DNA of 64,000 bases from Lacrimispora sphenoides JCM 1415 (GTDB taxonomy: Bacteria > Bacillota > Clostridia > Lachnospirales > Lachnospiraceae), in assembly GCF_900105615.1 (NCBI RefSeq), contig NZ_LT630003.1:5236136-5300135 (forward strand), given 5' to 3'. The notes below the pieces were generated by a model. That model saw nothing but the letters and a program-made list of their open reading frames with translations, made no database searches and was not told the origin of the DNA. The translations under genes were made by a program, and so were the position numbers. Positions 1 through 64,000 of this stretch are shown piece by piece (within the stretch, counting starts at the first letter, position 1; each line of letters starts with the position of its first letter).

Positions 1-1
1 A

Positions 2-1084
2 GAATTATTAGGATATAAATATTGGGGTGGAGTAGTTGATCTCCAAGAAAAGTTAAATGCCTCAGGGCACGAGACCTATACCGCAACAGTAGGTCCGGTA
101 TCCAGTAACTGGGATAGAGCTTGTGAACTTTACGCTTATATAGTAGGTGGAACAGTAGATTATGGAGAAGCTCATGCAAAAGAATTTAAACATAATAGAT
201 ATGGAAGGACATTTCCAGGCTTATATAAAAATATAAGCAATGAAAATAAAATACATTTAATAGGTCATAGTATGGGCGGACAAACCATACGTACACTTAC
301 ACAGTTGTTAAGTGAAGGAAGCGAAGGGGAGATAAATTGCGGACAAGAAAATGTTTCACCATTGTTTGAAGGTGGAAAGCATTGGATCCATAGTGTTAGT
401 ACCATATCGACACCGAATGATGGTACAACTTTATCAGATCTAATGCCATCAAAAGATTTAATAAGTTATACATTTGGTGTATTAGGAACAATAACCGGTA
501 AAAACAACTTATTTAGCTCAACATATGATTTAAAATTAGATCAATGGGGATTAAAAAAGCAGGCTGGAGAATCTCAACGTGATTATATAAAAAAGGTTTT
601 AGAAAGCAATATCTGGAATAGTACAAAGGATATAGCAACTTATGATTTATCCACAGAAGGTGCACAAGAGCTTAATGCATGGGTAAAAGCTCAGTCAGAT
701 GTATATTATTTTTCCTGGACAACGCAGGCAACTACAGAATCGATACTTACAGGTCATTCTATAGCACAAATTGGCCCAATGAATCCTGTATTTTATCCAA
801 CAGCAAACTTAATGGGAAAATATACACGTAAACAAAAAGATCTTCCTATCATTGATAAAAAATGGTTCCCAAATGATGGGGTTGTAAATTGTATTAGCCA
901 AGATGGACCTAAGTTAGGGTCTAATGATGTTATTGAACAATACAATGGTGGTATAAAAATAGGACAATGGAATGCAATGCCAAGAATCATAAATACAGAT
1001 CATATGGACATAGTAGGTACATTTGGCAACGTTAAAGACTGGTATATGGATTATGCAAGATTTTTAAGTAATTTGTCAAGATAA
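2..1084 (+). CDS. Secreted lipase, family I.5 type (5' end outside window)
   Basis: The reading frame is open from base 2, so the gene begins before the window; about 360 residues are visible. It is a triacylglycerol lipase of the staphylococcal/Geobacillus (family I.5) type, an alpha/beta hydrolase normally secreted. Visible signatures: KYWGG near the start; VGPVSSNWDRACE and VGGTVDYG; nucleophile elbow GHSMGGQT (serine at about base 262); SPLFEGGKHW; KLDQWGLKKQ; NDGVVN carrying the likely catalytic Asp; and TDHMDIVG carrying the catalytic His. The Asp and His positions that bind structural zinc in Geobacillus L1-type lipases (D of NWDRA, two His of AHAKEFKH, D of KLDQW) are kept. The signal peptide would be upstream. 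It is followed by a terminator. Base composition is AT-rich like the rest of the tRNA-Arg island, which fits an acquired gene. Confidence 0.9.
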   Translation, partial: ELLGYKYWGGVVDLQEKLNASGHETYTATVGPVSSNWDRACELYAYIVGGTVDYGEAHAKEFKHNRYGRTFPGLYKNISNENKIHLIGHSMGGQTIRTLTQLLSEGSEGEINCGQENVSPLFEGGKHWIHSVSTISTPNDGTTLSDLMPSKDLISYTFGVLGTITGKNNLFSSTYDLKLDQWGLKKQAGESQRDYIKKVLESNIWNSTKDIATYDLSTEGAQELNAWVKAQSDVYYFSWTTQATTESILTGHSIAQIGPMNPVFYPTANLMGKYTRKQKDLPIIDKKWFPNDGVVNCISQDGPKLGSNDVIEQYNGGIKIGQWNAMPRIINTDHMDIVGTFGNVKDWYMDYARFLSNLSR

Positions 1085-1105
1085 ATAGATGAAATAATAA
1101 GGTAA

Positions 1106-1142
1106 AACTAGCTTATCAAATTTATGATGAGCTAGTTTTTTA
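1106..1142 (+). terminator. Rho-independent terminator of lipase gene
   Basis: A 13-bp stem (AACTAGCTTATCA pairing with TGATGAGCTAGTT, one G-T pair) with a short AT loop runs into a T-tract, 22 bases after the lipase stop codon. Confidence 0.85.
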
Positions 1143-1377
1143 TACTAAAAGAAACGGAGTTTTTTCTTTCCGGCAATCCCTGGCTTCTGTTATCAGTTGA
1201 ATAGCTAGGAAGTATCAAGTCAGCTAGTCATAGTACTAGGAATCACAGGAAGATTTGCCTGTTTGAAAATAAAATATTGAGGCTGGAAAACCGAGAATGT
1301 GGTTTATATACGATAAGTAATATGATAGAATGGTGGTATGTTATGGCGTATTTTGAGTTAGATAGAGGAGGGGATGG

Positions 1378-1829
1378 ATGAAGATTGAAAAGTGCACAAA
1401 AGAATCGTTCGTTGTAATTTGAAAAGAAGGTACTACAAATGACGGAAACGGATTTATCCAAAAGCTTTGGGCTGATGCAAATTCTCATTTTAATGAAATA
1501 GCTCATTTAGCGAAAAAGGATGACAAAGGGAATCTTTTGGGAAATTGAGGTGTAATGTCTGATTTTTCTCGCTCATATAATCCTTGGGATAACTTTTCAC
1601 AAGGATTATATCTTGCTGGTGTTGAGTGCTTGGATGATGCTGAAGCGCACACAGCTGGACTAAATGGGTGGTTCCCGGATACGAATATATTTATGTTGAA
1701 AATAAAAGTATCAATACTTTTCATGGCGTTATTAAATATTTAGAAGAAAACAATATTTCTCTTGCAGGTGCTGTGAATGATTTTAATTGTCCTGAAACAG
1801 GTAAAAATTATATGTTTTTTACTGTTTGA
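1378..1829 (+). pseudogene. GyrI-like / effector-binding-domain protein, decayed
   Basis: A strong ribosome binding site (GAGGAGGGG) precedes an ATG, and a GyrI-like small-molecule-binding domain can be read across the region only by jumping frames. Pieces in order: KIEKCTKESFVVI, then a TGA where Gly is expected, KEGTTNDGNGFIQKLW...HFNEIAHLAKKDDKGNLLG, a TGA near 1546 where Trp is expected, GVMSDFSRSYNPWDNFSQGLYLAGVECLDDAEA, a frame change near 1645-1655, WVVPGYEYIYVENKSINTFHGVIKYLEENNISLAGAVNDF and a normal stop after FFTV. The domain resembles stand-alone GyrI-like proteins or the C-terminal part of AraC-type regulators. Two nonsense changes plus a frameshift make it non-functional. The 1143-1377 stretch upstream holds no gene I can support. 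Confidence 0.75.
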
Positions 1830-1943
1830 AGATTGTATGCAGATAAGTAACCTTAATAAAAGATTGATTTCATGTAATAAACAAAAAAATATAAAGTGAC
1901 TTTATTATTCAGCTAATTATAAAAAATTTCAGGAGGTATTGAA

Positions 1944-2246
1944 ATGGAGATTCGTCCTCAGACGGTCATTAAAATGACAGTAGTAAAAAAGAATAATTAT
2001 TGCCCTATCTTTGAAGAAGGTGATGAAATAGTAATAAAGAAGCACTGCTTTGACGTAAGTTTCAACAAATTGGAAAAGTACTGCTATGCTACTTTGGCTG
2101 ATATTTTTCCTAAATGTAACAATTTGAGAAAGCAACCGGTAGGATCAAAGGATACCTTTACCTGTCGTGACAATGGAATTATAGAGATTGAATTAGAAAA
2201 ACTTGATGATGAGCCTTACGACTACGAAAGAAATGATTCAGAGTGA
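1944..2246 (+). CDS. TIGR04076-like small protein
   Basis: A 100-residue protein with a clear ribosome binding site (CAGGAGG) eight bases before the ATG. It resembles the TIGR04076 family of short anaerobe proteins of unknown function: a beta-strand start (VIKMTVVKKNNYCPIFEEGDEIVI), a central Cys-containing segment (KLEKYCYATLADIFPKC) and a Cys followed by an acidic C-terminal tail. Cysteines at about residues 23, 38, 51, 61 and 77 could bind metal, which is inference only. It stands alone between the decayed GyrI-like gene and a terminator-like hairpin. Confidence 0.7.
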   Translation: MEIRPQTVIKMTVVKKNNYCPIFEEGDEIVIKKHCFDVSFNKLEKYCYATLADIFPKCNNLRKQPVGSKDTFTCRDNGIIEIELEKLDDEPYDYERNDSE

Positions 2247-2323
2247 GATTACGGTAAAATAGAAAGTTGTTAATTTGTCGTTTTAAAGGGTTTTCTGGGG
2301 TAGTCGAATGGCAAAAGACACAA

Positions 2324-2361
2324 GGGCAGCAGCGGGGGAATTTATGCTACTACCCTTTTTG
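2324..2361 (+). terminator. Probable rho-independent terminator
   Basis: Stem GGGCAGCAGC against GCTACTACCC (two mismatches) with a 12-base loop is followed by TTTTTG. It lies downstream of the TIGR04076-like gene. The rest of 2247-2485 shows no supported gene; a 63-codon open frame at 2267-2458 has no family resemblance and no good ribosome binding site. Confidence 0.55.
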
Positions 2362-2485
2362 TCTTCTATTATTCGATACAGTTAAACCAGAAAATACATA
2401 TAAACAGTTAGTGATTACATGGAAAAGAAAAAACGCGAATAATGTGGTATATTGCTAACAATGGAAGAAGTTAGTTGAGATATAA

Positions 2486-2677
2486 AATAGGGAAGTTAAT
2501 TGTGACTATGTGTTAGACGACACTAACTTTCCGATATTAGCAGCGTTTTGCTTGCAATTAAATGCTGGTTTTATAGGTGAGTATAATTGTCTTTTTGAAT
2601 ACAAATCTGTTCAAGGAGAAGAGGCAATTATATATAATTTTTTTGTAGAAAGAGGTGATTCCAATGAATTAAATTAA
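2486..2677 (+). pseudogene. Gene remnant, possibly of an immunity protein
   Basis: An open frame of 63 residues without a start codon (it begins after TAA at 2483) reads NREVNCDYVLDDTNFPILAAFCLQ..., then FIGEYNCLFEYKSVQGEEAIIYNFFVERGDSNELN and stop. Composition (acidic, aromatic, low Lys) is protein-like and resembles the C-terminal end of small acidic immunity proteins; no family is recognised. It sits just before a toxin/immunity pair, so a remnant of an older pair is a reasonable guess. The stretch 2678-2829 has no gene but leads into the next ribosome binding site. Confidence 0.35.
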
Positions 2678-2829
2678 GTATGATTTATTTGAAAGTAAAA
2701 AAAAGTCTTTCAAAAAGGAGGGAACTTAAGGCAAATTAAATAAATTAGAAAAAATTTTTACTTATGAAGCTAAAATTAAAATAATATTGCAATTTCATCT
2801 AAAAAGAACTATAATTTGGAGGTAATAAT

Positions 2830-3474
2830 ATGAAAAAAAGAAACTACAAAAAATACATAGCCCTTTTACTTGCTAGCTTAATGACTATAAATTCAGGCAT
2901 TACAGCTTTTGCCCAAAATTATACTGCAAGTTCTGGTTTTCAGAGTGAATCTAAAACCTCTGGAAGCGTTATTATAATAAAAGATGGAGTTATAATTAAT
3001 GGTGTGTATTATACAAAAGGCGAATTTACAAATTTACTTAATCAGGCCATTGAAATAAGCGGTTCGAATAATGATATACAACCACGAATGGCGATTGCGG
3101 CAGGAGTATATTTTATTCCTGGAATTGGAGAGATTGCAATCGCTGCTACAGGGGCTATAGTCGTAGCTGGCGTAACGATAGCAGTAGGCTCATGGTTATA
3201 TAACACTATTACTGATTGGCTTAATGATTCTGAAGCTCGCACAATCGCCAAAATAAAAGGTAAAATTCCTGCAAGATTAAGAGATGATAATGGAGATGTA
3301 GACTTAGGAAAGTTTGATCAAAAGGTCAAAGGTACTGATAAATATAAGGAAAAAGGTGGCTGGACGATTGATAAAGATAATGCAGGACACGGGGGTAGGA
3401 AGTGGAAGCTAAACGATAAAAAGGGAAAGAGAGTTGCCTCATTAGGAGAAAATGGGGAGGTACTCGCGAATTGA
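2830..3474 (+). CDS. Secreted toxin-like protein with C-terminal basic toxin domain
   Basis: A 214-residue protein with a signal peptide (MKKRNYKKYIALLLASLMTI..., likely cut after ITAFA, about residue 28). A linker (30-85) is followed by a glycine/alanine-rich hydrophobic hairpin (about 88-125: AGVYFIPGIGEIAIAATGAI... and SWLYNTITDWL) and a basic hydrophilic C-terminal domain (about 130-214) with KIPARLRDDNGDVDLGKFD, WTIDKDNAGHGGRKWKL and KRVASLGENGEVL. The final domain is of the kind found at the C-terminus of polymorphic toxins, with His-Gly-Gly and Trp-Lys motifs suggesting a small nuclease; I cannot assign the exact family. Ribosome binding site GGAGGT is good. The next gene follows after 15 bases and is the probable immunity gene. 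Short full-length size, with no repeats or export stalk, is unusual for polymorphic toxins. Confidence 0.65.
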   Translation: MKKRNYKKYIALLLASLMTINSGITAFAQNYTASSGFQSESKTSGSVIIIKDGVIINGVYYTKGEFTNLLNQAIEISGSNNDIQPRMAIAAGVYFIPGIGEIAIAATGAIVVAGVTIAVGSWLYNTITDWLNDSEARTIAKIKGKIPARLRDDNGDVDLGKFDQKVKGTDKYKEKGGWTIDKDNAGHGGRKWKLNDKKGKRVASLGENGEVLAN

Positions 3475-3489
3475 TGAGGTTTAAATTTT

Positions 3490-3978
3490 ATGTATGAAAC
3501 AATAGAACAATTTCAAAAATCAGATGATTATTACTATGTAGATTTCATCCCATATGAAACATCTGACGTGCGTTTTCTCGAATTGGAGGAATATTTTGAG
3601 AGCACTTATCTTCCTTCATTTGCAGAAAAGATATCACGTATTGCTTTGAAGATGATTTATTTCTATCCTAGCGAGATTTATTTAACTGAATCCCCAATAC
3701 CTGTTAAGATGGAGCATGAGATTTCATTTGATGTGAATATCCGAAACAGTTCTCCAGATAAATTAGCATATATTATAAAGAGGATTGTATCAAACGACTT
3801 TTCTTCGGTACAGATACTCTTTTCAGAACCTCAATTTCTTATGAGTATTAATGGTGGATTTTCGGTTACTATTTATAAACCAACTGATGAAGTGATTCAA
3901 ATATTACAGCAATTGATTGCACAAGAGGGACTATTTTTGAAATATAAGAAGCCTCCCGACGTAAAATTGCTAACGTAA
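3490..3978 (+). CDS. Probable immunity protein for the upstream toxin
   Basis: A 162-residue soluble protein without signal peptide, starting 15 bases after the toxin gene. The N-terminal half is acidic and aromatic (DDYYYVDFIPYETSDVRFLELEEYFE), the middle has EHEISFDVNIRNSS and the end is basic (KYKKPPDVKLLT). I recognise no family. The role is inferred from position: a small acidic cytoplasmic protein directly after a secreted toxin is the usual layout for toxin-immunity pairs. The ribosome binding site is weak (GATGAGG), which fits translational coupling to the upstream gene. Confidence 0.55.
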   Translation: MYETIEQFQKSDDYYYVDFIPYETSDVRFLELEEYFESTYLPSFAEKISRIALKMIYFYPSEIYLTESPIPVKMEHEISFDVNIRNSSPDKLAYIIKRIVSNDFSSVQILFSEPQFLMSINGGFSVTIYKPTDEVIQILQQLIAQEGLFLKYKKPPDVKLLT

Positions 3979-4014
3979 TATAATATTTAGCGAGGATTAT
4001 AGATCGACCCATAG

Positions 4015-4191
4015 GGCTTATGCCTTTTTGTCAAAGATGAAAAGCTACTTATAGGCAATCTTTTCAGACAGAATCGGTGTAAAGATAGGGCATGTATGTA
4101 CTTTATCGCCGATTGGATAAGAGCGGGCGGTGTTTCGGGCAGATGGAATATATTTGAATGGAAAGAAAATTACAAATTAGTGAGTGATTAA
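4015..4191 (+). other. Short open frame of unknown status in island gap
   Basis: Between the immunity gene and the excisionase-like gene (3979-4268) one frame is open for 58 codons, ending in MYFIADWIRAGG...WKENYKLVSD. An ATG at 4096 would give only 31 residues. No family is recognised; it may be a remnant of a larger gene. A small hairpin (GGCTTATGCC followed by five T) sits at 4016-4030. Confidence 0.25.
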
Positions 4192-4193
4192 GG

Positions 4194-4220
4194 GGGCGAG
4201 GGTGATACTTCGCTCTTTTT
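4194..4220 (+). terminator. Probable terminator before xis-like gene
   Basis: GGGCGA pairs with TCGCTC across a 10-base loop and is followed by TTTTT. Confidence 0.6.
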
Positions 4221-4268
4221 GTATGTTGAAATATGAAAATGAAAGGTAGGAGATAGGTTATAGAAAAA

Positions 4269-4445
4269 ATGTATTACAACAAAGCTGATCTACAGGAAAT
4301 TTTTGGCTTTGGAAGGGATAAGATGAAAAAGTTTTTAGACAAAGGAATTCTGCCAACGGTACAAGTAAACAAGGATTACATGATTACAAAAGAAGCTCTT
4401 GATGATTGGTTCAAGAAAAATTCTGGAAAAGCTATTAAAATCTGA
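4269..4445 (+). CDS. Excisionase-like small DNA-binding protein
   Basis: A 58-residue protein, MYYNKADLQEIFGFGRDKMK then KFLDKGILPTVQVNKDYMITKEALDDWFKKNSGKAIKI. The pattern (short helix-turn-helix, a glycine/proline wing with a Tyr-Met strand, then EALDDWF) is that of MerR/excisionase-type HTH proteins encoded next to tyrosine integrases. Its position 73 bases before the integrase start supports the role of directing excision. A purine-rich site (GTAGGAGATAGG) lies upstream, slightly far from the ATG. Confidence 0.65.
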   Translation: MYYNKADLQEIFGFGRDKMKKFLDKGILPTVQVNKDYMITKEALDDWFKKNSGKAIKI

Positions 4446-4518
4446 CTTATTTTGATAATATATGAGCATGGTCAAATTAATTGCCTATGCTCTATTATTT
4501 TGGAAAGGATTCGACATA

Positions 4519-5703
4519 ATGAGCGATATGCAAACAAATAGAAGAGATAAAGGTGAAGGTTCAACAAGATTAAGAAAGGATGGACGATATGAATACCGCT
4601 ATGTAGCAGGAAAAAAATCAGAAGGAAAGGCACTATACAAGTCTTTTACTGCTAAAACGGAAAGAGAACTTAAACGAAAAATTAAGGAATATAATGAGGA
4701 CAGGACTAAATATACTGTAAAAGCAGAATCCACAAGTTTTCGTGACTATGCTGAATTTTGGATGAGAACAGTAAAATACCCTATATTAAAGCCAGTATCA
4801 TATGACCGTCTTGAGCAGACAAACAATACAGTTTGTAATTACATAGGTTGTATTCAACTTGGAAGTGTGTCCACAGAGGATATTCAGGCCATGATAAATG
4901 ATTTATCATCTAAAAAGGCGTATTCTACTGTTAAGAAGCATTATGAATTTTTAAAAGGGATATTCCAGTATGCTTATAGCTCTCAGAAGATAACGTTTAA
5001 TCCCTGTCCTGCTGTGCAATTACCGATTGAGCGTAACATGAAAATAAAAACTAAAAAGACTGAAATTCTTCCAGAAAACATAACTGACAAAATGTATGAG
5101 TTTAATAATACATTACGGGAAAGTAATAATCAATTCTTTAAGCATATGCCTGTCCTGCTGTTGATTTTAAACACTGGAATGAGAATTGTTGAAACTTTAG
5201 CTTTGGAGTGGAAGGATATTGATTTTACAAGGAGGACTTTAAGGGTAAATAAAACTTTGACCAAAGCGAAAGAACGGGACAAAAGTGGTTCTGTTGTGGG
5301 AAAGCAGAAAAAGACCTTTAGTGATATTACGAAAACGGAATCTGGAAATCGGTTAATACCTTTGAATGATATGGCGGTTTCTCTACTGATGCAGATACAG
5401 GATTATAATAGAAGAAAGAAGATTAAAACGGATTATGTTGCAAGTACTGCTGATGGAGGCTATGTTTCTGAACGGAAAATATTGAGGACGTTTAAAAGTG
5501 TTCTTGGGGTAGTAGGGGCGGAGGATTACACAATCCATGCACTTAGACATACATTTGCTTCCAGACTGTTAAAAGCAGGAACTGAGATAAGTGTTGTAAG
5601 CAAACTCTTAGGACACGCTGATATTAATACTACATACAGTACATATATCCACGTTTTGAATGATCAGATGACAGATGTAATGTCCAGTATCTCCAAGGTT
5701 TAG
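4519..5703 (+). CDS. Tyrosine integrase of the tRNA-Arg island
   Basis: A 394-residue phage/ICE-type site-specific recombinase. An N-terminal basic arm-binding region (RRDKGEGSTRLRKDGRYEYR, AP2/DUF3596-like) is followed by a SAM-like core-binding domain (about 75-175) and the catalytic domain. Catalytic residues visible: Arg in NTGMRIVETLALEW, His-x-x-Arg in HALRHTFASRL, His in LGHADINTT and the nucleophile Tyr in TTYSTYIHV. The start at 4519 is chosen because GGAAAGGA lies nine bases upstream; an earlier ATG at 4462 has no ribosome binding site and adds a non-homologous hydrophobic stretch overlapping an inverted repeat (GAGCATGG...CCTATGCTC). The gene ends 195 bases from the 3' end of tRNA-Arg, the expected attachment site. 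Confidence 0.92.
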   Translation: MSDMQTNRRDKGEGSTRLRKDGRYEYRYVAGKKSEGKALYKSFTAKTERELKRKIKEYNEDRTKYTVKAESTSFRDYAEFWMRTVKYPILKPVSYDRLEQTNNTVCNYIGCIQLGSVSTEDIQAMINDLSSKKAYSTVKKHYEFLKGIFQYAYSSQKITFNPCPAVQLPIERNMKIKTKKTEILPENITDKMYEFNNTLRESNNQFFKHMPVLLLILNTGMRIVETLALEWKDIDFTRRTLRVNKTLTKAKERDKSGSVVGKQKKTFSDITKTESGNRLIPLNDMAVSLLMQIQDYNRRKKIKTDYVASTADGGYVSERKILRTFKSVLGVVGAEDYTIHALRHTFASRLLKAGTEISVVSKLLGHADINTTYSTYIHVLNDQMTDVMSSISKV

Positions 5704-5715
5704 CGATGGAATTTT

Positions 5716-5760
5716 GCCCCATTATCTGACCCATTATGCGACCCATTATTGACCCATTAT
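5716..5760 (+). repeat. Four direct repeats (GACCCATTAT) after integrase
   Basis: Copies at 5716, 5728, 5740 and 5751 (the first reads GCCCCATTAT), spaced 12, 12 and 11 bases, i.e. about one helical turn apart. They lie between the integrase stop and tRNA-Arg, where arm-type integrase binding sites are expected. Confidence 0.75.
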
Positions 5761-5764
5761 CTTT

Positions 5765-5804
5765 CAGTAAAAACCAGTAGAAAACAGTAAAAACAAGTAA
5801 AAGT
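5765..5804 (+). repeat. Four tandem 10-bp repeats (CAGTAAAAAC-like)
   Basis: CAGTAAAAAC, CAGTAGAAAA, CAGTAAAAAC and AAGTAAAAGT follow each other with an exact 10-base period. Together with the preceding CCCATTAT set they make an attP-like array of helically phased sites. The remaining bases to the tRNA (5805-5898) are AT-rich without a gene. Confidence 0.7.
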
Positions 5805-5898
5805 CAGGAATTTGGGTAATTGGAGAAAAACTGATAAATACGAGAAAATCCTTATAAAATAAGGCTTATGAGAGGGTTAAAAATAAGTAAAAAAAGAA

Positions 5899-5970
5899 TG
5901 CATCTGATAGGAATCGAACCTACGCACGCGGCTCCGGAGGCCACTGCTCTATCCACTGAGCTACAGATGC
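5899..5970 (-). tRNA. tRNA-Arg (anticodon CCG)
   Basis: Read on the minus strand: acceptor GCATCTG pairs with CAGATGC; D arm GCTC/GAGC; anticodon stem GTGGC/GCCGC with loop CTCCGGA, giving anticodon CCG; T arm GTAGG, loop TTCGATT, CCTAT. The discriminator is A and CCA is not encoded. It decodes CGG. Its 3' end faces the integrase, making it the likely insertion target of the island. Confidence 0.95.
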
Positions 5971-5979
5971 ATCTTTTAT

Positions 5980-6008
5980 ATTCTACTATAGATTCTTTTA
6001 AAGCGCAA
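5980..6008 (-). promoter_or_regulatory. Promoter of tRNA-Arg
   Basis: On the minus strand TTGCGC, 17 bases, TAGAAT lies just upstream of the tRNA. Confidence 0.6.
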
Positions 6009-6017
6009 TAGTATTTG

Positions 6018-6046
6018 TTGATTTTTGTCTATTTTTTTGTTAGAAT
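6018..6046 (+). promoter_or_regulatory. Sigma-A-type promoter of the 6083 gene
   Basis: TTGATT, 17 bases, TAGAAT, followed by a GGAGG ribosome binding site and the ATG at 6083. It is divergent from, and nearly back to back with, the tRNA-Arg promoter. Confidence 0.65.
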
Positions 6047-6082
6047 AAAAAGGAGATTGATTCTCCAGGAGGTCAAGCCCAT

Positions 6083-6847
6083 ATGAAGGACTTAATTGAA
6101 AAATGGAAGAAGGTTTCCAAGGAAGAAATCAGACGGCTGCTGAAATTTTTGTTTTTTCCCTTGGCAGCGGTTATACTGATTTTTGCCGTTATTGTTTTGG
6201 ATAAGCCCGAACAGTCAGGAAATGATTCGGCTAATGAATCCACAGAAGCAGTGGATCCATCGGCAGGAGAGGCTGAGGGTACGCCATCAGAGTCAGCAAA
6301 GGAAATCACGCTGCAGGAAGAGGCCATACCGGCGATTCATGATTTGATGGAAGCTTACTTTAAAGCCAGGAAGACCTGTGATATAGAGGCTCTTTCAAAG
6401 GTATTTGGCAACACCTATTCTGAAGAGGCGATGAGAGAACAGGGAGCCAGAATGGAAGAGGAAGTGAAATTCTACCAGAGTTTTGAAAACCTGGTATGCT
6501 ATACGGCGACCGGATTGGACGAGGGCGATTACGTGGTATATGCCAGATTTGATATCAAATTCCGTCAGGCGGAAACTTTAGCGCCCAGCATGGTTGTATG
6601 TTACGTTAAAACAGCAGCAGATGGAAGCTATTATCTGGTTGCAGATACCAGCACAGAACAATCTGAATTTATGGAGAGAGCAAACCAGTCTGAGGCAGTG
6701 CAAAAGCAGGCAAAAGAGGTAAACGGCGGTCTTGAGAATGCTTTGAAGTCTGACGAAAATCTTCTGGCTGTCTATCACATTCTGATGGATGAGAAGGAAG
6801 AGCCGGAGGATACAACTGATTCGGGCAGCCAACCAAACAATACGTAA
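6083..6847 (+). CDS. Membrane-anchored protein with NTF2/SnoaL-like outer domain, function unknown
   Basis: A 254-residue protein: basic cytoplasmic start ([18 protein letters not shown]), one membrane segment (about 20-40, [18 protein letters not shown]), an acidic Ser/Glu-rich linker (45-80), then an outer domain (about 85-220) with [19 protein letters not shown], a pattern common in NTF2/SnoaL-fold domains, and beta segments such as [12 protein letters not shown] and YYLVADTST. The tail is acidic and low complexity. It sits directly before queA but is separated by a terminator, so it is probably its own unit. No enzymatic motif is visible. Confidence 0.7.
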
Positions 6848-6852
6848 AACAG

Positions 6853-6890
6853 ATGCTTCTCTGCGTGGCACCCTGCAGAGGAGCATTTTT
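6853..6890 (+). terminator. Terminator before queA
   Basis: ATGCTTCTCTGC pairs with GCAGAGGAGCAT across a ten-base loop and ends in TTTTT. Confidence 0.85.
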
Positions 6891-6911
6891 GGTAAAGGAG
6901 AAAGCAAGTTT

Positions 6912-7961
6912 ATGAACGTTAGGGACTTTTATTTTGATCTGCCGCAGGAGTTGATTGCCCAGGACCCTCTTGAGGACCGTTCTGCATCCAGGCTTCTGGT
7001 CTTAGATAAACACACGGGAGAGATTCAGCACAGGCACTTTAGGGATATCCTTTCCTTCTTGCGGAAAGGGGATTGTCTAGTCATTAATGATACCAAGGTC
7101 ATTCCGGCCAGATTGTTTGGAGTGAAAGAGGGAACAGAAGCTAAGATCGAAATCCTCTTATTAAAGAGAAGAGAGAATGACATTTGGGAAACCCTAGTAA
7201 AGCCGGGAAAAAAGGCAAAGGTTGGAACCGTGATCACCTTTGGAGAGGGCCTGTTAAAGGGAACTGTGATCGATGTGGTAGAAGAAGGAAACCGGTTGAT
7301 CCAGTTCTCCTATGAGGGGATTTTTGAAGAGATACTGGACCGTTTGGGACAGATGCCTCTGCCTCCTTATATTACTCACCAGTTAAAGGATAAAAACCGT
7401 TATCAGACGGTTTATGCAAAGCATGAGGGTTCAGCGGCGGCACCTACCGCAGGGCTGCACTTTACAAAAGAGCTGTTAGAGGAAATTGAGGATATGGGGG
7501 TGTCCATCGCCCATGTAACTCTTCACGTTGGGCTAGGAACCTTTCGTCCGGTGAAGGTAGATGAGATTGAAGCGCATCATATGCATTCTGAATTCTATAT
7601 TATAGAAGAAGAAGAGGCAAAGAAGGTCAATGAGGCAAAGCAAAATGGGGGCCGCATTGTCTGTGTGGGAACGACCAGCTGCCGTACGGTGGAGTCTGCT
7701 TCCACGGACGAGGGGATTTTAAAGGCAGGAAGCGGATGGACGGAAATCTTCATTTATCCCGGATACCGCTTTAAGATTCTGGATTGCCTGATTACGAATT
7801 TTCACTTGCCAGAATCTACGCTGGTAATGTTGGTATCCGCTCTTGCAGGGAGGGATCATGTGCTTCATGCCTATGAGGAAGCCATTAAAGAGCGTTACCG
7901 TTTCTTTAGTTTCGGGGACGCCATGCTTCTTACGGACCTTCTTTATGAAGGGGAGTCTTAA
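6912..7961 (+). CDS. queA: S-adenosylmethionine:tRNA ribosyltransferase-isomerase
   Basis: A 349-residue QueA, which transfers and isomerises the ribosyl part of SAM onto preQ1 in tRNA to make epoxyqueuosine. Family signatures: [19 protein letters not shown] at the start, [33 protein letters not shown] and [14 protein letters not shown] near the end; length is typical. The ATG at 6912 follows AAAGGAGAAAGC. The upstream terminator ends inside the leader, leaving little room for an own promoter. rex follows after 48 bases. tgt and other queuosine genes are not in the window. Confidence 0.97.
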
Positions 7962-8009
7962 GGACTGGGATGCAAGAGTACTGATGTTAAGGGAGAATGG
8001 AGAAGGTGT

Positions 8010-8699
8010 ATGCTTATGGAAGAGAAAAAAAACTTGGTAGGAGGCATATCCAGGAAAACACTGGAGCGTCTTCCAATGTATCATCATTATCTGGAACGGA
8101 AATACAGGGAAGGGACAGAGACTATATCAGCGCCTGCCATTGCCCTGGATCTTCAGCTTAATGAAGTCCAGGTGCGCAAGGATCTGGCAATGGTAGCAAA
8201 AACAGCTGGAAAGCCCAAATTGGGATATGTGGTGAAGGACTTAATCAGAGACATGGAAGAGTTTTTAGGGTTCCATAATACGAACCAGGCGGCTCTGGTG
8301 GGAGTGGGATCCCTGGGAAAAGCCTTGCTGTCTTATAAGGGGTTTGAGCAGTACGGAGTGGAGATTGTCCTGGCCTTTGATTCCGATGGAAGAAGGGTGA
8401 ATACAAAAACTGGAGGCAAACCGGTTTTTCCCATGGACAAGCTGGAAAATCTCTGCAGGAGAATGAACATTCACATCGGCATCATCACGGTCCCGGCGGA
8501 ATATGCCCAGGAGGTATGTGACCGTCTGGTAGGCGGTGGTGTAAGGGCCATATGGAACTTTGCTCCCACTCACTTAACTGTGCCTGACCATGTTCTGGTG
8601 CAGAATGAGAACATGGCTGTGTCGCTGGCGGCTCTGTCCAAATATCTATATGAGGTGGACAAGGAAGGCGGGCAGTGGACGGAGGAGGAAGATCATTGA
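8010..8699 (+). CDS. rex: Redox-sensing transcriptional repressor Rex
   Basis: A 229-residue Rex repressor that binds DNA when the NADH/NAD ratio is low and releases it when NADH is high. An N-terminal winged helix (about 15-80: RLPMYHHYLERKYREGTETI, LDLQLNEVQVRKDLA) is followed by a Rossmann NAD(H)-binding domain with GVGSLGKALL (about residue 95) and the typical FDSD, then a domain-swap C-terminal helix. The last bases overlap the TTG start of the LysR gene. A likely Rex operator is found in this window before gap (29609-29626). Confidence 0.96.
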   Translation: MLMEEKKNLVGGISRKTLERLPMYHHYLERKYREGTETISAPAIALDLQLNEVQVRKDLAMVAKTAGKPKLGYVVKDLIRDMEEFLGFHNTNQAALVGVGSLGKALLSYKGFEQYGVEIVLAFDSDGRRVNTKTGGKPVFPMDKLENLCRRMNIHIGIITVPAEYAQEVCDRLVGGGVRAIWNFAPTHLTVPDHVLVQNENMAVSLAALSKYLYEVDKEGGQWTEEEDH

Positions 8700-9616
8700 A
8701 TACTGTATTGTTACAATATGCCGTGGAGGTGGAAAAAACAGGTTCCATAACCAAGGCGGCTGCCAACCTCTACATGGACCAGCCTAATTTAAGCAAGGCG
8801 ATCAAAACCTTGGAAGAGAGCCTTGGCGCTCCGATTTTCAGACGGACGTCCAAGGGCGTGGTTCCTACGGCAAAGGGAAGGATTTTTCTGGAGCATGCCA
8901 GAAATGTCCTGGACCAGATCGAAAAGATGGAACATTTATATAAACCAGATCAGGTGGGAGGGGTGGAATTTTCCCTTTCTATGCCAAGGGCAAGTTATTT
9001 AAGCCTTACATTTTCCCGGTTTATCCGAAGCCTGGATAAGGAAGAGGGAATGAATGTATGGCTGCGGGAGACAAATTCTGCAGATACCTTAAAGGATGTG
9101 GAAACCGGAGAATATAATCTGGGTATTATTCGGTATCAGTCCTCTTCAGAAGGATACTATGCCCAGGCAGCAGCGGCAAAGGGCCTTTTACTTGAGCCGG
9201 TTTTGGAATACTCCCTAAGGCTTCTCATGTCCGAACATCATCCCCTTGCGGAGAAAAAGGAAATCATAGGAGAAGACTTGCTGCCTTATATTGAGATTGC
9301 CCATGGCGACGGATCATCCGGCCGCCGGGAGAATTTTGAAAAGAAAGGAAAGGTTCCGGAATCTACAAAACATGTTTACGTATTTGAACGGGGAAGCCAG
9401 TTCGACCTTTTGGATGAAGATCCTCACACGTATATGTGGGTCTCTCCCATGCCGGAAGAGCTCCTTACAAGGTATGGCCTGGTGGAGCGGCAGTGCAAAA
9501 AAAAGACCGGGACATACCAGGATGCGCTGATCTACAGGAAGGGGTATTCGTTTACGGACTGGGATAAAGGGTTTCTAAACCAGCTGGAAACAGTGAAGAG
9601 TATTTTTTTAGAATAA
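8696..9616 (+). CDS. LysR-family transcriptional regulator
   Basis: A 306-residue LysR regulator. An N-terminal winged HTH (NTVLLQYAVEVEKTGSITKA, ANLYMDQPNLSKAIKTLEES) is followed by a two-lobed effector domain (about 90-300). The start is taken as TTG at 8696, overlapping the rex stop (TTGA) with GGAGGAAG seven bases upstream, so it is translationally coupled to rex. It ends in a strong terminator before the alcohol dehydrogenase gene; regulation of that neighbour is possible but unproven. Effector unknown. Confidence 0.9.
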   Translation: MNTVLLQYAVEVEKTGSITKAAANLYMDQPNLSKAIKTLEESLGAPIFRRTSKGVVPTAKGRIFLEHARNVLDQIEKMEHLYKPDQVGGVEFSLSMPRASYLSLTFSRFIRSLDKEEGMNVWLRETNSADTLKDVETGEYNLGIIRYQSSSEGYYAQAAAAKGLLLEPVLEYSLRLLMSEHHPLAEKKEIIGEDLLPYIEIAHGDGSSGRRENFEKKGKVPESTKHVYVFERGSQFDLLDEDPHTYMWVSPMPEELLTRYGLVERQCKKKTGTYQDALIYRKGYSFTDWDKGFLNQLETVKSIFLE

Positions 9617-9623
9617 GAATGTT

Positions 9624-9663
9624 AAATATATATCAGTATTTATATACTGATATATATTTTTTT
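9624..9663 (+). terminator. Terminator after lysR
   Basis: A perfect 16-bp AT-rich stem (AAATATATATCAGTAT with its complement) around a 4-base loop runs into TTTTTTT. Confidence 0.85.
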
Positions 9664-9667
9664 ACCT

Positions 9668-9696
9668 TTGTATTTCCTGCCTGTTTGAGCTACAAT
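9668..9696 (+). promoter_or_regulatory. Promoter of iron alcohol dehydrogenase
   Basis: TTGTAT, 17 bases, TACAAT, followed 45 bases later by the gene start. No clear Rex operator was found here. Confidence 0.6.
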
Positions 9697-9740
9697 ACAG
9701 CTATAGCAAAGAACTGGATACTCACAAGGAGGATTATACG

Positions 9741-10931
9741 ATGGCTAGATTTACATTACCGAGAGACCTATATCACGGGAAGGGCGCCCTGGAAGAGCTT
9801 AAGAATATAAAAGGAAAAAAGGCAATCGTGGTTGTCGGCGGCGGTTCCATGAAACGTTTTGGATTTCTTGACAGGGTGGTGGCATGCCTGAAAGAAGCCG
9901 GAATGGAAGTAAAGCTGTTTGAAGGAGTAGAGCCGGATCCCAGCGTGGATACGGTAATGAAGGGTGCAGAAATGATGCGTGAATTTGAGCCGGATTGGAT
10001 CGTTGCAATCGGCGGCGGATCTCCTATTGATGCGGCAAAGGCAATGTGGGCATTTTATGAATATCCTGATACCACATTCGAGGACTTATGCATTCCCTTT
10101 AATTTCCCGACTCTGAGAACAAAGGCAAGATTCTGCGCCATTCCTTCTACTTCCGGTACGGCAACCGAGGTAACGGCATTCAGTGTTATTACGGATTATA
10201 AAAAAGGAGTGAAATATCCGCTGGCAGATTTCAACATCACACCGGATATCGCAATCGTTGATCCGGATCTGGCTGAGACCATGCCTCAGAAGCTGACCGC
10301 CCATACCGGTATGGATGCCCTGACTCATGCGGTGGAAGCTTACGTATCAACCCTCCATTGTGACTACACCGATCCTCTGGCTCTTCATGCTATTAAGATG
10401 ATACATAATGATTTAATTGATTCTTATAACGGGGACAAGGAAGCCCGTGCCCGTATGCATAATGCCCAGTGTCTGGCAGGAATGGCATTCTCCAATGCCC
10501 TTTTAGGCATTGTCCATTCCATGGCCCATAAGACAGGGGCTGCTTATTCAGGGGGACATATTGTCCATGGCTGCGCAAACGCCATGTACCTGCCAAAGGT
10601 AATTAAATTTAATTCCAAGGTTCCGGAGGCTGCAAAGCGCTATGCAGATATTGCCCGCTTCATTGATCTGAAGGGGAATAATGATGAGGAACTGGTTCAT
10701 GCATTGATCGCAGAGATCCGTTCCATGAACGAAAAGCTTAATATTCCTGCTTGTATTAAGGAATATGAAGGCGGAATCATTGACGAAGCAGAGTTCAATG
10801 AAAAATTAGGGACAGTAGCAGAGCTGGCAGTAGGTGATGCATGCACCGGCTCCAACCCAAGACCGATCACGTCCGCTGAGATGGAGAAACTGTTATCCTG
10901 TTGTTACTATGATAAAGAGGTAGATTTTTAA
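9741..10931 (+). CDS. Iron-containing alcohol dehydrogenase
   Basis: A 396-residue group III (iron-dependent) alcohol dehydrogenase, reducing short-chain aldehydes or oxidising alcohols with NAD(P)H. The N-terminal nucleotide-binding half has VVVGGGSMKRFG, AIGGGSPIDAAKAMW and IPSTSGTATEVT; the C-terminal helical half carries the metal ligands in DPDLAETMP, MDALTHAVEAYVS, HSMAHKTGAAY and IVHGCANA. It resembles the C-terminal domain of AdhE and stand-alone butanol dehydrogenases. AGGAGG precedes the ATG. It is probably monocistronic. Confidence 0.95.
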   Translation: MARFTLPRDLYHGKGALEELKNIKGKKAIVVVGGGSMKRFGFLDRVVACLKEAGMEVKLFEGVEPDPSVDTVMKGAEMMREFEPDWIVAIGGGSPIDAAKAMWAFYEYPDTTFEDLCIPFNFPTLRTKARFCAIPSTSGTATEVTAFSVITDYKKGVKYPLADFNITPDIAIVDPDLAETMPQKLTAHTGMDALTHAVEAYVSTLHCDYTDPLALHAIKMIHNDLIDSYNGDKEARARMHNAQCLAGMAFSNALLGIVHSMAHKTGAAYSGGHIVHGCANAMYLPKVIKFNSKVPEAAKRYADIARFIDLKGNNDEELVHALIAEIRSMNEKLNIPACIKEYEGGIIDEAEFNEKLGTVAELAVGDACTGSNPRPITSAEMEKLLSCCYYDKEVDF

Positions 10932-10965
10932 ATAATCTCCAGTATATGAATGCAATGTGTGCAGT

Positions 10966-10993
10966 AGGCGCAGAACCCTTTGGTTTTGCGCCT
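10966..10993 (+). other. Stable hairpin after alcohol dehydrogenase gene
   Basis: AGGCGCAGAACC pairs with GGTTTTGCGCCT around a four-base loop; flanking GCA/TGC extends it. No T-tract follows, so it is either an atypical terminator or a 3'-end RNA-stabilising structure. Confidence 0.5.
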
Positions 10994-11103
10994 GTTGTGC
11001 GTGAAAAGAGGTTTGACAGTAAAGTTCATCTATGATATGGTAATCGGGAAAATAATTGAAGTTTAAGCATAACGATCCATAACAGAAAGCATGGGATGTC
11101 AGA

Positions 11104-11901
11104 ATGAAAAAGGCGATTTTAGTAGTAAGTTTTGGAACCACTTATCATGAAAGCAGAATGAAAACCATAGAAGCCATTGAACAGTCCATAAGGGAAGAGT
11201 TCCCGGAGTATGAGGTGCGCCGGGCATTTACAAGCCGGATCATTATTGAAATATTGAAAAAAAGAGACAACATTTCTATAGACAGTGTAGCAGAAGCCTT
11301 AGAAAAGCTGGCACAGGAGGGATTTCAGCATGTGATCGTTCAGCCCACCCTGGTTATGGGAGGGGAAGAGAATGACGGCATGGTAGCTGCCGTGAAGCAG
11401 TATGAGAACCGGTTCCGCCGGATCCTGTGGGGAAAGCCGCTGCTTTCGGAGAAAGAGGACTATAAAAGGCTTTGCAGCGTGCTGGCAGAGGACACGAAGG
11501 AATATGACAGGGAAGGAACGGAGATCCTATTCATGGGACATGGTACGGAGCATGAGGCCAATGAGTGCTATCCGCGTTTAGCGGAGGTGTTTAGGCAGAA
11601 TGGATACAGCAGGTATCATATAGGAACCGTGGAGGCGGAGCCAACTTTTGAATCCATAAAAGAAGTGGTGGAGAAAACCGGTTCTAACCGTATGGTGCTG
11701 CAGCCGCTTATGATTGTATCCGGAGACCATGCCCATAATGATATGGCAGGAGAAGGAGAAGAATCCTGGAAAAGCCAGCTGGAGTCTGACGGCTATCAGG
11801 TGGTTTGCCGGTTAAAGGGTATGGGAGAACTGGAGGGAGTCCGCCGGATGCTCCTGGATCATGCCAGAGAAGCATGTAAGAATCTGGAGGTTATGGGATG
11901 A
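11104..11901 (+). CDS. cbiK: Sirohydrochlorin cobaltochelatase (anaerobic class II chelatase)
   Basis: A 265-residue CbiK-type chelatase inserting Co(II) (or another metal) into sirohydrochlorin for anaerobic cobalamin or heme-type synthesis. Signatures: AILVVSFGTTYHESRMKTI at the start; YEVRRAFTS; QPTLVMGGEENDGMV; active-site His in FMGHGTEHEANECY; a second metal His region QPLMIVSGDHAHNDMAG. It lacks a signal peptide, so it is the cytoplasmic form. The next gene (apbE) overlaps its end by four bases, making an operon. Other cobalamin genes are absent here and no B12 riboswitch is seen upstream. Confidence 0.93.
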   Translation: MKKAILVVSFGTTYHESRMKTIEAIEQSIREEFPEYEVRRAFTSRIIIEILKKRDNISIDSVAEALEKLAQEGFQHVIVQPTLVMGGEENDGMVAAVKQYENRFRRILWGKPLLSEKEDYKRLCSVLAEDTKEYDREGTEILFMGHGTEHEANECYPRLAEVFRQNGYSRYHIGTVEAEPTFESIKEVVEKTGSNRMVLQPLMIVSGDHAHNDMAGEGEESWKSQLESDGYQVVCRLKGMGELEGVRRMLLDHAREACKNLEVMG

Positions 11902-12899
11902 AAAAAAGGAGAGCAGTTGTTTTGATCGCAGGTGTAACAGCTCTTTTGCTTATGGGCTGTGAAAGAAGGGTGGATCCGCTCAGTAAATCCGATTTTATGC
12001 TGAACACCTTTGTAACTGTGACTCTTTACGATAAGGACGATCCTAAAATTTTATCTGACTGTCTGGATTTATGCCGGTCCTATGAAACTATTTTCAGTAA
12101 AACCATTGAGGGCAGTGAGGTTTACAAGTTAAATCACAGGCCTGCCAGTGAAGAGACCGTGACAGTATCCCCGGATGTGGGGGCTCTTATTTCCAAGAGC
12201 CTTTATTATTCTCAAATATCAGACGGGGGTTTTGATGTTACCATAGAGCCTTTGTCTTCTCTGTGGGATTTCACATCCCTGGATCCGGTTGTACCGCCTA
12301 ATGCAAAGATCCAGGAGGCCAGGAAAAAAGTAGATTACCGGAATTTAAAGCTTGAGAGAAATACCCTTACATTTTTATCTCCGGATACTTCCCTTGATTT
12401 TGGGGCAATCGCCAAAGGATATATTGCGGACCGGATGAAGGATTTTCTTTTAGAACAGGGAGTAAAGAGTGCCGTGATCAATCTGGGAGGAAATGTCCTT
12501 TGCGTGGGGCAGAAGCCTGACGGCACACCGTTTAAAATCGGCCTTCAAAAACCTTATGCAGACCGAAATGAAACCATAGAAATTATGAATATCAATGACA
12601 TGTCCGTGGTATCATCCGGAGTGTATGAACGGCATTTTGTTAAAGATGGTGTGAACTACCACCATCTTTTAAACCCGGGGGATGGTTATCCATATGAGAA
12701 CGGGCTTGTGTCCGTCACCATTTTATCAGAGCTGTCCGCAGACGGGGACGCCCTTTCCACCACCTGTTTTTCCCTTGGACTTAAAAAGGGAATGGAGCTT
12801 CTGGACTCCACGGACGGTGTATACGGCGTATTTATTACAGAGGATGGAGAGGTTTACTATTCCCAGGGAGCCAGGGAGTTTCTGGTTAGGAAGCCTTAG
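11898..12899 (+). CDS. apbE: FAD:protein FMN transferase, lipoprotein
   Basis: A 333-residue ApbE. A lipoprotein signal (VVLIAGVTALLLMGCERR, Cys about residue 21) places it outside the membrane. The flavinyl transferase domain has FMLNTFVTVTLYD, FDVTIEPLSSLWDF, LDFGAIAKGYIAD and AVINLGGNVLCVG, and near the C-terminus YHHLLNPGDGYP and GDALSTTCFSLG (metal-binding and catalytic loops). It attaches FMN to Thr in proteins such as Rnf or Nqr subunits, none of which is in this window. The ATG overlaps the cbiK stop (ATGA). Confidence 0.95.
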   Translation: MKKRRAVVLIAGVTALLLMGCERRVDPLSKSDFMLNTFVTVTLYDKDDPKILSDCLDLCRSYETIFSKTIEGSEVYKLNHRPASEETVTVSPDVGALISKSLYYSQISDGGFDVTIEPLSSLWDFTSLDPVVPPNAKIQEARKKVDYRNLKLERNTLTFLSPDTSLDFGAIAKGYIADRMKDFLLEQGVKSAVINLGGNVLCVGQKPDGTPFKIGLQKPYADRNETIEIMNINDMSVVSSGVYERHFVKDGVNYHHLLNPGDGYPYENGLVSVTILSELSADGDALSTTCFSLGLKKGMELLDSTDGVYGVFITEDGEVYYSQGAREFLVRKP

Positions 12900-12936
12900 A
12901 ATCCCTTTACAATTTTCTTTCCCTATAATACAATAG

Positions 12937-12994
12937 AGGAAATACCCTGCGGGTATACCGGTATGCCCAAAGTGCATGGGCAGAAAAGAGGAAA
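12937..12994 (+). repeat. 58-bp structured repeat, copy A
   Basis: Begins and ends with AGGAAA and contains two potential hairpins: TACCC-TGC-GGGTA and GCCCA-AAGTGCA-TGGGC. The same 58-base layout occurs twice at 30757-30866. It lies in the leader of the gtrA-yfhO genes. Confidence 0.75.
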
Positions 12995-13017
12995 TGTAAT
13001 TTTTTAGGAGAGAAAAG

Positions 13018-13443
13018 ATGATTAGAAAAATCTGGGACAAGGTCATGAACCGGGAAGTCATTTCCTATTTGATATTTGGAGTGCTGACGACCCTGGTTAA
13101 CTGGGTTGTCTATTGGTTCATGGTGAAGGCGGGCATTGACTACCGTGCCGCAACTGCGGCAGCATGGGTTGTTTCCGTCCTCTTTGCCTTTGTTGTAAAT
13201 AAAATCTTTGTTTTTCAAAGCTATGACCTGCATCTGGGCTTTGTCATGAAGGAGATTCTATCGTTTACCGCATGCAGAGCAGCGTCAGGCGTCATGGAAA
13301 TGATTCTTATGGTGATAATGGTTTCCTGGCTCAAAATGGATGAATATGTAAGTAAAATTCTGGTATCCGTGGTTGTTGTAATTGCAAACTATGGATTCAG
13401 CAAGGTTTTCATATTCCGGAAGAGAGAGGAAGAACCCCTGTAA
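13018..13443 (+). CDS. GtrA-family membrane protein
   Basis: A 141-residue GtrA-like protein with four membrane segments: SYLIFGVLTTLVNWVVYWFM, AAAWVVSVLFAFVVNKIFVF, GVMEMILMVIMVSW and ILVSVVVVIANYGFSKVFIF. The NKIFVF and NYGFSKVFIF motifs are typical. The family is thought to move or hold polyprenyl-linked sugars for cell-surface glycan modification. It is followed after 15 bases by the large YfhO-type protein, a common pairing in glycan decoration systems. Confidence 0.9.
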   Translation: MIRKIWDKVMNREVISYLIFGVLTTLVNWVVYWFMVKAGIDYRAATAAAWVVSVLFAFVVNKIFVFQSYDLHLGFVMKEILSFTACRAASGVMEMILMVIMVSWLKMDEYVSKILVSVVVVIANYGFSKVFIFRKREEEPL

Positions 13444-13458
13444 AGAGAGGTAAATGAA

Positions 13459-16365
13459 ATGGAACACGATGGCGAGATTGAAAAGATATCGAAAGAACTA
13501 GAGGATATGCTGCAAATGACATCAGGTGAAAAAGAAATTACAACAGGGGAAAATGACTTGAAGCAAGGAAATGAAGAGGAGAAGGTGACTTACGATCCCA
13601 AAGGGGAAAGGGCAGAACAGGAATTAGACCTGGCTTCTGCACCCAGGATACGCCTTGATATTCCGGTTGACGGGATGGAGGAGCTGTATGATGGGGATCT
13701 TGATTATGAAGATTTTAATTACGGAGAAGACTTGGAGCAGGAGAAAGAGGCTGTTCCTGTTACGGATTTCATGGACATTCTTGAGGAGCCGGAAGACGAT
13801 GAAGCTGAGGAAGAGTTGGAAATTGGGCAGTTAGATAGCTATAAAGAAAGAATATTTGCTAAAAAAGAGGGGACAGGCACCAGCCTGGTAAGGCCCTCCG
13901 ACGGACTCCTTGCAGCTTTTTTTGTGCCAATGGTGATCATGGTTATCATATTTGCCCAGCGGGGGATTTTTCCTTTTGGCGAGGAAAGCTTTTTAAGGAC
14001 TGACATGTATCATCAGTATGCTCCGTTTTTTTCTGAGTTCCGTTATAAGCTGACCCATGGAGGAAGTCTTCTGTACAGCTGGGATATCGGCATGGGAGTG
14101 AATTTTGCAGCTCTTTATGCTTATTATCTGGCAAGTCCTTTAAACTGGCTGCTGGTACTTTGCCCGAAGAATTATGTCATTGAATTTATGACCTATCTGA
14201 TCGTATTTAAGATCGGATTAAGCGGACTTTCCTTTTCCTGGTATCTGCGCAGGCATAACAAGACCATGGACTTCGGAGTCGCTTTTTTTGGCATCTTCTA
14301 TGCTCTGTCCGGATATATGGCGGCTTACAGCTGGAATATCATGTGGCTGGATTGCATTCTTCTATTCCCGCTCATTATGCTGGGCCTTGAGAAGCTGGTG
14401 AAAGAAAAGAAGTGTTTCCTATACTGTATTACACTGGGACTATCAATTTTATCAAATTATTACATATCCATTATGATATGTATTTTTATGGTATTCTACT
14501 TTATTGCTCTTCTTATATTAGAAGGCTTGAGATCCTGGAAGGAAATCTTTATCCGCGGAGGACTGTTTGCTCTGTTTTCCTTATTAGCAGGAGGCCTTTC
14601 TGCTGTAGTTCTGCTTCCTGAAATTTATGCGCTGCAGTCAACTGCATCAGGAGATTTTAATTTTCCCCAGACCATCAGCTCTTACTTTTCCATATTTGAC
14701 ATGATCGCCAGACATCTTCCGGCGGTGGAACCGGAAATCGGGCTGGACCACTGGCCTAATATCTACTGCGGTGTGGCAGTTCTCATGTTTTTCCTTCTTT
14801 ACCTGGGCTGTAAACAGATCAGGCAGAGGGAAAAGATTGTTATGTGCTCTATGCTGCTGTTTTTCTTTGCCAGCTTTTCCGTTAATACACTGAATTTTAT
14901 CTGGCATGGATTTCATTATCCCAACAGCCTGCCATGCAGACAGTCTTTTATTTATATTTTTCTCATGCTGTTTACGTGCTATCAGGCTTACATTCACTTG
15001 CATGAGATTCCATGGAAGCATGTAGTAATGGCTTTTTTTGCTTCGGTGATCTTTGTTTTGATGGCGCAGAAGCTTATAACGGATGAGGCTTATCATTTTT
15101 CCGTATTTTATGTGGCTATTTTGTTCCTTTCCATTTATGCCGGCCTTATCAGCCTTTACCAAAGAGGAGTCAGCCGGAATGTGCTGGTACTTCTGGCCCT
15201 TGGCGTGGTCTCCTTAGAAGCCGCGGTTAATACCACGGTCACCAGCGTGACGACCACCAGCAGGACCAGCTATATGAAGGATAATAAGGCATCATCAGAG
15301 CTGGCAGAAAGCCTGATGCCGGGTACCTCTTTTTACCGGATCGAAAAGGTCACAAGAAAAACCAAAAATGACGGAGCCTGGTTGAACTTTCCTACGGTCT
15401 CCCTCTTTTCCTCCACAGCCAATGCAGATCTTACGGCATTCTTTAAAAAACTGGGTTGCGAAAGCTCTACCAATGCTTACAGCATTACGGGAAGCACGCC
15501 TCTGGTGGATGCTCTTTTTGCGGTCAAATACGGGCTGTACTCGGAAGAAACCGAGGATGACGGCATATCCGTACCGGTTGCTTCAAAGGATGAGATGTAT
15601 CTCCGGGAAAACAGCTTTGCCTTATCTTTGGGATTTATGCTACCATATGACTTTGAAGATAACTGGCAGCTGGATTTAACAAATCCGGCAGAGGTCCAGA
15701 ACGATTTTTCCGTGGTATTAGGAGCCACCCCGGTACTGTCTGAGGTTCCAAGCGAAATCACCGGAACCAGCTTTACGTTTACACCGGAAGCGGATGGAGA
15801 CTATTATGTATTTGTCAGCAATAAAAAGGTGGAAAAGGTAAATGCTCTGCTTGGAGAAAAGACCAAAAACTTTGATAATGTGAGCCGCGGCTATCTGCTG
15901 GAACTGGGCTATATAAAAGCAGGGGAAAAGATTACTCTGCGAAACGATGACAATGATCAGGATCTGGTAGCGGTCGCTTACCGTTTTCTTCCTGAGGGCC
16001 TTGAGTCTGTGTACAACATTTTAGACAGGAATTCCATGAAGCTTACAAAGTGGACGGATACGCAGATACAGGGAACTGTCACTGCTGATAAGGCCGGCCT
16101 GCTGTTTTTAAGCATTCCCTATGACAAGGGCTGGACGATCAGGGTTGACGGAAAAGTTGTTGAGCCTTATAAATTATTTGATACGTTTTTAAGCGTGCAT
16201 ATGACTGCCGGGACCCATGATATTTCACTGGAATATATGCCGGAGGGACTTAAAACAGGCGGTATCATAACGGCTGGAAGCGTGGTCTTTCTGCTGATAC
16301 TTGCAGGTGTATCCTCAGGAATAGGGAGAAAGCGCAGACCCATGCGGGTTCATTCTACCAATTAA
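13459..16365 (+). CDS. YfhO-family multi-pass membrane protein
   Basis: A 968-residue YfhO-like protein of the GT-C glycosyltransferase type, proposed to glycosylate lipoteichoic acid or other cell-wall polymers. Residues 1-150 are a very acidic cytoplasmic extension (EEPEDDEAEEELEIG) that is unusually long. From about 155 come some 13 membrane helices, with FLRTDMYHQYAPFF and LLYSWDIGMGVNFAALYAYY in the first outer loop (an acidic residue there is the expected catalytic site), AYSWNIMWLDCI, and a long extracellular C-terminal domain (about 610-940) before a final membrane helix and RRPMR tail. The promoter is likely shared with gtrA. Confidence 0.9.
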   Translation: MEHDGEIEKISKELEDMLQMTSGEKEITTGENDLKQGNEEEKVTYDPKGERAEQELDLASAPRIRLDIPVDGMEELYDGDLDYEDFNYGEDLEQEKEAVPVTDFMDILEEPEDDEAEEELEIGQLDSYKERIFAKKEGTGTSLVRPSDGLLAAFFVPMVIMVIIFAQRGIFPFGEESFLRTDMYHQYAPFFSEFRYKLTHGGSLLYSWDIGMGVNFAALYAYYLASPLNWLLVLCPKNYVIEFMTYLIVFKIGLSGLSFSWYLRRHNKTMDFGVAFFGIFYALSGYMAAYSWNIMWLDCILLFPLIMLGLEKLVKEKKCFLYCITLGLSILSNYYISIMICIFMVFYFIALLILEGLRSWKEIFIRGGLFALFSLLAGGLSAVVLLPEIYALQSTASGDFNFPQTISSYFSIFDMIARHLPAVEPEIGLDHWPNIYCGVAVLMFFLLYLGCKQIRQREKIVMCSMLLFFFASFSVNTLNFIWHGFHYPNSLPCRQSFIYIFLMLFTCYQAYIHLHEIPWKHVVMAFFASVIFVLMAQKLITDEAYHFSVFYVAILFLSIYAGLISLYQRGVSRNVLVLLALGVVSLEAAVNTTVTSVTTTSRTSYMKDNKASSELAESLMPGTSFYRIEKVTRKTKNDGAWLNFPTVSLFSSTANADLTAFFKKLGCESSTNAYSITGSTPLVDALFAVKYGLYSEETEDDGISVPVASKDEMYLRENSFALSLGFMLPYDFEDNWQLDLTNPAEVQNDFSVVLGATPVLSEVPSEITGTSFTFTPEADGDYYVFVSNKKVEKVNALLGEKTKNFDNVSRGYLLELGYIKAGEKITLRNDDNDQDLVAVAYRFLPEGLESVYNILDRNSMKLTKWTDTQIQGTVTADKAGLLFLSIPYDKGWTIRVDGKVVEPYKLFDTFLSVHMTAGTHDISLEYMPEGLKTGGIITAGSVVFLLILAGVSSGIGRKRRPMRVHSTN

Positions 16366-16404
16366 GCAGTCACAGCAATACAAAGGAAAGGAGAATTCTC
16401 AATT

Positions 16405-17778
16405 ATGAAACTATGGGGCGGACGCTTCACAAAAGAAACCAATCAGCTGGTTCACAACTTTAATGCATCTATATCATTTGATCAAAAATTCTATCATCAG
16501 GATATTGAGGGCAGCATTGCTCATGTGAAGATGCTGGCAAAACAAGGACTTCTTACGGAGGAAGATAAAGACAAGATCGTAAAAGGCCTTATGGAAATCC
16601 GGGAGGATTTAGAAAGCGGAGCCCTGGTAATAACGGGGGAACATGAAGACATTCATTCTTTCGTCGAAGCAGTATTAACGGAACGGATCGGGGAGGCCGG
16701 AAAGCGCCTTCATACCGGACGGAGCCGCAATGATCAGGTGGCTCTTGATATGAAGCTGTATACCAGAGATGAGATCGATGAGCTTACCCTTTTGATGGAA
16801 GGACTTCTCTCAGAGCTTTTAAAGCTTATGGAAGAAAATCTTGACACTTACATGCCTGGATTTACCCATCTGCAAAAAGCGCAGCCAATCACCCTGGCTC
16901 ACCACCTGGGGGCTTACTTTGAAATGTTTGACAGGGATCATTCCCGTCTTCATGACATTAAAAAAAGGATGAACTATTGTCCCCTTGGCTCTGGCGCTTT
17001 GGCTGGAACCACTTATCCCCTGGACCGGGAATATACGGCAGAGCTTCTGGGATTTGCAGGGCCGACTCTTAACAGTATGGATTCCGTGGCCGACCGGGAT
17101 TACTTAATCGAGCTATTAAGTGCCTTATCTACCATTTCCATGCATTTAAGCAGATTCTGTGAAGAGATCATTATCTGGAATACCAATGAATACCGGTTTG
17201 TGGAAATTGATGATTCCTACAGCACCGGAAGCAGCATCATGCCTCAGAAAAAGAACCCGGACATTGCGGAACTGATCCGGGGAAAGACCGGCAGGGTTTA
17301 CGGCGCCCTGGTGTCTCTGTTAACCACCATGAAGGGGATTCCTCTTGCCTACAACAAGGACATGCAAGAGGATAAGGAGCTGGCCTTTGACGCCATTGAT
17401 ACGGTAAAAGGCTGCCTTGCCCTGTTTACCGGAATGATTTCCACCATGACCTTCCGAAAGGATGTGATGGAAGCCAGCGCCAAAAACGGTTTTACCAATG
17501 CAACCGATGCGGCCGATTATCTGGTAAATCATGGAGTGGCCTTCCGGGATGCCCATGGAATCGTTGGACAGCTTGTACTTTTCTGCATAGAAAAGGGCAT
17601 TGCCCTGGATGATATGAGCCTGGAAGAATATAAGGCCATCAGCCCGGTGTTCGAGGAGGATATTTATGATGCCATCAGCTTAAAAACCTGTGTGGAAAAA
17701 AGAATGACCATTGGTGCTCCTGGCCAGGAGGCAATGAAAAGAGTCATTGAAATTTATAAGAAGAAGCTTGAAAAATAG
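16405..17778 (+). CDS. argH: Argininosuccinate lyase
   Basis: A 457-residue ArgH, splitting argininosuccinate to arginine and fumarate in the cytoplasm. It begins [20 protein letters not shown] and has [20 protein letters not shown]-like [11 protein letters not shown] and the fumarase-superfamily signature [12 protein letters not shown] (catalytic Ser). Length is typical. argG is not adjacent. The gene ends at a bidirectional terminator shared with the convergent sda genes. Confidence 0.97.
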
Positions 17779-17784
17779 AATCAT

Positions 17785-17833
17785 AAAAAACCGGAAAACA
17801 GCGGAAGAGTCGACCGCTGTTTTCCGGTTTTTT
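17785..17833. terminator. Bidirectional terminator between argH and sdaAA
   Basis: A perfect 20-bp stem (AAAAAACCGGAAAACAGCGG and complement) around a nine-base loop. It has A-run and T-run on opposite sides and so works for both converging genes. Confidence 0.93.
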
Positions 17834-17847
17834 ATGGTATTCATTGC

Positions 17848-18726
17848 TTATCCGAAGATCTGCTTACGTAAGCGGCAGCCGGTAGGAGTTGCGGCCAGGC
17901 CGCCCTCTGAAGTTTCCTTTAAGGAGGCAGACATGAGATTGCCCACCTGCTTCATGGCAAAGATCACCTCATCTGCGGGAATGGCGCTTGTGATTCCGGC
18001 ACAGGCAAGCTCCGAAGCAGTAAATGCATTGGCTACTCCCATGGCATTGCGCTTGATACAGGGAACCTCTACCAGACCTGCCACCGGGTCACATACCAGG
18101 CCCATGGTATTTTTCAGGGCAATGGCGCAGCTGTCGGAAACCATCTGGGGCGTTCCGCCAAAGATTTCCGTAAGAGCTGCAGCAGCCATGGCGGACGCGG
18201 ATCCCACCTCGGCCTGGCACCCGCCCTCCGCTCCGGCGATGCTGGCGCATTTGGCAATGACCATACCAATGGCCGATGCAGTGAACAGGGACATGATGAT
18301 ATCATGCTTTGGTAAATCAAATTCGTCCATAACGGAAATGAGAGCTGCCGGAATGACACCGCAGGAGCCGGCTGTAGGAGCCGCCACGATCTGCCCCATG
18401 CAGGAATTGTATTCCGTCACGGCAAGAGCCATGCTAATGGCATTGCCAAGAAGATGGCCGTAATGGTTTTTTCCTTCCTCTACCGCCTTTTTTAATTTGG
18501 CGGCAGCTCCCCCGGAAAGTCCGCTGGAAGAACGAAGGGATTCATCCATGCCGTTTAACACAGACTGCCTCATAACCTCAAAACTGCTTTCCATGGTGGA
18601 GTAGACATCTTCCGGACTGGTCTCCATGTCCTCGGCCTGCTGCTCTAGCACAATTTCCGATATTTTTTTATTGGAAGATGAAGCGGCGGCTACAAGCTCT
18701 TCCACGGAATTATATTTTAATTGCAT
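17848..18726 (-). CDS. sdaAA: L-serine dehydratase, iron-sulfur dependent, alpha subunit
   Basis: A 292-residue alpha subunit of the two-subunit [4Fe-4S] serine dehydratase, which turns L-serine into pyruvate and ammonia. Cluster cysteines are visible in NSCMGQIVAAPTAGSCGVIP, in ECxG-like EGGCQAEVGSASAMAAAAL and in DPVAGLVEVPCIKRN. It is the second gene of the sdaAB-sdaAA operon; 13 bases separate the genes. The end (GCRLRKQIFG) is typical. Confidence 0.96.
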   Translation of the reverse strand: MQLKYNSVEELVAAASSSNKKISEIVLEQQAEDMETSPEDVYSTMESSFEVMRQSVLNGMDESLRSSSGLSGGAAAKLKKAVEEGKNHYGHLLGNAISMALAVTEYNSCMGQIVAAPTAGSCGVIPAALISVMDEFDLPKHDIIMSLFTASAIGMVIAKCASIAGAEGGCQAEVGSASAMAAAALTEIFGGTPQMVSDSCAIALKNTMGLVCDPVAGLVEVPCIKRNAMGVANAFTASELACAGITSAIPADEVIFAMKQVGNLMSASLKETSEGGLAATPTGCRLRKQIFG

Positions 18727-18739
18727 AGGTTCCTCCTGG

Positions 18740-19399
18740 TCAGTTTAATTTTAACAAAATCGTGTTGTATACATAAGGAATGGTTTGGATCTGGGAGACC
18801 AGGGACTGGTCAAAGTCAGAATCCATTTCAATGGTCATGATGGCAAGTCCGCGTTTTTCCTGCCTGTTTAAGCGGAAATTGCAGATGTTTGCATTGCCAA
18901 CGGCCACCAGGTTCGTCACATGGGCGATGATTCCGGGAACATCCTGATGCATGACGATCAGGGTGGTATTCTGCCCGGTAAAATAAACCTCCATGTCATT
19001 TACCTTGTTTATGACGATGTTGCCGCCTCCCACTGACGCTCCCTGGACGGAGATGGTACTGCCATGATCTGAGGTAAGGGTGACTAACGCTGTGTTTGGG
19101 TGGGCATTTTCAATGGTTCCGGTGTGGATCGTGACGGATATCCCTTGTTCCTTGGCTGTTTCAAGGCTTGTCCGGATTCCCGGGTCCCAGGGGTCCAGTT
19201 TTAAAATTCCGCCTACAATGGCTTTGTCTGTGCCGTGCCCTTTGTAAGTTTTTGCAAAGGAGCCGTGAAACAGGATATCTGCTTTTGCAACAGGAGCACC
19301 TAAAAGCAGGGCAGCCGTTTTACCGATGCGGGCAGCGCCGGCCGTATGGGAGCTGGAAGGCCCGATCATAACAGGCCCGATAATATCAAATACATTCAT
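18740..19399 (-). CDS. sdaAB: L-serine dehydratase, iron-sulfur dependent, beta subunit
   Basis: A 219-residue beta subunit. It starts MNVFDIIGPVMIGPSSSHTA, the hallmark SSSHTAGA loop, followed by the beta-domain (GSFAKTYKGHGTDKAIVGG) and a C-terminal ACT domain (about 145-219, NTTLIVMHQDVPGIIAHVTN) that probably senses serine. It is the first gene of the operon and lies 39 bases after the PHP phosphatase gene, so the three may be co-transcribed. Confidence 0.96.
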   Translation of the reverse strand: MNVFDIIGPVMIGPSSSHTAGAARIGKTAALLLGAPVAKADILFHGSFAKTYKGHGTDKAIVGGILKLDPWDPGIRTSLETAKEQGISVTIHTGTIENAHPNTALVTLTSDHGSTISVQGASVGGGNIVINKVNDMEVYFTGQNTTLIVMHQDVPGIIAHVTNLVAVGNANICNFRLNRQEKRGLAIMTIEMDSDFDQSLVSQIQTIPYVYNTILLKLN

Positions 19400-19438
19400 G
19401 GCAATTCTCCAATTCCAAGTATTGTGTCTCTCCTTTGC

Positions 19439-20236
19439 TTACAGGGGTTTGAATTCCGGTTTTCGTCGGCGGAACTCCGTATAATAGGAAAATCCGCATT
19501 GCTTAAGAAGTTCACCCGCTGTCTGAAAGTCTGCTCCTAAATCTTCCGGTATATGGGCGTCGGAACCGATTGTTATGATCTCCCCGCCTAATTCCTTATA
19601 GCGCTTTAAAATACCGGCACATGGGTTTGGCTGTCCGATCCCTTTCCGGAAACCGGCTGTATTGCATTCAATTCCTTTGCCCCGTTCGATAATCGCTCTT
19701 AAAATGTCATCTAAAATATCCCTGTATGCTTCGTAGCTGTAGTAACGAGCTTTATTCGGGCCATAACGGACGATGTAGTCGATATGGCCTGCTACGTCAT
19801 AGTTGTCAATATTTTTCACATTATCCAGTGTGGCCTGGAAATACTGAAGATATGCTTTTTGCTCCTCTCTTCCCTTAAAAAACTCCGGATAAGCAGGATC
19901 TTTTCTGTTAATAAAGTGGGTGGAGCCGATAACAAAATCAAAGGGATAGCTTGATAACAATTCCCTGTAATATTCTTTTAAATGGGTCTGAAGTCCCATT
20001 TCGATCCCTATGCGAAGGTCGATGCGGTCTTTGTATTCTTCCCTTAAGGCAGACATTGCTTCAAAATACTGGTCCGTCTGAAGGGTAAAATCGATGACAG
20101 AGTCCACGTCATAATCGTGGTGGTCCGTAACACAGAGGGAAGCCATTCCAAGACTTATGGCCCGTTCCAATTGGGTCCGCATTGGGGTTTTGGAGTCTCC
20201 TGAAAAATTTGTATGAAAATGATAATCTGGCAGCAT
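19439..20236 (-). CDS. PHP-domain phosphatase, histidinol-phosphatase (HisJ) family
   Basis: A 265-residue PHP-fold metallophosphatase. Metal ligands show in MLPDYHFHTNFSGD, CVTDHHDYD, EMGLQ, GSTHFI, VAGHIDYI and GSDAHIPEDLG. Family members of this length dephosphorylate histidinol phosphate, but no other his gene is nearby, so another small phosphoester is also possible. The gene precedes sdaAB on the same strand. Confidence 0.88.
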   Translation of the reverse strand: MLPDYHFHTNFSGDSKTPMRTQLERAISLGMASLCVTDHHDYDVDSVIDFTLQTDQYFEAMSALREEYKDRIDLRIGIEMGLQTHLKEYYRELLSSYPFDFVIGSTHFINRKDPAYPEFFKGREEQKAYLQYFQATLDNVKNIDNYDVAGHIDYIVRYGPNKARYYSYEAYRDILDDILRAIIERGKGIECNTAGFRKGIGQPNPCAGILKRYKELGGEIITIGSDAHIPEDLGADFQTAGELLKQCGFSYYTEFRRRKPEFKPL

Positions 20237-20435
20237 GGGGTTCTCCTTTCACAAATTAAATTCATTATAATCAATCTAAGGAAGAAAAGCAACGCAGGGA
20301 AGCGGAGTTTTTATGGAAAGGAATCTGACAAAGTAAAAAAAATCACCTTTTCAGCAAAATAATTAAATTTAATAATTCATTGACCTGGGATATACTTTAA
20401 GAAAACTACCGGTATGAATCAATCCGAACTTTCTT

Positions 20436-20464
20436 TTGACAACCCCTGCCAAACTCGCTAGAAT
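20436..20464 (+). promoter_or_regulatory. Promoter of the YesM/YesN-type genes
   Basis: TTGACA, 17 bases, TAGAAT, an excellent match to sigma-A. It sets the sensor-kinase start downstream, at 20499. The 20237-20435 stretch between the divergent genes has no gene. Confidence 0.8.
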
Positions 20465-20498
20465 AAGGGTGAAAAATCATATGAATGGGGAGGCTGCT

Positions 20499-22238
20499 AT
20501 GGCTGGTCTGATGGATGCATGGAAGAATATGAGGATTAAGACAAAAATCCTGATTATGTATTTAACGGTCGTATTATTATCCTTTGTAATCACCTTTTCG
20601 GTCATATCTGTCATTAACAGCTCCTACACGAAACGAGAAATTCTGGGAGCAGGAACTCAGACGGTCAGCGCCCTTAAGGGGAATTTGTCCCTGATCTTTG
20701 ATAATGTGACCCAGTTTTCAAACCTGATCTATTTTGACAGAAATGTTCAGGAGGCTTTAAGAAATGTGGATAACAGAGCCATTGATCCGTCTATCCAGAG
20801 AACCATCAAGCAAAGTCTGGTGAATATGATCCTGTCAGGGGAGTATATTTCCAGCGTTCTGATTATGGATTCCTATCATAATGTGTACAGCTCCTATAAA
20901 AAGACACCCAAGGGGATCTACGGAGAAAAGATCCTGGAGTCTGACTGGTACCGGAACTTAAGTGAGCACAGGGGAAACGGTTTTTTTATGAAAGGAAGCG
21001 AGGGGGTCATTGAATTCTATGGAGATACTCCTTATATTACCTATATCCGGGAAATCCGGGATGAAAATACATATAAGCCTTTGGCAATCCTGCTGGTTAC
21101 GGTCAATGAGGAAACAATACGCAATTACTTTAATGGGGTCAGCAATTCCAGTGACAGTGACTTTTATATCCTGGGCGATGAGGATGAATACATTGTGGCC
21201 CCTGGGAATCCCGGACAGCGGACCGGTGAAAACCGGCTGGTGATCACCCAGGACATCGGCATAGAAAACTGGAAGCTGGCCGGATCCTTTCAACTGGATA
21301 ATATGACAGCCATGGCGCCCTATTATTCCACCATTATCCTGCTGATTATGTGTATGAACGTTGCTTTTGTCTTTGTATGCTCGGTCATGCTCACCCGTTT
21401 TATCTTCCATCCCCTGTTAAAGGTGGAAAAGCATATGATGCTTGTGGAAAAAGGCCAGTTTGATGAGATGGAGGTGGACCGGCAGAAAGATGAAATCAAT
21501 AATCTGAAGCGGGTTTTTAATCATATGGCAAGATCCATAAAAAACCTGATCCAAAAGGTAAAGGAAGAAGAGCAGATCATTGCAAAGGTGGAACTGGATC
21601 TGCTTCAGGCCCAGATTAACCCTCATTTCCTGTACAATACCCTTGATGCGGTATCCGCTCTTGCTCTCATGCGGGATTATGATAATTGCTTTAAAATGAC
21701 TCAGGCTCTGGGTAGCTTTTACAGGAACAGCCTAAATAGCGGATTGGATTTTATTACGGTAAAGGATGAAATAAGCTGCATACAAAGCTACTTAACCATC
21801 TTAAATATCCGCTATGATAATGAAATAAAGGTAGAAGTGGATGTAGAAGAAGAGGTGAAGGACTGCAGGATATTAAAGCTGCTTTTACAGCCTTTGGTGG
21901 AGAACGCGGTCCATCATGGAATCAAGCCAAGGGAAGGAAAAGGAACCGTTTCCATCAAGGCCTTTTCCGATGAGGATGAAATTATTTTTCTGGTGTCTGA
22001 TGACGGGGTCGGCATGAGCGAGGAAAAGATCGAAGAAATCATGGAAGGCAGGACAGTGACCGGTAAGTCAGGATTCGGCCTTTATAACCTGATGCAGCGG
22101 ATTACCCTGTATCATGGGATCAGACAGCCGGTTCTTATCCATAGTGAGATCGGAAATGGAACGGAAATAGCAGTAAGAGTAAAGCGAATGGAAGCAAAGG
22201 GGTTGGAACATGGAGATCAAGGTACTGATTGTGGATGA
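20499..22238 (+). CDS. YesM-type sensor histidine kinase
   Basis: A 579-residue membrane sensor: helix at about 13-38 (ILIMYLTVVLLSFVITFSVI), an extracellular Cache-like domain (about 40-270), a second helix (STIILLIMCMNVAFVFVC), HAMP (about 305-355), the His_kinase domain with phospho-His in QAQINPHFLYNTLDAVSAL, and HATPase with QPLVENAVHHGIKP and DDGVGMSEEKI, SGFGLYNLMQRI. The ATG at 20499 follows GGGGAGG at five bases. It overlaps the response regulator by 29 bases. The neighbouring ABC importer is the likely target, so it probably senses an extracellular sugar, perhaps with the binding protein. Confidence 0.95.
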   Translation: MAGLMDAWKNMRIKTKILIMYLTVVLLSFVITFSVISVINSSYTKREILGAGTQTVSALKGNLSLIFDNVTQFSNLIYFDRNVQEALRNVDNRAIDPSIQRTIKQSLVNMILSGEYISSVLIMDSYHNVYSSYKKTPKGIYGEKILESDWYRNLSEHRGNGFFMKGSEGVIEFYGDTPYITYIREIRDENTYKPLAILLVTVNEETIRNYFNGVSNSSDSDFYILGDEDEYIVAPGNPGQRTGENRLVITQDIGIENWKLAGSFQLDNMTAMAPYYSTIILLIMCMNVAFVFVCSVMLTRFIFHPLLKVEKHMMLVEKGQFDEMEVDRQKDEINNLKRVFNHMARSIKNLIQKVKEEEQIIAKVELDLLQAQINPHFLYNTLDAVSALALMRDYDNCFKMTQALGSFYRNSLNSGLDFITVKDEISCIQSYLTILNIRYDNEIKVEVDVEEEVKDCRILKLLLQPLVENAVHHGIKPREGKGTVSIKAFSDEDEIIFLVSDDGVGMSEEKIEEIMEGRTVTGKSGFGLYNLMQRITLYHGIRQPVLIHSEIGNGTEIAVRVKRMEAKGLEHGDQGTDCG

Positions 22239-23778
22239 TGAAAAACTGGAACGGGTGCTGATCAAACGGGGATTTCCCTGGGAAGATCATGGATTTTCAG
22301 TCATCGGGGAGGCTTCCTCCGGTACGGAAGCATTGGAATTTATAAAATACAGAAAGCCGGAGTTGGTTATAACCGATATCAATATGTCCCATATGGATGG
22401 TCTGGAGCTTGCGGAACATATTTCAGCTTTGGATGAGAACATTCATGTAATCATGATCACAGGATACCGGGAATTTGAATATGCAAGGCGGGCGGTAAAG
22501 CTGGGGGTAGAGGATTTTCTGTTAAAGCCCATTGATATGAATGAGCTGAAGGAAATCGCTCTTAAGATCAGGGGAAAAATCATAAAGGAAAAGGACCACC
22601 GTAAGGAGGTGGAGATGTTAAAGCAGAGTGTGTCCGCCGACCAGGACATTTTAATGGAAAGCTTCTTTCAGCGGCTGGTGGAAAAGCGGACCAGTGAGGA
22701 GGAAGCGGAGAAAAAGCTTCTTGCCTATGGCTGTGAAGCGCTGTTAGAAGGGTGCTGCTGCCTAAACCTCCACTTAAAAGAGGAACAGTCAGGGGAAGCA
22801 GACGGCAGCCTCCATAAAAGGGCCATGGAACTCCTTGGCAGGGATCCTATTGACGGGACCATATCTTTTCTTCATTATATGAAAAATATTATCTTGTTTT
22901 GTACGGTCAGGCGATTAACGGACAGCGGGGAAATCGCATGGAAAATCCATCAAATGCTGAGGGAAAACAACATTGATTCCACCATTGGCATCAGCCGCAG
23001 CCATGAGGGCTATGAGGGAATTGCAGAAGCATTTGCCGAATCGGAACATGCCCTCAGCGCATCGGTGCTTTTAGGGAATAACAGGATTATCACATACGGA
23101 GAATATATGCATATTATGGAAAAAAATCCGGATAAGCTGTCCTTTGACTGGGAGGACTTCCTATTTTCCCTGACCAATGGAATTTCCGACAGGGTATCTG
23201 CTGCAATCGAGGATTATGTGGAAGGAGTCAGGAATTCAAGGGTAACGGAAGTGGAATATTTAAGGCTTACGGTTATGGATTTAATGTCCAAGGCCGGAAG
23301 CACCCTTAATAAGTATGGGGTCAGCTTGGAACAGCTCATAGGAGAAGACCGTCTGTATGAATCCATACAATCCATACAGACGGTGGAAGAGTGCCGGCCG
23401 TTTCTGGATGAATCCATCCATATGATTCTGAACTATCATAACAGCAAGAAATCAAAGCAGGGAAATAAGGTGGTAAACGAGGCCCTGGAATATATCGATA
23501 AAAACTTTTGCGATCCTGCTCTTACTCTTAAATCCGTAGCATCGGCTGTTTTTTCCAATGAAAGCTATTTAAGCAGAGTATTTAAAAAAGAGGCCGGACA
23601 GAGCCTGATTGAATATGTCCTGAAAAAAAGGATTGAAGAGAGCATCCGCCTTCTTAATACAACGGATTACAAAGTATACGAAATAGCAGAAAAGGTGGGA
23701 TTCCGGGATTCCCATTACTTTGGCATCTGTTTTAAAAAGCATGTGGGAGTAACCGTTAAGGAGTATAAGCAAAGGTAG
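22210..23778 (+). CDS. YesN-type response regulator with AraC DNA-binding domain
   Basis: A 522-residue regulator. The receiver domain (1-120) has VDDEK, phospho-acceptor Asp in ELVITDINMSHMDG and Lys in DFLLKPID; a long linker domain (about 130-400) follows; the C-terminal AraC-type double HTH (about 415-520) has DPALTLKSVASAVFSNESYL and YKVYEIAEKVGFRDSHYFG. It is translated from inside the kinase gene end. It probably activates the solute-binding protein and permease genes that follow. Confidence 0.95.
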   Translation: MEIKVLIVDDEKLERVLIKRGFPWEDHGFSVIGEASSGTEALEFIKYRKPELVITDINMSHMDGLELAEHISALDENIHVIMITGYREFEYARRAVKLGVEDFLLKPIDMNELKEIALKIRGKIIKEKDHRKEVEMLKQSVSADQDILMESFFQRLVEKRTSEEEAEKKLLAYGCEALLEGCCCLNLHLKEEQSGEADGSLHKRAMELLGRDPIDGTISFLHYMKNIILFCTVRRLTDSGEIAWKIHQMLRENNIDSTIGISRSHEGYEGIAEAFAESEHALSASVLLGNNRIITYGEYMHIMEKNPDKLSFDWEDFLFSLTNGISDRVSAAIEDYVEGVRNSRVTEVEYLRLTVMDLMSKAGSTLNKYGVSLEQLIGEDRLYESIQSIQTVEECRPFLDESIHMILNYHNSKKSKQGNKVVNEALEYIDKNFCDPALTLKSVASAVFSNESYLSRVFKKEAGQSLIEYVLKKRIEESIRLLNTTDYKVYEIAEKVGFRDSHYFGICFKKHVGVTVKEYKQR

Positions 23779-23812
23779 TAAAATTTCTAACCTTTTGGGT
23801 CAAAATATTTAA

Positions 23813-23841
23813 TTGAGTTAAAAAAAGAGTTTCGATATACT
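23813..23841 (+). promoter_or_regulatory. Promoter of the sugar ABC importer
   Basis: TTGAGT, 17 bases, TATACT. A TTTTGGGTCAAAATATTTAA stretch just upstream may contain the regulator's binding site. Confidence 0.6.
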
Positions 23842-23881
23842 GATATCAGAAGGAAACAAAGAAACCCAGGAGGAGATTGAG

Positions 23882-25207
23882 ATGAAAAAAAGTTTATTAA
23901 AAAGAGTTTCGGCCGTTGCACTTACGGTAGCTCTGGCTGCAGGTATGACAGGCTGTGGAAGCAAAGGCAGTGCGGCTCCGACGAACGCCGGCAGTTCAGG
24001 GGAGGGAAAGACAGAAAAGACCGTTTTAAATGTCTGGCACCAGTGGTCCAATGATACCAATGAACTAAAGAAAAAATATGACGAGGCGGTTGCCGCTTAT
24101 TTGGCAGAAAACCCCAATGTGGAAATCAACACCCAGACCCTGGATACGGAGGCTTATAAGACGAAGATATCCGCAGAGTTTGCAGGAGATGCAAAAGGAA
24201 TTGATGTGTTCTATTACTGGGGAGCAGGAACCGCGAGAAAGATGATCAATGCGGATAAACTCCTTCCTCTGGATTCCTATATCACAGATGATATTAAGGG
24301 AAAACTTCTGGAGGGCTCTACGGCAGCTTTTGAATACAATGGAAAAACTTATTCTCTTCCTTCCTTTTCCTGGTACATGACCTTATACTGCAATAAGGCC
24401 TTATTTGATCAGGCAGGAGCAGAGCTTCCAGATACATACGACAAACTGGTAACCGCAGTTGAAAAGCTGAAGGCTCTTGATGGGGTGACCCCTCTGGCTT
24501 CCGGCGCAAAGGATGGCTGGAATGCGGCATTCATCTATCAGGCACTGGCACTGAGGACCGTAGGGGCAGAGGAAATCAACAAGATGCTTTCCGGCCAGGC
24601 TCCCTTTGAAGGAGAGGGCTACGCGGAAGCGGCGGATAAGGTCCAGGAATTATACAAGATGGGGGCATTTGGGGCCAATCCTCTGGAGCAGGGCAATGAT
24701 GATGCCAATGCAGCCTTTGGAACCGGAAGGGCAGCCATGAGGCTTATGGGAAGCTGGTTTGCAAATGGAATTTATACAGATAAGGCCGTTACCATCAATC
24801 CGGAGGATGTGGTGGCAATGAAAATCCCCATGATTACCGGCAAAGGAAATGAAACCGATTATTGCGGCGGATTCGTAGAATCCTTCTGGGTAAACAAGAG
24901 CACGAAGAATCCGGATGAGGCAGCTAAATTCGCAATCTACATAAACGAAAAGATGGGTGAAGCTGCTTATGAGTCAGGCTCAGGGTTCAGCGGTTGGAAA
25001 ACAGAGGTGGATGAAAAGGGTTTAAATCCTCTTTTTGTACAGATCAAGGATCTCCTTTCCCAAGGAAAGACCTCAGTCCTTGCATGGGATACCTCTCTTG
25101 ATGCGGAACCTGCCACCATTCACAATGAACAGGTGCAGACCCTGTTCGCTCCAGGTGCCGATACAGGTGAGTTTATAAAGGAACATGAAGCAGCTATTAA
25201 TAAGTAA
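23882..25207 (+). CDS. Extracellular sugar-binding lipoprotein of ABC importer
   Basis: A 441-residue family 1 solute-binding protein. Lipobox ALAAGMTGCGSKG (Cys about residue 23), then a Ser/Gly linker and LNVWHQWSND typical of carbohydrate-binding proteins; TDYCGGFVESFWVNKSTKNPDEA is the hinge/C-lobe. It captures an oligo- or monosaccharide outside the cell; the substrate cannot be told. No ATPase gene follows, so the importer must use a shared MsmX/UgpC-like ATPase encoded elsewhere. A ribosome binding site (AGGAGGAG) is strong. Confidence 0.94.
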   Translation: MKKSLLKRVSAVALTVALAAGMTGCGSKGSAAPTNAGSSGEGKTEKTVLNVWHQWSNDTNELKKKYDEAVAAYLAENPNVEINTQTLDTEAYKTKISAEFAGDAKGIDVFYYWGAGTARKMINADKLLPLDSYITDDIKGKLLEGSTAAFEYNGKTYSLPSFSWYMTLYCNKALFDQAGAELPDTYDKLVTAVEKLKALDGVTPLASGAKDGWNAAFIYQALALRTVGAEEINKMLSGQAPFEGEGYAEAADKVQELYKMGAFGANPLEQGNDDANAAFGTGRAAMRLMGSWFANGIYTDKAVTINPEDVVAMKIPMITGKGNETDYCGGFVESFWVNKSTKNPDEAAKFAIYINEKMGEAAYESGSGFSGWKTEVDEKGLNPLFVQIKDLLSQGKTSVLAWDTSLDAEPATIHNEQVQTLFAPGADTGEFIKEHEAAINK

Positions 25208-25220
25208 GTAAGAGCAAAGG

Positions 25221-25257
25221 GGGTATCGCTTACAGAAACAGGCGATACCCATTTTTT
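25221..25257 (+). terminator. Attenuating hairpin between binding protein and permease
   Basis: GGGTATCGC pairs with GCGATACCC across twelve bases and is followed by ATTTTTT. At this place it would let the binding protein be made in excess over the permeases. Confidence 0.8.
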
Positions 25258-25275
25258 ATCCAAAGGAGATTGACC

Positions 25276-26169
25276 ATGAATAACATGTTGGGAAAAAAGA
25301 GCTTTGTGGCCTGTTTTGTGCTGCCTGCGCTCATCCTGTTTATCAGCTTTAGTATGATCCCCCTTTTTATTTCCGGAGCCTACAGTCTGTTCCAGTACGA
25401 TGGCATGGGGAAAATGAAGTTTATCGGACTTGGGAATTACATAAGGCTGTTTGCAGAGGACCGCCACTTTGTGAAGGCCGTTATAAATTCCTTTCTTTTA
25501 GTGGGCGCATCCTTACTCATTCAGCTGCCCATCTCCCTTTTTCTGGCAATGGTCCTTGCAAGGGGAGTAAAAGGAGAAAAGTTCTTTCGTACCGTTTACT
25601 TTTTGCCGGTGGTCATTTCCAGTATGGTGATCGGTCAGCTTTGGATGAAGATGTTCAACAGCGAATATGGGCTTTTAAACCATTTAATCCGTTCTCTGGG
25701 AGCCTCTGATTTCAGCTATTCCTGGCTCTCCAATCCCAAGACTGCATTTCTCTCCACTTTGATTCCTGCAGTGTGGCAGTATATTGGCTACCACATGCTG
25801 ATTTTTTATGCAGGGATCAAATCCATTTCTCAGGATTATTATGAGGCGGCTCAAATCGACGGTGCCAGTAAGTGGCAGGTGAATACAAAGATTACCCTGC
25901 CTCTCTTAGCGCCGGTGATTAAGACCTGCGTCATATTCTCCATTACCGGTTCCCTAAGGGCCTTTGACTTAATCTATGTCATGACCGGAGGCGGCCCAAA
26001 CCATGCCAGTGAAGTGCCTGCAACCCTGATGTACAACAATTTATTCCGCAGAGGCCTATATGGGTATGGAAGCGCACAGGCATTTTTCATTGTAGTGGAA
26101 TGCCTGCTGCTTACCTTTATTGTAAGCAGGCTGTTTAAAAAAGCGGAAGAAAATGCATCAGCTATATAA
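25276..26169 (+). CDS. Sugar ABC transporter permease (MalF/UgpA type)
   Basis: A 297-residue inner-membrane permease with six helices. The first is FVACFVLPALILFISFSMIP, and the EAA loop EAAQIDGASKWQVNTKITLPLL contacts the ATPase. The start at 25276 is chosen because AAGGAGAT lies nearby; a TTG six bases earlier is less likely. It pairs with the next gene to form the channel. Confidence 0.94.
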   Translation: MNNMLGKKSFVACFVLPALILFISFSMIPLFISGAYSLFQYDGMGKMKFIGLGNYIRLFAEDRHFVKAVINSFLLVGASLLIQLPISLFLAMVLARGVKGEKFFRTVYFLPVVISSMVIGQLWMKMFNSEYGLLNHLIRSLGASDFSYSWLSNPKTAFLSTLIPAVWQYIGYHMLIFYAGIKSISQDYYEAAQIDGASKWQVNTKITLPLLAPVIKTCVIFSITGSLRAFDLIYVMTGGGPNHASEVPATLMYNNLFRRGLYGYGSAQAFFIVVECLLLTFIVSRLFKKAEENASAI

Positions 26170-26185
26170 ATGAGGAGGCGGTCCT

Positions 26186-27007
26186 ATGAAGATGAAAAAA
26201 AAGATAAAGTTTTTGCTGCTGTGCCTCATTGCACTGACTCAGCTTTTTCCCTTATATTGGCTTTTTACCTTTTCCTTAAAAAGCAATGGAGAGATATTTG
26301 GAGAAAACCCCATCGGGCTTCCCCAGATCTGGAGATGGGAAAATTACGGAAATGCATTTACCCAGACAAACCTAATCCGGTACTTTTTAAACTCCGTATT
26401 CTATTCCATGGCAACCGTGGCCGTTGCTGGAATTTTATCTGCCATGGCTGCTTACGCCATAGCCAGAATGAAATGGAAGCTTAAATCCCTGGTATTTGGA
26501 ATTTTCGCATTGGGAATTATGATTCCGGCCCAGGCCGCACTGCTGCCCCTGTTTCAGGTACTTGATAAGACTGGTTTAAAGGGCGGATACTTAGGACTTT
26601 TGATTCCTTATATTGCGGGAGCTCTTCCCATGAGCATCATGATATTAATCGGATTTTACAAAAGCATACCCATAGAAATAGAAGAGGCAGCCTGTATTGA
26701 TGGCTGCGGGATTTTCCGGTGCTTTGCAACCATTATACTTCCCATCGTCAAGCCGGCGATTGCCACAGCTTCTATTTTTACATTTTTAGGGACCTGGAAC
26801 GAGTTAATGTTAGCCAATACCTTTGTGGACAGCGACCGTTACCGGACCTTGCCTGTGGGCATCATGTCCTTTGCAGGTCAATATTCCACTGATTGGGGGT
26901 TGATCGGAGCGGGCATGGTCATTGCCACTCTGCCCACCATTGTTATTTATTTTATACTGAGCAATCAGATTCAGGATAGCCTGGTTGCAGGTGCGGTGAA
27001 AGGATGA
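26186..27007 (+). CDS. Sugar ABC transporter permease (MalG/UgpE type)
   Basis: A 273-residue permease with six helices (KFLLLCLIALTQLFPLYWLF first) and EAA motif EEAACIDGCGIFRCFATIILPI. The C-terminal end SNQIQDSLVAGAVKG is typical of the carbohydrate uptake CUT1 family. GAGGAGG precedes the ATG. It ends the importer operon. Confidence 0.94.
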   Translation: MKMKKKIKFLLLCLIALTQLFPLYWLFTFSLKSNGEIFGENPIGLPQIWRWENYGNAFTQTNLIRYFLNSVFYSMATVAVAGILSAMAAYAIARMKWKLKSLVFGIFALGIMIPAQAALLPLFQVLDKTGLKGGYLGLLIPYIAGALPMSIMILIGFYKSIPIEIEEAACIDGCGIFRCFATIILPIVKPAIATASIFTFLGTWNELMLANTFVDSDRYRTLPVGIMSFAGQYSTDWGLIGAGMVIATLPTIVIYFILSNQIQDSLVAGAVKG

Positions 27008-27118
27008 TAAAATTATGCTTGATAAAAGAGGAAGAGGTTTATTGGGGCTGATGCTATGAATGAAGATTAGCTCCTGCATTCCTGCCAGTTGTAATATTCT
27101 GAAAGGTGAAAGGTACGT

Positions 27119-27646
27119 ATGAACATTATTATTGAGAAGGGAACAAAATACGACATTGATCAGCTTGAGCAGCTCTATGACGATCTGAATGATTTTCTGG
27201 AGACTGGCATTAACTATCCCGGTTGGAGGAAAGGTATATATCCGGCCCGTGAAGATGCAGTTAACGGTGTTGCAAATGAAAATCTTTATGTTGCAAAGGC
27301 TGCAGGAAAGATCGTAGGTTCATTGATATTAAGTCATGAGCCGGAGTCTGCTTATCATAAGGTGCAATGGGGGATAAATGCTGACTATTCCGATATATTT
27401 GTGATTTATACGTTTGCTGTTCATTCTGAATACCTTAAAAATGGAGTTGGCATGGCGCTGATGGATTTTGCAGTTCAACATGGGCTGAAAGAACACGCAA
27501 AAGCGATCCGCCTTGATGTTTATGACAAGAACTTACCTGCTGTTAAGCTGTATGAAAAATGTGGATTTACGTATGTGGACACCGTAGATCTGGGACTTGG
27601 AAACTATGGATTGCATTGGTTTAAGTTATATGAAAAAATATTGTAA
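27119..27646 (+). CDS. GNAT-family N-acetyltransferase
   Basis: A 175-residue acetyl-CoA-dependent acetyltransferase. It shows NLYVAKAAGKIVGSLIL (strand 4), FAVHSEYLKNGVGMALMDFA (the acetyl-CoA pyrophosphate loop, Q/RxxGxG-like NGVGMA) and KAIRLDVYDKNLPAVKLYEKCGF. The substrate is unknown. It is separate from the sugar operon and ends in its own terminator. Confidence 0.9.
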   Translation: MNIIIEKGTKYDIDQLEQLYDDLNDFLETGINYPGWRKGIYPAREDAVNGVANENLYVAKAAGKIVGSLILSHEPESAYHKVQWGINADYSDIFVIYTFAVHSEYLKNGVGMALMDFAVQHGLKEHAKAIRLDVYDKNLPAVKLYEKCGFTYVDTVDLGLGNYGLHWFKLYEKIL

Positions 27647-27664
27647 ATTTCTCCATGGCAAGAG

Positions 27665-27700
27665 CCGCCCGCTGATTTTCGATCAGCAGGGCGGTTTTTT
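27665..27700 (+). terminator. Terminator after GNAT gene
   Basis: CCGCCCGCTGAT pairs with ATCAGCAGGGCGG (one bulge) around TTTCG, then TTTTTT. Confidence 0.9.
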
Positions 27701-27869
27701 GGTTTGAACGGATATTGGTTTTACCTATATTTCACCAAAATTTTACATAATTTTTAAAAAACATTGAAAAAGCAATTCCGCCTATGTTATATTTTAAACT
27801 GTGCGTCTTCCGGAGAGAGGAAGGCGTGCTGGAATAAAAACATAATCAGTGTTTATAAGGAGGTACTAC

Positions 27870-29540
27870 ATGTCTGTAAATGACATATCGAGTCTGTTTG
27901 GTTTTATGGGGGGACTGGGAATGTTCCTGTATGGCATGAATACCATGGCAGACGGCATGCAGAAGAGCGCAGGAAGCAGGATGAGCCGTATTTTGGGAAT
28001 GCTTACAAACAACCGTTTCCTGGCGGTGCTTCTGGGCGCACTTATCACGGCAATAATCCAGAGCAGCGGAGCGACCACGGTCATGGTGGTCGGCTTTGTA
28101 AGCGCCGGGGTGCTTAATTTGACCCAGGCGGTCGGCGTTATCATGGGGGCTAACATTGGAACCACTATTACGGCCTGGATCGTATCCATGAATCAGCTGG
28201 GAGATGCATTTTCCATATTACAGCCCTCCTTCTGGGCCCCTCTTTTTATTGGAATCGGAGCGGTTCTTCTGCTGTTTGGCAATAAACAGAGGATGAAAAC
28301 CATAGGAGAGATTCTGGTGGGCCTTGGCATGCTGTTTGTTGGCCTGGATTTTATGTCAGGAGCAATCTCTCCCTATACCGATGCCCCTATTTTTTCAGAG
28401 GCATTCCGGCTGTTAGGAAGAAATCCTTTGCTGGGCATGCTGATCGGCGCCTTGGTAACGGCTCTTCTTCAAAGCTCTTCCGCATCGGTAGGAATCCTTC
28501 AGACCCTTGCCATGAACGGTGTAGTTACTACCAATGCAGCTATATTTATCACTCTCGGCCAGAACATCGGTTCCTGCGTGACTGCCCTCATTTCCAGTAT
28601 TGGTGGATCCAGGACTGCAAAGCGGGCAGCAGTGATCCATTTGTCCTTTAATGTGCTGGGAGCTCTTATTTTTGGCATCGGTTCTTTTGTCCTTTTTATG
28701 GTTACCCCGGCTTTGGCGGCCCATAACATCACTGCAGTACAGATTTCCATATTCCATACCTTCTTTAACCTGACAAATACACTCATCCTGTTCCCCTTTG
28801 CGAAACAGCTGGTGGACTTATCCGGATTTGTTGTTCCGGAGAGAGGAACCGATGATGGAGAGACGGCGGGAGAGGAAGCCGTAACCATGAAGCACCTGGA
28901 TGAGAGAATCTTTGAGTCTCCCGCTTTTGCGGTAGAAACAGCCTCCATGGAGGTGGTACATATGGGACAGATCACTTTGGAAAATGTAAAGCTTGCCATG
29001 GACGCGGTCCTCACGAAAAATGCGGATAAAGTAAAAGAAGTGTATAAAATAGAAAAGACGATCAATAATATGGAAAAGATGTTGATGGAATATCTGGTCA
29101 AAATCGACAATCTGTCCCTGACAGAGGAGCAAAAATTGGTAGTCAACAACTTATTTTACAGTATTAATGATATAGAACGAGTAGGCGACCACGCAGAAAA
29201 CCTGGCGGAGCAGGCGGAATATATGGTTCAGCATGAAATCAGTTTCTCCGGTACCGGTGCCTCTGATCTGGAGGTCATCTGTCAGGCAGCTTATAACTCC
29301 TTTTTTCATTCCATCGAAGCCAGAAGAAAAGGTGACATGGAAGATATCCGTAAGGTGAGCAAGTGGGAGGATGAAGTGGACCTTCTTGAGGAGGAGCTTA
29401 GGGAAAAGCATATTGAACGACTTTCCTCAGGCGGTTGCAATCCCTCGGCAGGTGTTGTGTTCCTGGAGCTTATCAGCAATCTGGAACGTATTTCCGACCA
29501 TTCTTATAATCTGGCCAGCTATGTAAAGAGTGAGGTTTAA
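27870..29540 (+). CDS. Na+/phosphate cotransporter with PhoU-like tail
   Basis: A 556-residue NptA/YjbB-type protein. Two repeats of the Na/Pi cotransporter domain carry the paired QSS motifs (ITAIIQSSGATTVMVVGFV near residue 60; LVTALLQSSSASVGILQTLA near 200). A cytoplasmic C-terminal PhoU-like helical domain (about 340-550) has two ERVGDHAENLAE / ERISDHSYNLAS motifs. It imports phosphate or a related anion with sodium. The start at 27870 follows AAGGAGGT. Confidence 0.94.
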   Translation: MSVNDISSLFGFMGGLGMFLYGMNTMADGMQKSAGSRMSRILGMLTNNRFLAVLLGALITAIIQSSGATTVMVVGFVSAGVLNLTQAVGVIMGANIGTTITAWIVSMNQLGDAFSILQPSFWAPLFIGIGAVLLLFGNKQRMKTIGEILVGLGMLFVGLDFMSGAISPYTDAPIFSEAFRLLGRNPLLGMLIGALVTALLQSSSASVGILQTLAMNGVVTTNAAIFITLGQNIGSCVTALISSIGGSRTAKRAAVIHLSFNVLGALIFGIGSFVLFMVTPALAAHNITAVQISIFHTFFNLTNTLILFPFAKQLVDLSGFVVPERGTDDGETAGEEAVTMKHLDERIFESPAFAVETASMEVVHMGQITLENVKLAMDAVLTKNADKVKEVYKIEKTINNMEKMLMEYLVKIDNLSLTEEQKLVVNNLFYSINDIERVGDHAENLAEQAEYMVQHEISFSGTGASDLEVICQAAYNSFFHSIEARRKGDMEDIRKVSKWEDEVDLLEEELREKHIERLSSGGCNPSAGVVFLELISNLERISDHSYNLASYVKSEV

Positions 29541-29570
29541 GGAGAGCAAAACCAAAATAAAAAAAAGGAC

Positions 29571-29599
29571 TTGCTATTTAGTGGAATATTAGGTAAAAT
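29571..29599 (+). promoter_or_regulatory. Promoter of gap
   Basis: TTGCTA, 17 bases, TAAAAT, about 60 bases before the gap start codon. Confidence 0.65.
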
Positions 29600-29608
29600 A
29601 ATGGGTAG

Positions 29609-29626
29609 TTGATTAATATTTAACAA
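29609..29626 (+). promoter_or_regulatory. Probable Rex operator before gap
   Basis: TTGATTAATATTTAACAA compares with the Rex consensus TTGTTAA-N4-TTAACAA: the right half is perfect and the left half matches at five of seven. It starts nine bases after the -10 box, so bound Rex would block transcription start. The rex gene is in this window. Confidence 0.7.
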
Positions 29627-29661
29627 TCAAATTTAATTTTATTCTTAGGAGGAATTGAATT

Positions 29662-30693
29662 ATGGCAGTAAAAGTGGCGATTAATGGTTTCGGCCGTATT
29701 GGCCGTCTTGCATTCAGACAGATGTTTGGCGCAGAGGGCTATGAAGTAGTAGCTATTAACGATTTAACAGATCCAAAGATGTTAGCACATTTATTAAAAT
29801 ATGACACTGCTCAGGGCGGATATGCTGGATACTATGGTGAGGGTATTCACACGGTAGAAGCTTCCGAGGACTCCATTACTGTAGATGGTAAGACTATTAA
29901 AATTTATGCTCAGGCAAAAGCAGCTGAACTTCCATGGGGAGAGATCGGCGTTGATGTAGTTCTTGAGTGTACAGGATTCTACTGCTCTAAGGACAAAGCT
30001 CAGGCTCACATTGATGCAGGTGCTAAGAAGGTTGTTATCTCCGCTCCGGCAGGAAACGATCTTCCAACCGTTGTTTACAGCGTAAATGAGAATGTATTAA
30101 CAGCAGATGACAAGATCATCTCCGCTGCTTCCTGTACAACAAACTGCCTCGCTCCTATGGCTAAGACTCTTAATGATTATGCACCGATCCAGTCCGGTAT
30201 CATGAGCACAATTCATGCTTACACAGGCGATCAGATGATCCTTGACGGACCTCACAGAAAAGGTGATTTAAGAAGAGCAAGAGCTGGCGCTGCCAACATC
30301 GTTCCAAACTCCACCGGTGCTGCAAAGGCAATCGGTCTGGTTATTCCGGAATTAAACGGCAAGTTAATCGGTTCCGCACAGCGTGTTCCGGTTCCGACAG
30401 GCTCCACTACCATCTTAACAGCAGTTGTTAAGGGCGCAGACGTAACCAAGGAAGGCATTAATGCAGCTATGAAGGCAGCAGCAAGCGATTCCTTCGGATA
30501 CAATACAGATGAAATCGTTTCCTCTGATGTTGTTGGTATGAGATTTGGTTCTTTATTCGATTCTACTCAGACCATGGTTTCCAAGATTGGCGATGATTTA
30601 TATCAGGTTCAGGTTGTTTCATGGTATGACAACGAGAACTCCTATACAAGCCAGATGGTTCGTACAATTAAGTACTTTGCTGAATTAGGCTAA
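29662..30693 (+). CDS. gap: Glyceraldehyde-3-phosphate dehydrogenase
   Basis: A 343-residue NAD-dependent GAPDH making 1,3-bisphosphoglycerate in glycolysis. It has the NAD-binding start [17 protein letters not shown], catalytic Cys in [32 protein letters not shown] and [15 protein letters not shown]. Codon use is that of a highly expressed gene. It is the first gene of the gap-pgk-tpiA-gpmI block and is followed by a terminator, so pgk may have a separate or read-through transcript. Confidence 0.98.
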
Positions 30694-30704
30694 TGATCCA
30701 CAAA

Positions 30705-30740
30705 GGGTCCGGTCGTTATGGACCGGGCCTTTTATTTTTT
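30705..30740 (+). terminator. Terminator after gap
   Basis: GGGTCCGGTC pairs with GGACCGGGCC (G-T pairs allowed) around a short loop, then TTTTATTTTTT. Confidence 0.75.
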
Positions 30741-30756
30741 AAATCTTGAAGAATAA

Positions 30757-30866
30757 AGGAAACGCCTTACAGGTATTCCTTTATGCCCAAAAAGAACGGG
30801 TAATAAATAGGAAACACCTTATAGGCATCCCTTTATGCCCAGAAAACATGGGCAATAAATAGGAAA
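30757..30866 (+). repeat. 58-bp structured repeat, tandem copies B and C before pgk
   Basis: Copy B is 30757-30814 and copy C 30809-30866; each begins and ends with AGGAAA, and the two share that hexamer, giving an exact 52-base period. Each contains CCTTAYAGG (small hairpin), CCTTTATGCCCA, an A-rich loop and a GGG strand pairing with GCCC, then AATAAATAGGAAA. Copy C has the full GCCCA/TGGGC pairing. The last AGGAAA merges into the pgk ribosome binding site (AGGAAAGGAG). Copy A lies at 12937-12994. Confidence 0.85.
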
Positions 30867-30879
30867 GGAGCATTGAAAT

Positions 30880-32091
30880 ATGCTTAATAAGAAAACAGTT
30901 GATGATTTGTCCGGATTACAGGGAAAGAAAGTTTTAGTGAGATGTGATTTTAACGTGCCGTTAAAGGATGGAGTGATTCAGAACTTCAACCGTATTGACG
31001 GAGCCGTTCCTACGATTAAGAAATTATTAGACCAGGGCGCAAAAGTGATTCTTTGTTCCCATTTAGGAAAGCCGAAGGGCGAGCCTCTTCCTGAGTTGTC
31101 TCTGGAACCGGTTGCTCCTGCTTTAAGTGAAAGACTTGGGGTGGAAGTTAAATTTGTAAACGATCCAAAGGTAACAGGTCCTGAGACCAGAAAGATTGCT
31201 GAAGAATTAAAGGATGGAGAAGTTCTGCTGCTTCAGAACACCCGTTACAGAGTGGAAGAGACTAAGTACGGCAAGGATGAGAGCGCAGATGAGTATGCAA
31301 AAGAGCTGGCTTCCCTTTGCGACGGCATTTTCGTAAACGACGCATTCGGTACCGCTCACAGGGCTCACTGCTCCAATGTAGGCGTTACCAAATACACAAC
31401 AACCAACGTAGTTGGTTATCTGATGGAAAAGGAAATCAAATTCCTGGGCCAGGCAGTTGAGAATCCAGTACGTCCTTTCGTGGCAATTCTGGGTGGAGCA
31501 AAGGTTTCCGATAAGATCAACGTAATCAATAACCTGCTTGACAAGGTTGATACACTGATCATCGGCGGCGGCATGGCTTATACCTTTGCAAAGGCTCAGG
31601 GCAAGGAGATCGGAAATTCCTTATGTGAAGAAGATAAGCTTGACTATGCTTTAGAGATGATTAAAAAAGCAGAGGATAAGGGCGTTAAACTGCTTCTTCC
31701 TGTAGATAACTTAGAAGGCAAGGAGTTTTCTAATGATACAGAAAGAAAGGTAGTAAGCGAGATTGATCCAGGCTGGTCAGGATTTGATATCGGACCAAAA
31801 TCCATTGAACTTTTTAAGGATGCTTTAAAGGGCGCCAAGACTGTTGTTTGGAACGGACCGATGGGCGTATTTGAATTCTCTAATTTTGCAGAAGGTACTT
31901 TAGAGGTATGCCGTGCAGTTGCAGAGCTTTCCGATGCAACTACAGTTATCGGAGGCGGTGACTCCGTAAATGCGGTTAAGAGACTTGGTTTTGCTGACAA
32001 GATGACTCATATCTCTACAGGCGGCGGTGCTTCTCTGGAATTCTTAGAAGGCAAGGAACTGCCAGGCGTTGCTGCAGCAGATAATAAATAA
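30880..32091 (+). CDS. pgk: Phosphoglycerate kinase
   Basis: A 403-residue PGK making ATP and 3-phosphoglycerate. Motifs: [50 protein letters not shown] and the nucleotide loop [14 protein letters not shown] with [14 protein letters not shown]. The leader holds two tandem structured repeats. tpiA follows after about 100 bases. Confidence 0.98.
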
Positions 32092-32196
32092 GAAATCCGA
32101 CTTACGATACCGGCCCGGACAAAGAATGACTGTCCGGGCCTTGCAAACAGGAGATCCCGGTCTTCTGAATGACAAACATAAAGGAAGGTTGATACT

Positions 32197-32949
32197 ATGT
32201 CCAGAAAGAAAATTATTGCAGGTAACTGGAAGATGAATATGACTCCAACCGAAGCGGTTGAACTGGTGAATACATTAAAGCCTCTGGTGGCAAATGATGA
32301 GGTAGACGTTATTTTCTGCGTTCCGGCTATTGATATTATACCGGCAATTGAAGCTGCAAAGGGAACAAATATCCACATCGGTGCTGAAAATATGTACTAT
32401 GAGGATAAAGGAGCCTACACCGGAGAGATTTCTCCCGCCATGTTAAAAGATGCAGGCGTGAAATACGTGGTAATCGGCCATTCCGAAAGAAGGGAATACT
32501 TTGCGGAATCAGATGAAACCGTAAACAAAAAGGTTTTAAAAGCCTTTGAATACGGTATCACTCCTATTGTTTGCTGCGGAGAAACACTGACCCAGAGAGA
32601 ACAGGGAATCACTCTTGACTGGATCCGCCAGCAGATTAAGATCGCTTTCTTAAATGTACCGGCAGAGAATGCAGCCAATGCGGTAATCGCTTATGAGCCG
32701 ATCTGGGCCATCGGTACCGGAAAAGTTGCTACAACTGAGCAGGCGCAGGAGGTTTGCGGCGCGATCCGTGAATGCATCGCTGAAATCTATGACGAAGCTA
32801 CAGCGGAAGCGATCCGCATCCAGTATGGCGGTTCCGTATCTGCAGCAAGTGCACCGGAATTATTTGCACAGCCTGATATTGACGGCGGCCTGGTTGGCGG
32901 TGCTTCCTTAAAACCAGAGTTTGGAAAGATCGTAAATTACAATAAATAA
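32197..32949 (+). CDS. tpiA: Triosephosphate isomerase
   Basis: A 250-residue TIM-barrel enzyme exchanging dihydroxyacetone phosphate and glyceraldehyde 3-phosphate. Active-site residues: Lys in GNWKMN, His in [11 protein letters not shown], Glu in [15 protein letters not shown]; the phosphate loop is GGSVSAAS and GGLVGGASL. It ends at a strong terminator before gpmI. Confidence 0.98.
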
Positions 32950-32955
32950 GTGGGT

Positions 32956-33001
32956 AAAAGCTGCTGCCCCTTCCTTAAATGGTGGGGAAGGCAGCTTTTT
33001 C
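32956..33001 (+). terminator. Terminator after tpiA
   Basis: AAAGCTGC and CCCCTTCC pair with GGGGAAG and GCAGCTTT in one interrupted stem, followed by TTTTT. Confidence 0.9.
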
Positions 33002-33053
33002 CTCATAATAAAGGTGGGTACCGGAGCCTGGTTATTATTTCATCATTCACCGG

Positions 33054-33082
33054 TTGCAAGAAATGGGTAAATCATGTAAAAT
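33054..33082 (+). promoter_or_regulatory. Promoter of gpmI
   Basis: TTGCAA, 17 bases, TAAAAT; the leader to the ATG is about 110 bases and contains no gene. Confidence 0.6.
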
Positions 33083-33197
33083 ATATACTGTGAGACAATG
33101 ATTTCTTTAAGATTTCCCACGCTTATGAGGCATAACGATATAGATGTAAGATGCTTCTATTACAATAGAACAAAGAAGAGAAAAAGGAGAACTAGTT

Positions 33198-34736
33198 ATG
33201 AGCAGAAAACCGATTGTATTAATGATACTTGATGGTTATGGATTAAATGATAACTGCGACCATAACGCTGTTTGTGAAGGCAAGACCCCGATCATGGATC
33301 AGCTTATGAGCCAGTACCCATTTGTGAAAGGTAATGCCAGCGGACTGGCAGTAGGCCTTCCTGACGGACAGATGGGAAACTCAGAAGTAGGACATTTAAA
33401 TATGGGCGCAGGCCGTATCGTATATCAGGAGCTTACCAGGATTACAAAGTCCATAGAAGACGGTGATTTTTTTGAGGTGGCTGAATTTTTACAGGCAGTG
33501 GAAAACTGTAAGAAATCCGGATCAGCCCTTCATATGTGGGGCCTGGTATCCGACGGCGGAGTTCACAGCCACAACACCCATATTTACGGCCTATTAGAAC
33601 TGGCAAAGAGAAACGGCCTTGATAAGGTCTATGTTCATTGCTTCTTAGATGGACGTGACACGCCTCCGGCTTCCGGAAAGAGCTTTGTGGAAGCATTAGA
33701 AGCAAAGATGAAGGAGATCGGTGTAGGTAAAGTTGCATCGGTCATGGGCCGCTACTATGCAATGGACAGAGATAACCGCTGGGACCGTGTGGAACGGGCA
33801 TACAATGCCCTGGCAAAGGGAGAAGGAAACCATACGGAATCGGCAGCTGCCGGAATCCAGGCTTCCTATGACAAAGGGGTTAACGATGAATTTGTGGAGC
33901 CATTTGTTGTGACAGAAGATGGAAAACCGTTAGCTACGGTGAAAGACGGCGATTCCGTGATCTTCTTTAACTTCCGTCCTGACCGGGCAAGAGAAATAAC
34001 CAGGGCATTCTGTGATGATGAGTTTAAGGGATTTCCAAGAGAAAAGCGCCTGAACCTGACTTATGTATGCTTTACGGATTACGATGAAACCATTAAAAAC
34101 AAGCTGGTTGCTTTCAAGAAAGAATCCATTACAAATACCTTTGGCGAATTTTTGGCTCAGAACAACATGACACAGGCCAGAATTGCTGAAACTGAAAAGT
34201 ATGCGCATGTAACCTTTTTCTTTAACGGCGGAGTGGAAGAGCCGAATAAGGGAGAGGACAGGATCCTGGTTCCTTCTCCAAAGGTTGCCACCTATGATCT
34301 GCAGCCTGAGATGAGCGCTCCCATTGTATGCGATAAGCTGGTAGAGGCGATCAAATCAGGAAAATATGATGTGATCATCATAAACTTTGCAAACCCTGAT
34401 ATGGTTGGTCATACGGGAATCGAAGACGCAGCCATTAAGGCGATTGAAACTGTGGACACTTGTGTAGGAAGAACTGTTGAGGCGATCAAGGAAACAGAGG
34501 GAATTCTGTTCATCTGCGCTGATCATGGAAATGCAGAACAGCTTTTGGATTATGAGACAGGAGAGCCATTTACCGCCCATACCACCAATCCGGTTCCGTT
34601 TGTCCTGGTAAATGCTGACCCGGCTTATAAGTTAAGAGAAGGCGGCTGCCTGGCAGATATCGCTCCTACTCTGATTGAACTGATGGGATTAAAACAGCCA
34701 AAAGAGATGACAGGAAAATCATTACTCGTGAAATGA
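33198..34736 (+). CDS. gpmI: Phosphoglycerate mutase, cofactor-independent
   Basis: A 512-residue Mn-dependent iPGM converting 3- to 2-phosphoglycerate. It has [10 protein letters not shown], the phosphoserine loop [54 protein letters not shown] and metal ligands in ADHGNAEQL and [11 protein letters not shown]. It is the last gene of the glycolytic block; enolase and pyruvate kinase are not adjacent. Confidence 0.98.
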
Positions 34737-34756
34737 GTTTAATTATGCCAAAAATA

Positions 34757-34795
34757 AGGGCTTTCCAGTGATTGTGCTGGGCAGCCCTCATTTTT
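34757..34795 (+). terminator. Terminator after gpmI
   Basis: AGGGCT..CCAG pairs with CTGG..AGCCCT and is followed by ATTTTT. Confidence 0.85.
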
Positions 34796-34939
34796 GTATA
34801 CGAATTAACCTTTCCTATCCGGTGGCAGCAGGCTTACTTTATGTAAACTGTAAATTAAATTTGTCCATATTTTTTTTATGCTTCCATTTCTAATGAAAAT
34901 AAGATAGAATAGAGAAAGATATCTTAGGAAGGGTTTCAG

Positions 34940-36187
34940 ATGAGTATTCGAATCAGATTTTCTTTGGAGCCAAAGAAAAAAATATTTTCAGGAATAGTCT
35001 GGAATGGCCAGTCAGCGGAAGGTATGGCAAAAGAGCTGGCAAAGGAAATGGGGTACCGCTGTTTTAGGATCGAAGGATTTTTGATTGTACAGCTATGCCA
35101 GGAAGGCTATGTCTGGCTTAAGTGGAGCAAAGGCAAGCTTCAGGGAGAGAGTCAGACGAACATTGCCGGCCCTGGCTTTCATGCGGCAGCCATCGATTTT
35201 TTGGAGAGGCTGGCCAAAAAAGAAAAGCTTAAGCTCAGGCTCGAGGACAGGACCGGATATTATATAAAGAGGGACTTTCTTGCCATGAGACAGAAATACT
35301 TTTACCAGTGGTTTTCTGATCTTATGAAGTTGGTATCCGGATGGAGCGGGGATGGGGAATACATGTTTTGCTGGCCTGCGGTCTATTATATACCGGATCG
35401 TCAGGAGGGGAAACTGGTCACCCATATTCGGTCATTTTCTTTTAAAGAGATAAAAGGAATGATGCATTCTGGTATAGGCGTTGCATTTGCCAGGGATTTT
35501 TTTGTATGGAATGAATTGGAAATGGATGCTTATTATTACAGAAACAGCGCCATGGTCCTTCTTCATCAGTTCTGTTATTTCATGCCGTCGGCCCGCAGCA
35601 GGCAGGATGAGCAGGTAAACCAGCAAATTATCGAGTTCCTTGAAACGTCGCTTTCCATGGACCGCAGGCTTCCCTTCCCCAAGAAGGAGTATTTGGAGGT
35701 ATGCAGCCTTGACGGCCATATTCCTGTGGATTTAGAAGGCGTGACCGCTTTGCCGGAGGAGGTTTCCATTGGATGCAGAAAGCACCTGGTTTACCGAAAG
35801 ATCGGCAATATGAGCTTTGGGATTCCGGGGAATTTTCTTTATGATGAGTCAAATAGCGGCAGCATGGACCATTACTATGACGGAAACGGATATGGAGGCC
35901 ATGATTATTACATCTACGCAGCAGTTTTTGAAGGGCGTAAGGCCGAGTTTAAGAAGCAGTGGTTTGAGCAGGGGAAAGGGCCGGAAATCGTGGATTTTGA
36001 CGTAGAAAAGGCCAAAGCAAGGGTTGCTTTTTATGAACCGGAGGAGAAGGAAGGGGAAATCCTTTATGGGATGTCCGCGCAGGTGCTTTATAAGGAGCAG
36101 CGTATGAACATTAATATTATAAGCCGAAAGCCGGGGGAAAGGGATTGGGCTTTGGGACTTATTAAAAATATTAAGATTACAGAGTAG
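34940..36187 (+). CDS. Protein of unknown function, 415 residues
   Basis: No family recognised. The protein is soluble, without signal peptide or membrane helix, rich in aromatic residues and lysine. The N-terminal part (1-110) has IRIRFSLEPKKKIFSG and FLIVQLCQEGYVWLKWSKG; the middle (about 115-220) has YFYQWFSDLMKLVSGWSGDG and YYIPDRQEGKLVTHIRSFSF; the rest has MDHYYDGNGYGGHDYYIYAA (about 310-330). A purine-rich site (GGAAGG) precedes the ATG. Nine bases separate it from the ABC exporter gene, so the two are co-transcribed. Confidence 0.75.
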   Translation: MSIRIRFSLEPKKKIFSGIVWNGQSAEGMAKELAKEMGYRCFRIEGFLIVQLCQEGYVWLKWSKGKLQGESQTNIAGPGFHAAAIDFLERLAKKEKLKLRLEDRTGYYIKRDFLAMRQKYFYQWFSDLMKLVSGWSGDGEYMFCWPAVYYIPDRQEGKLVTHIRSFSFKEIKGMMHSGIGVAFARDFFVWNELEMDAYYYRNSAMVLLHQFCYFMPSARSRQDEQVNQQIIEFLETSLSMDRRLPFPKKEYLEVCSLDGHIPVDLEGVTALPEEVSIGCRKHLVYRKIGNMSFGIPGNFLYDESNSGSMDHYYDGNGYGGHDYYIYAAVFEGRKAEFKKQWFEQGKGPEIVDFDVEKAKARVAFYEPEEKEGEILYGMSAQVLYKEQRMNINIISRKPGERDWALGLIKNIKITE

Positions 36188-36195
36188 AGGATTAT

Positions 36196-37974
36196 ATGAA
36201 ACAAAATGAGATGAAAACGGGCACATTGTTAAAACGCTTTGTGCCCTACTATAAAAAATATACCAAAGTTATGATCATGGATTTATTCTGTGCATCGCTT
36301 ACCACCATCTGTGAAATGGTATTGCCTTTGATCTTACGTTATATTACCAATCAGGGATTAAGAGATATGACATCCCTTACGATTCGTACGATCATCGGGA
36401 TCGGCGCCCTTTATTTTGGCCTCAGAATTATAGACGGAATGGCCAGCTTCTATATGGCTTACACGGGCCATGTCATGGGAGCAGCGATTGAGACCGACAT
36501 GAGACAGGATGCATTTGCACATTTGCAGAAGCTGTCGGATAATTACTTTAACAATACAAAGGTTGGACAGATCATGTCCCGGATCACCAGCGACTTATTT
36601 GACGTGACGGAGTTTGCCCACCACTGTCCGGAGGAATTTTTCATTGCCTTCTTAAAGACGGTGGTATCCTTTATTATTCTTGCGGGGATCAATCTCCCCC
36701 TTACGCTTATCATTTTCCTCCTGATTCCGGTTATGGCGGTATCCTGTACCTACTTTAACTTACAGGTGAGAAAGGCGTTTAAACATCAAAGAAACCACAT
36801 CGGGGAGCTGAATGCCAGGATTGAGGACAGCCTTCTTGGAAACCGGGTAGTCCGGGCATTTGCCAACGAAAAAATCGAGATTGAAAAATTTAACCGGGAT
36901 AATCTGGAATTCCTGGAGATTAAACGGAAAACCTATAAGTACATGGCTGCTTTCCAGAATACCATCCGGATGTTTGACGGTCTGATGTATGTGGTGGTCA
37001 TCGTCGCAGGCGGCATATTCATGATTAAGGGACTGATCGAGCCCGGAGATCTGGTTGCTTATACCCTGTATGTAACCACACTCCTTGCTACAATCCGCAG
37101 GATCATCGAATTTGCGGAACAGTTTCAGAGAGGAATAACCGGAGTCGAACGTTTTATGGAGTTAATGGATGCCAGTGTGGACATCTTTGATGAAGAAGGA
37201 GCAGTGCCTCTTCATGATGTAAAAGGTAATATTACCTTTCATCAGGTATCCTTTGAATATCCGGATGACCATAATCCGGTGCTGAGCAGCATAAACCTTG
37301 ATATCAAAAAGGGAGAAAAGGTAGCTCTTGTCGGCCCATCCGGAGGCGGTAAGACAACGTTGTGCAATCTGATCCCCCGCTTCTATGATCCGACGGAGGG
37401 TGAGATCCTCATTGACGGCCAGGATATCAGGAATGTGACCTTAGAGAGCTTAAGAAGCACCGTAGGTGTGGTACAGCAGGATGTGTATCTGTTTTCGGGA
37501 ACGGTTTTTGAAAATATTGAATACGGACACCCCGGAGCTTCCAAGGAAGAAGTGATCCAGGCTGCAAAGCTGGCAGGAGCTCACGAATTCATAACAGGAT
37601 TAAAGGACGGCTACAGTACTTACGTGGGAGAGCGGGGGGTAAAGCTTTCAGGAGGACAAAAGCAGCGTATCAGCATTGCCAGAGTATTTCTTAAAAATCC
37701 TCAGGTGCTGATTCTTGATGAAGCCACCTCTGCTCTTGATAACGAGAGCGAGCATCTGGTATCCCAGTCTCTGGAACGTCTGGCAGTAGGCCGCACTACA
37801 CTGACCATTGCCCACCGCCTTACCACGATCCAGAATGCAGACCGGATACTGGTGCTTTCCGACAGCAATATTGTGGAAGAGGGAAATCATGAGGAGCTGC
37901 TTTTAAAGCGGGGAATGTATTATCAGCTTTATACGTCTGCGGGTGAAGAAGAACAGGCTGCCCTGACAAGGTAG
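36196..37974 (+). CDS. ABC exporter, fused membrane and ATPase domains
   Basis: A 592-residue half-transporter working as a dimer. The N-terminal ABC_membrane domain (about 20-305, six helices) is followed by an ATPase (about 345-580) with Walker A GPSGGGKTTL, Q-loop VVQQDVYLFSG, signature KLSGGQKQRISIARVFL, Walker B VLILDEATSALD and switch His IAHRLTTI. It is of the multidrug/lipid exporter type; substrate unknown. It pairs with the unknown protein upstream. Confidence 0.95.
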   Translation: MKQNEMKTGTLLKRFVPYYKKYTKVMIMDLFCASLTTICEMVLPLILRYITNQGLRDMTSLTIRTIIGIGALYFGLRIIDGMASFYMAYTGHVMGAAIETDMRQDAFAHLQKLSDNYFNNTKVGQIMSRITSDLFDVTEFAHHCPEEFFIAFLKTVVSFIILAGINLPLTLIIFLLIPVMAVSCTYFNLQVRKAFKHQRNHIGELNARIEDSLLGNRVVRAFANEKIEIEKFNRDNLEFLEIKRKTYKYMAAFQNTIRMFDGLMYVVVIVAGGIFMIKGLIEPGDLVAYTLYVTTLLATIRRIIEFAEQFQRGITGVERFMELMDASVDIFDEEGAVPLHDVKGNITFHQVSFEYPDDHNPVLSSINLDIKKGEKVALVGPSGGGKTTLCNLIPRFYDPTEGEILIDGQDIRNVTLESLRSTVGVVQQDVYLFSGTVFENIEYGHPGASKEEVIQAAKLAGAHEFITGLKDGYSTYVGERGVKLSGGQKQRISIARVFLKNPQVLILDEATSALDNESEHLVSQSLERLAVGRTTLTIAHRLTTIQNADRILVLSDSNIVEEGNHEELLLKRGMYYQLYTSAGEEEQAALTR

Positions 37975-38089
37975 TCATATACCGTGCAGCAGGCTACAGG
38001 GGATTTGAACCTCACAGCATTCGCCAGATGCATCAATGCAGGCAATCCTGCGCCTGGCTCATTGCTTACGGAGATGAAGGAGAACAGAA

Positions 38090-38956
38090 ATGAAAGTAGC
38101 TATAGTAACAGACAGCAACAGCGGAATTACCCAAAGACAGGGAGCGGAAGCTGGGGTTTACGTAGTACCCATGCCGTTTATGATGGCAGGGGAAACGTTC
38201 TATGAGGATATCAGCCTGACACAGAATGATTTCTATGAAAAGCTGGAGGAAGGGGTGGACATTTCCACCTCTCAGCCATCTCCGGCCGATCTTCTGGATC
38301 TGTGGAACAGACTGTTAGAAGAATATGAGGAAGTAGTACACATTCCCATGTCAAGCGGATTGAGCAGTGCCTGTCAGACTGCTCTAATGCTTGCTGATGA
38401 TTACGAGGGAAAGGTGTTTGTCATCAATAACCAGAGGATCTCTGTCTCTCAAAGGCAGTCGGTTATGGAAGCTAAGAGAATGGCAGATGATGGAATGACT
38501 GCAGCTGCCATTAAGGAAAAGCTGGAAGAGACGAAAATGGAATCTACCATTTATATTACCCTGGATACGCTGGAATATTTAAAAAAGGGTGGAAGGATCA
38601 CTCCGGCAGCTGCTCTTTTGGGGACATTTTTAAGGATTAAACCGGTTCTTACCATTCAGGGAGAGAAGTTGGACGCCTTTGCCAAGGCAAGAACCATGAA
38701 GCAGGCCAAAACCATGATGATTACAGCCGCGAAAAAGGATATGGAGGAGCGGTTTGGAGATCCGGAAGGAATCCGTACCGCTATTGCCATTGCCCATACC
38801 AATAATGAAGCGGCTGCCATGGAATTTAAGAAGGAGCTGGAGGAGATTTTTCCAAAGACGGGAGAAATCTACGTGGACAATCTTTCTTTAAGCGTATCCT
38901 GCCACATTGGGCCTGGAGCACTGGCCATTGCATGTACGAAAAGGCTGGATGTATGA
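38090..38956 (+). CDS. DegV-family fatty-acid-binding protein
   Basis: A 288-residue DegV protein, binding a fatty acid for the FakA kinase in many Firmicutes. Signatures: VAIVTDSNSGIT at the start, PMPFMMAGETFYEDISLT, ISTSQPSPAD, IPMSSGLSSACQTA, LDTLEYLKKGGRI and KPVLTIQGEKLD. Start context GAAGGAGAAC is good. fakA is not nearby. It precedes the histidine kinase by 27 bases. Confidence 0.95.
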   Translation: MKVAIVTDSNSGITQRQGAEAGVYVVPMPFMMAGETFYEDISLTQNDFYEKLEEGVDISTSQPSPADLLDLWNRLLEEYEEVVHIPMSSGLSSACQTALMLADDYEGKVFVINNQRISVSQRQSVMEAKRMADDGMTAAAIKEKLEETKMESTIYITLDTLEYLKKGGRITPAAALLGTFLRIKPVLTIQGEKLDAFAKARTMKQAKTMMITAAKKDMEERFGDPEGIRTAIAIAHTNNEAAAMEFKKELEEIFPKTGEIYVDNLSLSVSCHIGPGALAIACTKRLDV

Positions 38957-38983
38957 CAGAAATAAGGTTGGAGGTGCAGGGAC

Positions 38984-40426
38984 ATGTTCCAGGTAAAGTT
39001 TTTTAATCAGAAACATGCCATAAGCCTGCGGGTCACCTTAATCATAGCCCTTCTGGTGGTTGGAATCATACCGGTATTTATTCAGAATTCAGTCATGCTG
39101 GGTACTTACCGGCAGAACCTCATTGAGTCCAGAATGCAGGACATCCAAAACCAGTGTTGGATTTTAAGCAATAAAATGACAAGGATCGGGTACCTGACCA
39201 TGGAGCCAAGGGACCCTCTTTTGGATAATGAAATGTCCGTAAAGGCAGATATGTTCAATGGGCGTATCGTGGTGGTAAACCGGAATTTCAGGATCATCAG
39301 CGATACTTTTTCCCTTTCTGTGGGAAAGCTCAATATATCTGAGGAGGTCCTCCGCTGCTTTGACGGAGAAAACAGCAGCAAATATAATACGGATAAACAT
39401 TATTCGGCGTTAACGATTCCTATTTATTCCAACAGCCAGGAAAAGGAAATTGCCGGGGTTATGATTGTGACGGCATCCACGGAGGATTTACTGAACCGGG
39501 TCTCTGTGGTATCGGAAAAGGGAGCATTTCTTCAGCTTATGATCTTTTCCGTTCTGGCCATCATTGTGGTCTTACTTGCTAATCTCTTGATGAAGCCCTT
39601 CCGGGAGCTGCAGCGGACGTTAAACAGAGCAGCAGAAGGGGATATGGACGAGAACATCAGCCCCTATGCCTATAAGGAAACTATAAAGATTACGGAAACC
39701 ATTAACCTGACGTTAAAGAAGTTAAAGGCAGTGGACCAGTCCAGGGAAGAATTCGTCTCGAATGTTTCCCATGAACTGAAGACCCCGATCACATCCATCC
39801 GGGTGCTGGCTGATTCCCTGATGGGAATGGAAGATGTTCCGGCGGATCTTTACCGGGAATTTTTAAGTGATATATCCGATGAAATCGAGCGGGAAAACAA
39901 GATCATTGATGACCTGCTTTCTTTGGTCCGCATGGACAAGACTGCTGGGGGAAATTTAAACATTGCCCAGGTGAATATCAACGGACTGATGGAGCTGATC
40001 TTAAAAAGGCTGCGCCCCATCGCCGGGAAACGAAATGTGGAGCTTACCTTTGAAAGCATCCGGGAGGTCACTGCCGATGTGGATGAGATGAAGCTGTCCC
40101 TGGCTTTAAGCAATCTGGTGGAGAATGCCATCAAATACAATGTGGAAGGCGGCTGGGTACGGGTGACCCTTGACGCGGACCATAAGTTTTTTTACGTAAA
40201 GGTGGCTGATTCCGGAATTGGCATCTCGGAAGAGTTCCAGGAGCATGTGTTTGAGCGGTTCTACCGGGTGGATAAGGCCAGATCCAGAGAAACAGGAGGC
40301 ACAGGCCTTGGTCTTTCCATTACAAAAAAGATCGTGCTGATGCACCAGGGAGCCTTAAAGCTTCAGAGTAAAGAGGGCGACGGAGCCACATTTACCGTAC
40401 GGATTCCGCTCACGTATATTTCTTAG
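38984..40426 (+). CDS. Sensor histidine kinase without adjacent response regulator
   Basis: A 480-residue membrane kinase: helix about 18-40 (VTLIIALLVVGIIPVFIQ), extracellular sensor (about 45-175), helix about 180-203 (QLMIFSVLAIIVVLLANLLM), HAMP (205-255), HisKA with phospho-His in FVSNVSHELKTPITSIR, and HATPase with NLVENAIKYN, DSGIGISEEFQ, ERFYRVDKARS and GTGLGLSITKKI. The layout is that of PhoR/WalK/MtrB-type kinases. No receiver gene is adjacent; instead a GerMN lipoprotein gene follows after 17 bases. Confidence 0.95.
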   Translation: MFQVKFFNQKHAISLRVTLIIALLVVGIIPVFIQNSVMLGTYRQNLIESRMQDIQNQCWILSNKMTRIGYLTMEPRDPLLDNEMSVKADMFNGRIVVVNRNFRIISDTFSLSVGKLNISEEVLRCFDGENSSKYNTDKHYSALTIPIYSNSQEKEIAGVMIVTASTEDLLNRVSVVSEKGAFLQLMIFSVLAIIVVLLANLLMKPFRELQRTLNRAAEGDMDENISPYAYKETIKITETINLTLKKLKAVDQSREEFVSNVSHELKTPITSIRVLADSLMGMEDVPADLYREFLSDISDEIERENKIIDDLLSLVRMDKTAGGNLNIAQVNINGLMELILKRLRPIAGKRNVELTFESIREVTADVDEMKLSLALSNLVENAIKYNVEGGWVRVTLDADHKFFYVKVADSGIGISEEFQEHVFERFYRVDKARSRETGGTGLGLSITKKIVLMHQGALKLQSKEGDGATFTVRIPLTYIS

Positions 40427-40443
40427 AAACAGGAGGCTATTAG

Positions 40444-41433
40444 ATGAAACTGAAACTGCTAAGGAGGGGGCTCCTTTTCCTGGTGTGCTTTCTATGTCTG
40501 ACCGGCTGTGGAAAAAGAGAAGGAAAGGGAGCGGAAACCATTGGAGATGTGTATAAGATTTATTATTTAAACTCTGCCATGACAAAGTTGGAGCCTCAGG
40601 ATTATCACATGGCTCAGAAACCGGAAGGGGACATAGAAGATGCGACGGACTGGAGGATCAGAAATCTGATGGAACAGCTACGCACTGTACCTAAGGATTT
40701 AGACCGGCAGGCAGCAGTTCCGGATAAGGTCGGCTTTGAGCGTTACAAGCTGGAGGACACGGTCCTTTATCTGTATTTCGATAACAATTATGCCATGATG
40801 AATGGAACCAGGGAGATTCTATGCAGGGCATCCCTGGTAAGAACACTGACTCAGGTAAAAGGAGTGGACTATGTTGCCGTGTATACTGCGGAACAGCCTT
40901 TAATGGACAGTTCCGGAAGTCCGGTAGGGCCTATGGCTAATTCTGATTTTATTGACAATATCAGCAATGTCAACTCCTATGAGAAGACAGAGTTGCCCTT
41001 GTATTTCTCTGATGATACCGGTGAGAAGCTGGTGAAAGAGACAAGAGAAGTGGTGCATAACGTAAACACTTCCTTAGAAAAGCTGGTCATTGAACAGCTG
41101 ATTGCCGGTCCGGGAAGGCCGGGGATGAATCCGACTCTGCCAAAGGATACAAAGCTTCTTAATGTGTCGGTCAATGAAAACATCTGTTATATTAATTTTG
41201 ATTCCGTATTTCTTAATAACAACCTGGAGGTAAAGGAATATATCCCGATTTATTCTATCGTGAACTCCCTGGCTGCGGCCTCCTCCATCAATAAGGTGCA
41301 GATTACGGTAAACGGTTCCCAGGAAGTCATGTTCCGGGATTCCATTTCCTTAAACCAGCTTTTTGAACGCAATCTGGATTACAATGCGGAAAATGAAGAA
41401 GTATCTAGTGATATAGGAGGAACAGAACAATAA
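40444..41433 (+). CDS. GerMN-domain lipoprotein
   Basis: A 329-residue lipoprotein: signal with lipobox LCLTGCGKRE (Cys about residue 21), then two GerMN-type domains (about 35-150 with IYYLNSAMTKLEP and VLYLYFDNNYAMMNGTREILCRASLVRTLTQVKGV; about 185-305 with LPLYFSDDTGEKLV, EQLIAGPGRPGMNPTLP and ICYINFDSVFLNN). GerM domains occur in sporulation/germination proteins and in LpqB, which partners the MtrB kinase in Actinobacteria; here too it follows a HAMP kinase gene. Its stop codon overlaps the proposed comEC start. Confidence 0.88.
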   Translation: MKLKLLRRGLLFLVCFLCLTGCGKREGKGAETIGDVYKIYYLNSAMTKLEPQDYHMAQKPEGDIEDATDWRIRNLMEQLRTVPKDLDRQAAVPDKVGFERYKLEDTVLYLYFDNNYAMMNGTREILCRASLVRTLTQVKGVDYVAVYTAEQPLMDSSGSPVGPMANSDFIDNISNVNSYEKTELPLYFSDDTGEKLVKETREVVHNVNTSLEKLVIEQLIAGPGRPGMNPTLPKDTKLLNVSVNENICYINFDSVFLNNNLEVKEYIPIYSIVNSLAAASSINKVQITVNGSQEVMFRDSISLNQLFERNLDYNAENEEVSSDIGGTEQ

Positions 41434-43889
41434 AACGCCCATTATGTCTGATCGCAGGGGGATTTGTACTTGGAGAGACTGCCGCTTTGCTGGTTTTGAC
41501 ATCCTGGCTTTTTATTCCGGCTTTTTTAGCTGCCGGAATTGTTCTTTATGGTTATTGGAGAGGCAGAAACCGGCTTTGGGTTCTTTTGCCTCTTCTTTTT
41601 TTATACCTGGGTGCGGCCTGGGCCGGATATGATTGCAAAAGATGGGAGGAAAGGGAAAGAACCATTGAGGAGCTTTCCGGTGGTTATGTGGAAGCAGAGG
41701 GAAGAGTTTCTTCTTTTGAAGAAAAGAATGGATCTCTTCAGATTGTTTTAAAGAAAATTAAGGTATGGAAGCAGGAAACCAGCTATTCTGTTCCAAGTCT
41801 GATGGTGTCTGTGAAGCTTTTTGGAGAGCCGGGCACAGACACGCCGTTATATCCCCCAGGAACTGGCGATAATAAAGATATAAGTCTGCGGCTGGGACAG
41901 CTTATCAAAGTAAAAGGAGAGGTACAGCCTTTTCAGTCACCAAGGAACCCAGGGGAGTTTGACAGCAAGGAATATTATGAGGGTCTGGGGATTGACGGAA
42001 GGTTTCTTGGGAAGGAACTGGAGATTCTGGATCCAGGAGAAGACCCTCTCTTAGATGGAATACGCCGGGCCAGGGAATGGGGACGCGCCCTCCTTTATAA
42101 GTATACCTCCAAAGAAGATGCCGGCGTATTAACAGCGGCGGTTTTAGGGGACACGGGCGGACTTCCGGAAGATATTAAATCTCTATATCAGAAGAACGGA
42201 ATTTCCCATCTTCTTGCAATCAGCGGCATGCACATGTCCTTCCTTGGTCTTTCTTTTTACCGGATTTTAAGGAAAACCGGTCTGGGCCTTGGAAGCGCAG
42301 GTCTGGCAGGAGCTGTCCTGGTTGTCTTGTACGGGATTTTAACAGGCAGCGGTCCTTCGGTGATGAGGGCAGTGATTATGATGTCTGTCGCATTTCTGGC
42401 CTCCTATCTTGGAAGGACTTATGACCTTTTATCCTCCGCTTCCCTGTCGCTGCTGCTTCTGGGACTTAAGTCACCTCTCCTCCTTGCCAATGGAGGTGTT
42501 CAGCTGTCCTTTGGAGCGGTTTATGCCATCGGAGGAGCAAGCCCCATCATTGAAAAATGGCTTGGAAGGAAACGGTTCCTGTCAAGTGCAATTTCTACGG
42601 GAGTAGCGGTACAAATGGTCACCATGCCAATTACATTATATCATTTTTATCAGATTCCTTTCTATGGACTGTTTTTAAATCTTCTGCTTATTCCATTAAT
42701 GGATTGGGTGGTTTGTTCCGGAATCGGCATTATCTTTCTTGGAAGCTTCAGCCCCCTTCTTGGGATCGGCGCGGCGGGAACAGGACATTATATTCTTGCC
42801 TTTTATGAATGGATCTGCGGGAGCATGAAAGGACTTCCTGGGTACAGCCTGACCTTTGGCAGACCGGAGGCTGGACGGCTGGCGGCTTACGGACTTATTC
42901 TGGTCGCAGGGCTTTCCTGCCTGAAAGTCTGGGAGGAGTATGAGGCTAAAAGAACCGGTGAGAAAAAAGAAGAGAAAAAGGAAGAGAAAAAGGAAGAGAA
43001 AAGGAAAGGTAGTTTCTTTGGATTAAAAGTTCTTTTCCTTGCAGGTATGTATTGCTTTTGCATTCTGTTTTTTAAGCCTGGTCCTGTGCCTGGTCTTGAA
43101 GCAGTGTTTCTTGATGTGGGACAAGGGGATGGCATCCTGCTGCGGGCAGGAAGGTCTGCGGTTTTAGTGGATGGAGGAAGCTCTTCTAAAAAATCTCTGG
43201 GCAAATATTCCCTGGAGCCTTGTTTAAAAAGTATGGGAATACCTGTGATTCATTATGCATTTATCAGCCATGGGGATCAGGATCATTTAAGCGGTGTCGC
43301 CTATCTTTTGGAAAACAGTGAAGATATAAGAATTGAAAATCTCATGCTTCCCTATCATGGAAGAGAGGATGAGGCAATAAAGAAGCTGGAAGAACTTGCA
43401 ATGCGGCGGGGGACCAACGTGATGTATGTGGCAGGAGGAGATGGGGTTCAGATAGAAGACCTTTGCATTACCTGCCTGTATCCGGGAAAAGAAGACATAC
43501 CGGAAACCACCAATGAGGAGTCAGAAGTATTAAAAATGGACTATGGAAGCTGCCGCATGCTGTTTACAGGAGACATGGAGGAAAGAGGAGAAGAAAAGCT
43601 TCTTGAAAGGCCTGGGGAAAGGCAGATGCTGGCAAAAGTGAATGTGTTAAAGGTGGCTCATCATGGTTCGAAATATTCTTCCGGGGAGGCATTCCTTGAC
43701 GCGATAAAGCCCCGGTGGGCTGTGGTGTCTTATGGGGTGGGTAATTCTTATGGACACCCTCATCAGGAGGTTTTAGACCGCTTAAAAGAGAGAGGAACTG
43801 AGGTTTTCAAAACAGGAGAAGGAGGGGCCATAATGATGTGGACCGATGGGGAGAAGATCCGTTTTGAAAGTTTCGTTGACGGAGAGTAG
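41430..43889 (+). CDS. comEC: ComEC/Rec2 DNA-uptake channel, probable ATA start
   Basis: An 819-residue ComEC-type protein that passes single-stranded DNA through the membrane. Early helices (LIAGGFVLGETAALLVL) are followed by an OB-like outer domain (about 60-200), the Competence helical domain with NGISHLLAISGMHMSFLG and TGSGPSVMRAVIMM, and a C-terminal metallo-beta-lactamase domain with LDVGQGDGILLRAG, AFISHGDQDHLSG and HHGSKYSSGEAFL. A Lys-Glu repeat linker (about 510-527) sits between. No ATG fits: AGGAGG at 41415-41420 points, with nine bases spacing, to ATA at 41430 overlapping the previous stop as ATAA. The first ATG-free alternative is TTG at 41487, which would cut into the first helix. 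Confidence 0.92.
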   Translation: MKRPLCLIAGGFVLGETAALLVLTSWLFIPAFLAAGIVLYGYWRGRNRLWVLLPLLFLYLGAAWAGYDCKRWEERERTIEELSGGYVEAEGRVSSFEEKNGSLQIVLKKIKVWKQETSYSVPSLMVSVKLFGEPGTDTPLYPPGTGDNKDISLRLGQLIKVKGEVQPFQSPRNPGEFDSKEYYEGLGIDGRFLGKELEILDPGEDPLLDGIRRAREWGRALLYKYTSKEDAGVLTAAVLGDTGGLPEDIKSLYQKNGISHLLAISGMHMSFLGLSFYRILRKTGLGLGSAGLAGAVLVVLYGILTGSGPSVMRAVIMMSVAFLASYLGRTYDLLSSASLSLLLLGLKSPLLLANGGVQLSFGAVYAIGGASPIIEKWLGRKRFLSSAISTGVAVQMVTMPITLYHFYQIPFYGLFLNLLLIPLMDWVVCSGIGIIFLGSFSPLLGIGAAGTGHYILAFYEWICGSMKGLPGYSLTFGRPEAGRLAAYGLILVAGLSCLKVWEEYEAKRTGEKKEEKKEEKKEEKRKGSFFGLKVLFLAGMYCFCILFFKPGPVPGLEAVFLDVGQGDGILLRAGRSAVLVDGGSSSKKSLGKYSLEPCLKSMGIPVIHYAFISHGDQDHLSGVAYLLENSEDIRIENLMLPYHGREDEAIKKLEELAMRRGTNVMYVAGGDGVQIEDLCITCLYPGKEDIPETTNEESEVLKMDYGSCRMLFTGDMEERGEEKLLERPGERQMLAKVNVLKVAHHGSKYSSGEAFLDAIKPRWAVVSYGVGNSYGHPHQEVLDRLKERGTEVFKTGEGGAIMMWTDGEKIRFESFVDGE

Positions 43890-43944
43890 TTCTCCCGTTA
43901 TAATTAGAGAGGATAAAAAAGTCATGCCAAAGAGGGAGGAAACC

Positions 43945-44916
43945 ATGCAGACGCTGACTCAGGATATAAAAAATCACAGCTTCAAGCCGGTCTATCTTCT
44001 ATATGGAGAAGAAGCCTTTTTGAGGAACAGCTATAAAAATCAAATGAAGGCAGCCATTACGGCAGGCGATACCATGAACTTTAATCAGTTTGAGGGAAAA
44101 GGGATTGATGTGCGGGAAGTCATCAGCCTTGCAGATACCATGCCTTTTTTCGCAGAAAAACGTCTGATCCTGGTAGAGAACAGCGGGTTTTTTAAATCGG
44201 CTTCCGATGAAATCGTATCTTATCTGTCCCAGATGCCGGATACCACCTGCCTGATCTTTGTGGAATCAGAGATAGATAAGCGAAGCAAACTGTTTAAAAA
44301 AGTAAAGGAACTGGGATATGCGGCTGAAATGGAACGTCAGGATACGGCCCAGCTTGCCAGATGGGCGGGGACTCTGCTTTCCAGGGAAGGAAAGAAGATC
44401 ACGGGACGTACCATGGAATTGTTTCTTCACATGGCCGGAGATGATATGGAAAATATCCGTATGGAACTGGAGAAGCTCATAAGCTATACTCTGGGAAGAG
44501 AGGTTATAACGGATGAGGATGTGGAAATCATCTGCACAGTCCGGACAACCAATAAAATTTTTGAAATGGTGGCGGCGATTGTGAACAGGGAAACAAAAAA
44601 GGCCATGGACCTTTATGAGGACCTGCTCACCTTAAAGGAACCACCCATGAGGATCCTGTTTCTGATTGCCAGACAGTTTAATCAGATTCTGCAGGCAAAG
44701 GAGCTGATGGGGAAGGGAATGGATAAGGGCGGCATTGCTTCAAAGCTTAAGATCCCTCCTTTTGCAGCAGGAAAGATCATGCCACAGGCAAGGACTTTTT
44801 CCAAAGATCAGATTTTGTCTTATGTAAACTTGTGTGTGGAAACAGAAGAAGCAGTTAAGACCGGGAGGTTAAATGACCGAATGGCGGTGGAATTGCTGCT
44901 GACACAAAAATATTAG
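43945..44916 (+). CDS. holA: DNA polymerase III delta subunit
   Basis: A 323-residue clamp-loader delta subunit. It begins MQTLTQDIKNHSFKPVYLLYGEEAFL, has TMPFFAEKRLILVENSGFF, and GDDMENIRMELEKLISY and ILFLIARQFNQILQAKEL in the helical C-terminal domain. The start at 43945 is chosen because GAGGGAGG lies five bases upstream; an ATG at 43924 lacks this. It opens the sliding clamp at replication forks. In many relatives it follows comEC, as here. Confidence 0.95.
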   Translation: MQTLTQDIKNHSFKPVYLLYGEEAFLRNSYKNQMKAAITAGDTMNFNQFEGKGIDVREVISLADTMPFFAEKRLILVENSGFFKSASDEIVSYLSQMPDTTCLIFVESEIDKRSKLFKKVKELGYAAEMERQDTAQLARWAGTLLSREGKKITGRTMELFLHMAGDDMENIRMELEKLISYTLGREVITDEDVEIICTVRTTNKIFEMVAAIVNRETKKAMDLYEDLLTLKEPPMRILFLIARQFNQILQAKELMGKGMDKGGIASKLKIPPFAAGKIMPQARTFSKDQILSYVNLCVETEEAVKTGRLNDRMAVELLLTQKY

Positions 44917-44971
44917 GGTTTAACGATTAAACCGGTAAAACTTGGTTATTTTATTTGGAAAGGAGGTCAGG

Positions 44972-46177
44972 ATGGAAGAATTGTTGAAAAAAAAGCAGAT
45001 AAGGGTATTTTTATCAAGGCTGCTGCTTGCTATGCTGGTTATTATATTTTATAAAATTGTTATGAATGTTTCAGATGTGATGGTTTGGCTTAAATCATCT
45101 ACAAAAGTACTTATTCCCTTCTTTTATGGATTTGTCATAGCATATCTGCTGAATATCCCATGTTCTGCGCTTGAACGACGCTTAAACAGGCTTAAATCCA
45201 GTCCGTTTCAAAAGAGGTCCAGGGGGATCAGTGTTTTTATTATTTATGCTTTATTTATCTCTGTTGTTGTTCTGGTTATTAACAAGGGAATTCCCCTGCT
45301 TCAGAGAAGCATTTTGGATTTTATAACAAATTTCAATACTTATTATAGTAACGCCATAACGGCTATTGAACAACTGCCGTTAGAAAAGTTTGGCTTATCG
45401 GATAAGCTGGGAGAGATTTTGCCGCCCCAGACTGCCTGGAAAAATGTGTTGGAAGGAATTGGCCTGAAAGAAGTAATGGGCTCACTAAATGCTGTCTTGG
45501 GAGTTACTTCCCATATTTTTAGCGGATTTATTACAATTGTATCTTCCGTGTATTTCCTTCTGGAAACTCATAATGTTAAATTTCAGATGAAGCGGCTCAT
45601 GGATTTGTTTCTTCAAGAAAAAACCAGAAATGCAGCTTTAAGGTACGGAACCATTATCAATGACAGTTTTAAAAAGTTTATTGTCTGCCAGCTTTTAGAT
45701 TCCCTGATTTTATGTACGATTACCACCATTGAATTTACCATACTTGGTTCCAGGTATTCGCTGGCGCTTGGGGTCATGCTGGGGATCTGCAATATTATCC
45801 CTTACTTTGGCTCAATTTTTGGCTCCATAGGCGTTGTGATTATTATTGCGTGTACGAGCGGAATCAATACAGGGGCGATTGCCGGTCTGGTTTTACTTGT
45901 TACTCAGCAGATTGATGGAAATGTGATACAGCCAAAGCTTATGGGAACCTCATTTTCCTTAAGCCCGGCTTTGATTGTTATAGGAATCACTGTGGGTGGT
46001 GCAATTGCAGGGATATGGGGGATGGTTCTGGCAGTACCCGTGGTTCATATATTAAAGATTATTGCCGGGGATGTCATTGCAGCCAGGGAGAAAAAGGTTC
46101 GGGAAGCTTATGCAGAGCCGGTCCCAGTCAATGCGGACCCTTTCCCGGATGATGTCTCTTCCGGCCATAAGAAGTAG
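44972..46177 (+). CDS. AI-2E-family transporter (PF01594-type)
   Basis: A 401-residue protein with about eight membrane helices, e.g. LLLAMLVIIFYKIVM, VFIIYALFISVVVLVIN, GFITIVSSVYFLLE and IVIGITVGGAIAGIWGMVLAVPVVHIL. Family motifs include LGICNIIPYFGSIFGSIGVV and QQIDGNVIQPKLMG. Despite the name, members also act as Na+/H+ antiporters or exporters of unknown substrate. AAAGGAGGTCAGG precedes the ATG at 44972. It is followed by two terminators. Confidence 0.9.
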   Translation: MEELLKKKQIRVFLSRLLLAMLVIIFYKIVMNVSDVMVWLKSSTKVLIPFFYGFVIAYLLNIPCSALERRLNRLKSSPFQKRSRGISVFIIYALFISVVVLVINKGIPLLQRSILDFITNFNTYYSNAITAIEQLPLEKFGLSDKLGEILPPQTAWKNVLEGIGLKEVMGSLNAVLGVTSHIFSGFITIVSSVYFLLETHNVKFQMKRLMDLFLQEKTRNAALRYGTIINDSFKKFIVCQLLDSLILCTITTIEFTILGSRYSLALGVMLGICNIIPYFGSIFGSIGVVIIIACTSGINTGAIAGLVLLVTQQIDGNVIQPKLMGTSFSLSPALIVIGITVGGAIAGIWGMVLAVPVVHILKIIAGDVIAAREKKVREAYAEPVPVNADPFPDDVSSGHKK

Positions 46178-46190
46178 ATTTACCTAAGTG

Positions 46191-46215
46191 AGCAGGTTCT
46201 TAAGAACCTGCTTTT
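46191..46215 (+). terminator. Terminator after AI-2E transporter
   Basis: AGCAGGTTCTT pairs with AAGAACCTGCT, then TTTT. Confidence 0.8.
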
Positions 46216-46234
46216 CTGTTTATGGCATAAGATA

Positions 46235-46288
46235 GAGTGCTGCTTCCATAGATGATTGTTCGTCTATGGAAATAGCACTCCTTTCTTT
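46235..46288. terminator. Second strong hairpin/terminator at the tailocin left edge
   Basis: GAGTGC..TTCCATAGA pairs with TCTATGGAA..GCACTC, followed by CTTTCTTT. It marks the border between chromosomal genes and the phage-tail element. Confidence 0.7.
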
Positions 46289-46334
46289 ATGGACCGGGTA
46301 TTACGGAATCCCCCTTTTATCTCAGCAAATTTCA

Positions 46335-46517
46335 TCAGCTGGTGTTTTTTTCTTCATCGTTATTACAACAGAGATCCTGATAGGCTGAAATGGTACTCAG
46401 TGTATCACCAAGCTGTGAAAATATGGAACTTATCAAAGCGATTTCATCAGCAGACCGTCCCTCGGCGATACGGCAGGCCATGGTAGATATAAGAATTACA
46501 AGTTCACAGGGTTGCAT
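46335..46517 (-). CDS. Small conserved-looking protein (DUF6774-like)
   Basis: A 60-residue protein MQPCELVILISTMACRIAEG followed by RSADEIALISSIFSQLGDTLSTISAYQDL and an acidic tail. A good ribosome binding site (AGAGGTGAT) lies upstream on the minus strand. Helical with Cys in the first helix, it resembles the DUF6774-type small proteins found near mobile elements of Lachnospiraceae; assignment is from memory. Function unknown. Confidence 0.6.
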   Translation of the reverse strand: MQPCELVILISTMACRIAEGRSADEIALISSIFSQLGDTLSTISAYQDLCCNNDEEKNTS

Positions 46518-46574
46518 AAATATATCACCTCTGGATAGTATATGTGCCAGAGGGGCGGCAAGACAGAAAATATC

Positions 46575-47027
46575 TTACACTATTTTATAGATGTTAAAAG
46601 GTTCAAATAGTATCAGATAATTATCTTTTTGCAGTCCTTTTCCGTATATTGTCTGATAGCAGTGAATGGCATCAAGCAAAAACTCTTCCGTTACATCCAG
46701 ATGTTCCGCAATTTCGTACCCATTCCGGCATCCGGCTTCTTTTGCCGCCACCAGCTTATCAAGGGTTATCATTTTATTGTAAGCCCAAAGCCTTGCAGTA
46801 CGCTCCTGCTTCTGGTTGGACACATCGGACTGGTCCAGAATATCGCCGGTGGTGGTATGGTAATGTCCCAGCTCTTCCGCCAGAACGCAAGCCTTCTGAC
46901 AATCTGTCATATCCTGGCGGATCAATATCTGGGTGCCTTTAATCCTGCCGTCATTGGCTATCAGCGGCCGTTCCTTTATGATGATTCCATGGGAATCCGC
47001 TTCTTCTAATAAAGATTCATAGTTCAA
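46575..47027 (-). CDS. ImmA/IrrE-family metallopeptidase-like protein
   Basis: About 150 residues. The motif VLAEELGHYHTTTGDIL is the IrrE/ImmA zinc-peptidase region, although the first His of HExxH is replaced by Ala, as in many clostridial phage homologues. The C-terminal part (ARLWAYNKMITLDKLVAAKEAG, HLDVTEEFLLDAIHCYQ) is typical. In ICEBs1, ImmA cleaves the element's repressor; here the XRE repressor gene lies directly upstream, ending 26 bases before the proposed TTG start (47027), which follows TGAGGTGA. A longer frame up to 47075 would overlap the repressor gene. The likely job is induction of the tail element by repressor cleavage. Confidence 0.85.
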   Translation of the reverse strand: MNYESLLEEADSHGIIIKERPLIANDGRIKGTQILIRQDMTDCQKACVLAEELGHYHTTTGDILDQSDVSNQKQERTARLWAYNKMITLDKLVAAKEAGCRNGYEIAEHLDVTEEFLLDAIHCYQTIYGKGLQKDNYLILFEPFNIYKIV

Positions 47028-47052
47028 ATAAATCACCTCAATGAGTTGTCTT

Positions 47053-47535
47053 TTATTCATCAAAAAAGGCATCATCGTGCTTCTTCATTTCTTCTGTCAC
47101 CTCAATGTCGGTCCGTTCATGGGCTGCAACCGGTTCCAGGTAGGTTCTGCTGTCAGTATTAAAAATATTAACCGGGCTTTGGCTTTTTACGTATTCGGGG
47201 ATATGAACCATTTCTCTGACACGTTTTAGGGCTTCTTTCTGCCCTTTCTCATTTAAACGGTGAAAATTCTCAATCATTTCTCCGGCATATTCCCCGAAAC
47301 GTCCGCTGATATAGTCAAAAGCGGAAGCAGTATCGCTTTCCCAACCCATGAGATAGGCTGGGGTTGTCCTCAAAGCATTGGCAATTGCTATGATCTTTGA
47401 CTGGGGAAGCCCTCTTCCGTCTACCTCGATTTTATTAATGGAAGAACGGGATTTATAGCCGGCCTTTAACGCCAATTCTTCCTGCGAGATCCCAAGCTCT
47501 TCCCGTCTCCTTTTAATAATCTGTCCTATTTCCAC
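47053..47535 (-). CDS. XRE/CI-type repressor of the tail element
   Basis: A 160-residue protein with an N-terminal HTH (MEIGQIIKRRREELGISQEE, ALKAGYKSRSSINKIE) and RTTPAYLMGW, then an acidic C-terminal region (EVTEEMKKHDDAFFDE) without LexA-type peptidase. It would hold the divergent tail operon silent. The 19-base palindrome-like sites at 47638 and 47830 are candidate operators. It is followed by the ImmA-like protease gene. Confidence 0.9.
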   Translation of the reverse strand: MEIGQIIKRRREELGISQEELALKAGYKSRSSINKIEVDGRGLPQSKIIAIANALRTTPAYLMGWESDTASAFDYISGRFGEYAGEMIENFHRLNEKGQKEALKRVREMVHIPEYVKSQSPVNIFNTDSRTYLEPVAAHERTDIEVTEEMKKHDDAFFDE

Positions 47536-47602
47536 AGGATCACCTCCATAACGGTATTATATCACGGTGTAGAAAGATATTCAACAAAATTGCAAAATGT
47601 TG

Positions 47603-47631
47603 TTGACAAATATAGGACATGGGAGTATGAT
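47603..47631 (+). promoter_or_regulatory. Strong rightward promoter of the tail element
   Basis: TTGACA, 17 bases, TATGAT: a near-perfect promoter in the divergent space next to the repressor gene. Confidence 0.85.
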
Positions 47632-47637
47632 AACAAA

Positions 47638-47656
47638 TGTAGACAATATGACTACA
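47638..47656 (+). promoter_or_regulatory. Candidate repressor operator 1
   Basis: TGTAGACAATATGACTACA: half-sites TGTAG/CTACA with a nine-base spacer, beginning six bases after the -10 box. A second copy is at 47830. Confidence 0.65.
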
Positions 47657-47934
47657 AAAGAAAAGAAAGAAAGTATGAAAGATACAGTTCAGCTTATTGA
47701 TGAAATTAAATAGCCCGAACTGGAAAAGGGGCAGTTGCAGCAAAACTGAATCTTTCAAACGATTAAAAAGCTGTACAGGTTATTGAGGATTGCATAATTG
47801 CGGAAAAAGAGTATTTTTTTTACCAATCATGTAGACTAAATGACTACAATGGACTGAGAAAAGGAGAATCCTATGAAAGTGAAAGAACAAGGGAAGGTAA
47901 GAAGTCCGACAAAAAAGGAACGAATCCGGTTTAG
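47648..47934 (+). pseudogene. Decayed small regulator-like gene
   Basis: The first frame gives MTTKEKKESMKDTVQLIDEI K then TAG at 47711, PELEKG, and after a one-base shift near 47730 AAKLNLSND, a TAA, then KAVQVIEDCIIAEKEYFFYQ. Joined, it reads as a small helical protein of the kind found beside phage repressors. Two stops and one frameshift argue it is broken; alternatively only the first 21-residue peptide is made. The second operator copy lies inside it. Confidence 0.45.
47830..47848 (+). promoter_or_regulatory. Candidate repressor operator 2
   Basis: TGTAGACTAAATGACTACA, identical to operator 1 except for four central bases, with the same half-sites and spacing. It lies 25 bases before a ribosome binding site and ATG. 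Confidence 0.6.
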
Positions 47935-47995
47935 GGAAAGGCAGGTGCCGGAAGGAAAGGCTGGAGGCATAGGAAAGGGGGGATTATATGTATAA
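47873..47995 (+). CDS. Small basic peptide, uncertain
   Basis: A 40-residue frame MKVKEQGKVRSPTKKERIRF followed by RERQVPEGKAGGIGKGGLYV, with AAGGAGAATCCT upstream; its end overlaps the next start (ATG at 47988). Highly basic and without family. It could be a leader for the tail operon. Confidence 0.4.
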   Translation: MKVKEQGKVRSPTKKERIRFRERQVPEGKAGGIGKGGLYV

Positions 47996-48401
47996 CGAAA
48001 TCATGGATGGAGTTATCAAACGGTTGGAAGAGTTTTTTCCGGAAGCCAGGATCGATACAAGCCCTTTTGGGGAAGGGATTTCTGAACCTTATTTTGAAGT
48101 CGGACTTTTAGAGACGTTTGAAAAGCCAGTGAACGGGCAGCGTTATTTCCGCAGCATAAGCATGTATGTAACGTATAACTGCCAGAATTCAGTACAGCCC
48201 TCAAGGGACAGGAATCTTGTTCTGGATGTTCTTATGGATAAACTGGAATACATTACTCTGGAAAACGGCTCTTTGATAAGAGGCAGCAGCAGAAAGGGTA
48301 AAAGCGAAGGGGAGGCCCTAAACTTCCTGGTGGATTATCAGGTCTACATTTTAAAAAACGGGGAGTCGGAAGAATTCATGGAAGATATTAAATTAAAATG
48401 A
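47988..48401 (+). CDS. Phage tail terminator-like protein (DUF6838 type)
   Basis: A 137-residue protein. The N-terminal MYNEIMDGVIKRLEEFFPEA, then IDTSPFGEGISEPYFEVGLLE, SISMYVTYNCQNS and VLDVLMDKLEYITLENG match the tail terminator/completion proteins of clostridial PBSX-like clusters. It would cap the tube and sheath at the head-proximal end, needed even in headless particles. It is the first gene of the structural operon. Confidence 0.75.
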   Translation: MYNEIMDGVIKRLEEFFPEARIDTSPFGEGISEPYFEVGLLETFEKPVNGQRYFRSISMYVTYNCQNSVQPSRDRNLVLDVLMDKLEYITLENGSLIRGSSRKGKSEGEALNFLVDYQVYILKNGESEEFMEDIKLK

Positions 48402-48414
48402 AAGAGGTGTTATC

Positions 48415-48612
48415 GTGGCAAAAAAGAACGTAAAAGAAACGGACGGGACCAGCGTAATACGTTATACAAAGGATCAGCTGATCAGTTCAGAAAAGTATCG
48501 TAATCAGAGGGACTTAATAAGTGCTTTGTTTGATGATAGGAAAGTATATTCTGTAACAGAAGCAGAAGAAATCATAAATCAATTTATGAAAGGAAAGGTG
48601 AAAGTATGTTAG
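48415..48612 (+). CDS. Small tail-cluster protein of unknown function
   Basis: A 65-residue protein with a GTG start (AAAGAGGTG upstream): MAKKNVKETDGTSVIRYTKD, then SEKYRNQRDLISALFDDRKVYSVTEAEEIINQFMKGKVKVC. Similar short proteins precede the sheath gene in PBSX-like clusters (XkdJ-like position). It overlaps the sheath start by seven bases. Confidence 0.7.
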   Translation: MAKKNVKETDGTSVIRYTKDQLISSEKYRNQRDLISALFDDRKVYSVTEAEEIINQFMKGKVKVC

Positions 48613-49904
48613 GTGGAGGAAATTTTACAATTCAAAACAAAGTATTTCCTGGTGCATATATCAATTTTGTAAGTACTGCTTCGGCAGGCGCATCCATGGG
48701 AAACAGGGGGGTGGCAGCAATCCCTATGGTTCTTGAATGGGGACCGGAGAAAGAGATATTTGAGGTTACATCAGAGGATTTCCAGAAAAGGTGTAAAGAA
48801 ATTTTTGGCTATGCAATGGACGATGCGGCTATGCTTCCGGTCAGAGAGCTTTTCCGAAATATGACGAAGGGAATTTTTTACCGCTTGAATACAGGGACAC
48901 ATGGGGCAAACGAATATGGCACGGCAAAATACTCTGGTAACAGAGGAAATAATCTGATGACCATTATTGCGAAAAATGTTGATAATAATTCAAAATTTGA
49001 TGTGAAGACCCTGTTTGCAGGAAGAGAAGTTGATCGCCAGACAGTTGCAGAGGCAAAAGAGCTGATGGATAACAGTTACGTCATATTTAAAAAGGATGCC
49101 GAACTGGCAGAAACGGCAGGACTTCCCTTTACAGGAGGTGCCAATGGTGCTGATGTGACAGGAGAGGATTATGCAGAATTCCTGGATAAGATGGAGAGTG
49201 CTTCCTTCCAGATTCTTTGCTGTCCTTCTGCTGACGGTAAGGTAAAAGCTTTGTTTACAGCATTTACAAAACGTATGAGGGATGAAGCTGGTGTGAAGTT
49301 CCAGACTGTATTACACCAGTATTCCAAGGCTGATTACGAGGGTGTCATCTCCGTTGAGAATGAAGCGAAAGAATCAGCTACAGGCCTTGTTTATTGGGTT
49401 GCTGGCGCAGAAGCCGCATGCCCTGTCAACAAGACCATTGAAAATAAAGTTTATGACGGGGAGTATACCGTTAAGGCTTCCCATACCCAGGCTCAGCTTG
49501 CTGATGCAATAAGGGCAGGTAAACTTATGCTTCACAGTGTAGGAAGTGAAATCAGGATTCTGACTGACAGTAATACTTTGGTTACTTATACAGAGGAAAA
49601 AGGGGAAGATTTCTCTAACAACCAGACAGTCCGCGTTCTGGACCAGATTGGAAATGACGTTGCTTCTCTTTTCCATACACGTTACCTGGGTAAGATTTCA
49701 AATGACGATGCAGGACGGGTAAGTCTTTGGAATGACATTGTTACATATGGAAAACAGCTGGCGGTATTAAGGGCGATTGAAGCTGTAAATTCGGAAGAGG
49801 TTACTGTGGAAAAGGGACTGGGCAAGCGGTCCGTTGTGGTGAATTTCCCGGTGAAACCGATTAATTCCATGAGCATCTTATACATGACAGTAATTGTATC
49901 ATAA
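48606..49904 (+). CDS. Contractile tail sheath protein (XkdK-like)
   Basis: A 432-residue sheath protein. N-terminal GGNFTIQNKVFPGAYINFVS, then SMGNRGVAAIPMVLEWGPE, REVDRQTV, LVYWVAGAEAACPVNKT and a C-terminal domain (VNFPVKPINSMSILYMTVIV) that is the handshake strand region. Length is typical for PBSX/diffocin sheaths. Contraction of this polymer drives the tube into the target cell. A sheath identifies the particle as R-type (contractile). Confidence 0.95.
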   Translation: MLGGGNFTIQNKVFPGAYINFVSTASAGASMGNRGVAAIPMVLEWGPEKEIFEVTSEDFQKRCKEIFGYAMDDAAMLPVRELFRNMTKGIFYRLNTGTHGANEYGTAKYSGNRGNNLMTIIAKNVDNNSKFDVKTLFAGREVDRQTVAEAKELMDNSYVIFKKDAELAETAGLPFTGGANGADVTGEDYAEFLDKMESASFQILCCPSADGKVKALFTAFTKRMRDEAGVKFQTVLHQYSKADYEGVISVENEAKESATGLVYWVAGAEAACPVNKTIENKVYDGEYTVKASHTQAQLADAIRAGKLMLHSVGSEIRILTDSNTLVTYTEEKGEDFSNNQTVRVLDQIGNDVASLFHTRYLGKISNDDAGRVSLWNDIVTYGKQLAVLRAIEAVNSEEVTVEKGLGKRSVVVNFPVKPINSMSILYMTVIVS

Positions 49905-49920
49905 GAAAGGGGTAATGAAC

Positions 49921-50394
49921 ATGAATAATATTACAATGGACGCATGGGACGCTATCAGCGCCACAAAAGCAGAGTGCTATATCACAATCGGAAACGAACG
50001 TTATAATTTTATGCAGGCTTTAAACCTGGAGGCTAAGATTGAAAAGGTAAAATCAGAGATCCCGATTCTGGGACGAGCCATGAAGGGGAATAAGACCGTG
50101 GGAATGAAAGGAAGCGGATCAGCTACTTTCCATTACAATACAAGCATTTTCCGGGATATTTTATACAAGTTCCAGCAGACCGGAAATGATATCTATTTTG
50201 ATATCCAGGTGACCAATGAGGACCCTGCTTCCAGGGTAGGCCGTCAGACTGTGATTTTAAAGGATTGCAACTTAAATGGAGGAATTATCACCAAATTTGA
50301 TGCAACAGGAGAATACTTAGAAGATGAGTTTGAATTCACATTTGAAAGCTGGGAGATGCCTGAAAGATTCAGCAATCTTGCGGGAATGCAGTAA
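49921..50394 (+). CDS. Tail tube protein (XkdM-like)
   Basis: A 157-residue tube protein: NITMDAWDAISATKAECYIT, NFMQALNLEAKIEKVKSEIPILGR, GNKTVGMKGSGSATFHYNTS and FEFTFESWEMPERF. The ATG at 49921 is preferred over 49894 because GAAAGGGG lies about nine bases before it. It follows the sheath, the normal order. Confidence 0.93.
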   Translation: MNNITMDAWDAISATKAECYITIGNERYNFMQALNLEAKIEKVKSEIPILGRAMKGNKTVGMKGSGSATFHYNTSIFRDILYKFQQTGNDIYFDIQVTNEDPASRVGRQTVILKDCNLNGGIITKFDATGEYLEDEFEFTFESWEMPERFSNLAGMQ

Positions 50395-50416
50395 AAGAAG
50401 AAAGGAATAAAAGGAT

Positions 50417-50845
50417 ATGGGAGATTTAAGTTGTTTTTTAAGCCAGAATGCAGTTAAGGCGGAGCATGAAAAGTTCGTTGCTTCCAAACGTTTTTTAGGT
50501 CCGGGAAAAAAACCTGTGGAATGGGAGATTAAAGCCATTACCTCTAAAGAAGATGAATCCCTAAGAAAAGAGAGCACGAAAAGGGTTCAGGTAACAGGAA
50601 AAAAGGGACAGTATACCCAGGAGACGGATTATAACCTTTATCTTGGGAAGCTGGCAGCTGAATGTACGGTTTACCCTAACCTAAATGATAAGGAATTACA
50701 GGATTCCTATCATGTTATGGGGGCAGACGGACTTTTAAAGGCCATGCTGACTGCAGGCGAATACGCAGGTTATCTGGAACGAATTCAGCAAGTGAATGGT
50801 TTTGATATTACACTGGAAGAGCAGGTTGAAGAGGCAAAAAACTGA
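50417..50845 (+). CDS. Tail assembly chaperone, first part (XkdN-like)
   Basis: A 142-residue XkdN-like protein: MGDLSCFLSQNAVKAEHEKFV, SKRFLGPGKKPVEWEIKAIT, YLGKLAAECTVYPNLNDKEL and ADGLLKAMLTAGEYAGYLERIQQVNGFD. It protects or measures the tape measure protein before tube assembly. Its last sense codons are AAA AAC inside a slippery A AAA AAC heptamer, and the next reading frame is entered directly by a -1 shift (see the following entries). Confidence 0.92.
   Translation: MGDLSCFLSQNAVKAEHEKFVASKRFLGPGKKPVEWEIKAITSKEDESLRKESTKRVQVTGKKGQYTQETDYNLYLGKLAAECTVYPNLNDKELQDSYHVMGADGLLKAMLTAGEYAGYLERIQQVNGFDITLEEQVEEAKN
50836..50842 (+). promoter_or_regulatory. Predicted -1 ribosomal frameshift site (A AAA AAC)
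   Basis: The canonical X XXY YYZ heptamer sits in the right phase immediately before the TGA stop. A -1 slip continues as CTG ATA GAA GGG GGT GAT ATG into the next frame. GAAGAGG about nine bases upstream could act as a stimulating Shine-Dalgarno-like element. Confidence 0.8.
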
Positions 50846-51027
50846 TAGAAGGGGGTGATATGGAAGCAAATATTGCTTACTATTGCCTCCACAAGCTCCA
50901 CAAATGGCCTCATGAGTTTCTAAGCCTGGACAGGTATGAACGGGCGTTTGTTATGGCAGCGGTACAGCTTAAGCTGGAAAATGACAAGAAAGAGGCACAA
51001 AAGACGAAGAGTGCCAGAAAAAGATAG
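50842..51027 (+). CDS. Tail assembly chaperone, second part (frameshift extension)
   Basis: An extension frame entered by -1 slippage at 50836-50842; it also has its own ATG at 50860 (55 residues: MEANIAYYCLHKLHKWPHEF, LSLDRYERAFVMAAVQLKLE, basic tail). Many tailed phages make two chaperone forms (lambda gpG and gpGT) this way just before the tape measure gene, exactly this place. GGGGGTGAT upstream of the ATG could also allow independent starts. Confidence 0.75.
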   Translation: MIEGGDMEANIAYYCLHKLHKWPHEFLSLDRYERAFVMAAVQLKLENDKKEAQKTKSARKR

Positions 51028-51086
51028 AAGAATGGAAGAGCATCTTTTAGGGTGTTCTTCCAAAAAAAAGAAAGGAGGGAAAGCGT

Positions 51087-53549
51087 TTGGCAACAATACA
51101 AAATTCAATACAGCTTCAGGATGGAGCCTCCTCCGTATTAATGAAGATCAATCAGTCAATCAATATTACAAGCCAGTCTTTTCGAAAATTCCAGATGGCG
51201 ACAGGTGGTTTTATAGGCTTGCCAGGGATGTCGGCATCCATAACAGATATTCAGAGTATGGGAATTCAATTTGAACAGGTCACTGAAGTAATCGTACAGG
51301 CCAAGGAAAAGCAGGAAGAGTTAAATAAAACCATTGATGATGGTAAGAGCAAACTCCAGGATATGAAGAAACTCTGGGATAAAGCATTATCTGGTTTAGG
51401 TAAGATGGGAATCAACACCAGTCCTATGGATATATTTAACCAGGCAAATGATATAAAAGCAGCCGGAAATCTCATACAGTCTAGGACCGGAATGCAGGGG
51501 CAGGATCTGGATATGGCAAAGCAAAGTGCTAAAAATCTATATGTGGATAACATAAGCGGCAGTCCTGAAGATGCAGCAAAGAGTTTATCTTCGGTACATC
51601 AGATGACTGGTCAGACAGGTGATAGCCTGGAGCAGCTTACAAGAGCAGGATTGCTCCTTAAAGACACCTTTGGTTACGGCCTGGCAGACAGTATCCGCAC
51701 TGCAGGAGTGCTGCAGGAGCGGTTTGGGGCTACCGGTGCCCAGTCATTAGACTTAATCGTACAGGCAACCCAGGCTGGACTTGATAAAAATGGAAAACTG
51801 CTTGATTCGATCAATGAATACTCTTCTCAGTTTAAAAACTTGGGCTTTGAAGGGGCAGAAATGTTTAACATGCTGATTAATGGAGCGCAGAATGGAGAGG
51901 TTTCAGTCAGTACTTTAGGTGAGGCTGTAAAGGAATTTTCATTAAGGGCTGTTGGCGGAGGAAAGGACGCTCAGGAAGGTTTTTCAGCTTTGGGGCTTAA
52001 TGCTGGCAGGATGACCGAGGCATTCGGAAGTGGTGGTGAAACGGCAAAGCAGGCATTCCAGCAGACCATCGCCGCTTTAAGCAGTATGGAAGATCCCGTC
52101 AGTAGGAATATAGCAGGAATGAAACTGTTTGGCAGTGCCTGGAGAGAGCTTGGCAGTGAAGGAATCATGGCATTGTCTAACTTGGATGGGTCCGTAGAAC
52201 TGTCAACGGAACACCTTGAAGAATTAAATAACATAAAATACAACGATGCAGCCAGCGCACTGAGCTCTTTGGCAAAGACGGTAAATATGGGACTTGCCGG
52301 TCCCATAGGCAGTACAGTTGACAATATAACCAAAGCGATCAACAGCTTCACAAACGGGCTTAAAGGAAATGTTGGTGAAATCAGCGGGATTTTTGGTGCC
52401 ATTGGATTTGTAGCAGGAGTTGTGGGGAGAGCTTTTGCAGAAATATGGCCTGTGATTGAGCCTGTTCTATGGGGAATTATTGCGGCTTTGATTGTTTACA
52501 ATGCGACCATGAAGGAAGGGTGGATTGAGATAATAAAGAATGCGGCTGCTTTGGTGTGGGAGACAACTTGCAATTGGGCTGCAGCAGCAGCTGCTTTTGC
52601 ATCAAAATTAGCTCACGAAGGGTTAAATGCAGCATTAGCTACCTGCCCTATTAATTTTATAATTATGGCAATTATCATATTAATAGCGCTTTTTTATGCA
52701 GGTGTAGCTGCTGTTAATAAATTTGCCGGAACCTCTTACAGTGCAACCGGGATAATATGCGGTGCTTTCGCGGTAGCCGCTGCATTTATAGCCAATATAC
52801 TAATGGGGATCCTGGAAATTGGTTTAGGAGTCATTGAATATTATTATAATGGCTGGGTAGCTTTTGCAAACTTTTTCGGAAATCTGTTTCATGATCCGGT
52901 AGCTTCGGTGATACACTTATTTGCAGATTTAGGCGATAGAGTTCTTGGTGTTATACAAAAAATAGCACAGGGCCTGGATTTTATATTTGGTACACATATG
53001 GCAGATACTGTGAAAGGCTGGCGGGATAATTTATCGAATCTTGCCGATGAGCTTGCTGATAAATATGGAAATGGAACATATGAAGTCAAAGCTGAAAAAC
53101 TGGATATAGATCAAGTGTTAGCTGGTCTCAACTGGTCTCCGGAGCGATTGAATTATAGTGATAACTATCATAAGTGGTATGAGTCTGGAAAAGGTATTGA
53201 AGATAACGCAAAGGGAGGCTTTGATAAGATAAAAGGTTTCTTCGGAGGACGGTCCTCACAATCAGACTTGCCCGGAACAACTGACAGTATTGCCCAGAGT
53301 ACCGGAGATACTGCCATGAATACAGCAGCCATGGCAGACTCAATGGATATCATGGATGAGGAATTAAAATATATGCGAGATGCTGCAGAACAGGAAATCA
53401 TCAACCGGTTCACTCTTGCGGAACTGAAGTTAGATGTAAATAACAACAATACCATAAAGAATGTGGCTGATATTGATGAAATGTACCGCAGACTCGGGGA
53501 TGCTACCAGCGAAATTCTTGCTTCAGCTGCGGAAGGAGTGAATATATAA
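51087..53549 (+). CDS. Tape measure protein (XkdO-like)
   Basis: An 820-residue protein with TTG start after AAAGGAGGG. N-terminal helical region with coiled-coil potential (EVIVQAKEKQEELNKTIDDG), TMP core with GYGLADSIRTAGVLQERFGATG and LGLNAGRMTEAFGSGG, a cluster of hydrophobic segments (about 430-580: IFGAIGFVAGVVGRAFA, GIIAALIVYN, FIIMAIIILIALFYAGVAAV, GIICGAFAVAAAFIANILMG) and a soluble C-terminal part. It sets tube length: about 820 residues implies a tail of roughly 120 nm by the usual 1.5 angstrom per residue rule. Confidence 0.93.
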   Translation: MATIQNSIQLQDGASSVLMKINQSINITSQSFRKFQMATGGFIGLPGMSASITDIQSMGIQFEQVTEVIVQAKEKQEELNKTIDDGKSKLQDMKKLWDKALSGLGKMGINTSPMDIFNQANDIKAAGNLIQSRTGMQGQDLDMAKQSAKNLYVDNISGSPEDAAKSLSSVHQMTGQTGDSLEQLTRAGLLLKDTFGYGLADSIRTAGVLQERFGATGAQSLDLIVQATQAGLDKNGKLLDSINEYSSQFKNLGFEGAEMFNMLINGAQNGEVSVSTLGEAVKEFSLRAVGGGKDAQEGFSALGLNAGRMTEAFGSGGETAKQAFQQTIAALSSMEDPVSRNIAGMKLFGSAWRELGSEGIMALSNLDGSVELSTEHLEELNNIKYNDAASALSSLAKTVNMGLAGPIGSTVDNITKAINSFTNGLKGNVGEISGIFGAIGFVAGVVGRAFAEIWPVIEPVLWGIIAALIVYNATMKEGWIEIIKNAAALVWETTCNWAAAAAAFASKLAHEGLNAALATCPINFIIMAIIILIALFYAGVAAVNKFAGTSYSATGIICGAFAVAAAFIANILMGILEIGLGVIEYYYNGWVAFANFFGNLFHDPVASVIHLFADLGDRVLGVIQKIAQGLDFIFGTHMADTVKGWRDNLSNLADELADKYGNGTYEVKAEKLDIDQVLAGLNWSPERLNYSDNYHKWYESGKGIEDNAKGGFDKIKGFFGGRSSQSDLPGTTDSIAQSTGDTAMNTAAMADSMDIMDEELKYMRDAAEQEIINRFTLAELKLDVNNNNTIKNVADIDEMYRRLGDATSEILASAAEGVNI

Positions 53550-54217
53550 TGGCATATGAAGTTTACATTGACGATATGCTTCTTCCGCTGCCACCGGAAA
53601 AAATACCCGTAAAGTATAACGGACAGAATAAGACGGTGAACCTGATTAACGGCGAAGAAATTAATCTGGTCAAACCATTTGGTCTTGCGGAAATAAGCAT
53701 TGATGTGATTATTCCCCAGATGGATTATCCCAGTGCAATTTGGGATGGAAGCATTAACGGGTCAGAGGATTTTCTGGAAAAGCTCCAGGAGTTAAGGGAG
53801 GGCCAAAACCCCTTTGAATTTACCGTTATCCGGCAAGGGATGGGGGGGAACAGTCTTTTTGATACCAGTATGGATGTAATTCTGGAAGATTATAAGGTTA
53901 CAGATGATGTAAGTGAAGGACTCGACCTTATCGTTTCCCTCACAATGAAGGAATATAAAAATTATGGAACTAAAATTATGAATTTTACTATTGTTGAAGA
54001 GAAGCAGGAAATAGAGTCTGTGCAGCAGGAAGAGGAACGTCATGGAGAGCCGGCGCAGGTAAAGAATTACACAGTCGCAAAGGGAGACTGTCTATGGTCC
54101 ATAGCAAAAAAACAGCTTGGCAATGGGAACCGGTGGCAGGAAATCCATAATCTAAACCGGGACAAGATAACAAATCCAAATGTTATTTATCCAGGGCAGG
54201 TTCTCACCATGCCATAG
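53549..54217 (+). CDS. LysM baseplate protein (XkdP-like)
   Basis: A 222-residue protein. The N-terminal domain (VYIDDMLLPLPPEKIPVKYN, PQMDYPSAIWDGS, FEFTVIRQGMGGNSLFDTSM) is XkdP-like; the C-terminal LysM (about 175-222: YTVAKGDCLWSIAKKQLGNG, NPNVIYPGQVLTMP) binds peptidoglycan. It starts inside the TMP stop region (one-base overlap) and sits at the tail tip hub. Confidence 0.93.
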   Translation: MAYEVYIDDMLLPLPPEKIPVKYNGQNKTVNLINGEEINLVKPFGLAEISIDVIIPQMDYPSAIWDGSINGSEDFLEKLQELREGQNPFEFTVIRQGMGGNSLFDTSMDVILEDYKVTDDVSEGLDLIVSLTMKEYKNYGTKIMNFTIVEEKQEIESVQQEEERHGEPAQVKNYTVAKGDCLWSIAKKQLGNGNRWQEIHNLNRDKITNPNVIYPGQVLTMP

Positions 54218-54227
54218 GAGGTAGGAA

Positions 54228-55184
54228 ATGGAAGCACATTTATATATCCAGAACGGTCAGACCGTATATGAGCCGGTGGTGAAAGGGGCTATTACCTGGG
54301 AAACACAGCGAAGAGGGCAGCCTGGAAAGTGCTCTTTCACCCTAATCCCAGACAGGTGCCTCCAGATTGAGGAGGGCAATGCCCTCCGTCTGGATGTGGA
54401 TAAAAAACCTGTTTTCTTCGGATTTATTTTTGAGCGTAACTGGAGCAGCAACGGAGAGGTGAAGGTTACCGCTTATGATCAGCTTAGGTATCTGAAAAAT
54501 AAAGATACCTATAATTACACGGATTTAACTGCCGGAGAAGTGATCCAGATGATAGCCAATGATTATCACTTGGAAACGGGAGAATTACAGGATACGGGTG
54601 ATAGAATATCCAGAAAAGAAAAGGATAAAACGTTGTTTGATATTATCTTAAACAACTTGGATCTTGCAATGATACATACGAAAAATCTGTTTACCTTTTA
54701 TGACGATGCAGGAAAGCTCACCCTAAAAAATATGGAGAACATGAAGCTTGACATTATGATTGATGACAAGACAGCTCAGGATTATGACTATAAGGTAAGC
54801 ATTGACAGTAATACTTACAATCAGATCAAGCTGTATTGCGATAATAATGATACAAAACAAAGAGAAATCTATATGACTAAACACACCGAAAATATCAACA
54901 AGTGGGGGATTCTGCAGAAAGACGAGTCCATCGATCAAGGGGTAGACGGCCAGGCGATTGCAGAAACATATTTGACTTTATACAACCGCCCCTCCCGGAT
55001 CCTGTCCATCAAAGACGCCTTTGGAGATATCCGGGTACGTGCAGGTTGTCTGATTCCGGTATTTCTGGATATAAAGGATATGGGAGTAAAAAACTATCTG
55101 GTGATCGAGTCTGCAGCCCATAAGATTGATGAGGGGGTGCATACCATGGATTTAACATTGAGAGGGGCGAAAATCAGTGGCTGA
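54228..55184 (+). CDS. Baseplate hub protein (XkdQ / gpD-like)
   Basis: A 318-residue hub protein: LYIQNGQTVYEPVVKGAITW, RGQPGKCSFTL, ALRLDVDKKPVFFGFIFERN, KVTAYDQLRYLKNKDTY and RIRAGCLIPV-like VRAGCLIPVFLD. It connects tube to spike in contractile tails. AGGAGGT precedes the ATG. Confidence 0.92.
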   Translation: MEAHLYIQNGQTVYEPVVKGAITWETQRRGQPGKCSFTLIPDRCLQIEEGNALRLDVDKKPVFFGFIFERNWSSNGEVKVTAYDQLRYLKNKDTYNYTDLTAGEVIQMIANDYHLETGELQDTGDRISRKEKDKTLFDIILNNLDLAMIHTKNLFTFYDDAGKLTLKNMENMKLDIMIDDKTAQDYDYKVSIDSNTYNQIKLYCDNNDTKQREIYMTKHTENINKWGILQKDESIDQGVDGQAIAETYLTLYNRPSRILSIKDAFGDIRVRAGCLIPVFLDIKDMGVKNYLVIESAAHKIDEGVHTMDLTLRGAKISG

Positions 55185-55491
55185 TGTAGAGTGGATTGAA
55201 AATATTAAACGGATTGTAATTCAGGCTATTGAAGCTGGAGATCCATGTGATGTAATTCCAGGAACTGTAATAAAGGAAAATCCAATGGAAATACAAATTG
55301 ACCAAAAAACAATCCTGTCCAATTTACAGGTTATTTTGCCGAAGCAATTCACTGATCATGCGGAGGTGATGAATATTCCGGGAATGGGAGAGGTGTCTGT
55401 AACCATAAAAAATGGATTAAAAGCAGGTCAAAGGATTCTTCTGCTTCAGAAGAGAGGCGGACAACAGTATGTAGTGATAGGTATGTGGTAA
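55177..55491 (+). CDS. DUF2577 tail protein (XkdR-like)
   Basis: A 104-residue protein with a GTG start overlapping the hub gene by eight bases. IKRIVIQAIEAGDPCDVIPGTV and GLKAGQRILLLQKRGGQQYVVIGMW identify DUF2577, an OB-like baseplate/spike component of PBSX-type tails. Confidence 0.9.
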   Translation: MADVEWIENIKRIVIQAIEAGDPCDVIPGTVIKENPMEIQIDQKTILSNLQVILPKQFTDHAEVMNIPGMGEVSVTIKNGLKAGQRILLLQKRGGQQYVVIGMW

Positions 55492-55520
55492 TAGGTTCAT
55501 GAAAGAAAGGAGGTGTTGCC

Positions 55521-55922
55521 ATGATTCCGGTGGCAGGTAATATTTTAGAGCAGGATTTTAAGGTTGTTCATATGCCGTCAAAGACTTTTCGACTGGATAT
55601 GGAAAAGAAGCGTGTGATTGGAATGGCAGATGGTCTGGAGGCGGTAAGGCAAGCGGTTTTCTGTATTCTTAATACAGAGCGGTTTGATTGGCTGATATAC
55701 AGTTGGAATTACGGCATGGAGCTTAAAGGTTTATTCGGAAAGTCGGCAGGGCTGGTAAAAGCAAAGATCAAAAAGAGAATTAAAGAAGCATTACAGCAGG
55801 ATGACAGGATTCAAAGCGTTGACACGTTTTCCTTTGAAAGCAATGGGAGGATACTCCATGTAAAGTTTACAGTTCATACCATTTTGGGTGAATTTGAGGT
55901 AGAGAAGGAGGTGGATATATAA
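55521..55922 (+). CDS. DUF2634 baseplate wedge protein (XkdS-like)
   Basis: A 133-residue gp25-like wedge protein: PSKTFRLDMEKKRVIGMADG, EAVRQAVFCILNTERFDWLIYSWNYG, and HVKFTVHTILGEFEVEKEV. AAAGGAGGTG precedes the ATG. It stops one base into the next start. Confidence 0.92.
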   Translation: MIPVAGNILEQDFKVVHMPSKTFRLDMEKKRVIGMADGLEAVRQAVFCILNTERFDWLIYSWNYGMELKGLFGKSAGLVKAKIKKRIKEALQQDDRIQSVDTFSFESNGRILHVKFTVHTILGEFEVEKEVDI

Positions 55923-57001
55923 TGTATGAAAATATGACGTATGAAGTTATTTTGAAACGAATGTTGGATCGGGTTCCCAAGGGATTGGATAAAAGGGAGG
56001 GATCTCTGATTTATACGGCGCTAACTGCAGCGGCGGCAGAAATGCAGATCATGTACATAGAATTTGATACAATTTTAAACGAAACCTTTGCAGATACTGC
56101 ATCCAGAGAAAATTTAATTCGTAGAGCAGGAGAGCGGGGATTGCAGCCAAAAGAAGCAACCAGAGCTGTTTTAAAAGCGGTAGCGACCCCTGATACAGCC
56201 GCGATTTCAATTGGTGACCGTTTCCGTCTGGGGCTTAACTATTATGTGATTTCGGGCAGCATGGGCGGAGGAATCTATCAGATTACATGCGAAGCTGCCG
56301 GAACTAATGGGAATCACCAGTTTGGCCGATTGATTCCGTTATTGAATATTCCGGGACTGACAGCTATGGAAATGACAGAACTGCTAATTCCTGGAGAAGA
56401 CGATGAGGAGACGGAGGTGTTCCGAAAAGTTTATTTTGATTCTTTTCATGAGAAACCTTTTAGCGGAAACCGAAAGGACTACAAGGATAAAACCAATGGC
56501 ATTCCGGGAGTTGGAGCAACGAAAATAACCAGGGCATGGAATGGTGGTTCTACTGTTAAATTAACAATACTGGATTCTAACTTTAACAAGGCTTCCGATC
56601 TTTTAGTACAAACTGTTCAGGAAACAATTGATCCTGAGCAAAGTGGAGGCGGAGATGGTCTTGCACCGATTGATCATATTGTAACCGTGGATACTGCCAA
56701 GGAAGTGAAGATACAGATTAACAGTACTCTGGAATTTGATAACAACTATCCTTATAAGGTTTTACTGGAACAGATAGAGAGTGCGGTTGATGCTTATTTG
56801 GGAGAACTAAGAGCTTCATGGGAAGGTCTTGGAGATCATGGGTGTATTGTAAGAATCTCACAACTGGAATCAAGAATTTTGGGAATCCAGGGTATTTATG
56901 ATATCAGCAGCACACGTATAAATGGAGCAGCAGAGAATCTGGAATTAAATAAGTACCAGATTCCAATATATGGGGGGATTGAAATTGATTCGAGAAGTTG
57001 A
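55922..57001 (+). CDS. Baseplate J-like protein (XkdT-like)
   Basis: A 359-residue wedge protein: MTYEVILKRMLDRVPKGLDK, RREGSLIYTAL-like KREGSLIYTALTAAAAEMQI, ETFADTASRENLIRRAGERG, IPGVGATKITRAWNGGSTVKL and PIDHIVTVDTAKEVKIQI. Length is typical for baseplate J. The next gene starts inside its 3' end. Confidence 0.95.
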   Translation: MYENMTYEVILKRMLDRVPKGLDKREGSLIYTALTAAAAEMQIMYIEFDTILNETFADTASRENLIRRAGERGLQPKEATRAVLKAVATPDTAAISIGDRFRLGLNYYVISGSMGGGIYQITCEAAGTNGNHQFGRLIPLLNIPGLTAMEMTELLIPGEDDEETEVFRKVYFDSFHEKPFSGNRKDYKDKTNGIPGVGATKITRAWNGGSTVKLTILDSNFNKASDLLVQTVQETIDPEQSGGGDGLAPIDHIVTVDTAKEVKIQINSTLEFDNNYPYKVLLEQIESAVDAYLGELRASWEGLGDHGCIVRISQLESRILGIQGIYDISSTRINGAAENLELNKYQIPIYGGIEIDSRS

Positions 57002-57539
57002 TTTACTGTCCTATATTCCTGACTTTATTAAGGAATATGAAGAAATGAGAGCCGTACAGGAGCTGATCCAACCGGAGATACAGAGGTTGGAGGATGAAAC
57101 AGAGGTTGTGTTTAACAATCAGTTCATTTCAAGCTCCGACAGTAAAAGTATTAAACGTTACGAAAAAATGCTGCTTATCCAGTCTTTGCCTGATGATACG
57201 CTGACTGACAGACGCTTTATGGTGTTATCAAAATGGAATCGAATGATTCCATATACAAAGGTAACGTTAAGGCAAAAACTCTCTATATTATGCGGGGAGG
57301 ATGGTTTTACGTTGAAAATTGATCCGAAAAAGGTTATTACTGTTAGGGTGGCATTAAAGAGTAAACGGAATTTTTATGAAGTGAAGGAAATGCTGGAGGA
57401 ATTTGTACCTTGCAATATGGTCATAGACTTGGACCTGCTTTATAATCAACACAGTTTGCTCTGTGAATTTACTCATAAACAATTAGCAGCCTGGAGTCAC
57501 AGGCAGATAAGAAATGAGGTGCTTATCAATGGGAAATGA
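56985..57539 (+). CDS. DUF2313 tail protein (YmfQ/XkdU-like)
   Basis: A 184-residue gpI-like baseplate protein linking baseplate and fibre: IREVDLLSYIPDFIKEYEEM, DETEVVFNNQFISSSDSKSI, RYEKMLLIQSLPDDTLTDRRFMVLSKWN and IPYTKVTLRQKLSILCGEDG. The TTG at 56985 follows GGGGGGA and overlaps the previous gene; an ATG at 56970 is possible. Confidence 0.9.
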   Translation: MIREVDLLSYIPDFIKEYEEMRAVQELIQPEIQRLEDETEVVFNNQFISSSDSKSIKRYEKMLLIQSLPDDTLTDRRFMVLSKWNRMIPYTKVTLRQKLSILCGEDGFTLKIDPKKVITVRVALKSKRNFYEVKEMLEEFVPCNMVIDLDLLYNQHSLLCEFTHKQLAAWSHRQIRNEVLINGK

Positions 57540-58437
57540 AACAAAAAATTATAAGTTTCCGAAGCCTAGTGAAGATGATTTTTATGATATTTCAGAATAC
57601 AATAAGGCTATGGATATATTAGATGAAACGCTGACGGGAATGAGTGATCGGAAGCTTGATCGTAATGGAAATGCTTCCAATGTAGTTACTGAGTTCAGCC
57701 AGGAAATTTTACGTAATAACATTGTATCAGGAGAAAAATTATCAGTCTCCCATGGAAAAATACAAAAGTGGTTTTCGGAGATGAAAAATATAGCATTTTC
57801 CGGACTGGCATCGGATGCCACTCAGGATGCGGCTCACCGTTTTGTGACGGATACAGAGAAAAGCAATTGGAATGCTAAGGTTTCGGCTTCCGGGGGCGAT
57901 ATTTCTGGGACAAAGATAGGTTCGCTTGAAACTATAACATCTGAATTTCCGGTTCCTTCTGAAGGGGAGACATCAAAGATGTTTCTGGGGAAGGTGAAAA
58001 AGTTTATTCAAGATTTTAATAATTTTAAAACGGGGATAATTACTGTTGGGAAGTTGGTCAATAACGGGCAGACTACGGCAGCAGGGTATGCTTTGGATGC
58101 AAGGTATGGGAAGACGTTGTATGATATGTATACTCAATTAAATGCTGATATGAGTTATTATCGTCGTATCAGGTATGGCGTAAAATTTATTGTTGATTCT
58201 GGCGGTAGAGACTGGATAAGAATACCGCTTGCCGACCTAGGGTTTCCAAACGATACATTAACGGATTACCCCTGCGTGGTAGCACTTCCGCAAATTAACA
58301 TCAATGATACCGTAAATACTAATAGAGATGTCCAAATATTATGCTCAAAACCGAATACAGACCGCAGATCTATAGAGCTATTACTTAACAGGGCATTTTC
58401 AGGCGGAGTACTATTCTCTGTCTGGTATATTGCTTAA
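57529..58437 (+). CDS. Tail fibre, constant stem plus expressed variable tip (A)
   Basis: A 302-residue fibre. Residues 1-204 are the constant part: NYKFPKPSEDDFYDISEYNKAMDIL attachment region, AHRFVTDTEKSNWNAKVSAS and QTTAAGYALDARYGKTLYDMYTQ. At codons 205-207 (AAT GCT GAT, 58141-58149) it crosses the shared site found at the start of three silent tips, after which the 98-residue tip A (MSYYRRIRYGVKFIVDSGGR...SGGVLFSVWYIA) follows. The ATG at 57529 fits the GAGGTG site; an earlier ATG at 57514 has none. The tip should decide the target cell. Confidence 0.9.
   Translation: MGNETKNYKFPKPSEDDFYDISEYNKAMDILDETLTGMSDRKLDRNGNASNVVTEFSQEILRNNIVSGEKLSVSHGKIQKWFSEMKNIAFSGLASDATQDAAHRFVTDTEKSNWNAKVSASGGDISGTKIGSLETITSEFPVPSEGETSKMFLGKVKKFIQDFNNFKTGIITVGKLVNNGQTTAAGYALDARYGKTLYDMYTQLNADMSYYRRIRYGVKFIVDSGGRDWIRIPLADLGFPNDTLTDYPCVVALPQININDTVNTNRDVQILCSKPNTDRRSIELLLNRAFSGGVLFSVWYIA
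58136..58152 (+). repeat. Fibre-switch site 1 (inside expressed fibre)
   Basis: AATTAAATGCTGATATG, 13 of 17 matches to sites 2 and 4 (AATAATATGCTGATTTA) and sharing the ATGCTGAT core. CTCAAT/CTCAAT just upstream is also shared with site 2. Direct orientation. Confidence 0.75.
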
Positions 58438-58441
58438 ATGA

Positions 58442-58819
58442 TCATTTTCCAATACGAATTCCCACAATATTTTGTATAGTAGCAGTATTATAACTATACT
58501 CATGGGTCCCATTCTGGTATATTCTGGTTTTGCTTATAACGTTGGTATAAAATGTGGTTGCCACAACCGCATTGGAAAAAACTATCTCGAAGCGATAAAG
58601 GTCAGTGTAATTTGGTTGTACGTTTACAGCAAATCCTATTAACGCATTTTGTGTTTCACTGAACCAGTTTTTCAGGCAGATCGTCGGATTCCAGTCGATT
58701 AAGACTTGAAACAAATGATACCCGTAAAAGGACTTAGTTGTTTCATATGTCCGGTTATATTGTGCCGTACCACTAAAAAGATTCTCCCTTACAATCCCCG
58801 TATTATTTAAATCAGCATA
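58442..58819 (-). other. Silent fibre tip B, inverted
   Basis: An open frame of 125 residues without start codon, opened by a TAA and the site: YADLNNTGIVRENLFSGTAQ, then NRTYETTKSFYGYHLFQVLID and on to NIVGIRIGK stop. It is tail to tail with tip A (four bases apart). Inversion between sites 1 and 2 would join it in frame to the fibre stem in place of tip A. In the other frame upstream of the site KGMADLVYHQLNN resembles the fibre stem end YDMYTQLN. Confidence 0.85.
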
Positions 58820-58824
58820 TTATT
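58808..58824 (-). repeat. Fibre-switch site 2 (tip B)
   Basis: AATAATATGCTGATTTA on the minus strand, identical over 17 bases to site 4. In-frame TAA just before the coding part keeps the tip silent. Confidence 0.8.
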
Positions 58825-58888
58825 GAGCTGGTGGTAGACCAAATCGGCCATTCCTTTTAAAATAGACATCAAAGGAGGGCTTATACAA

Positions 58889-59908
58889 ATGATAGAACAG
58901 ATACTGGAGAAAGTGATCAATGCCATGATGCCACACCTAGATGGCGGGCAGATGGAGCAGCTGCACAATGCATTGTATATCAATTTTCATGGCGTTGAGG
59001 TTAAGGAAGAATGTTACGAGGTGACAGAAACGGGCATTGATGGTGACGCCATGAAAGTGAAAATGTTTGTGGCCAGCAAGAAAGCAGTTAACCGGCAGGA
59101 TAATACCTTAAAGCAGTATACAACGGAAATCTGTAAGATGCTGGATTTTTTAGGAAAGAGGATTGAGGACATTACAGCCATGGATTTGCGTTATTATTAC
59201 GGGGTCATGAGGGAGCAACACGGCATCAAAATGACCACCATGCAGACAAGGCTGCATTATTTATCTAGCTTCTGGGATTTCCTTACCACAGAAGAGCTTG
59301 TGACCAGTAACCCGGTTAAGCGTGTCGGAATCCTGAAGCTAGCCAAGACCATTAAAAAACCGTTTTCCCAGGAAGAAATGGAAGCACTTAGGATTAATTG
59401 TACGGAACTGAGGGATCGTGCAATTATGGAGTTTTTATACAGTACAGGTGTCAGGGTATCAGAGTTGGCGTCACTGAATGTTTGTGATATTGAAATGGGG
59501 AGGCAGGAGTTGATTGTATTTGGTAAGGGAAGTAAGGAAAGAAAGGTTTATCTGACGGATAATGCCAAGTTTTACTTGAAGCGTTACCTTAAAGAGCGTA
59601 TGAAGGAGGAGGAAATAACCGAAGAAGAATTGGAAAATAAGCCTTTATTTACTACATTGGATCAGCCACACGCTCGCCTGACAGTTGCCGGAGTTCAGTA
59701 TATGCTTCGGGAGCTTGGACGACGTGCGGGTGTGAAGAAGGTTCATCCGCATCGGTTCCGTAGAACTATAGCAACAGATTTGTTAAATAAAGGGATGCCG
59801 GTGGAGCAAGTGTCAAAGCTTCTGGGGCATGAAAAACTAGATACTACAATGATTTACTGTACGGTTCAGGAAGAAAATGTCAAGGAATCACACCGAAAGT
59901 TTGCATAA
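58889..59908 (+). CDS. Tyrosine recombinase of the fibre-switch locus
   Basis: A 339-residue XerC/D-like recombinase. N-terminal SAM-like domain (about 65-150: NTLKQYTTEICKMLDFLGKR, TRLHYLSSFWDFLTTEELV) and catalytic domain with Arg in YSTGVRVSELASLNV, Lys in GKGSKERKV, HxxR in HPHRFRRTIATDLL, His in LGHEKLDTT and Tyr in TTMIYCTVQE. AAAGGAGGG precedes the ATG. It lies between silent tips B and C, inside the tail operon, where prophage integrases do not sit. By analogy with Rci of R64 shufflons it should invert or shuffle the fibre tips. Confidence 0.9.
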   Translation: MIEQILEKVINAMMPHLDGGQMEQLHNALYINFHGVEVKEECYEVTETGIDGDAMKVKMFVASKKAVNRQDNTLKQYTTEICKMLDFLGKRIEDITAMDLRYYYGVMREQHGIKMTTMQTRLHYLSSFWDFLTTEELVTSNPVKRVGILKLAKTIKKPFSQEEMEALRINCTELRDRAIMEFLYSTGVRVSELASLNVCDIEMGRQELIVFGKGSKERKVYLTDNAKFYLKRYLKERMKEEEITEEELENKPLFTTLDQPHARLTVAGVQYMLRELGRRAGVKKVHPHRFRRTIATDLLNKGMPVEQVSKLLGHEKLDTTMIYCTVQEENVKESHRKFA

Positions 59909-60019
59909 ATAGCTGATATGGATTGATTTTAAGTGGTCGGAAACGGGTGCTTTATTAAGTTTACCATTTTTTAGCACAAAAGTTGGGAATGCGCAATATG
60001 GAGTCGTGAGAGGTGACTA

Positions 60020-60036
60020 AGTAAAATGCTGATTTA
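60020..60036 (+). repeat. Fibre-switch site 3 (tip C)
   Basis: AGTAAAATGCTGATTTA, 15 of 17 matches to sites 2 and 4, in direct orientation like site 1. TAA at 60022-60024 closes the frame before it. Confidence 0.8.
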
Positions 60037-60537
60037 TCATACAAAGTTATATCTTCCGGAGATATACTTACATTGGATCGCGGTTTTTATTATGCCTATC
60101 CTAGTTGCAATAATTTACCGCCAGATACAGGCGAGGCATTCTGGCTATCAGTTAACAAAGTTGACAATAATAATAAAATCATCGATGCTGTTCCGGCTGG
60201 AGCGGGTTATAAGTATTATTACAAGGCAAAGAAAAGCGAAGGTGTATGGCAGGGCTGGAATAAATATCCAGAAAGTACTAAATTACTCGGATACCTCGAA
60301 AGACAATATGTGTTTGAGGCTAGCGCTGCCAATACAGAACAACTAATTGCTTGGTGGGCTGGAGAACCGGAACTTAAAGGAAAAACTTTAGTAAACGTAT
60401 ACGCTTCGATTGTTGAAGGTTGGACTAATACTATCTTTACATACTCTCCGCCCTATTTACATGGCGAAAACATTGGAATGCGCTTTAGTGTAGCCCAGAA
60501 ATATACCATTGTATTAAAATATCAGTACCTCCAATAA
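60025..60537 (+). other. Silent fibre tip C, direct orientation
   Basis: A 170-residue open frame without start: NADLSYKVISSGDILTLDRG, FYYAYPSCNNLPPDTGEAFW, KYYYKAKKSEGVWQGWNKYP and ending in VLKYQYLQ. A TTG at 60073 could in principle start translation but has no ribosome binding site. It begins with the same Asn-Ala-Asp phase as the expressed fibre and is tail to tail with tip D. The stretch 59909-60019 has no gene. Confidence 0.85.
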
Positions 60538-60541
60538 TCAT

Positions 60542-60976
60542 TTAAACTGCAATGGTAGAAATCCGTTTCCACTGAGACGGAACACCGTCCCACGCCAAGT
60601 ATCTACAATAAACATTACTAGATGCAAAAATTACCTGAAATCCGTGAGTTGCGCCTGAAACTAATATTGTACAATCTGGTAGAGAAGAAATCCCTGGTGG
60701 TCCATTTAATATTGGAACGGCACCTCTAAATCGATGAAATCCTGTCTGGGTTGTTGAATTTAAGTCAACTGTACCATTAGTCGGATCATACATATAGGTA
60801 ACGGCTATATCGCTCAAATAATATTTATTTGCATTAGACATGAAATACAGGATTCCATCTCCGTCTGACCCTATTCCAGTGTCATTTCCGATTTCAGAAA
60901 ACATGAAGCCGCCCCCATTACCTGCTGAGGCTATAAAAGTATTTTTCTGCAAAGTGGAACTACCTAAATCAGCATA
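60542..60976 (-). other. Silent fibre tip D, inverted
   Basis: A 144-residue open frame without start: YADLGSSTLQKNTFIASAGN, GGGFMFSEIGNDTGIGSDGD, TGFHRFRGAVPILNGPPGIS and ending VYCRYLAWDGVPSQWKRISTIAV. WDGxxxxWKRI is a common end of phage fibre/knob domains. It starts at site 4 after a TAA and converges on tip C with a four-base gap, mirroring the A/B pair. Confidence 0.85.
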
Positions 60977-60981
60977 TTATT
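60965..60981 (-). repeat. Fibre-switch site 4 (tip D)
   Basis: AATAATATGCTGATTTA on the minus strand, identical to site 2. The 60982-61154 stretch beyond it has no gene. Confidence 0.8.
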
Positions 60982-61154
60982 AAGTGATCTCTAGAATTCC
61001 TAAAATTAAACATCTCTTTATACAAGGAAACAATCAAATTTAATTAATAAAGATGATCTCGAATACAATTCAATATAAAAAACATCTAGTTTTAAAAATA
61101 GTACAACGATAAAATTCAATAACAAAATAATTATTAAAAATGAGGTGAGAAAAA

Positions 61155-61574
61155 ATGAAGCACACACTATGTGTCTTGATCGGAATCATTGGCAATATCA
61201 TCACAACCCTTTTTGGTGGCTGGGACACTGCGATCGGTACCCTGATCTTATTCATGACCATCGATTTTTCCTCCGGCCTAGCTGTAGCCGGAATATTCCA
61301 CAACAGCCAGAAGACAAAAACAGGTACTCTTGAATCAAAAGCAGGCTGGAAAGGCCTATGCAGAAAATGCATGACCATACTATTTGTATTAATCGCCCAC
61401 CGACTAGACTTATCCCTAGGAACCTCCTACATACGAGATACGGTCATCATCGGTTTTATGGCAAACGAGCTCATATCTATAGTAGAAAATGCAGGCCTTA
61501 TGGGCCTTCCTCTTCCAGCGGCTATTGTTAAAGCCATAGATATTTTAAACAAAAAATCACAAACATCACAATAA
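61155..61574 (+). CDS. Phage holin (TcdE/Cph1 family)
   Basis: A 139-residue holin with about four membrane segments: CVLIGIIGNIITTLFGGWDTAI, LILFMTIDFSSGLAVAGIFH, CMTILFVLIAHRLD and DTVIIGFMANELISIVENAGLMGLP, and IDILNKKS at the end, all typical of the toxin-secretion/phage-lysis holin family. It lets the amidase and particles out. GAGGTGAG precedes the ATG. Confidence 0.93.
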   Translation: MKHTLCVLIGIIGNIITTLFGGWDTAIGTLILFMTIDFSSGLAVAGIFHNSQKTKTGTLESKAGWKGLCRKCMTILFVLIAHRLDLSLGTSYIRDTVIIGFMANELISIVENAGLMGLPLPAAIVKAIDILNKKSQTSQ

Positions 61575-61665
61575 ATATGAAAAGCCATCAAAAGCCCATC
61601 TTTAATCCCGGTACATTCCCTCCCAATAAATCATATAATAATAACAGAAAGGACAAGGTGATTTA

Positions 61666-61821
61666 ATGGTTAAAAGCGAAGCAACAGAAACTATGCCAAA
61701 CATAGAGCTTTTGGGAATACAGGAAAATCTAAAGAATTCCGATTACACGGAGATTGAACGTTTCCGGGAATCCTTTGATGCAGATGAGATGGGCTTTGTG
61801 GGTCTAAGGGAAGGAATCTAA
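61666..61821 (+). CDS. Small acidic protein between holin and endolysin
   Basis: A 51-residue frame, MVKSEATETMPNIELLGIQE followed by NLKNSDYTEIERFRESFDADEMGFVGLREGI, with AAGGACAAGGTG upstream, ending one base before the amidase start. Acidic, no membrane segment, no family recognised. Position suggests a lysis accessory role. Confidence 0.55.
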   Translation: MVKSEATETMPNIELLGIQENLKNSDYTEIERFRESFDADEMGFVGLREGI

Positions 61822-61822
61822 T

Positions 61823-62608
61823 ATGGAAGTTCAAAAACTATTGACACCATACAACTATAGCAACGGTCAGATTGACCGGATAAAATATATTGTAATACAC
61901 TATGTAGGAGCTCTCGGAGGAGCAGAAGCAAACTGTAAATATTACGCCTCCCAATACATTGGAGCCAGTGCTCATTATTTTGTCGGTTTCAGCGGAGAAA
62001 TATGGCAATCCGTTGAGGACAAAGATATTGCATGGCATTGCGGCGCAAAAACATATACCCATCTGGAATGCCGCAACAGCAACAGCCTGGGAATAGAGTT
62101 TTGTGTCAGGAACAATGGAAGTCAGACAGATACAAGCAGAGACTGGTATTTTGAAGATGCAACAGTAGAGGCTGCCGCCCAATTAACAAAAGAACTAATG
62201 AAACAGTACAATGTCCCGGCGGATCATGTAATCCGCCATTATGATGTAACGGGAAAAATCTGTCCCAACCCTTATGTATACAATCACACTCAACATACCT
62301 GGGATAGCTTTAAAGCAGCACTTGCAGAAGAGCAGCATAAATCCGGTTGGATTGAAGAAGAGGGTGGATGGAGATTCTACTTAGGGAATACCGGAAATTA
62401 TGTTACGAACGATTGGTATAAGGACGGAGAAAACTGGTACTGGTTCGACGGTGCCGGATTTATGGTAAAAGATACATGGAAAACCGGGTCAGATGGCAAA
62501 TGGTATTATTTAAATAACAACGGTTCAATGGCAAGAGCCAGTGGATCAACTGGAAAGAAGAGCTGTACCGGGTTACGGAAGACGGAAGCCTGTTTGAAGG
62601 AAAAATGA
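61823..62608 (+). CDS. N-acetylmuramoyl-L-alanine amidase endolysin, frameshifted C-terminus
   Basis: A 261-residue Amidase_2 endolysin that cuts the peptidoglycan amide bond. Zn ligands: His in IKYIVIHYVGALGG, His in VIRHYDVTGKICPNP with its Cys/Asp region; GASAHYFVGFSGEIWQ and NSLGIEFCVRNN are typical. Then cell-wall-binding repeats (GWRFYLGNTGNYVTNDWYKD, WYWFDGAGFMVKDTWKTGSDG). Near 62536 one base seems lost: the next frame continues SQWINWKEELYRVTEDGSLF, then EGKMNLSTDEKGALHIV, to a stop at 62649, whereas the present frame ends in an unrelated basic tail. The catalytic domain is intact. Confidence 0.9.
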   Translation: MEVQKLLTPYNYSNGQIDRIKYIVIHYVGALGGAEANCKYYASQYIGASAHYFVGFSGEIWQSVEDKDIAWHCGAKTYTHLECRNSNSLGIEFCVRNNGSQTDTSRDWYFEDATVEAAAQLTKELMKQYNVPADHVIRHYDVTGKICPNPYVYNHTQHTWDSFKAALAEEQHKSGWIEEEGGWRFYLGNTGNYVTNDWYKDGENWYWFDGAGFMVKDTWKTGSDGKWYYLNNNGSMARASGSTGKKSCTGLRKTEACLKEK

Positions 62609-62653
62609 ATCTGAGCACTGATGAAAAAGGTGCCCTGCATATAGTCTGAAAAA

Positions 62654-62683
62654 AGACGGGAGCCCGGCAATCCGGCCCCGTCT
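62654..62683. terminator. Hairpin at the end of the tail element
   Basis: GACGGG pairs with CCCGTC, with an inner CCGG/CCGG pairing. A-run precedes it and AAAATT follows, so it would work best as a minus-strand terminator but may end the lysis genes. Confidence 0.5.
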
Positions 62684-62759
62684 AAAATTATGGAAGCCAT
62701 CGAAAGATGCTGGAAAATATTCATACACTATGCTAAAATTGCCTGTATAGCAGATCATT

Positions 62760-63514
62760 GTGTATCCCATGGAGTTTATCAGAAGAAGATCCAATGAATC
62801 AGAGGCAGTGGAATTTTTCGGCATTCTACTGTTGGGGGTCTCCATCATGCTTTTCCGGTATTCATGGACAGAAGTCGGTTTTTCTCCTGAAAATGTACTC
62901 CGAACTATTTTATTAGGAGCATTTCTTGGCGCCGTTGTTTTTACTGCAGGCTATGGTATTGAAATACTGATTCAATCGTTAACAGGCAATTTTTCAGGAC
63001 TTAAGTTTTACGTAACCAGCTATTCCGTTTTAGGCAACCGGGGTATGCAAAACACATTCTTTTTATCATGATCTGTTTAGCAGGAAACATGATCAATGTG
63101 ATAATGGAAGAGGGAGTTTTCCGGGGATTGTTTGTCCGGCTGGCAGAAGAAAAGCAATCTTTTCCTGCCGCATGTATCCTGTCTTCCGTTCTCTTTGGAG
63201 TTTGGCATATCATGCAGCCCTTAAGAAATGTAATAGACGGTAATCAGTCCATGGCAGGTGCATTTATGGCTGGCCTGATTCTGGTGGTCACCAGTACTCT
63301 GCTTGGAATTCAGTACTGCATGCTTTACAAGCTCACAGGATCCCTGTGGGCAGGAATGGCGGCTCATTTTGTGAATAATACCACGGCCAATCTGCTGCAT
63401 GTGGTTACGGCTTCCGGTGTGGATGAACTGCTGACTGTCCGCATTACCATTGCACAAACCCTTTCATTTCTTATAGTACTTTTCTTTTGTATCTCTCGAA
63501 ACAGAAAGAAATAG
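62760..63514 (+). pseudogene. CPBP-family membrane protease, frameshifted
   Basis: Two frames together form a CPBP (CAAX-like) intramembrane metalloprotease. The first (62760-63071) has EFFGILLLGVSIMLFRYSWT, TILLGAFLGAVVFTAGYGIEIL and ends LGNRGMQNTFFLS. The second gives GYAKHILFIMICLAGNMINV directly upstream of the active site EEGVFRGLFVRLAEE (EExxxR), then LFGVWHIMQP (His) and MAAHFVNNTTANLL (His/Asn). Loss of one G in CGGGGT near 63040 explains the break. An inactivating mutation or a sequence error are both possible. Such proteases may handle peptide or bacteriocin self-protection. Confidence 0.8.
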
Positions 63515-63628
63515 CTCCCATCCGTGTGGAAGAAATGAGAACAATCTTCTCAAATAAACGTCTGGAGGGAAAAGTGCATAAAAACAACGATGATAATTCG
63601 GCATTTATAACAAACAATATAAAATATA

Positions 63629-63657
63629 TTGACACAGGCCTTAGAAAATGTTATTTT
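63629..63657 (+). promoter_or_regulatory. Promoter of LacI-family regulator gene
   Basis: TTGACA, 17 bases, TATTTT. The stretch 63515-63628 has no gene. Confidence 0.7.
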
Positions 63658-63667
63658 GTAATCATCA

Positions 63668-63677
63668 AAAACGTTTT
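63668..63677 (+). promoter_or_regulatory. LacI-type operator 1
   Basis: AAAACGTTTT, a ten-base palindrome with central CG as LacI-family proteins prefer, ten bases after the -10 box. Confidence 0.65.
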
Positions 63678-63734
63678 CGTAAATAGGTATTTCGTGCAAC
63701 ACTTCTAAAAAGAAGTGTTAAAAAAAACCAAAGA

Positions 63735-63750
63735 CCAAAAACGTTTTTGG
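63735..63750 (+). promoter_or_regulatory. LacI-type operator 2
   Basis: CCAAAAACGTTTTTGG, a perfect 16-base palindrome with the same core, 17 bases before the regulator ATG. A separate hairpin (AACACTTCT/AGAAGTGTT) lies between the two operators. Confidence 0.75.
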
Positions 63751-63767
63751 AATAAACGAGGTGTAGA

Positions 63768-64000
63768 ATGGCAAAATCAATTTATGACGTGGCACAGGAA
63801 ACGGGATTATCAGTAAGTACGGTATCAAGAGCATTAAACGGATACAGCGATGTATCGGCCAAAACCAGGGCGCGCGTGGTGGAGGCGGCGGAAAGACTTG
63901 GGTACGTTCCCAATACCAGTGCCAAAAATCTGTCTTCAAAGAACAAAAAGAATGTGGCTTTGCTCATCTGCGGACTTTTGGAAGAGGCCCAGTCTAACGA
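63768..64000 (+). CDS. LacI-family transcriptional regulator (3' end outside window)
   Basis: The first 77 residues are visible. The LacI HTH is complete: SIYDVAQETGLSVSTVSRAL, NGYSDVSAKTRARVVEAAERLGYVPN and the hinge helix SAKNLSSKNKKNVALLICG that leads into the sugar-binding core. GAGGTGTAGA precedes the ATG. Two palindromic sites upstream point to autoregulation; the neighbouring sugar genes would be past the window end. Confidence 0.93.
   Translation, partial: MAKSIYDVAQETGLSVSTVSRALNGYSDVSAKTRARVVEAAERLGYVPNTSAKNLSSKNKKNVALLICGLLEEAQSN

Follow-up and report, generated by a model that had tools for sequence, protein, structure and literature searches.

A probable four-site shufflon exchanging the fibre tip of a predicted R-type tailocin in Lacrimispora sphenoides

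A four-tip switch locus inside a headless contractile (tailocin) operon of Lacrimispora sphenoides JCM 1415 raises the question of why a complete tail-fibre gene should be followed by three start-less fibre tips and a recombinase gene, and whether these tips are ever joined to the fibre. The locus lies in the window analysed here, a stretch of 64,000 nucleotides from contig NZ_LT630003.1. In our reading, which is very probably correct, it is a four-site shufflon by which an R-type tailocin fibre exchanges its C-terminal tip, a part that probably binds the receptor. Receptor binding by the tip is suggested by analogy and, for tip C only, by weak PHROG matches.

The tailocin operon, its fibre tips and the recombination sites

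Pfam matches bear out a tailocin gene make-up, with genes for tail terminator, sheath, tube, chaperone, tape measure, baseplate, holin and amidase. The operon comprises tail terminator, sheath (48606-49904), tube, XkdN-like chaperone, tape measure, LysM, YqbQ, DUF2577, sheath initiator, baseplate J and Gp48 (Table 1). No head, portal or terminase gene was apparent among the ORFs of at least 95 aa from the chromosomal genes to the tail terminator, judging from the ORF list and a profile scan of the HTH and M78 genes of that interval. Contractile tail genes accompanied by lysis genes, with head and packaging genes apparently missing, correspond to an R-type tailocin, a particle predicted here from its genes.

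Table 1. Features of the tailocin module and the switch locus (window coordinates)
Feature	Position	Strand	Basis
M78/IrrE-like gene beside HTH gene	46575-47075		Peptidase_M78 1.5e-8
HTH repressor-like gene, 5' edge of tailocin module	47053..47535	-	Pfam HTH_3 7.2e-14
Contractile tail operon	47988..57539	+	Pfam matches, ORF list
Fibre ORF (stem and tip A)	57529-58437	+	ORF list
Constant fibre stem, 204 codons	57529..58140	+	Related stems bear different tips
Site s1 (arm and core), within fibre gene	58132..58149	+	18-bp pattern match
Tip A, expressed position in window	58141..58437	+	ORF translation, site phase
Central palindrome AAATGATCATTT at stops of tips A and B	58436..58447	.	Re-pairing region in related viral contigs
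Silent tip B, start-less frame	58442..58819	-	Joined to stem in L010 and P0007
Site s2	58811..58828	-	18-bp pattern match
XerA/XerD-like tyrosine recombinase	58889..59908	+	Pfam Phage_integrase 1.1e-37
Site s3	60016..60033	+	18-bp pattern match
Silent tip C, start-less frame	60025..60537	+	Joined to stem in P0003
Silent tip D, start-less frame	60542..60976	-	Joined to stem in P0004
Site s4	60968..60985	-	18-bp pattern match
Holin	61155..61574	+	Pfam Phage_holin_4_1 3e-35
Amidase endolysin	61823..62608	+	Pfam Amidase_2 9.3e-30

The layout described initially was found in every detail. The fibre gene and the three start-less frames B, C and D are all present, A/B and C/D are convergent pairs separated by four-base gaps (58438-58441 and 60538-60541), and the recombinase gene lies mid-block between the two pairs, within the tail operon. 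Every tip is entered at ATGCTGAT in a common reading phase (N/Y-A-D), and each of the three silent sites has an in-frame TAA. A constant part, several alternative C-termini and inverted sites in equal reading phase are the features of a shufflon.

The recombination site had originally been taken for an 8-bp sequence, which proved too short, the real site measuring about 18-20 bp. It is an asymmetric 18-bp element made up of an arm, RCTNANTNAN, and the core ATGCTGAT; the arm was recognised by reading the site flanks, and site discovery by repeated k-mers gave noise in several loci. The bare 8-mer was discarded as evidence, its 8 matches in 64 kb comparing with 3.17 expected and 2 of 100 shuffles reaching 8. 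The pattern RCTNANTNANATGCTGAT has exactly four matches in the window and none in 100 shuffles. Across the 5.3-Mb contig it has eight matches, which are these four sites found once in either copy of the overlapping contig ends, and a reversed-pattern control gave none. By exact pattern search, the 18-bp site is unique to the locus within the genome, which rules out chance repeats, the pattern having been derived from these four sites and thus testing exclusivity only. The site would comprise an arm of about 10 bp on the fixed side and the 8-bp core, within which strands would be exchanged; since the tip side has little conserved sequence, any tip could be cargo.

Rearranged forms and their possible origins

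The two ends of the contig share an untrimmed overlap of about 19 kb, and the overlap copy carries a rearranged locus. In slot 1, the A/B block is inverted, which places tip B behind the stem, and over 677 bp it shows only 2 one-base gaps; in slot 2 the A/B block is present again, in place of C/D. All four junctions of this copy (s1-B, s2-A, s3-A and s4-B) fall at the core ATGCTGAT. The second A/B block shows 30 one-base differences from the window block (29 missing bases and one extra), which, together with a replacement of C/D that is impossible by pure inversion, points to few reads or a chimeric consensus behind it. Tip B of the overlap copy matches over 103 of 125 residues, after which a one-base gap breaks the frame, and we take this break for an assembly error.

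Further joined forms are found among database proteins. Protein P0004 consists of the stem (204/204 residues) and tip D (143/144), the sole difference being N for Y, as the s1 flank predicts, and P0003 of the stem (202/204) and tip C (170/170); by their near-identity, both probably come from the window's strain. In P0007, the stem (194/204) is followed by tip B (120/125), with N for Y at the first residue and four further differences. Judging from these joined sequences, all four tips occur in expressed position, either behind this stem or behind a stem with at least 95% identity to it, and tips B, C and D joined to the stem in database proteins rule out a static relic. The exchanges anticipated in the initial annotation are thus all represented, that of A with B by the overlap copy and P0007, that of A with D by tip D behind an identical stem in P0004, and the bringing into use of C by P0003. 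Absence of inverted junctions together with unconserved sites, which had been named as grounds for abandoning the idea, was not what we found, with junctions at the core and a similar arm and layout in 15 related loci. At the level of sequence, the shufflon-like tail-fibre switch is real, its sites, its rearranged junctions at the core, the inversion of the A/B block and the presence of A/B in the second slot all being in evidence.

We infer that the local recombinase catalyses inversion. Encoded between the blocks, it would invert DNA between oppositely oriented sites, so that an s1/s2 event would swap A and B, an s3/s4 event would swap C and D, an s1/s4 event would flip the whole cassette and swap the blocks, and an s2/s3 event would flip the recombinase gene itself. 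Inversions alone would generate 16 arrangements, four per expressed tip. Deletion between direct sites would presumably be disfavoured, and tip exchange would be expected to alter which cells are killed.

Forms with the same block in both slots (L010, L029 and L047, the last also with a second recombinase copy) would fit a model in which blocks move mainly by excision of circles and reintegration, as described for the pneumococcal tvr locus (PMC6265443). However, blocks bounded by inverted sites cannot leave alone, and the A-B and s1-D exchanges are simple inversions. A duplicated block could also be a product of assembly, or of crossover between sister chromosomes that carry different arrangements and recombine within the recombinase gene they share. 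Movement mainly by circles in place of inversion appears unlikely.

Homologous recombination or horizontal exchange between strains, with the recombinase incidental, would explain the many different tips on related stems and the tips re-paired at the central palindrome. It would also suit the sister Lacrimispora tailocins, all six of those fetched having one fibre and then the holin, with no recombinase of this family beside them. Nevertheless, at the junction the stem and tip DNA have only a short core in common, which is insufficient for RecA, and A and B trade places, in opposite orientation, within one genome. As the source of the switch, such exchange is very improbable; acting as well, on a longer time scale, it is probable.

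That the arrangements are misjoins at the contig ends of a static locus might be argued from the position of the overlap copy near a contig end, the one-base differences of its second A/B block and its broken tip B frame, but misjoins would not stop four times at an 8-bp core with correct flanks. Moreover, the stem is continuous with tip C in one separate protein (P0003) and with tip D in another (P0004), and an inverted block is found in two loci of one complete H. hathewayi chromosome, making an assembly artefact extremely unlikely. Finally, the single fibre followed by the holin in sister tailocins makes the cassette look gained or lost as a unit, as it might if the recombinase were the integrase of a small mobile element landed by chance behind the fibre, but the four phase-matched sites with coding tips, in place of attachment sites at the ends only, and the recurrence of the layout next to other tails, with a similar one in two hsdS loci, render this origin hardly credible.

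The recombinase and related loci

The recombinase belongs to the Phage_integrase family and is of the tyrosine, not the serine, type. It matches XerD/XerA of the PDB by sequence profile and stays below the curated NCBIfam cut-offs for XerA_Arch (215.8 of 220 bits), XerC (194.4 of 335) and XerD (182.5 of 330). It contains a SAM-like core (27.1 bits, cut-off 27) and a catalytic domain, and no arm-binding family exceeded its cut-off in a Pfam scan. The putative link between the enzyme and the sites is one of position, intact frame and co-occurrence across loci. A 94% copy of the recombinase is present at C1:3281743.

The layout s1+ s2- recombinase s3+ s4- recurs in 15 related loci, mostly with the core ATAGTGAT. 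The arm is conserved over 64 sites in 16 loci, which include close relatives and paralogues, core conservation being built in because sites were found through a core search and arm conservation perhaps somewhat favoured by the choice of hits. For this comparison, the cores ATGCTGAT and ATAGTGA were sought within 4-5 kb of each recombinase and four hits per locus were chosen by orientation and position, further core hits being dropped in L030, L032, L033, L035, L045, L046, L047 and L124, among others. The stop codon was seen at 44 of 59 silent sites, in a rough count including L010, partial loci and loci in which s1 is not on the stem side. In two paralogous loci of one complete H. hathewayi chromosome the same slot-2 block is inverted, in L122 the recombinase is oriented against the tail operon, and related viral contigs have tips re-paired at the central palindrome. 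The one relative examined for prophage head genes carries its locus in a complete prophage. An inverted-flank score of at least 12 was reached in 41 of 135 loci (direct control, 3/135; other-locus control, 14/300), with 14/31 TAIL, 1/19 HSD and 26/85 unlabelled loci, and in 16 of the 24 loci with a recombinase identity of at least 57%, a statistic that misses loci with inner sites further out and is no proof for distant kin.

The window enzyme is 35-39% identical, over nearly all of its 339 residues, to the best plasmid xerA genes. Two of these (36-39% identical) are surrounded by type I R-M hsdS genes, similarly laid out, both of the plasmid records inspected (2 of 16) having xerA between hsdS genes. 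Full-length homology and central position place the enzyme with the hsdS-shufflon recombinases. The TAIL and HSD cargo classes fall in one tree, TAIL labels coming partly from a single fibre-stem match and HSD labels partly from a methyltransferase match alone. With unlabelled rows as an extra state, the HSD label needs 7 changes, at least 5 of them forced by starred branches, and HSD rows are scattered over several places, which argues against a single cargo change. In a reduced tree, which left out 96 unlabelled rows, L232 and two outgroups, the HSD group had a support of 90/85 and was not starred.

Tentatively, and with somewhat less than even confidence, we propose that the XerA-like family constitutes a cargo-independent module for specificity switching, in which the recombinase, central and itself invertible, is flanked on each side by a convergent pair of alternative recognition domains. 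The family would serve both type I restriction specificity (hsdS) and phage-tail or tailocin targeting. The tail version would be shuffled at two levels, by inversion at one-armed sites and by tip re-pairing at a central palindrome of the type TAAATGATCATTTA. That the same enzyme family occurs in a similar layout at restriction specificity genes suggests a single shuffling module, common to bacteria and phages and used in two recognition jobs. A clone producing several tail specificities simultaneously could thereby hedge against competitors that are resistant, and with all four tips and the switch within 3.5 kb, hedging is testable in one strain.

Comparison with known systems

The R64 shufflon also relies on a tyrosine recombinase, Rci, acting on several inverted sites, each with a short core and a single conserved arm, and swaps the C-terminus of an adhesin. 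It differs from the window in its cargo, the pilus tip adhesin PilV, in a recombinase outside the shuffled region and in its site sequence. For carotovoricin, the inversion enzyme Ein is a serine invertase. Inversion by Ein is reported to swap the C-terminus of this tailocin's fibre and to alter killing specificity (PMC13195805, PMC13280938, PMC10598620), and the swap of a tailocin fibre C-terminus by inversion is common to both systems; carotovoricin has a Gram-negative host and other sites and architecture.

The Rin shufflon, a tyrosine-recombinase system of Bifidobacterium and Eggerthella prophages, acts on receptor-binding proteins (PMC6109161, PMC8778435). Rin shares with the window a tyrosine recombinase without arm-binding domain, a constant N-terminus, several arrangements in sequence and short asymmetric sites (11 or 8 bp in Rin) at each variable receptor-binding C-terminus. 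By description, the window resembles it in having such a recombinase beside a putative receptor-binding gene with short asymmetric sites. In actinobacterial prophages, the Rin recombinase occupies one end of a tandem series of variable genes, whereas that of the window lies between two convergent pairs; the window also differs in its one conserved site arm, predicted headless contractile tail and Clostridia species. How some tyrosine recombinases manage to invert without deleting is a question raised for Rin (PMC6109161), and one to which one-armed sites, present as direct copies on both flanks of the recombinase, are relevant. In PsrA and other inverting type I hsdS loci, a tyrosine recombinase shares its cassette with partial specificity genes in inverted orientation (PMC7096588, PMC7394358); there the cargo consists of DNA-recognition domains, as opposed to fibre tips, and kinship with the window runs through plasmid xerA, PsrA being likened by description.

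A literature search pairing tailocins with tyrosine recombinases gave, in the text available, a match only on XerC and pyocin production. The arrangement had initially been considered a new combination, a claim only partly right because precedents exist for tailocin fibre inversion (carotovoricin), for a tyrosine-recombinase shufflon of receptor-binding proteins (Rin) and for a similar layout (hsdS). Beyond these precedents, what looks new is the combination itself, together with the single arm of the site, the central place of the recombinase and the boundary at which tips are re-paired.

The tail module and its recombination sites

The window is the final 64 kb of a single contig of 5,300,135 bases and, judging from its genes, the contractile tail module within it has the make-up of an R-type tailocin (see table). 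No head-like gene was detected among the ORFs of at least 95 aa between this module and the upstream chromosomal genes, in an ORF list that was partly profile-scanned.

Four copies of ATGCTGAT, regarded in the initial annotation as the shared sites, are indeed present at the fibre locus, where they form a portion of a longer site, RCTNANTNANATGCTGAT. The exact RCTNANTNANATGCTGAT pattern is confined to these four places genome-wide (8 matches, representing the four sites in two overlapping contig ends), and the reversed pattern gave no matches in the same search. As had been annotated, an in-frame stop lies directly 5' of the core (the 8-bp half at the tip start) at all three silent sites, those of tips B, C and D. 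In a comparison of 64 chosen sites from 16 loci, including the window and not all independent, the site arm had C at -9 and T at -8 in 61 sites each and A at -2 in 60; on the tip side, +9 alone was strongly conserved (T in 61/64). The predominant core among related loci is ATAGTGAT, core conservation being built in because the sites were located through it. The conserved arm is on the fixed side, that is, the stem (the constant 204-codon N-terminal part of the fibre), the recombinase flank or the downstream flank.

Coordinates of the features and loci compared
Feature	Location	Content
Contractile tail module	window 47988-62608	tail terminator, sheath, tube, XkdN-like chaperone, tape measure, LysM, YqbQ, DUF2577, sheath initiator, baseplate J, Gp48, fibre, recombinase, holin, amidase
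Palindrome AAATGATCATTT	window 58436-58447	between convergent tips A/B, contains the stops of both
Second own-genome cassette (L012 with L013)	C1 (own contig) 3281614-3283346	recombinase (94%, intact) and four sites whose core is ATAGTGAT
Recombinase relative, plasmid locus L231	5001-5954	order hsdM, S+ S-, xerA, S+ S-, hsdR
Recombinase relative, plasmid locus L230	5001-5981	order hsdM, S+ S-, xerA, S+, hsdR

Rearranged forms and their proposed origin

The ends of the deposited chromosome were left untrimmed and overlap (own contig 1-18901 and 5280919-5300135), and two switch states are preserved in this overlap. The first 18,901 bases of the contig repeat its final 19.2 kb and, outside the locus, differ from it by gaps alone (21 upstream and 2 downstream, with 0 mismatches). 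In the overlap copy (L010), the A/B block is inverted, which places tip B behind the stem, and a further A/B block occupies slot 2, the s3-s4 block, replacing C/D; all four junctions (s1-B, s2-A, s3-A and s4-B) lie at the core. Compared with the window, the inverted block shows two one-base gaps, one of which shifts the tip B frame after 103 residues, and the slot-2 block shows 30 single-base differences, suggesting few supporting reads.

Further combinations were found among database proteins. P0004 joins an identical stem (204/204) to tip D (143/144), the sole tip difference being N for Y at the first residue, as dictated by the s1 flank; we infer that its source is this isolate or a sister of it. 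P0003 carries tip C (170/170) behind a stem matching at 202/204, and P0007 carries tip B (120/125, here too with N for Y) behind one matching at 194/204. Taken together with the window (A) and the overlap copy (B), these sequences place each of the four tips behind this stem or behind a stem sharing 95% or more identity with it. The A-B exchange that had been proposed is thus represented by the overlap copy, and the A-D exchange and the use of C by P0004 and P0003, respectively. P0011 from Lacrimispora celerecrescens stops at YTQ, inside the site arm. In the fibre P0001, a tip-C-like domain precedes another junction-like ENSDL and tip A, suggesting that tips can be stacked.

Inversion between oppositely facing site pairs would generate two block orders, two orientations per block and two of the recombinase; given the geometry of the four sites (s1+ s2- s3+ s4-), this would yield 16 arrangements, four per expressed tip. 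The local recombinase is the putative catalyst, on account of its position, intact frame and recurrence. Inversion alone cannot explain the duplicated blocks of the overlap copy, L029 (611/613 columns) and L047 (675/675), the last of which carries a second recombinase copy. Sister chromosomes in different states that crossed over inside the recombinase gene would yield duplicated blocks; excision and reintegration, as described for the pneumococcal tvr locus (PMC6265443), would also give them, as would faulty assembly. At about 6550-11609 of L047, at a contig end, block and recombinase form a head-to-tail repeat with a unit of 2592 bp; circle formation or a loop in the assembly graph may have left this repeat.

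Many blocks of the closest group have TGATCA near their middle: 14 out of 16 from the window, L012 and L029-L034, some of which are copies of one another, as against none of 16 blocks from eight more distant loci. The full AAATGATCATTT is present in 10 of the former 16; the C/D block of the window lacks TGATCA. Between the viral contigs L127 and L128 the sequence on either side is 99% identical (1804/1815 and 1986/2003), but their slot-1 blocks differ, being R|Q in L127 and P|S in L128; L125, with more distant flanks, has P|Q (P 355/360, Q 319/328). Among these three, the breaks at the block ends coincide with site cores and those inside the block with the palindrome region, which argues that, besides inversion at the sites, tips have also been re-paired there.

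Distribution of the cassette

By its recombinase, the nearest named relative is L. celerecrescens (L040, 94%). At E <= 1e-80, the enzyme was found in 4 of the 25 genomes from the genus and in 7 of the 397 from the family; both counts include the own genome. The layout s1+ s2- recombinase s3+ s4- recurs in 15 related loci (L012, L029-L036, L045-L047, L122, L124 and L126), with weaker arms in L046, L124 and L126; L123, L125, L127 and L128 are partial. In L122, where the recombinase opposes the tail operon, and in L045, where stem-like sequence adjoins s4, the recombinase gene itself seems to have been inverted. Two paralogous loci of Hungatella hathewayi DSM 13479, whose recombinase regions show 31 base differences in 1245, share an oppositely oriented slot-2 block (538/543 columns). 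An H. hathewayi locus, the one relative examined for head genes, belongs to a prophage that carries terminase, portal, Mu F-like, capsid and sheath genes. Over 91 residues, silent tip C of the window shares 58% identity with the expressed-position tip of L036.

The fibre stem is present at E <= 1e-20 in 11 of 25 genus genomes, own included. Six of the other 10 were fetched, and all six have a tailocin with a single fibre and no member of the recombinase family in the fetched stretch, so the cassette is a lineage-specific gain or loss. The fibre-holin gap is 0.5 kb in L227 and 1.1 kb in L225, where reverse-strand frames may be remnants. At the same threshold, no stem match was found in the three other recombinase-bearing genus genomes (G006, G009 and G020). 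In the second own-genome cassette, three sites fit the arm pattern exactly and one has a mismatch; its tips stop after 5-12 residues and it adjoins a large gene, RHS-like by eye. Its enzyme may have been retained despite dead tips.

Restriction-locus relatives and known systems

On plasmids (16 records in total), the best matches to the recombinase reach 35-39% over nearly full length and include xerA genes. Both xerA genes inspected lie among hsdS genes of type I restriction systems, with a convergent-pair layout similar to that of the window. The recombinase set comprised 152 rows including the window, 35 labelled by tail/fibre genes, 21 by hsdM/hsdS matches and 96 unlabelled. In a tree of the 55 labelled rows and one outgroup, one cargo change is enough and the hsdS group falls among tail groups (support 90/85); the larger tree is less tidy, the hsdS label needing 7 changes with unlabelled rows counted as another state. 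Inverted matches spanning the recombinase with a score of at least 12 were found in 41/135 loci, compared with 3/135 in direct orientation and 14/300 between different loci, and in just 1/19 hsdS loci. Archaeal relatives also occur, in Methanobrevibacter loci with hsdM-seed matches (L081, L106, L108, L115 and L116).

At the sequence level, a tailocin fibre-tip switch is strongly supported. The initial annotation considered the combination new, which holds insofar as no tyrosine-recombinase shufflon in a tailocin was found in the open-licence literature, nor one in Lachnospiraceae tails among the open-licence matches listed, but every component has precedent. The Rin shufflons of Bifidobacterium and Eggerthella prophages use a tyrosine recombinase to switch receptor-binding C-termini at 11-bp or 8-bp sites (PMC6109161, PMC8778435), PsrA inverts hsdS (PMC7096588), and the tailocin carotovoricin has a fibre locus inverted by Ein, present in 172/365 clusters (PMC13195805).
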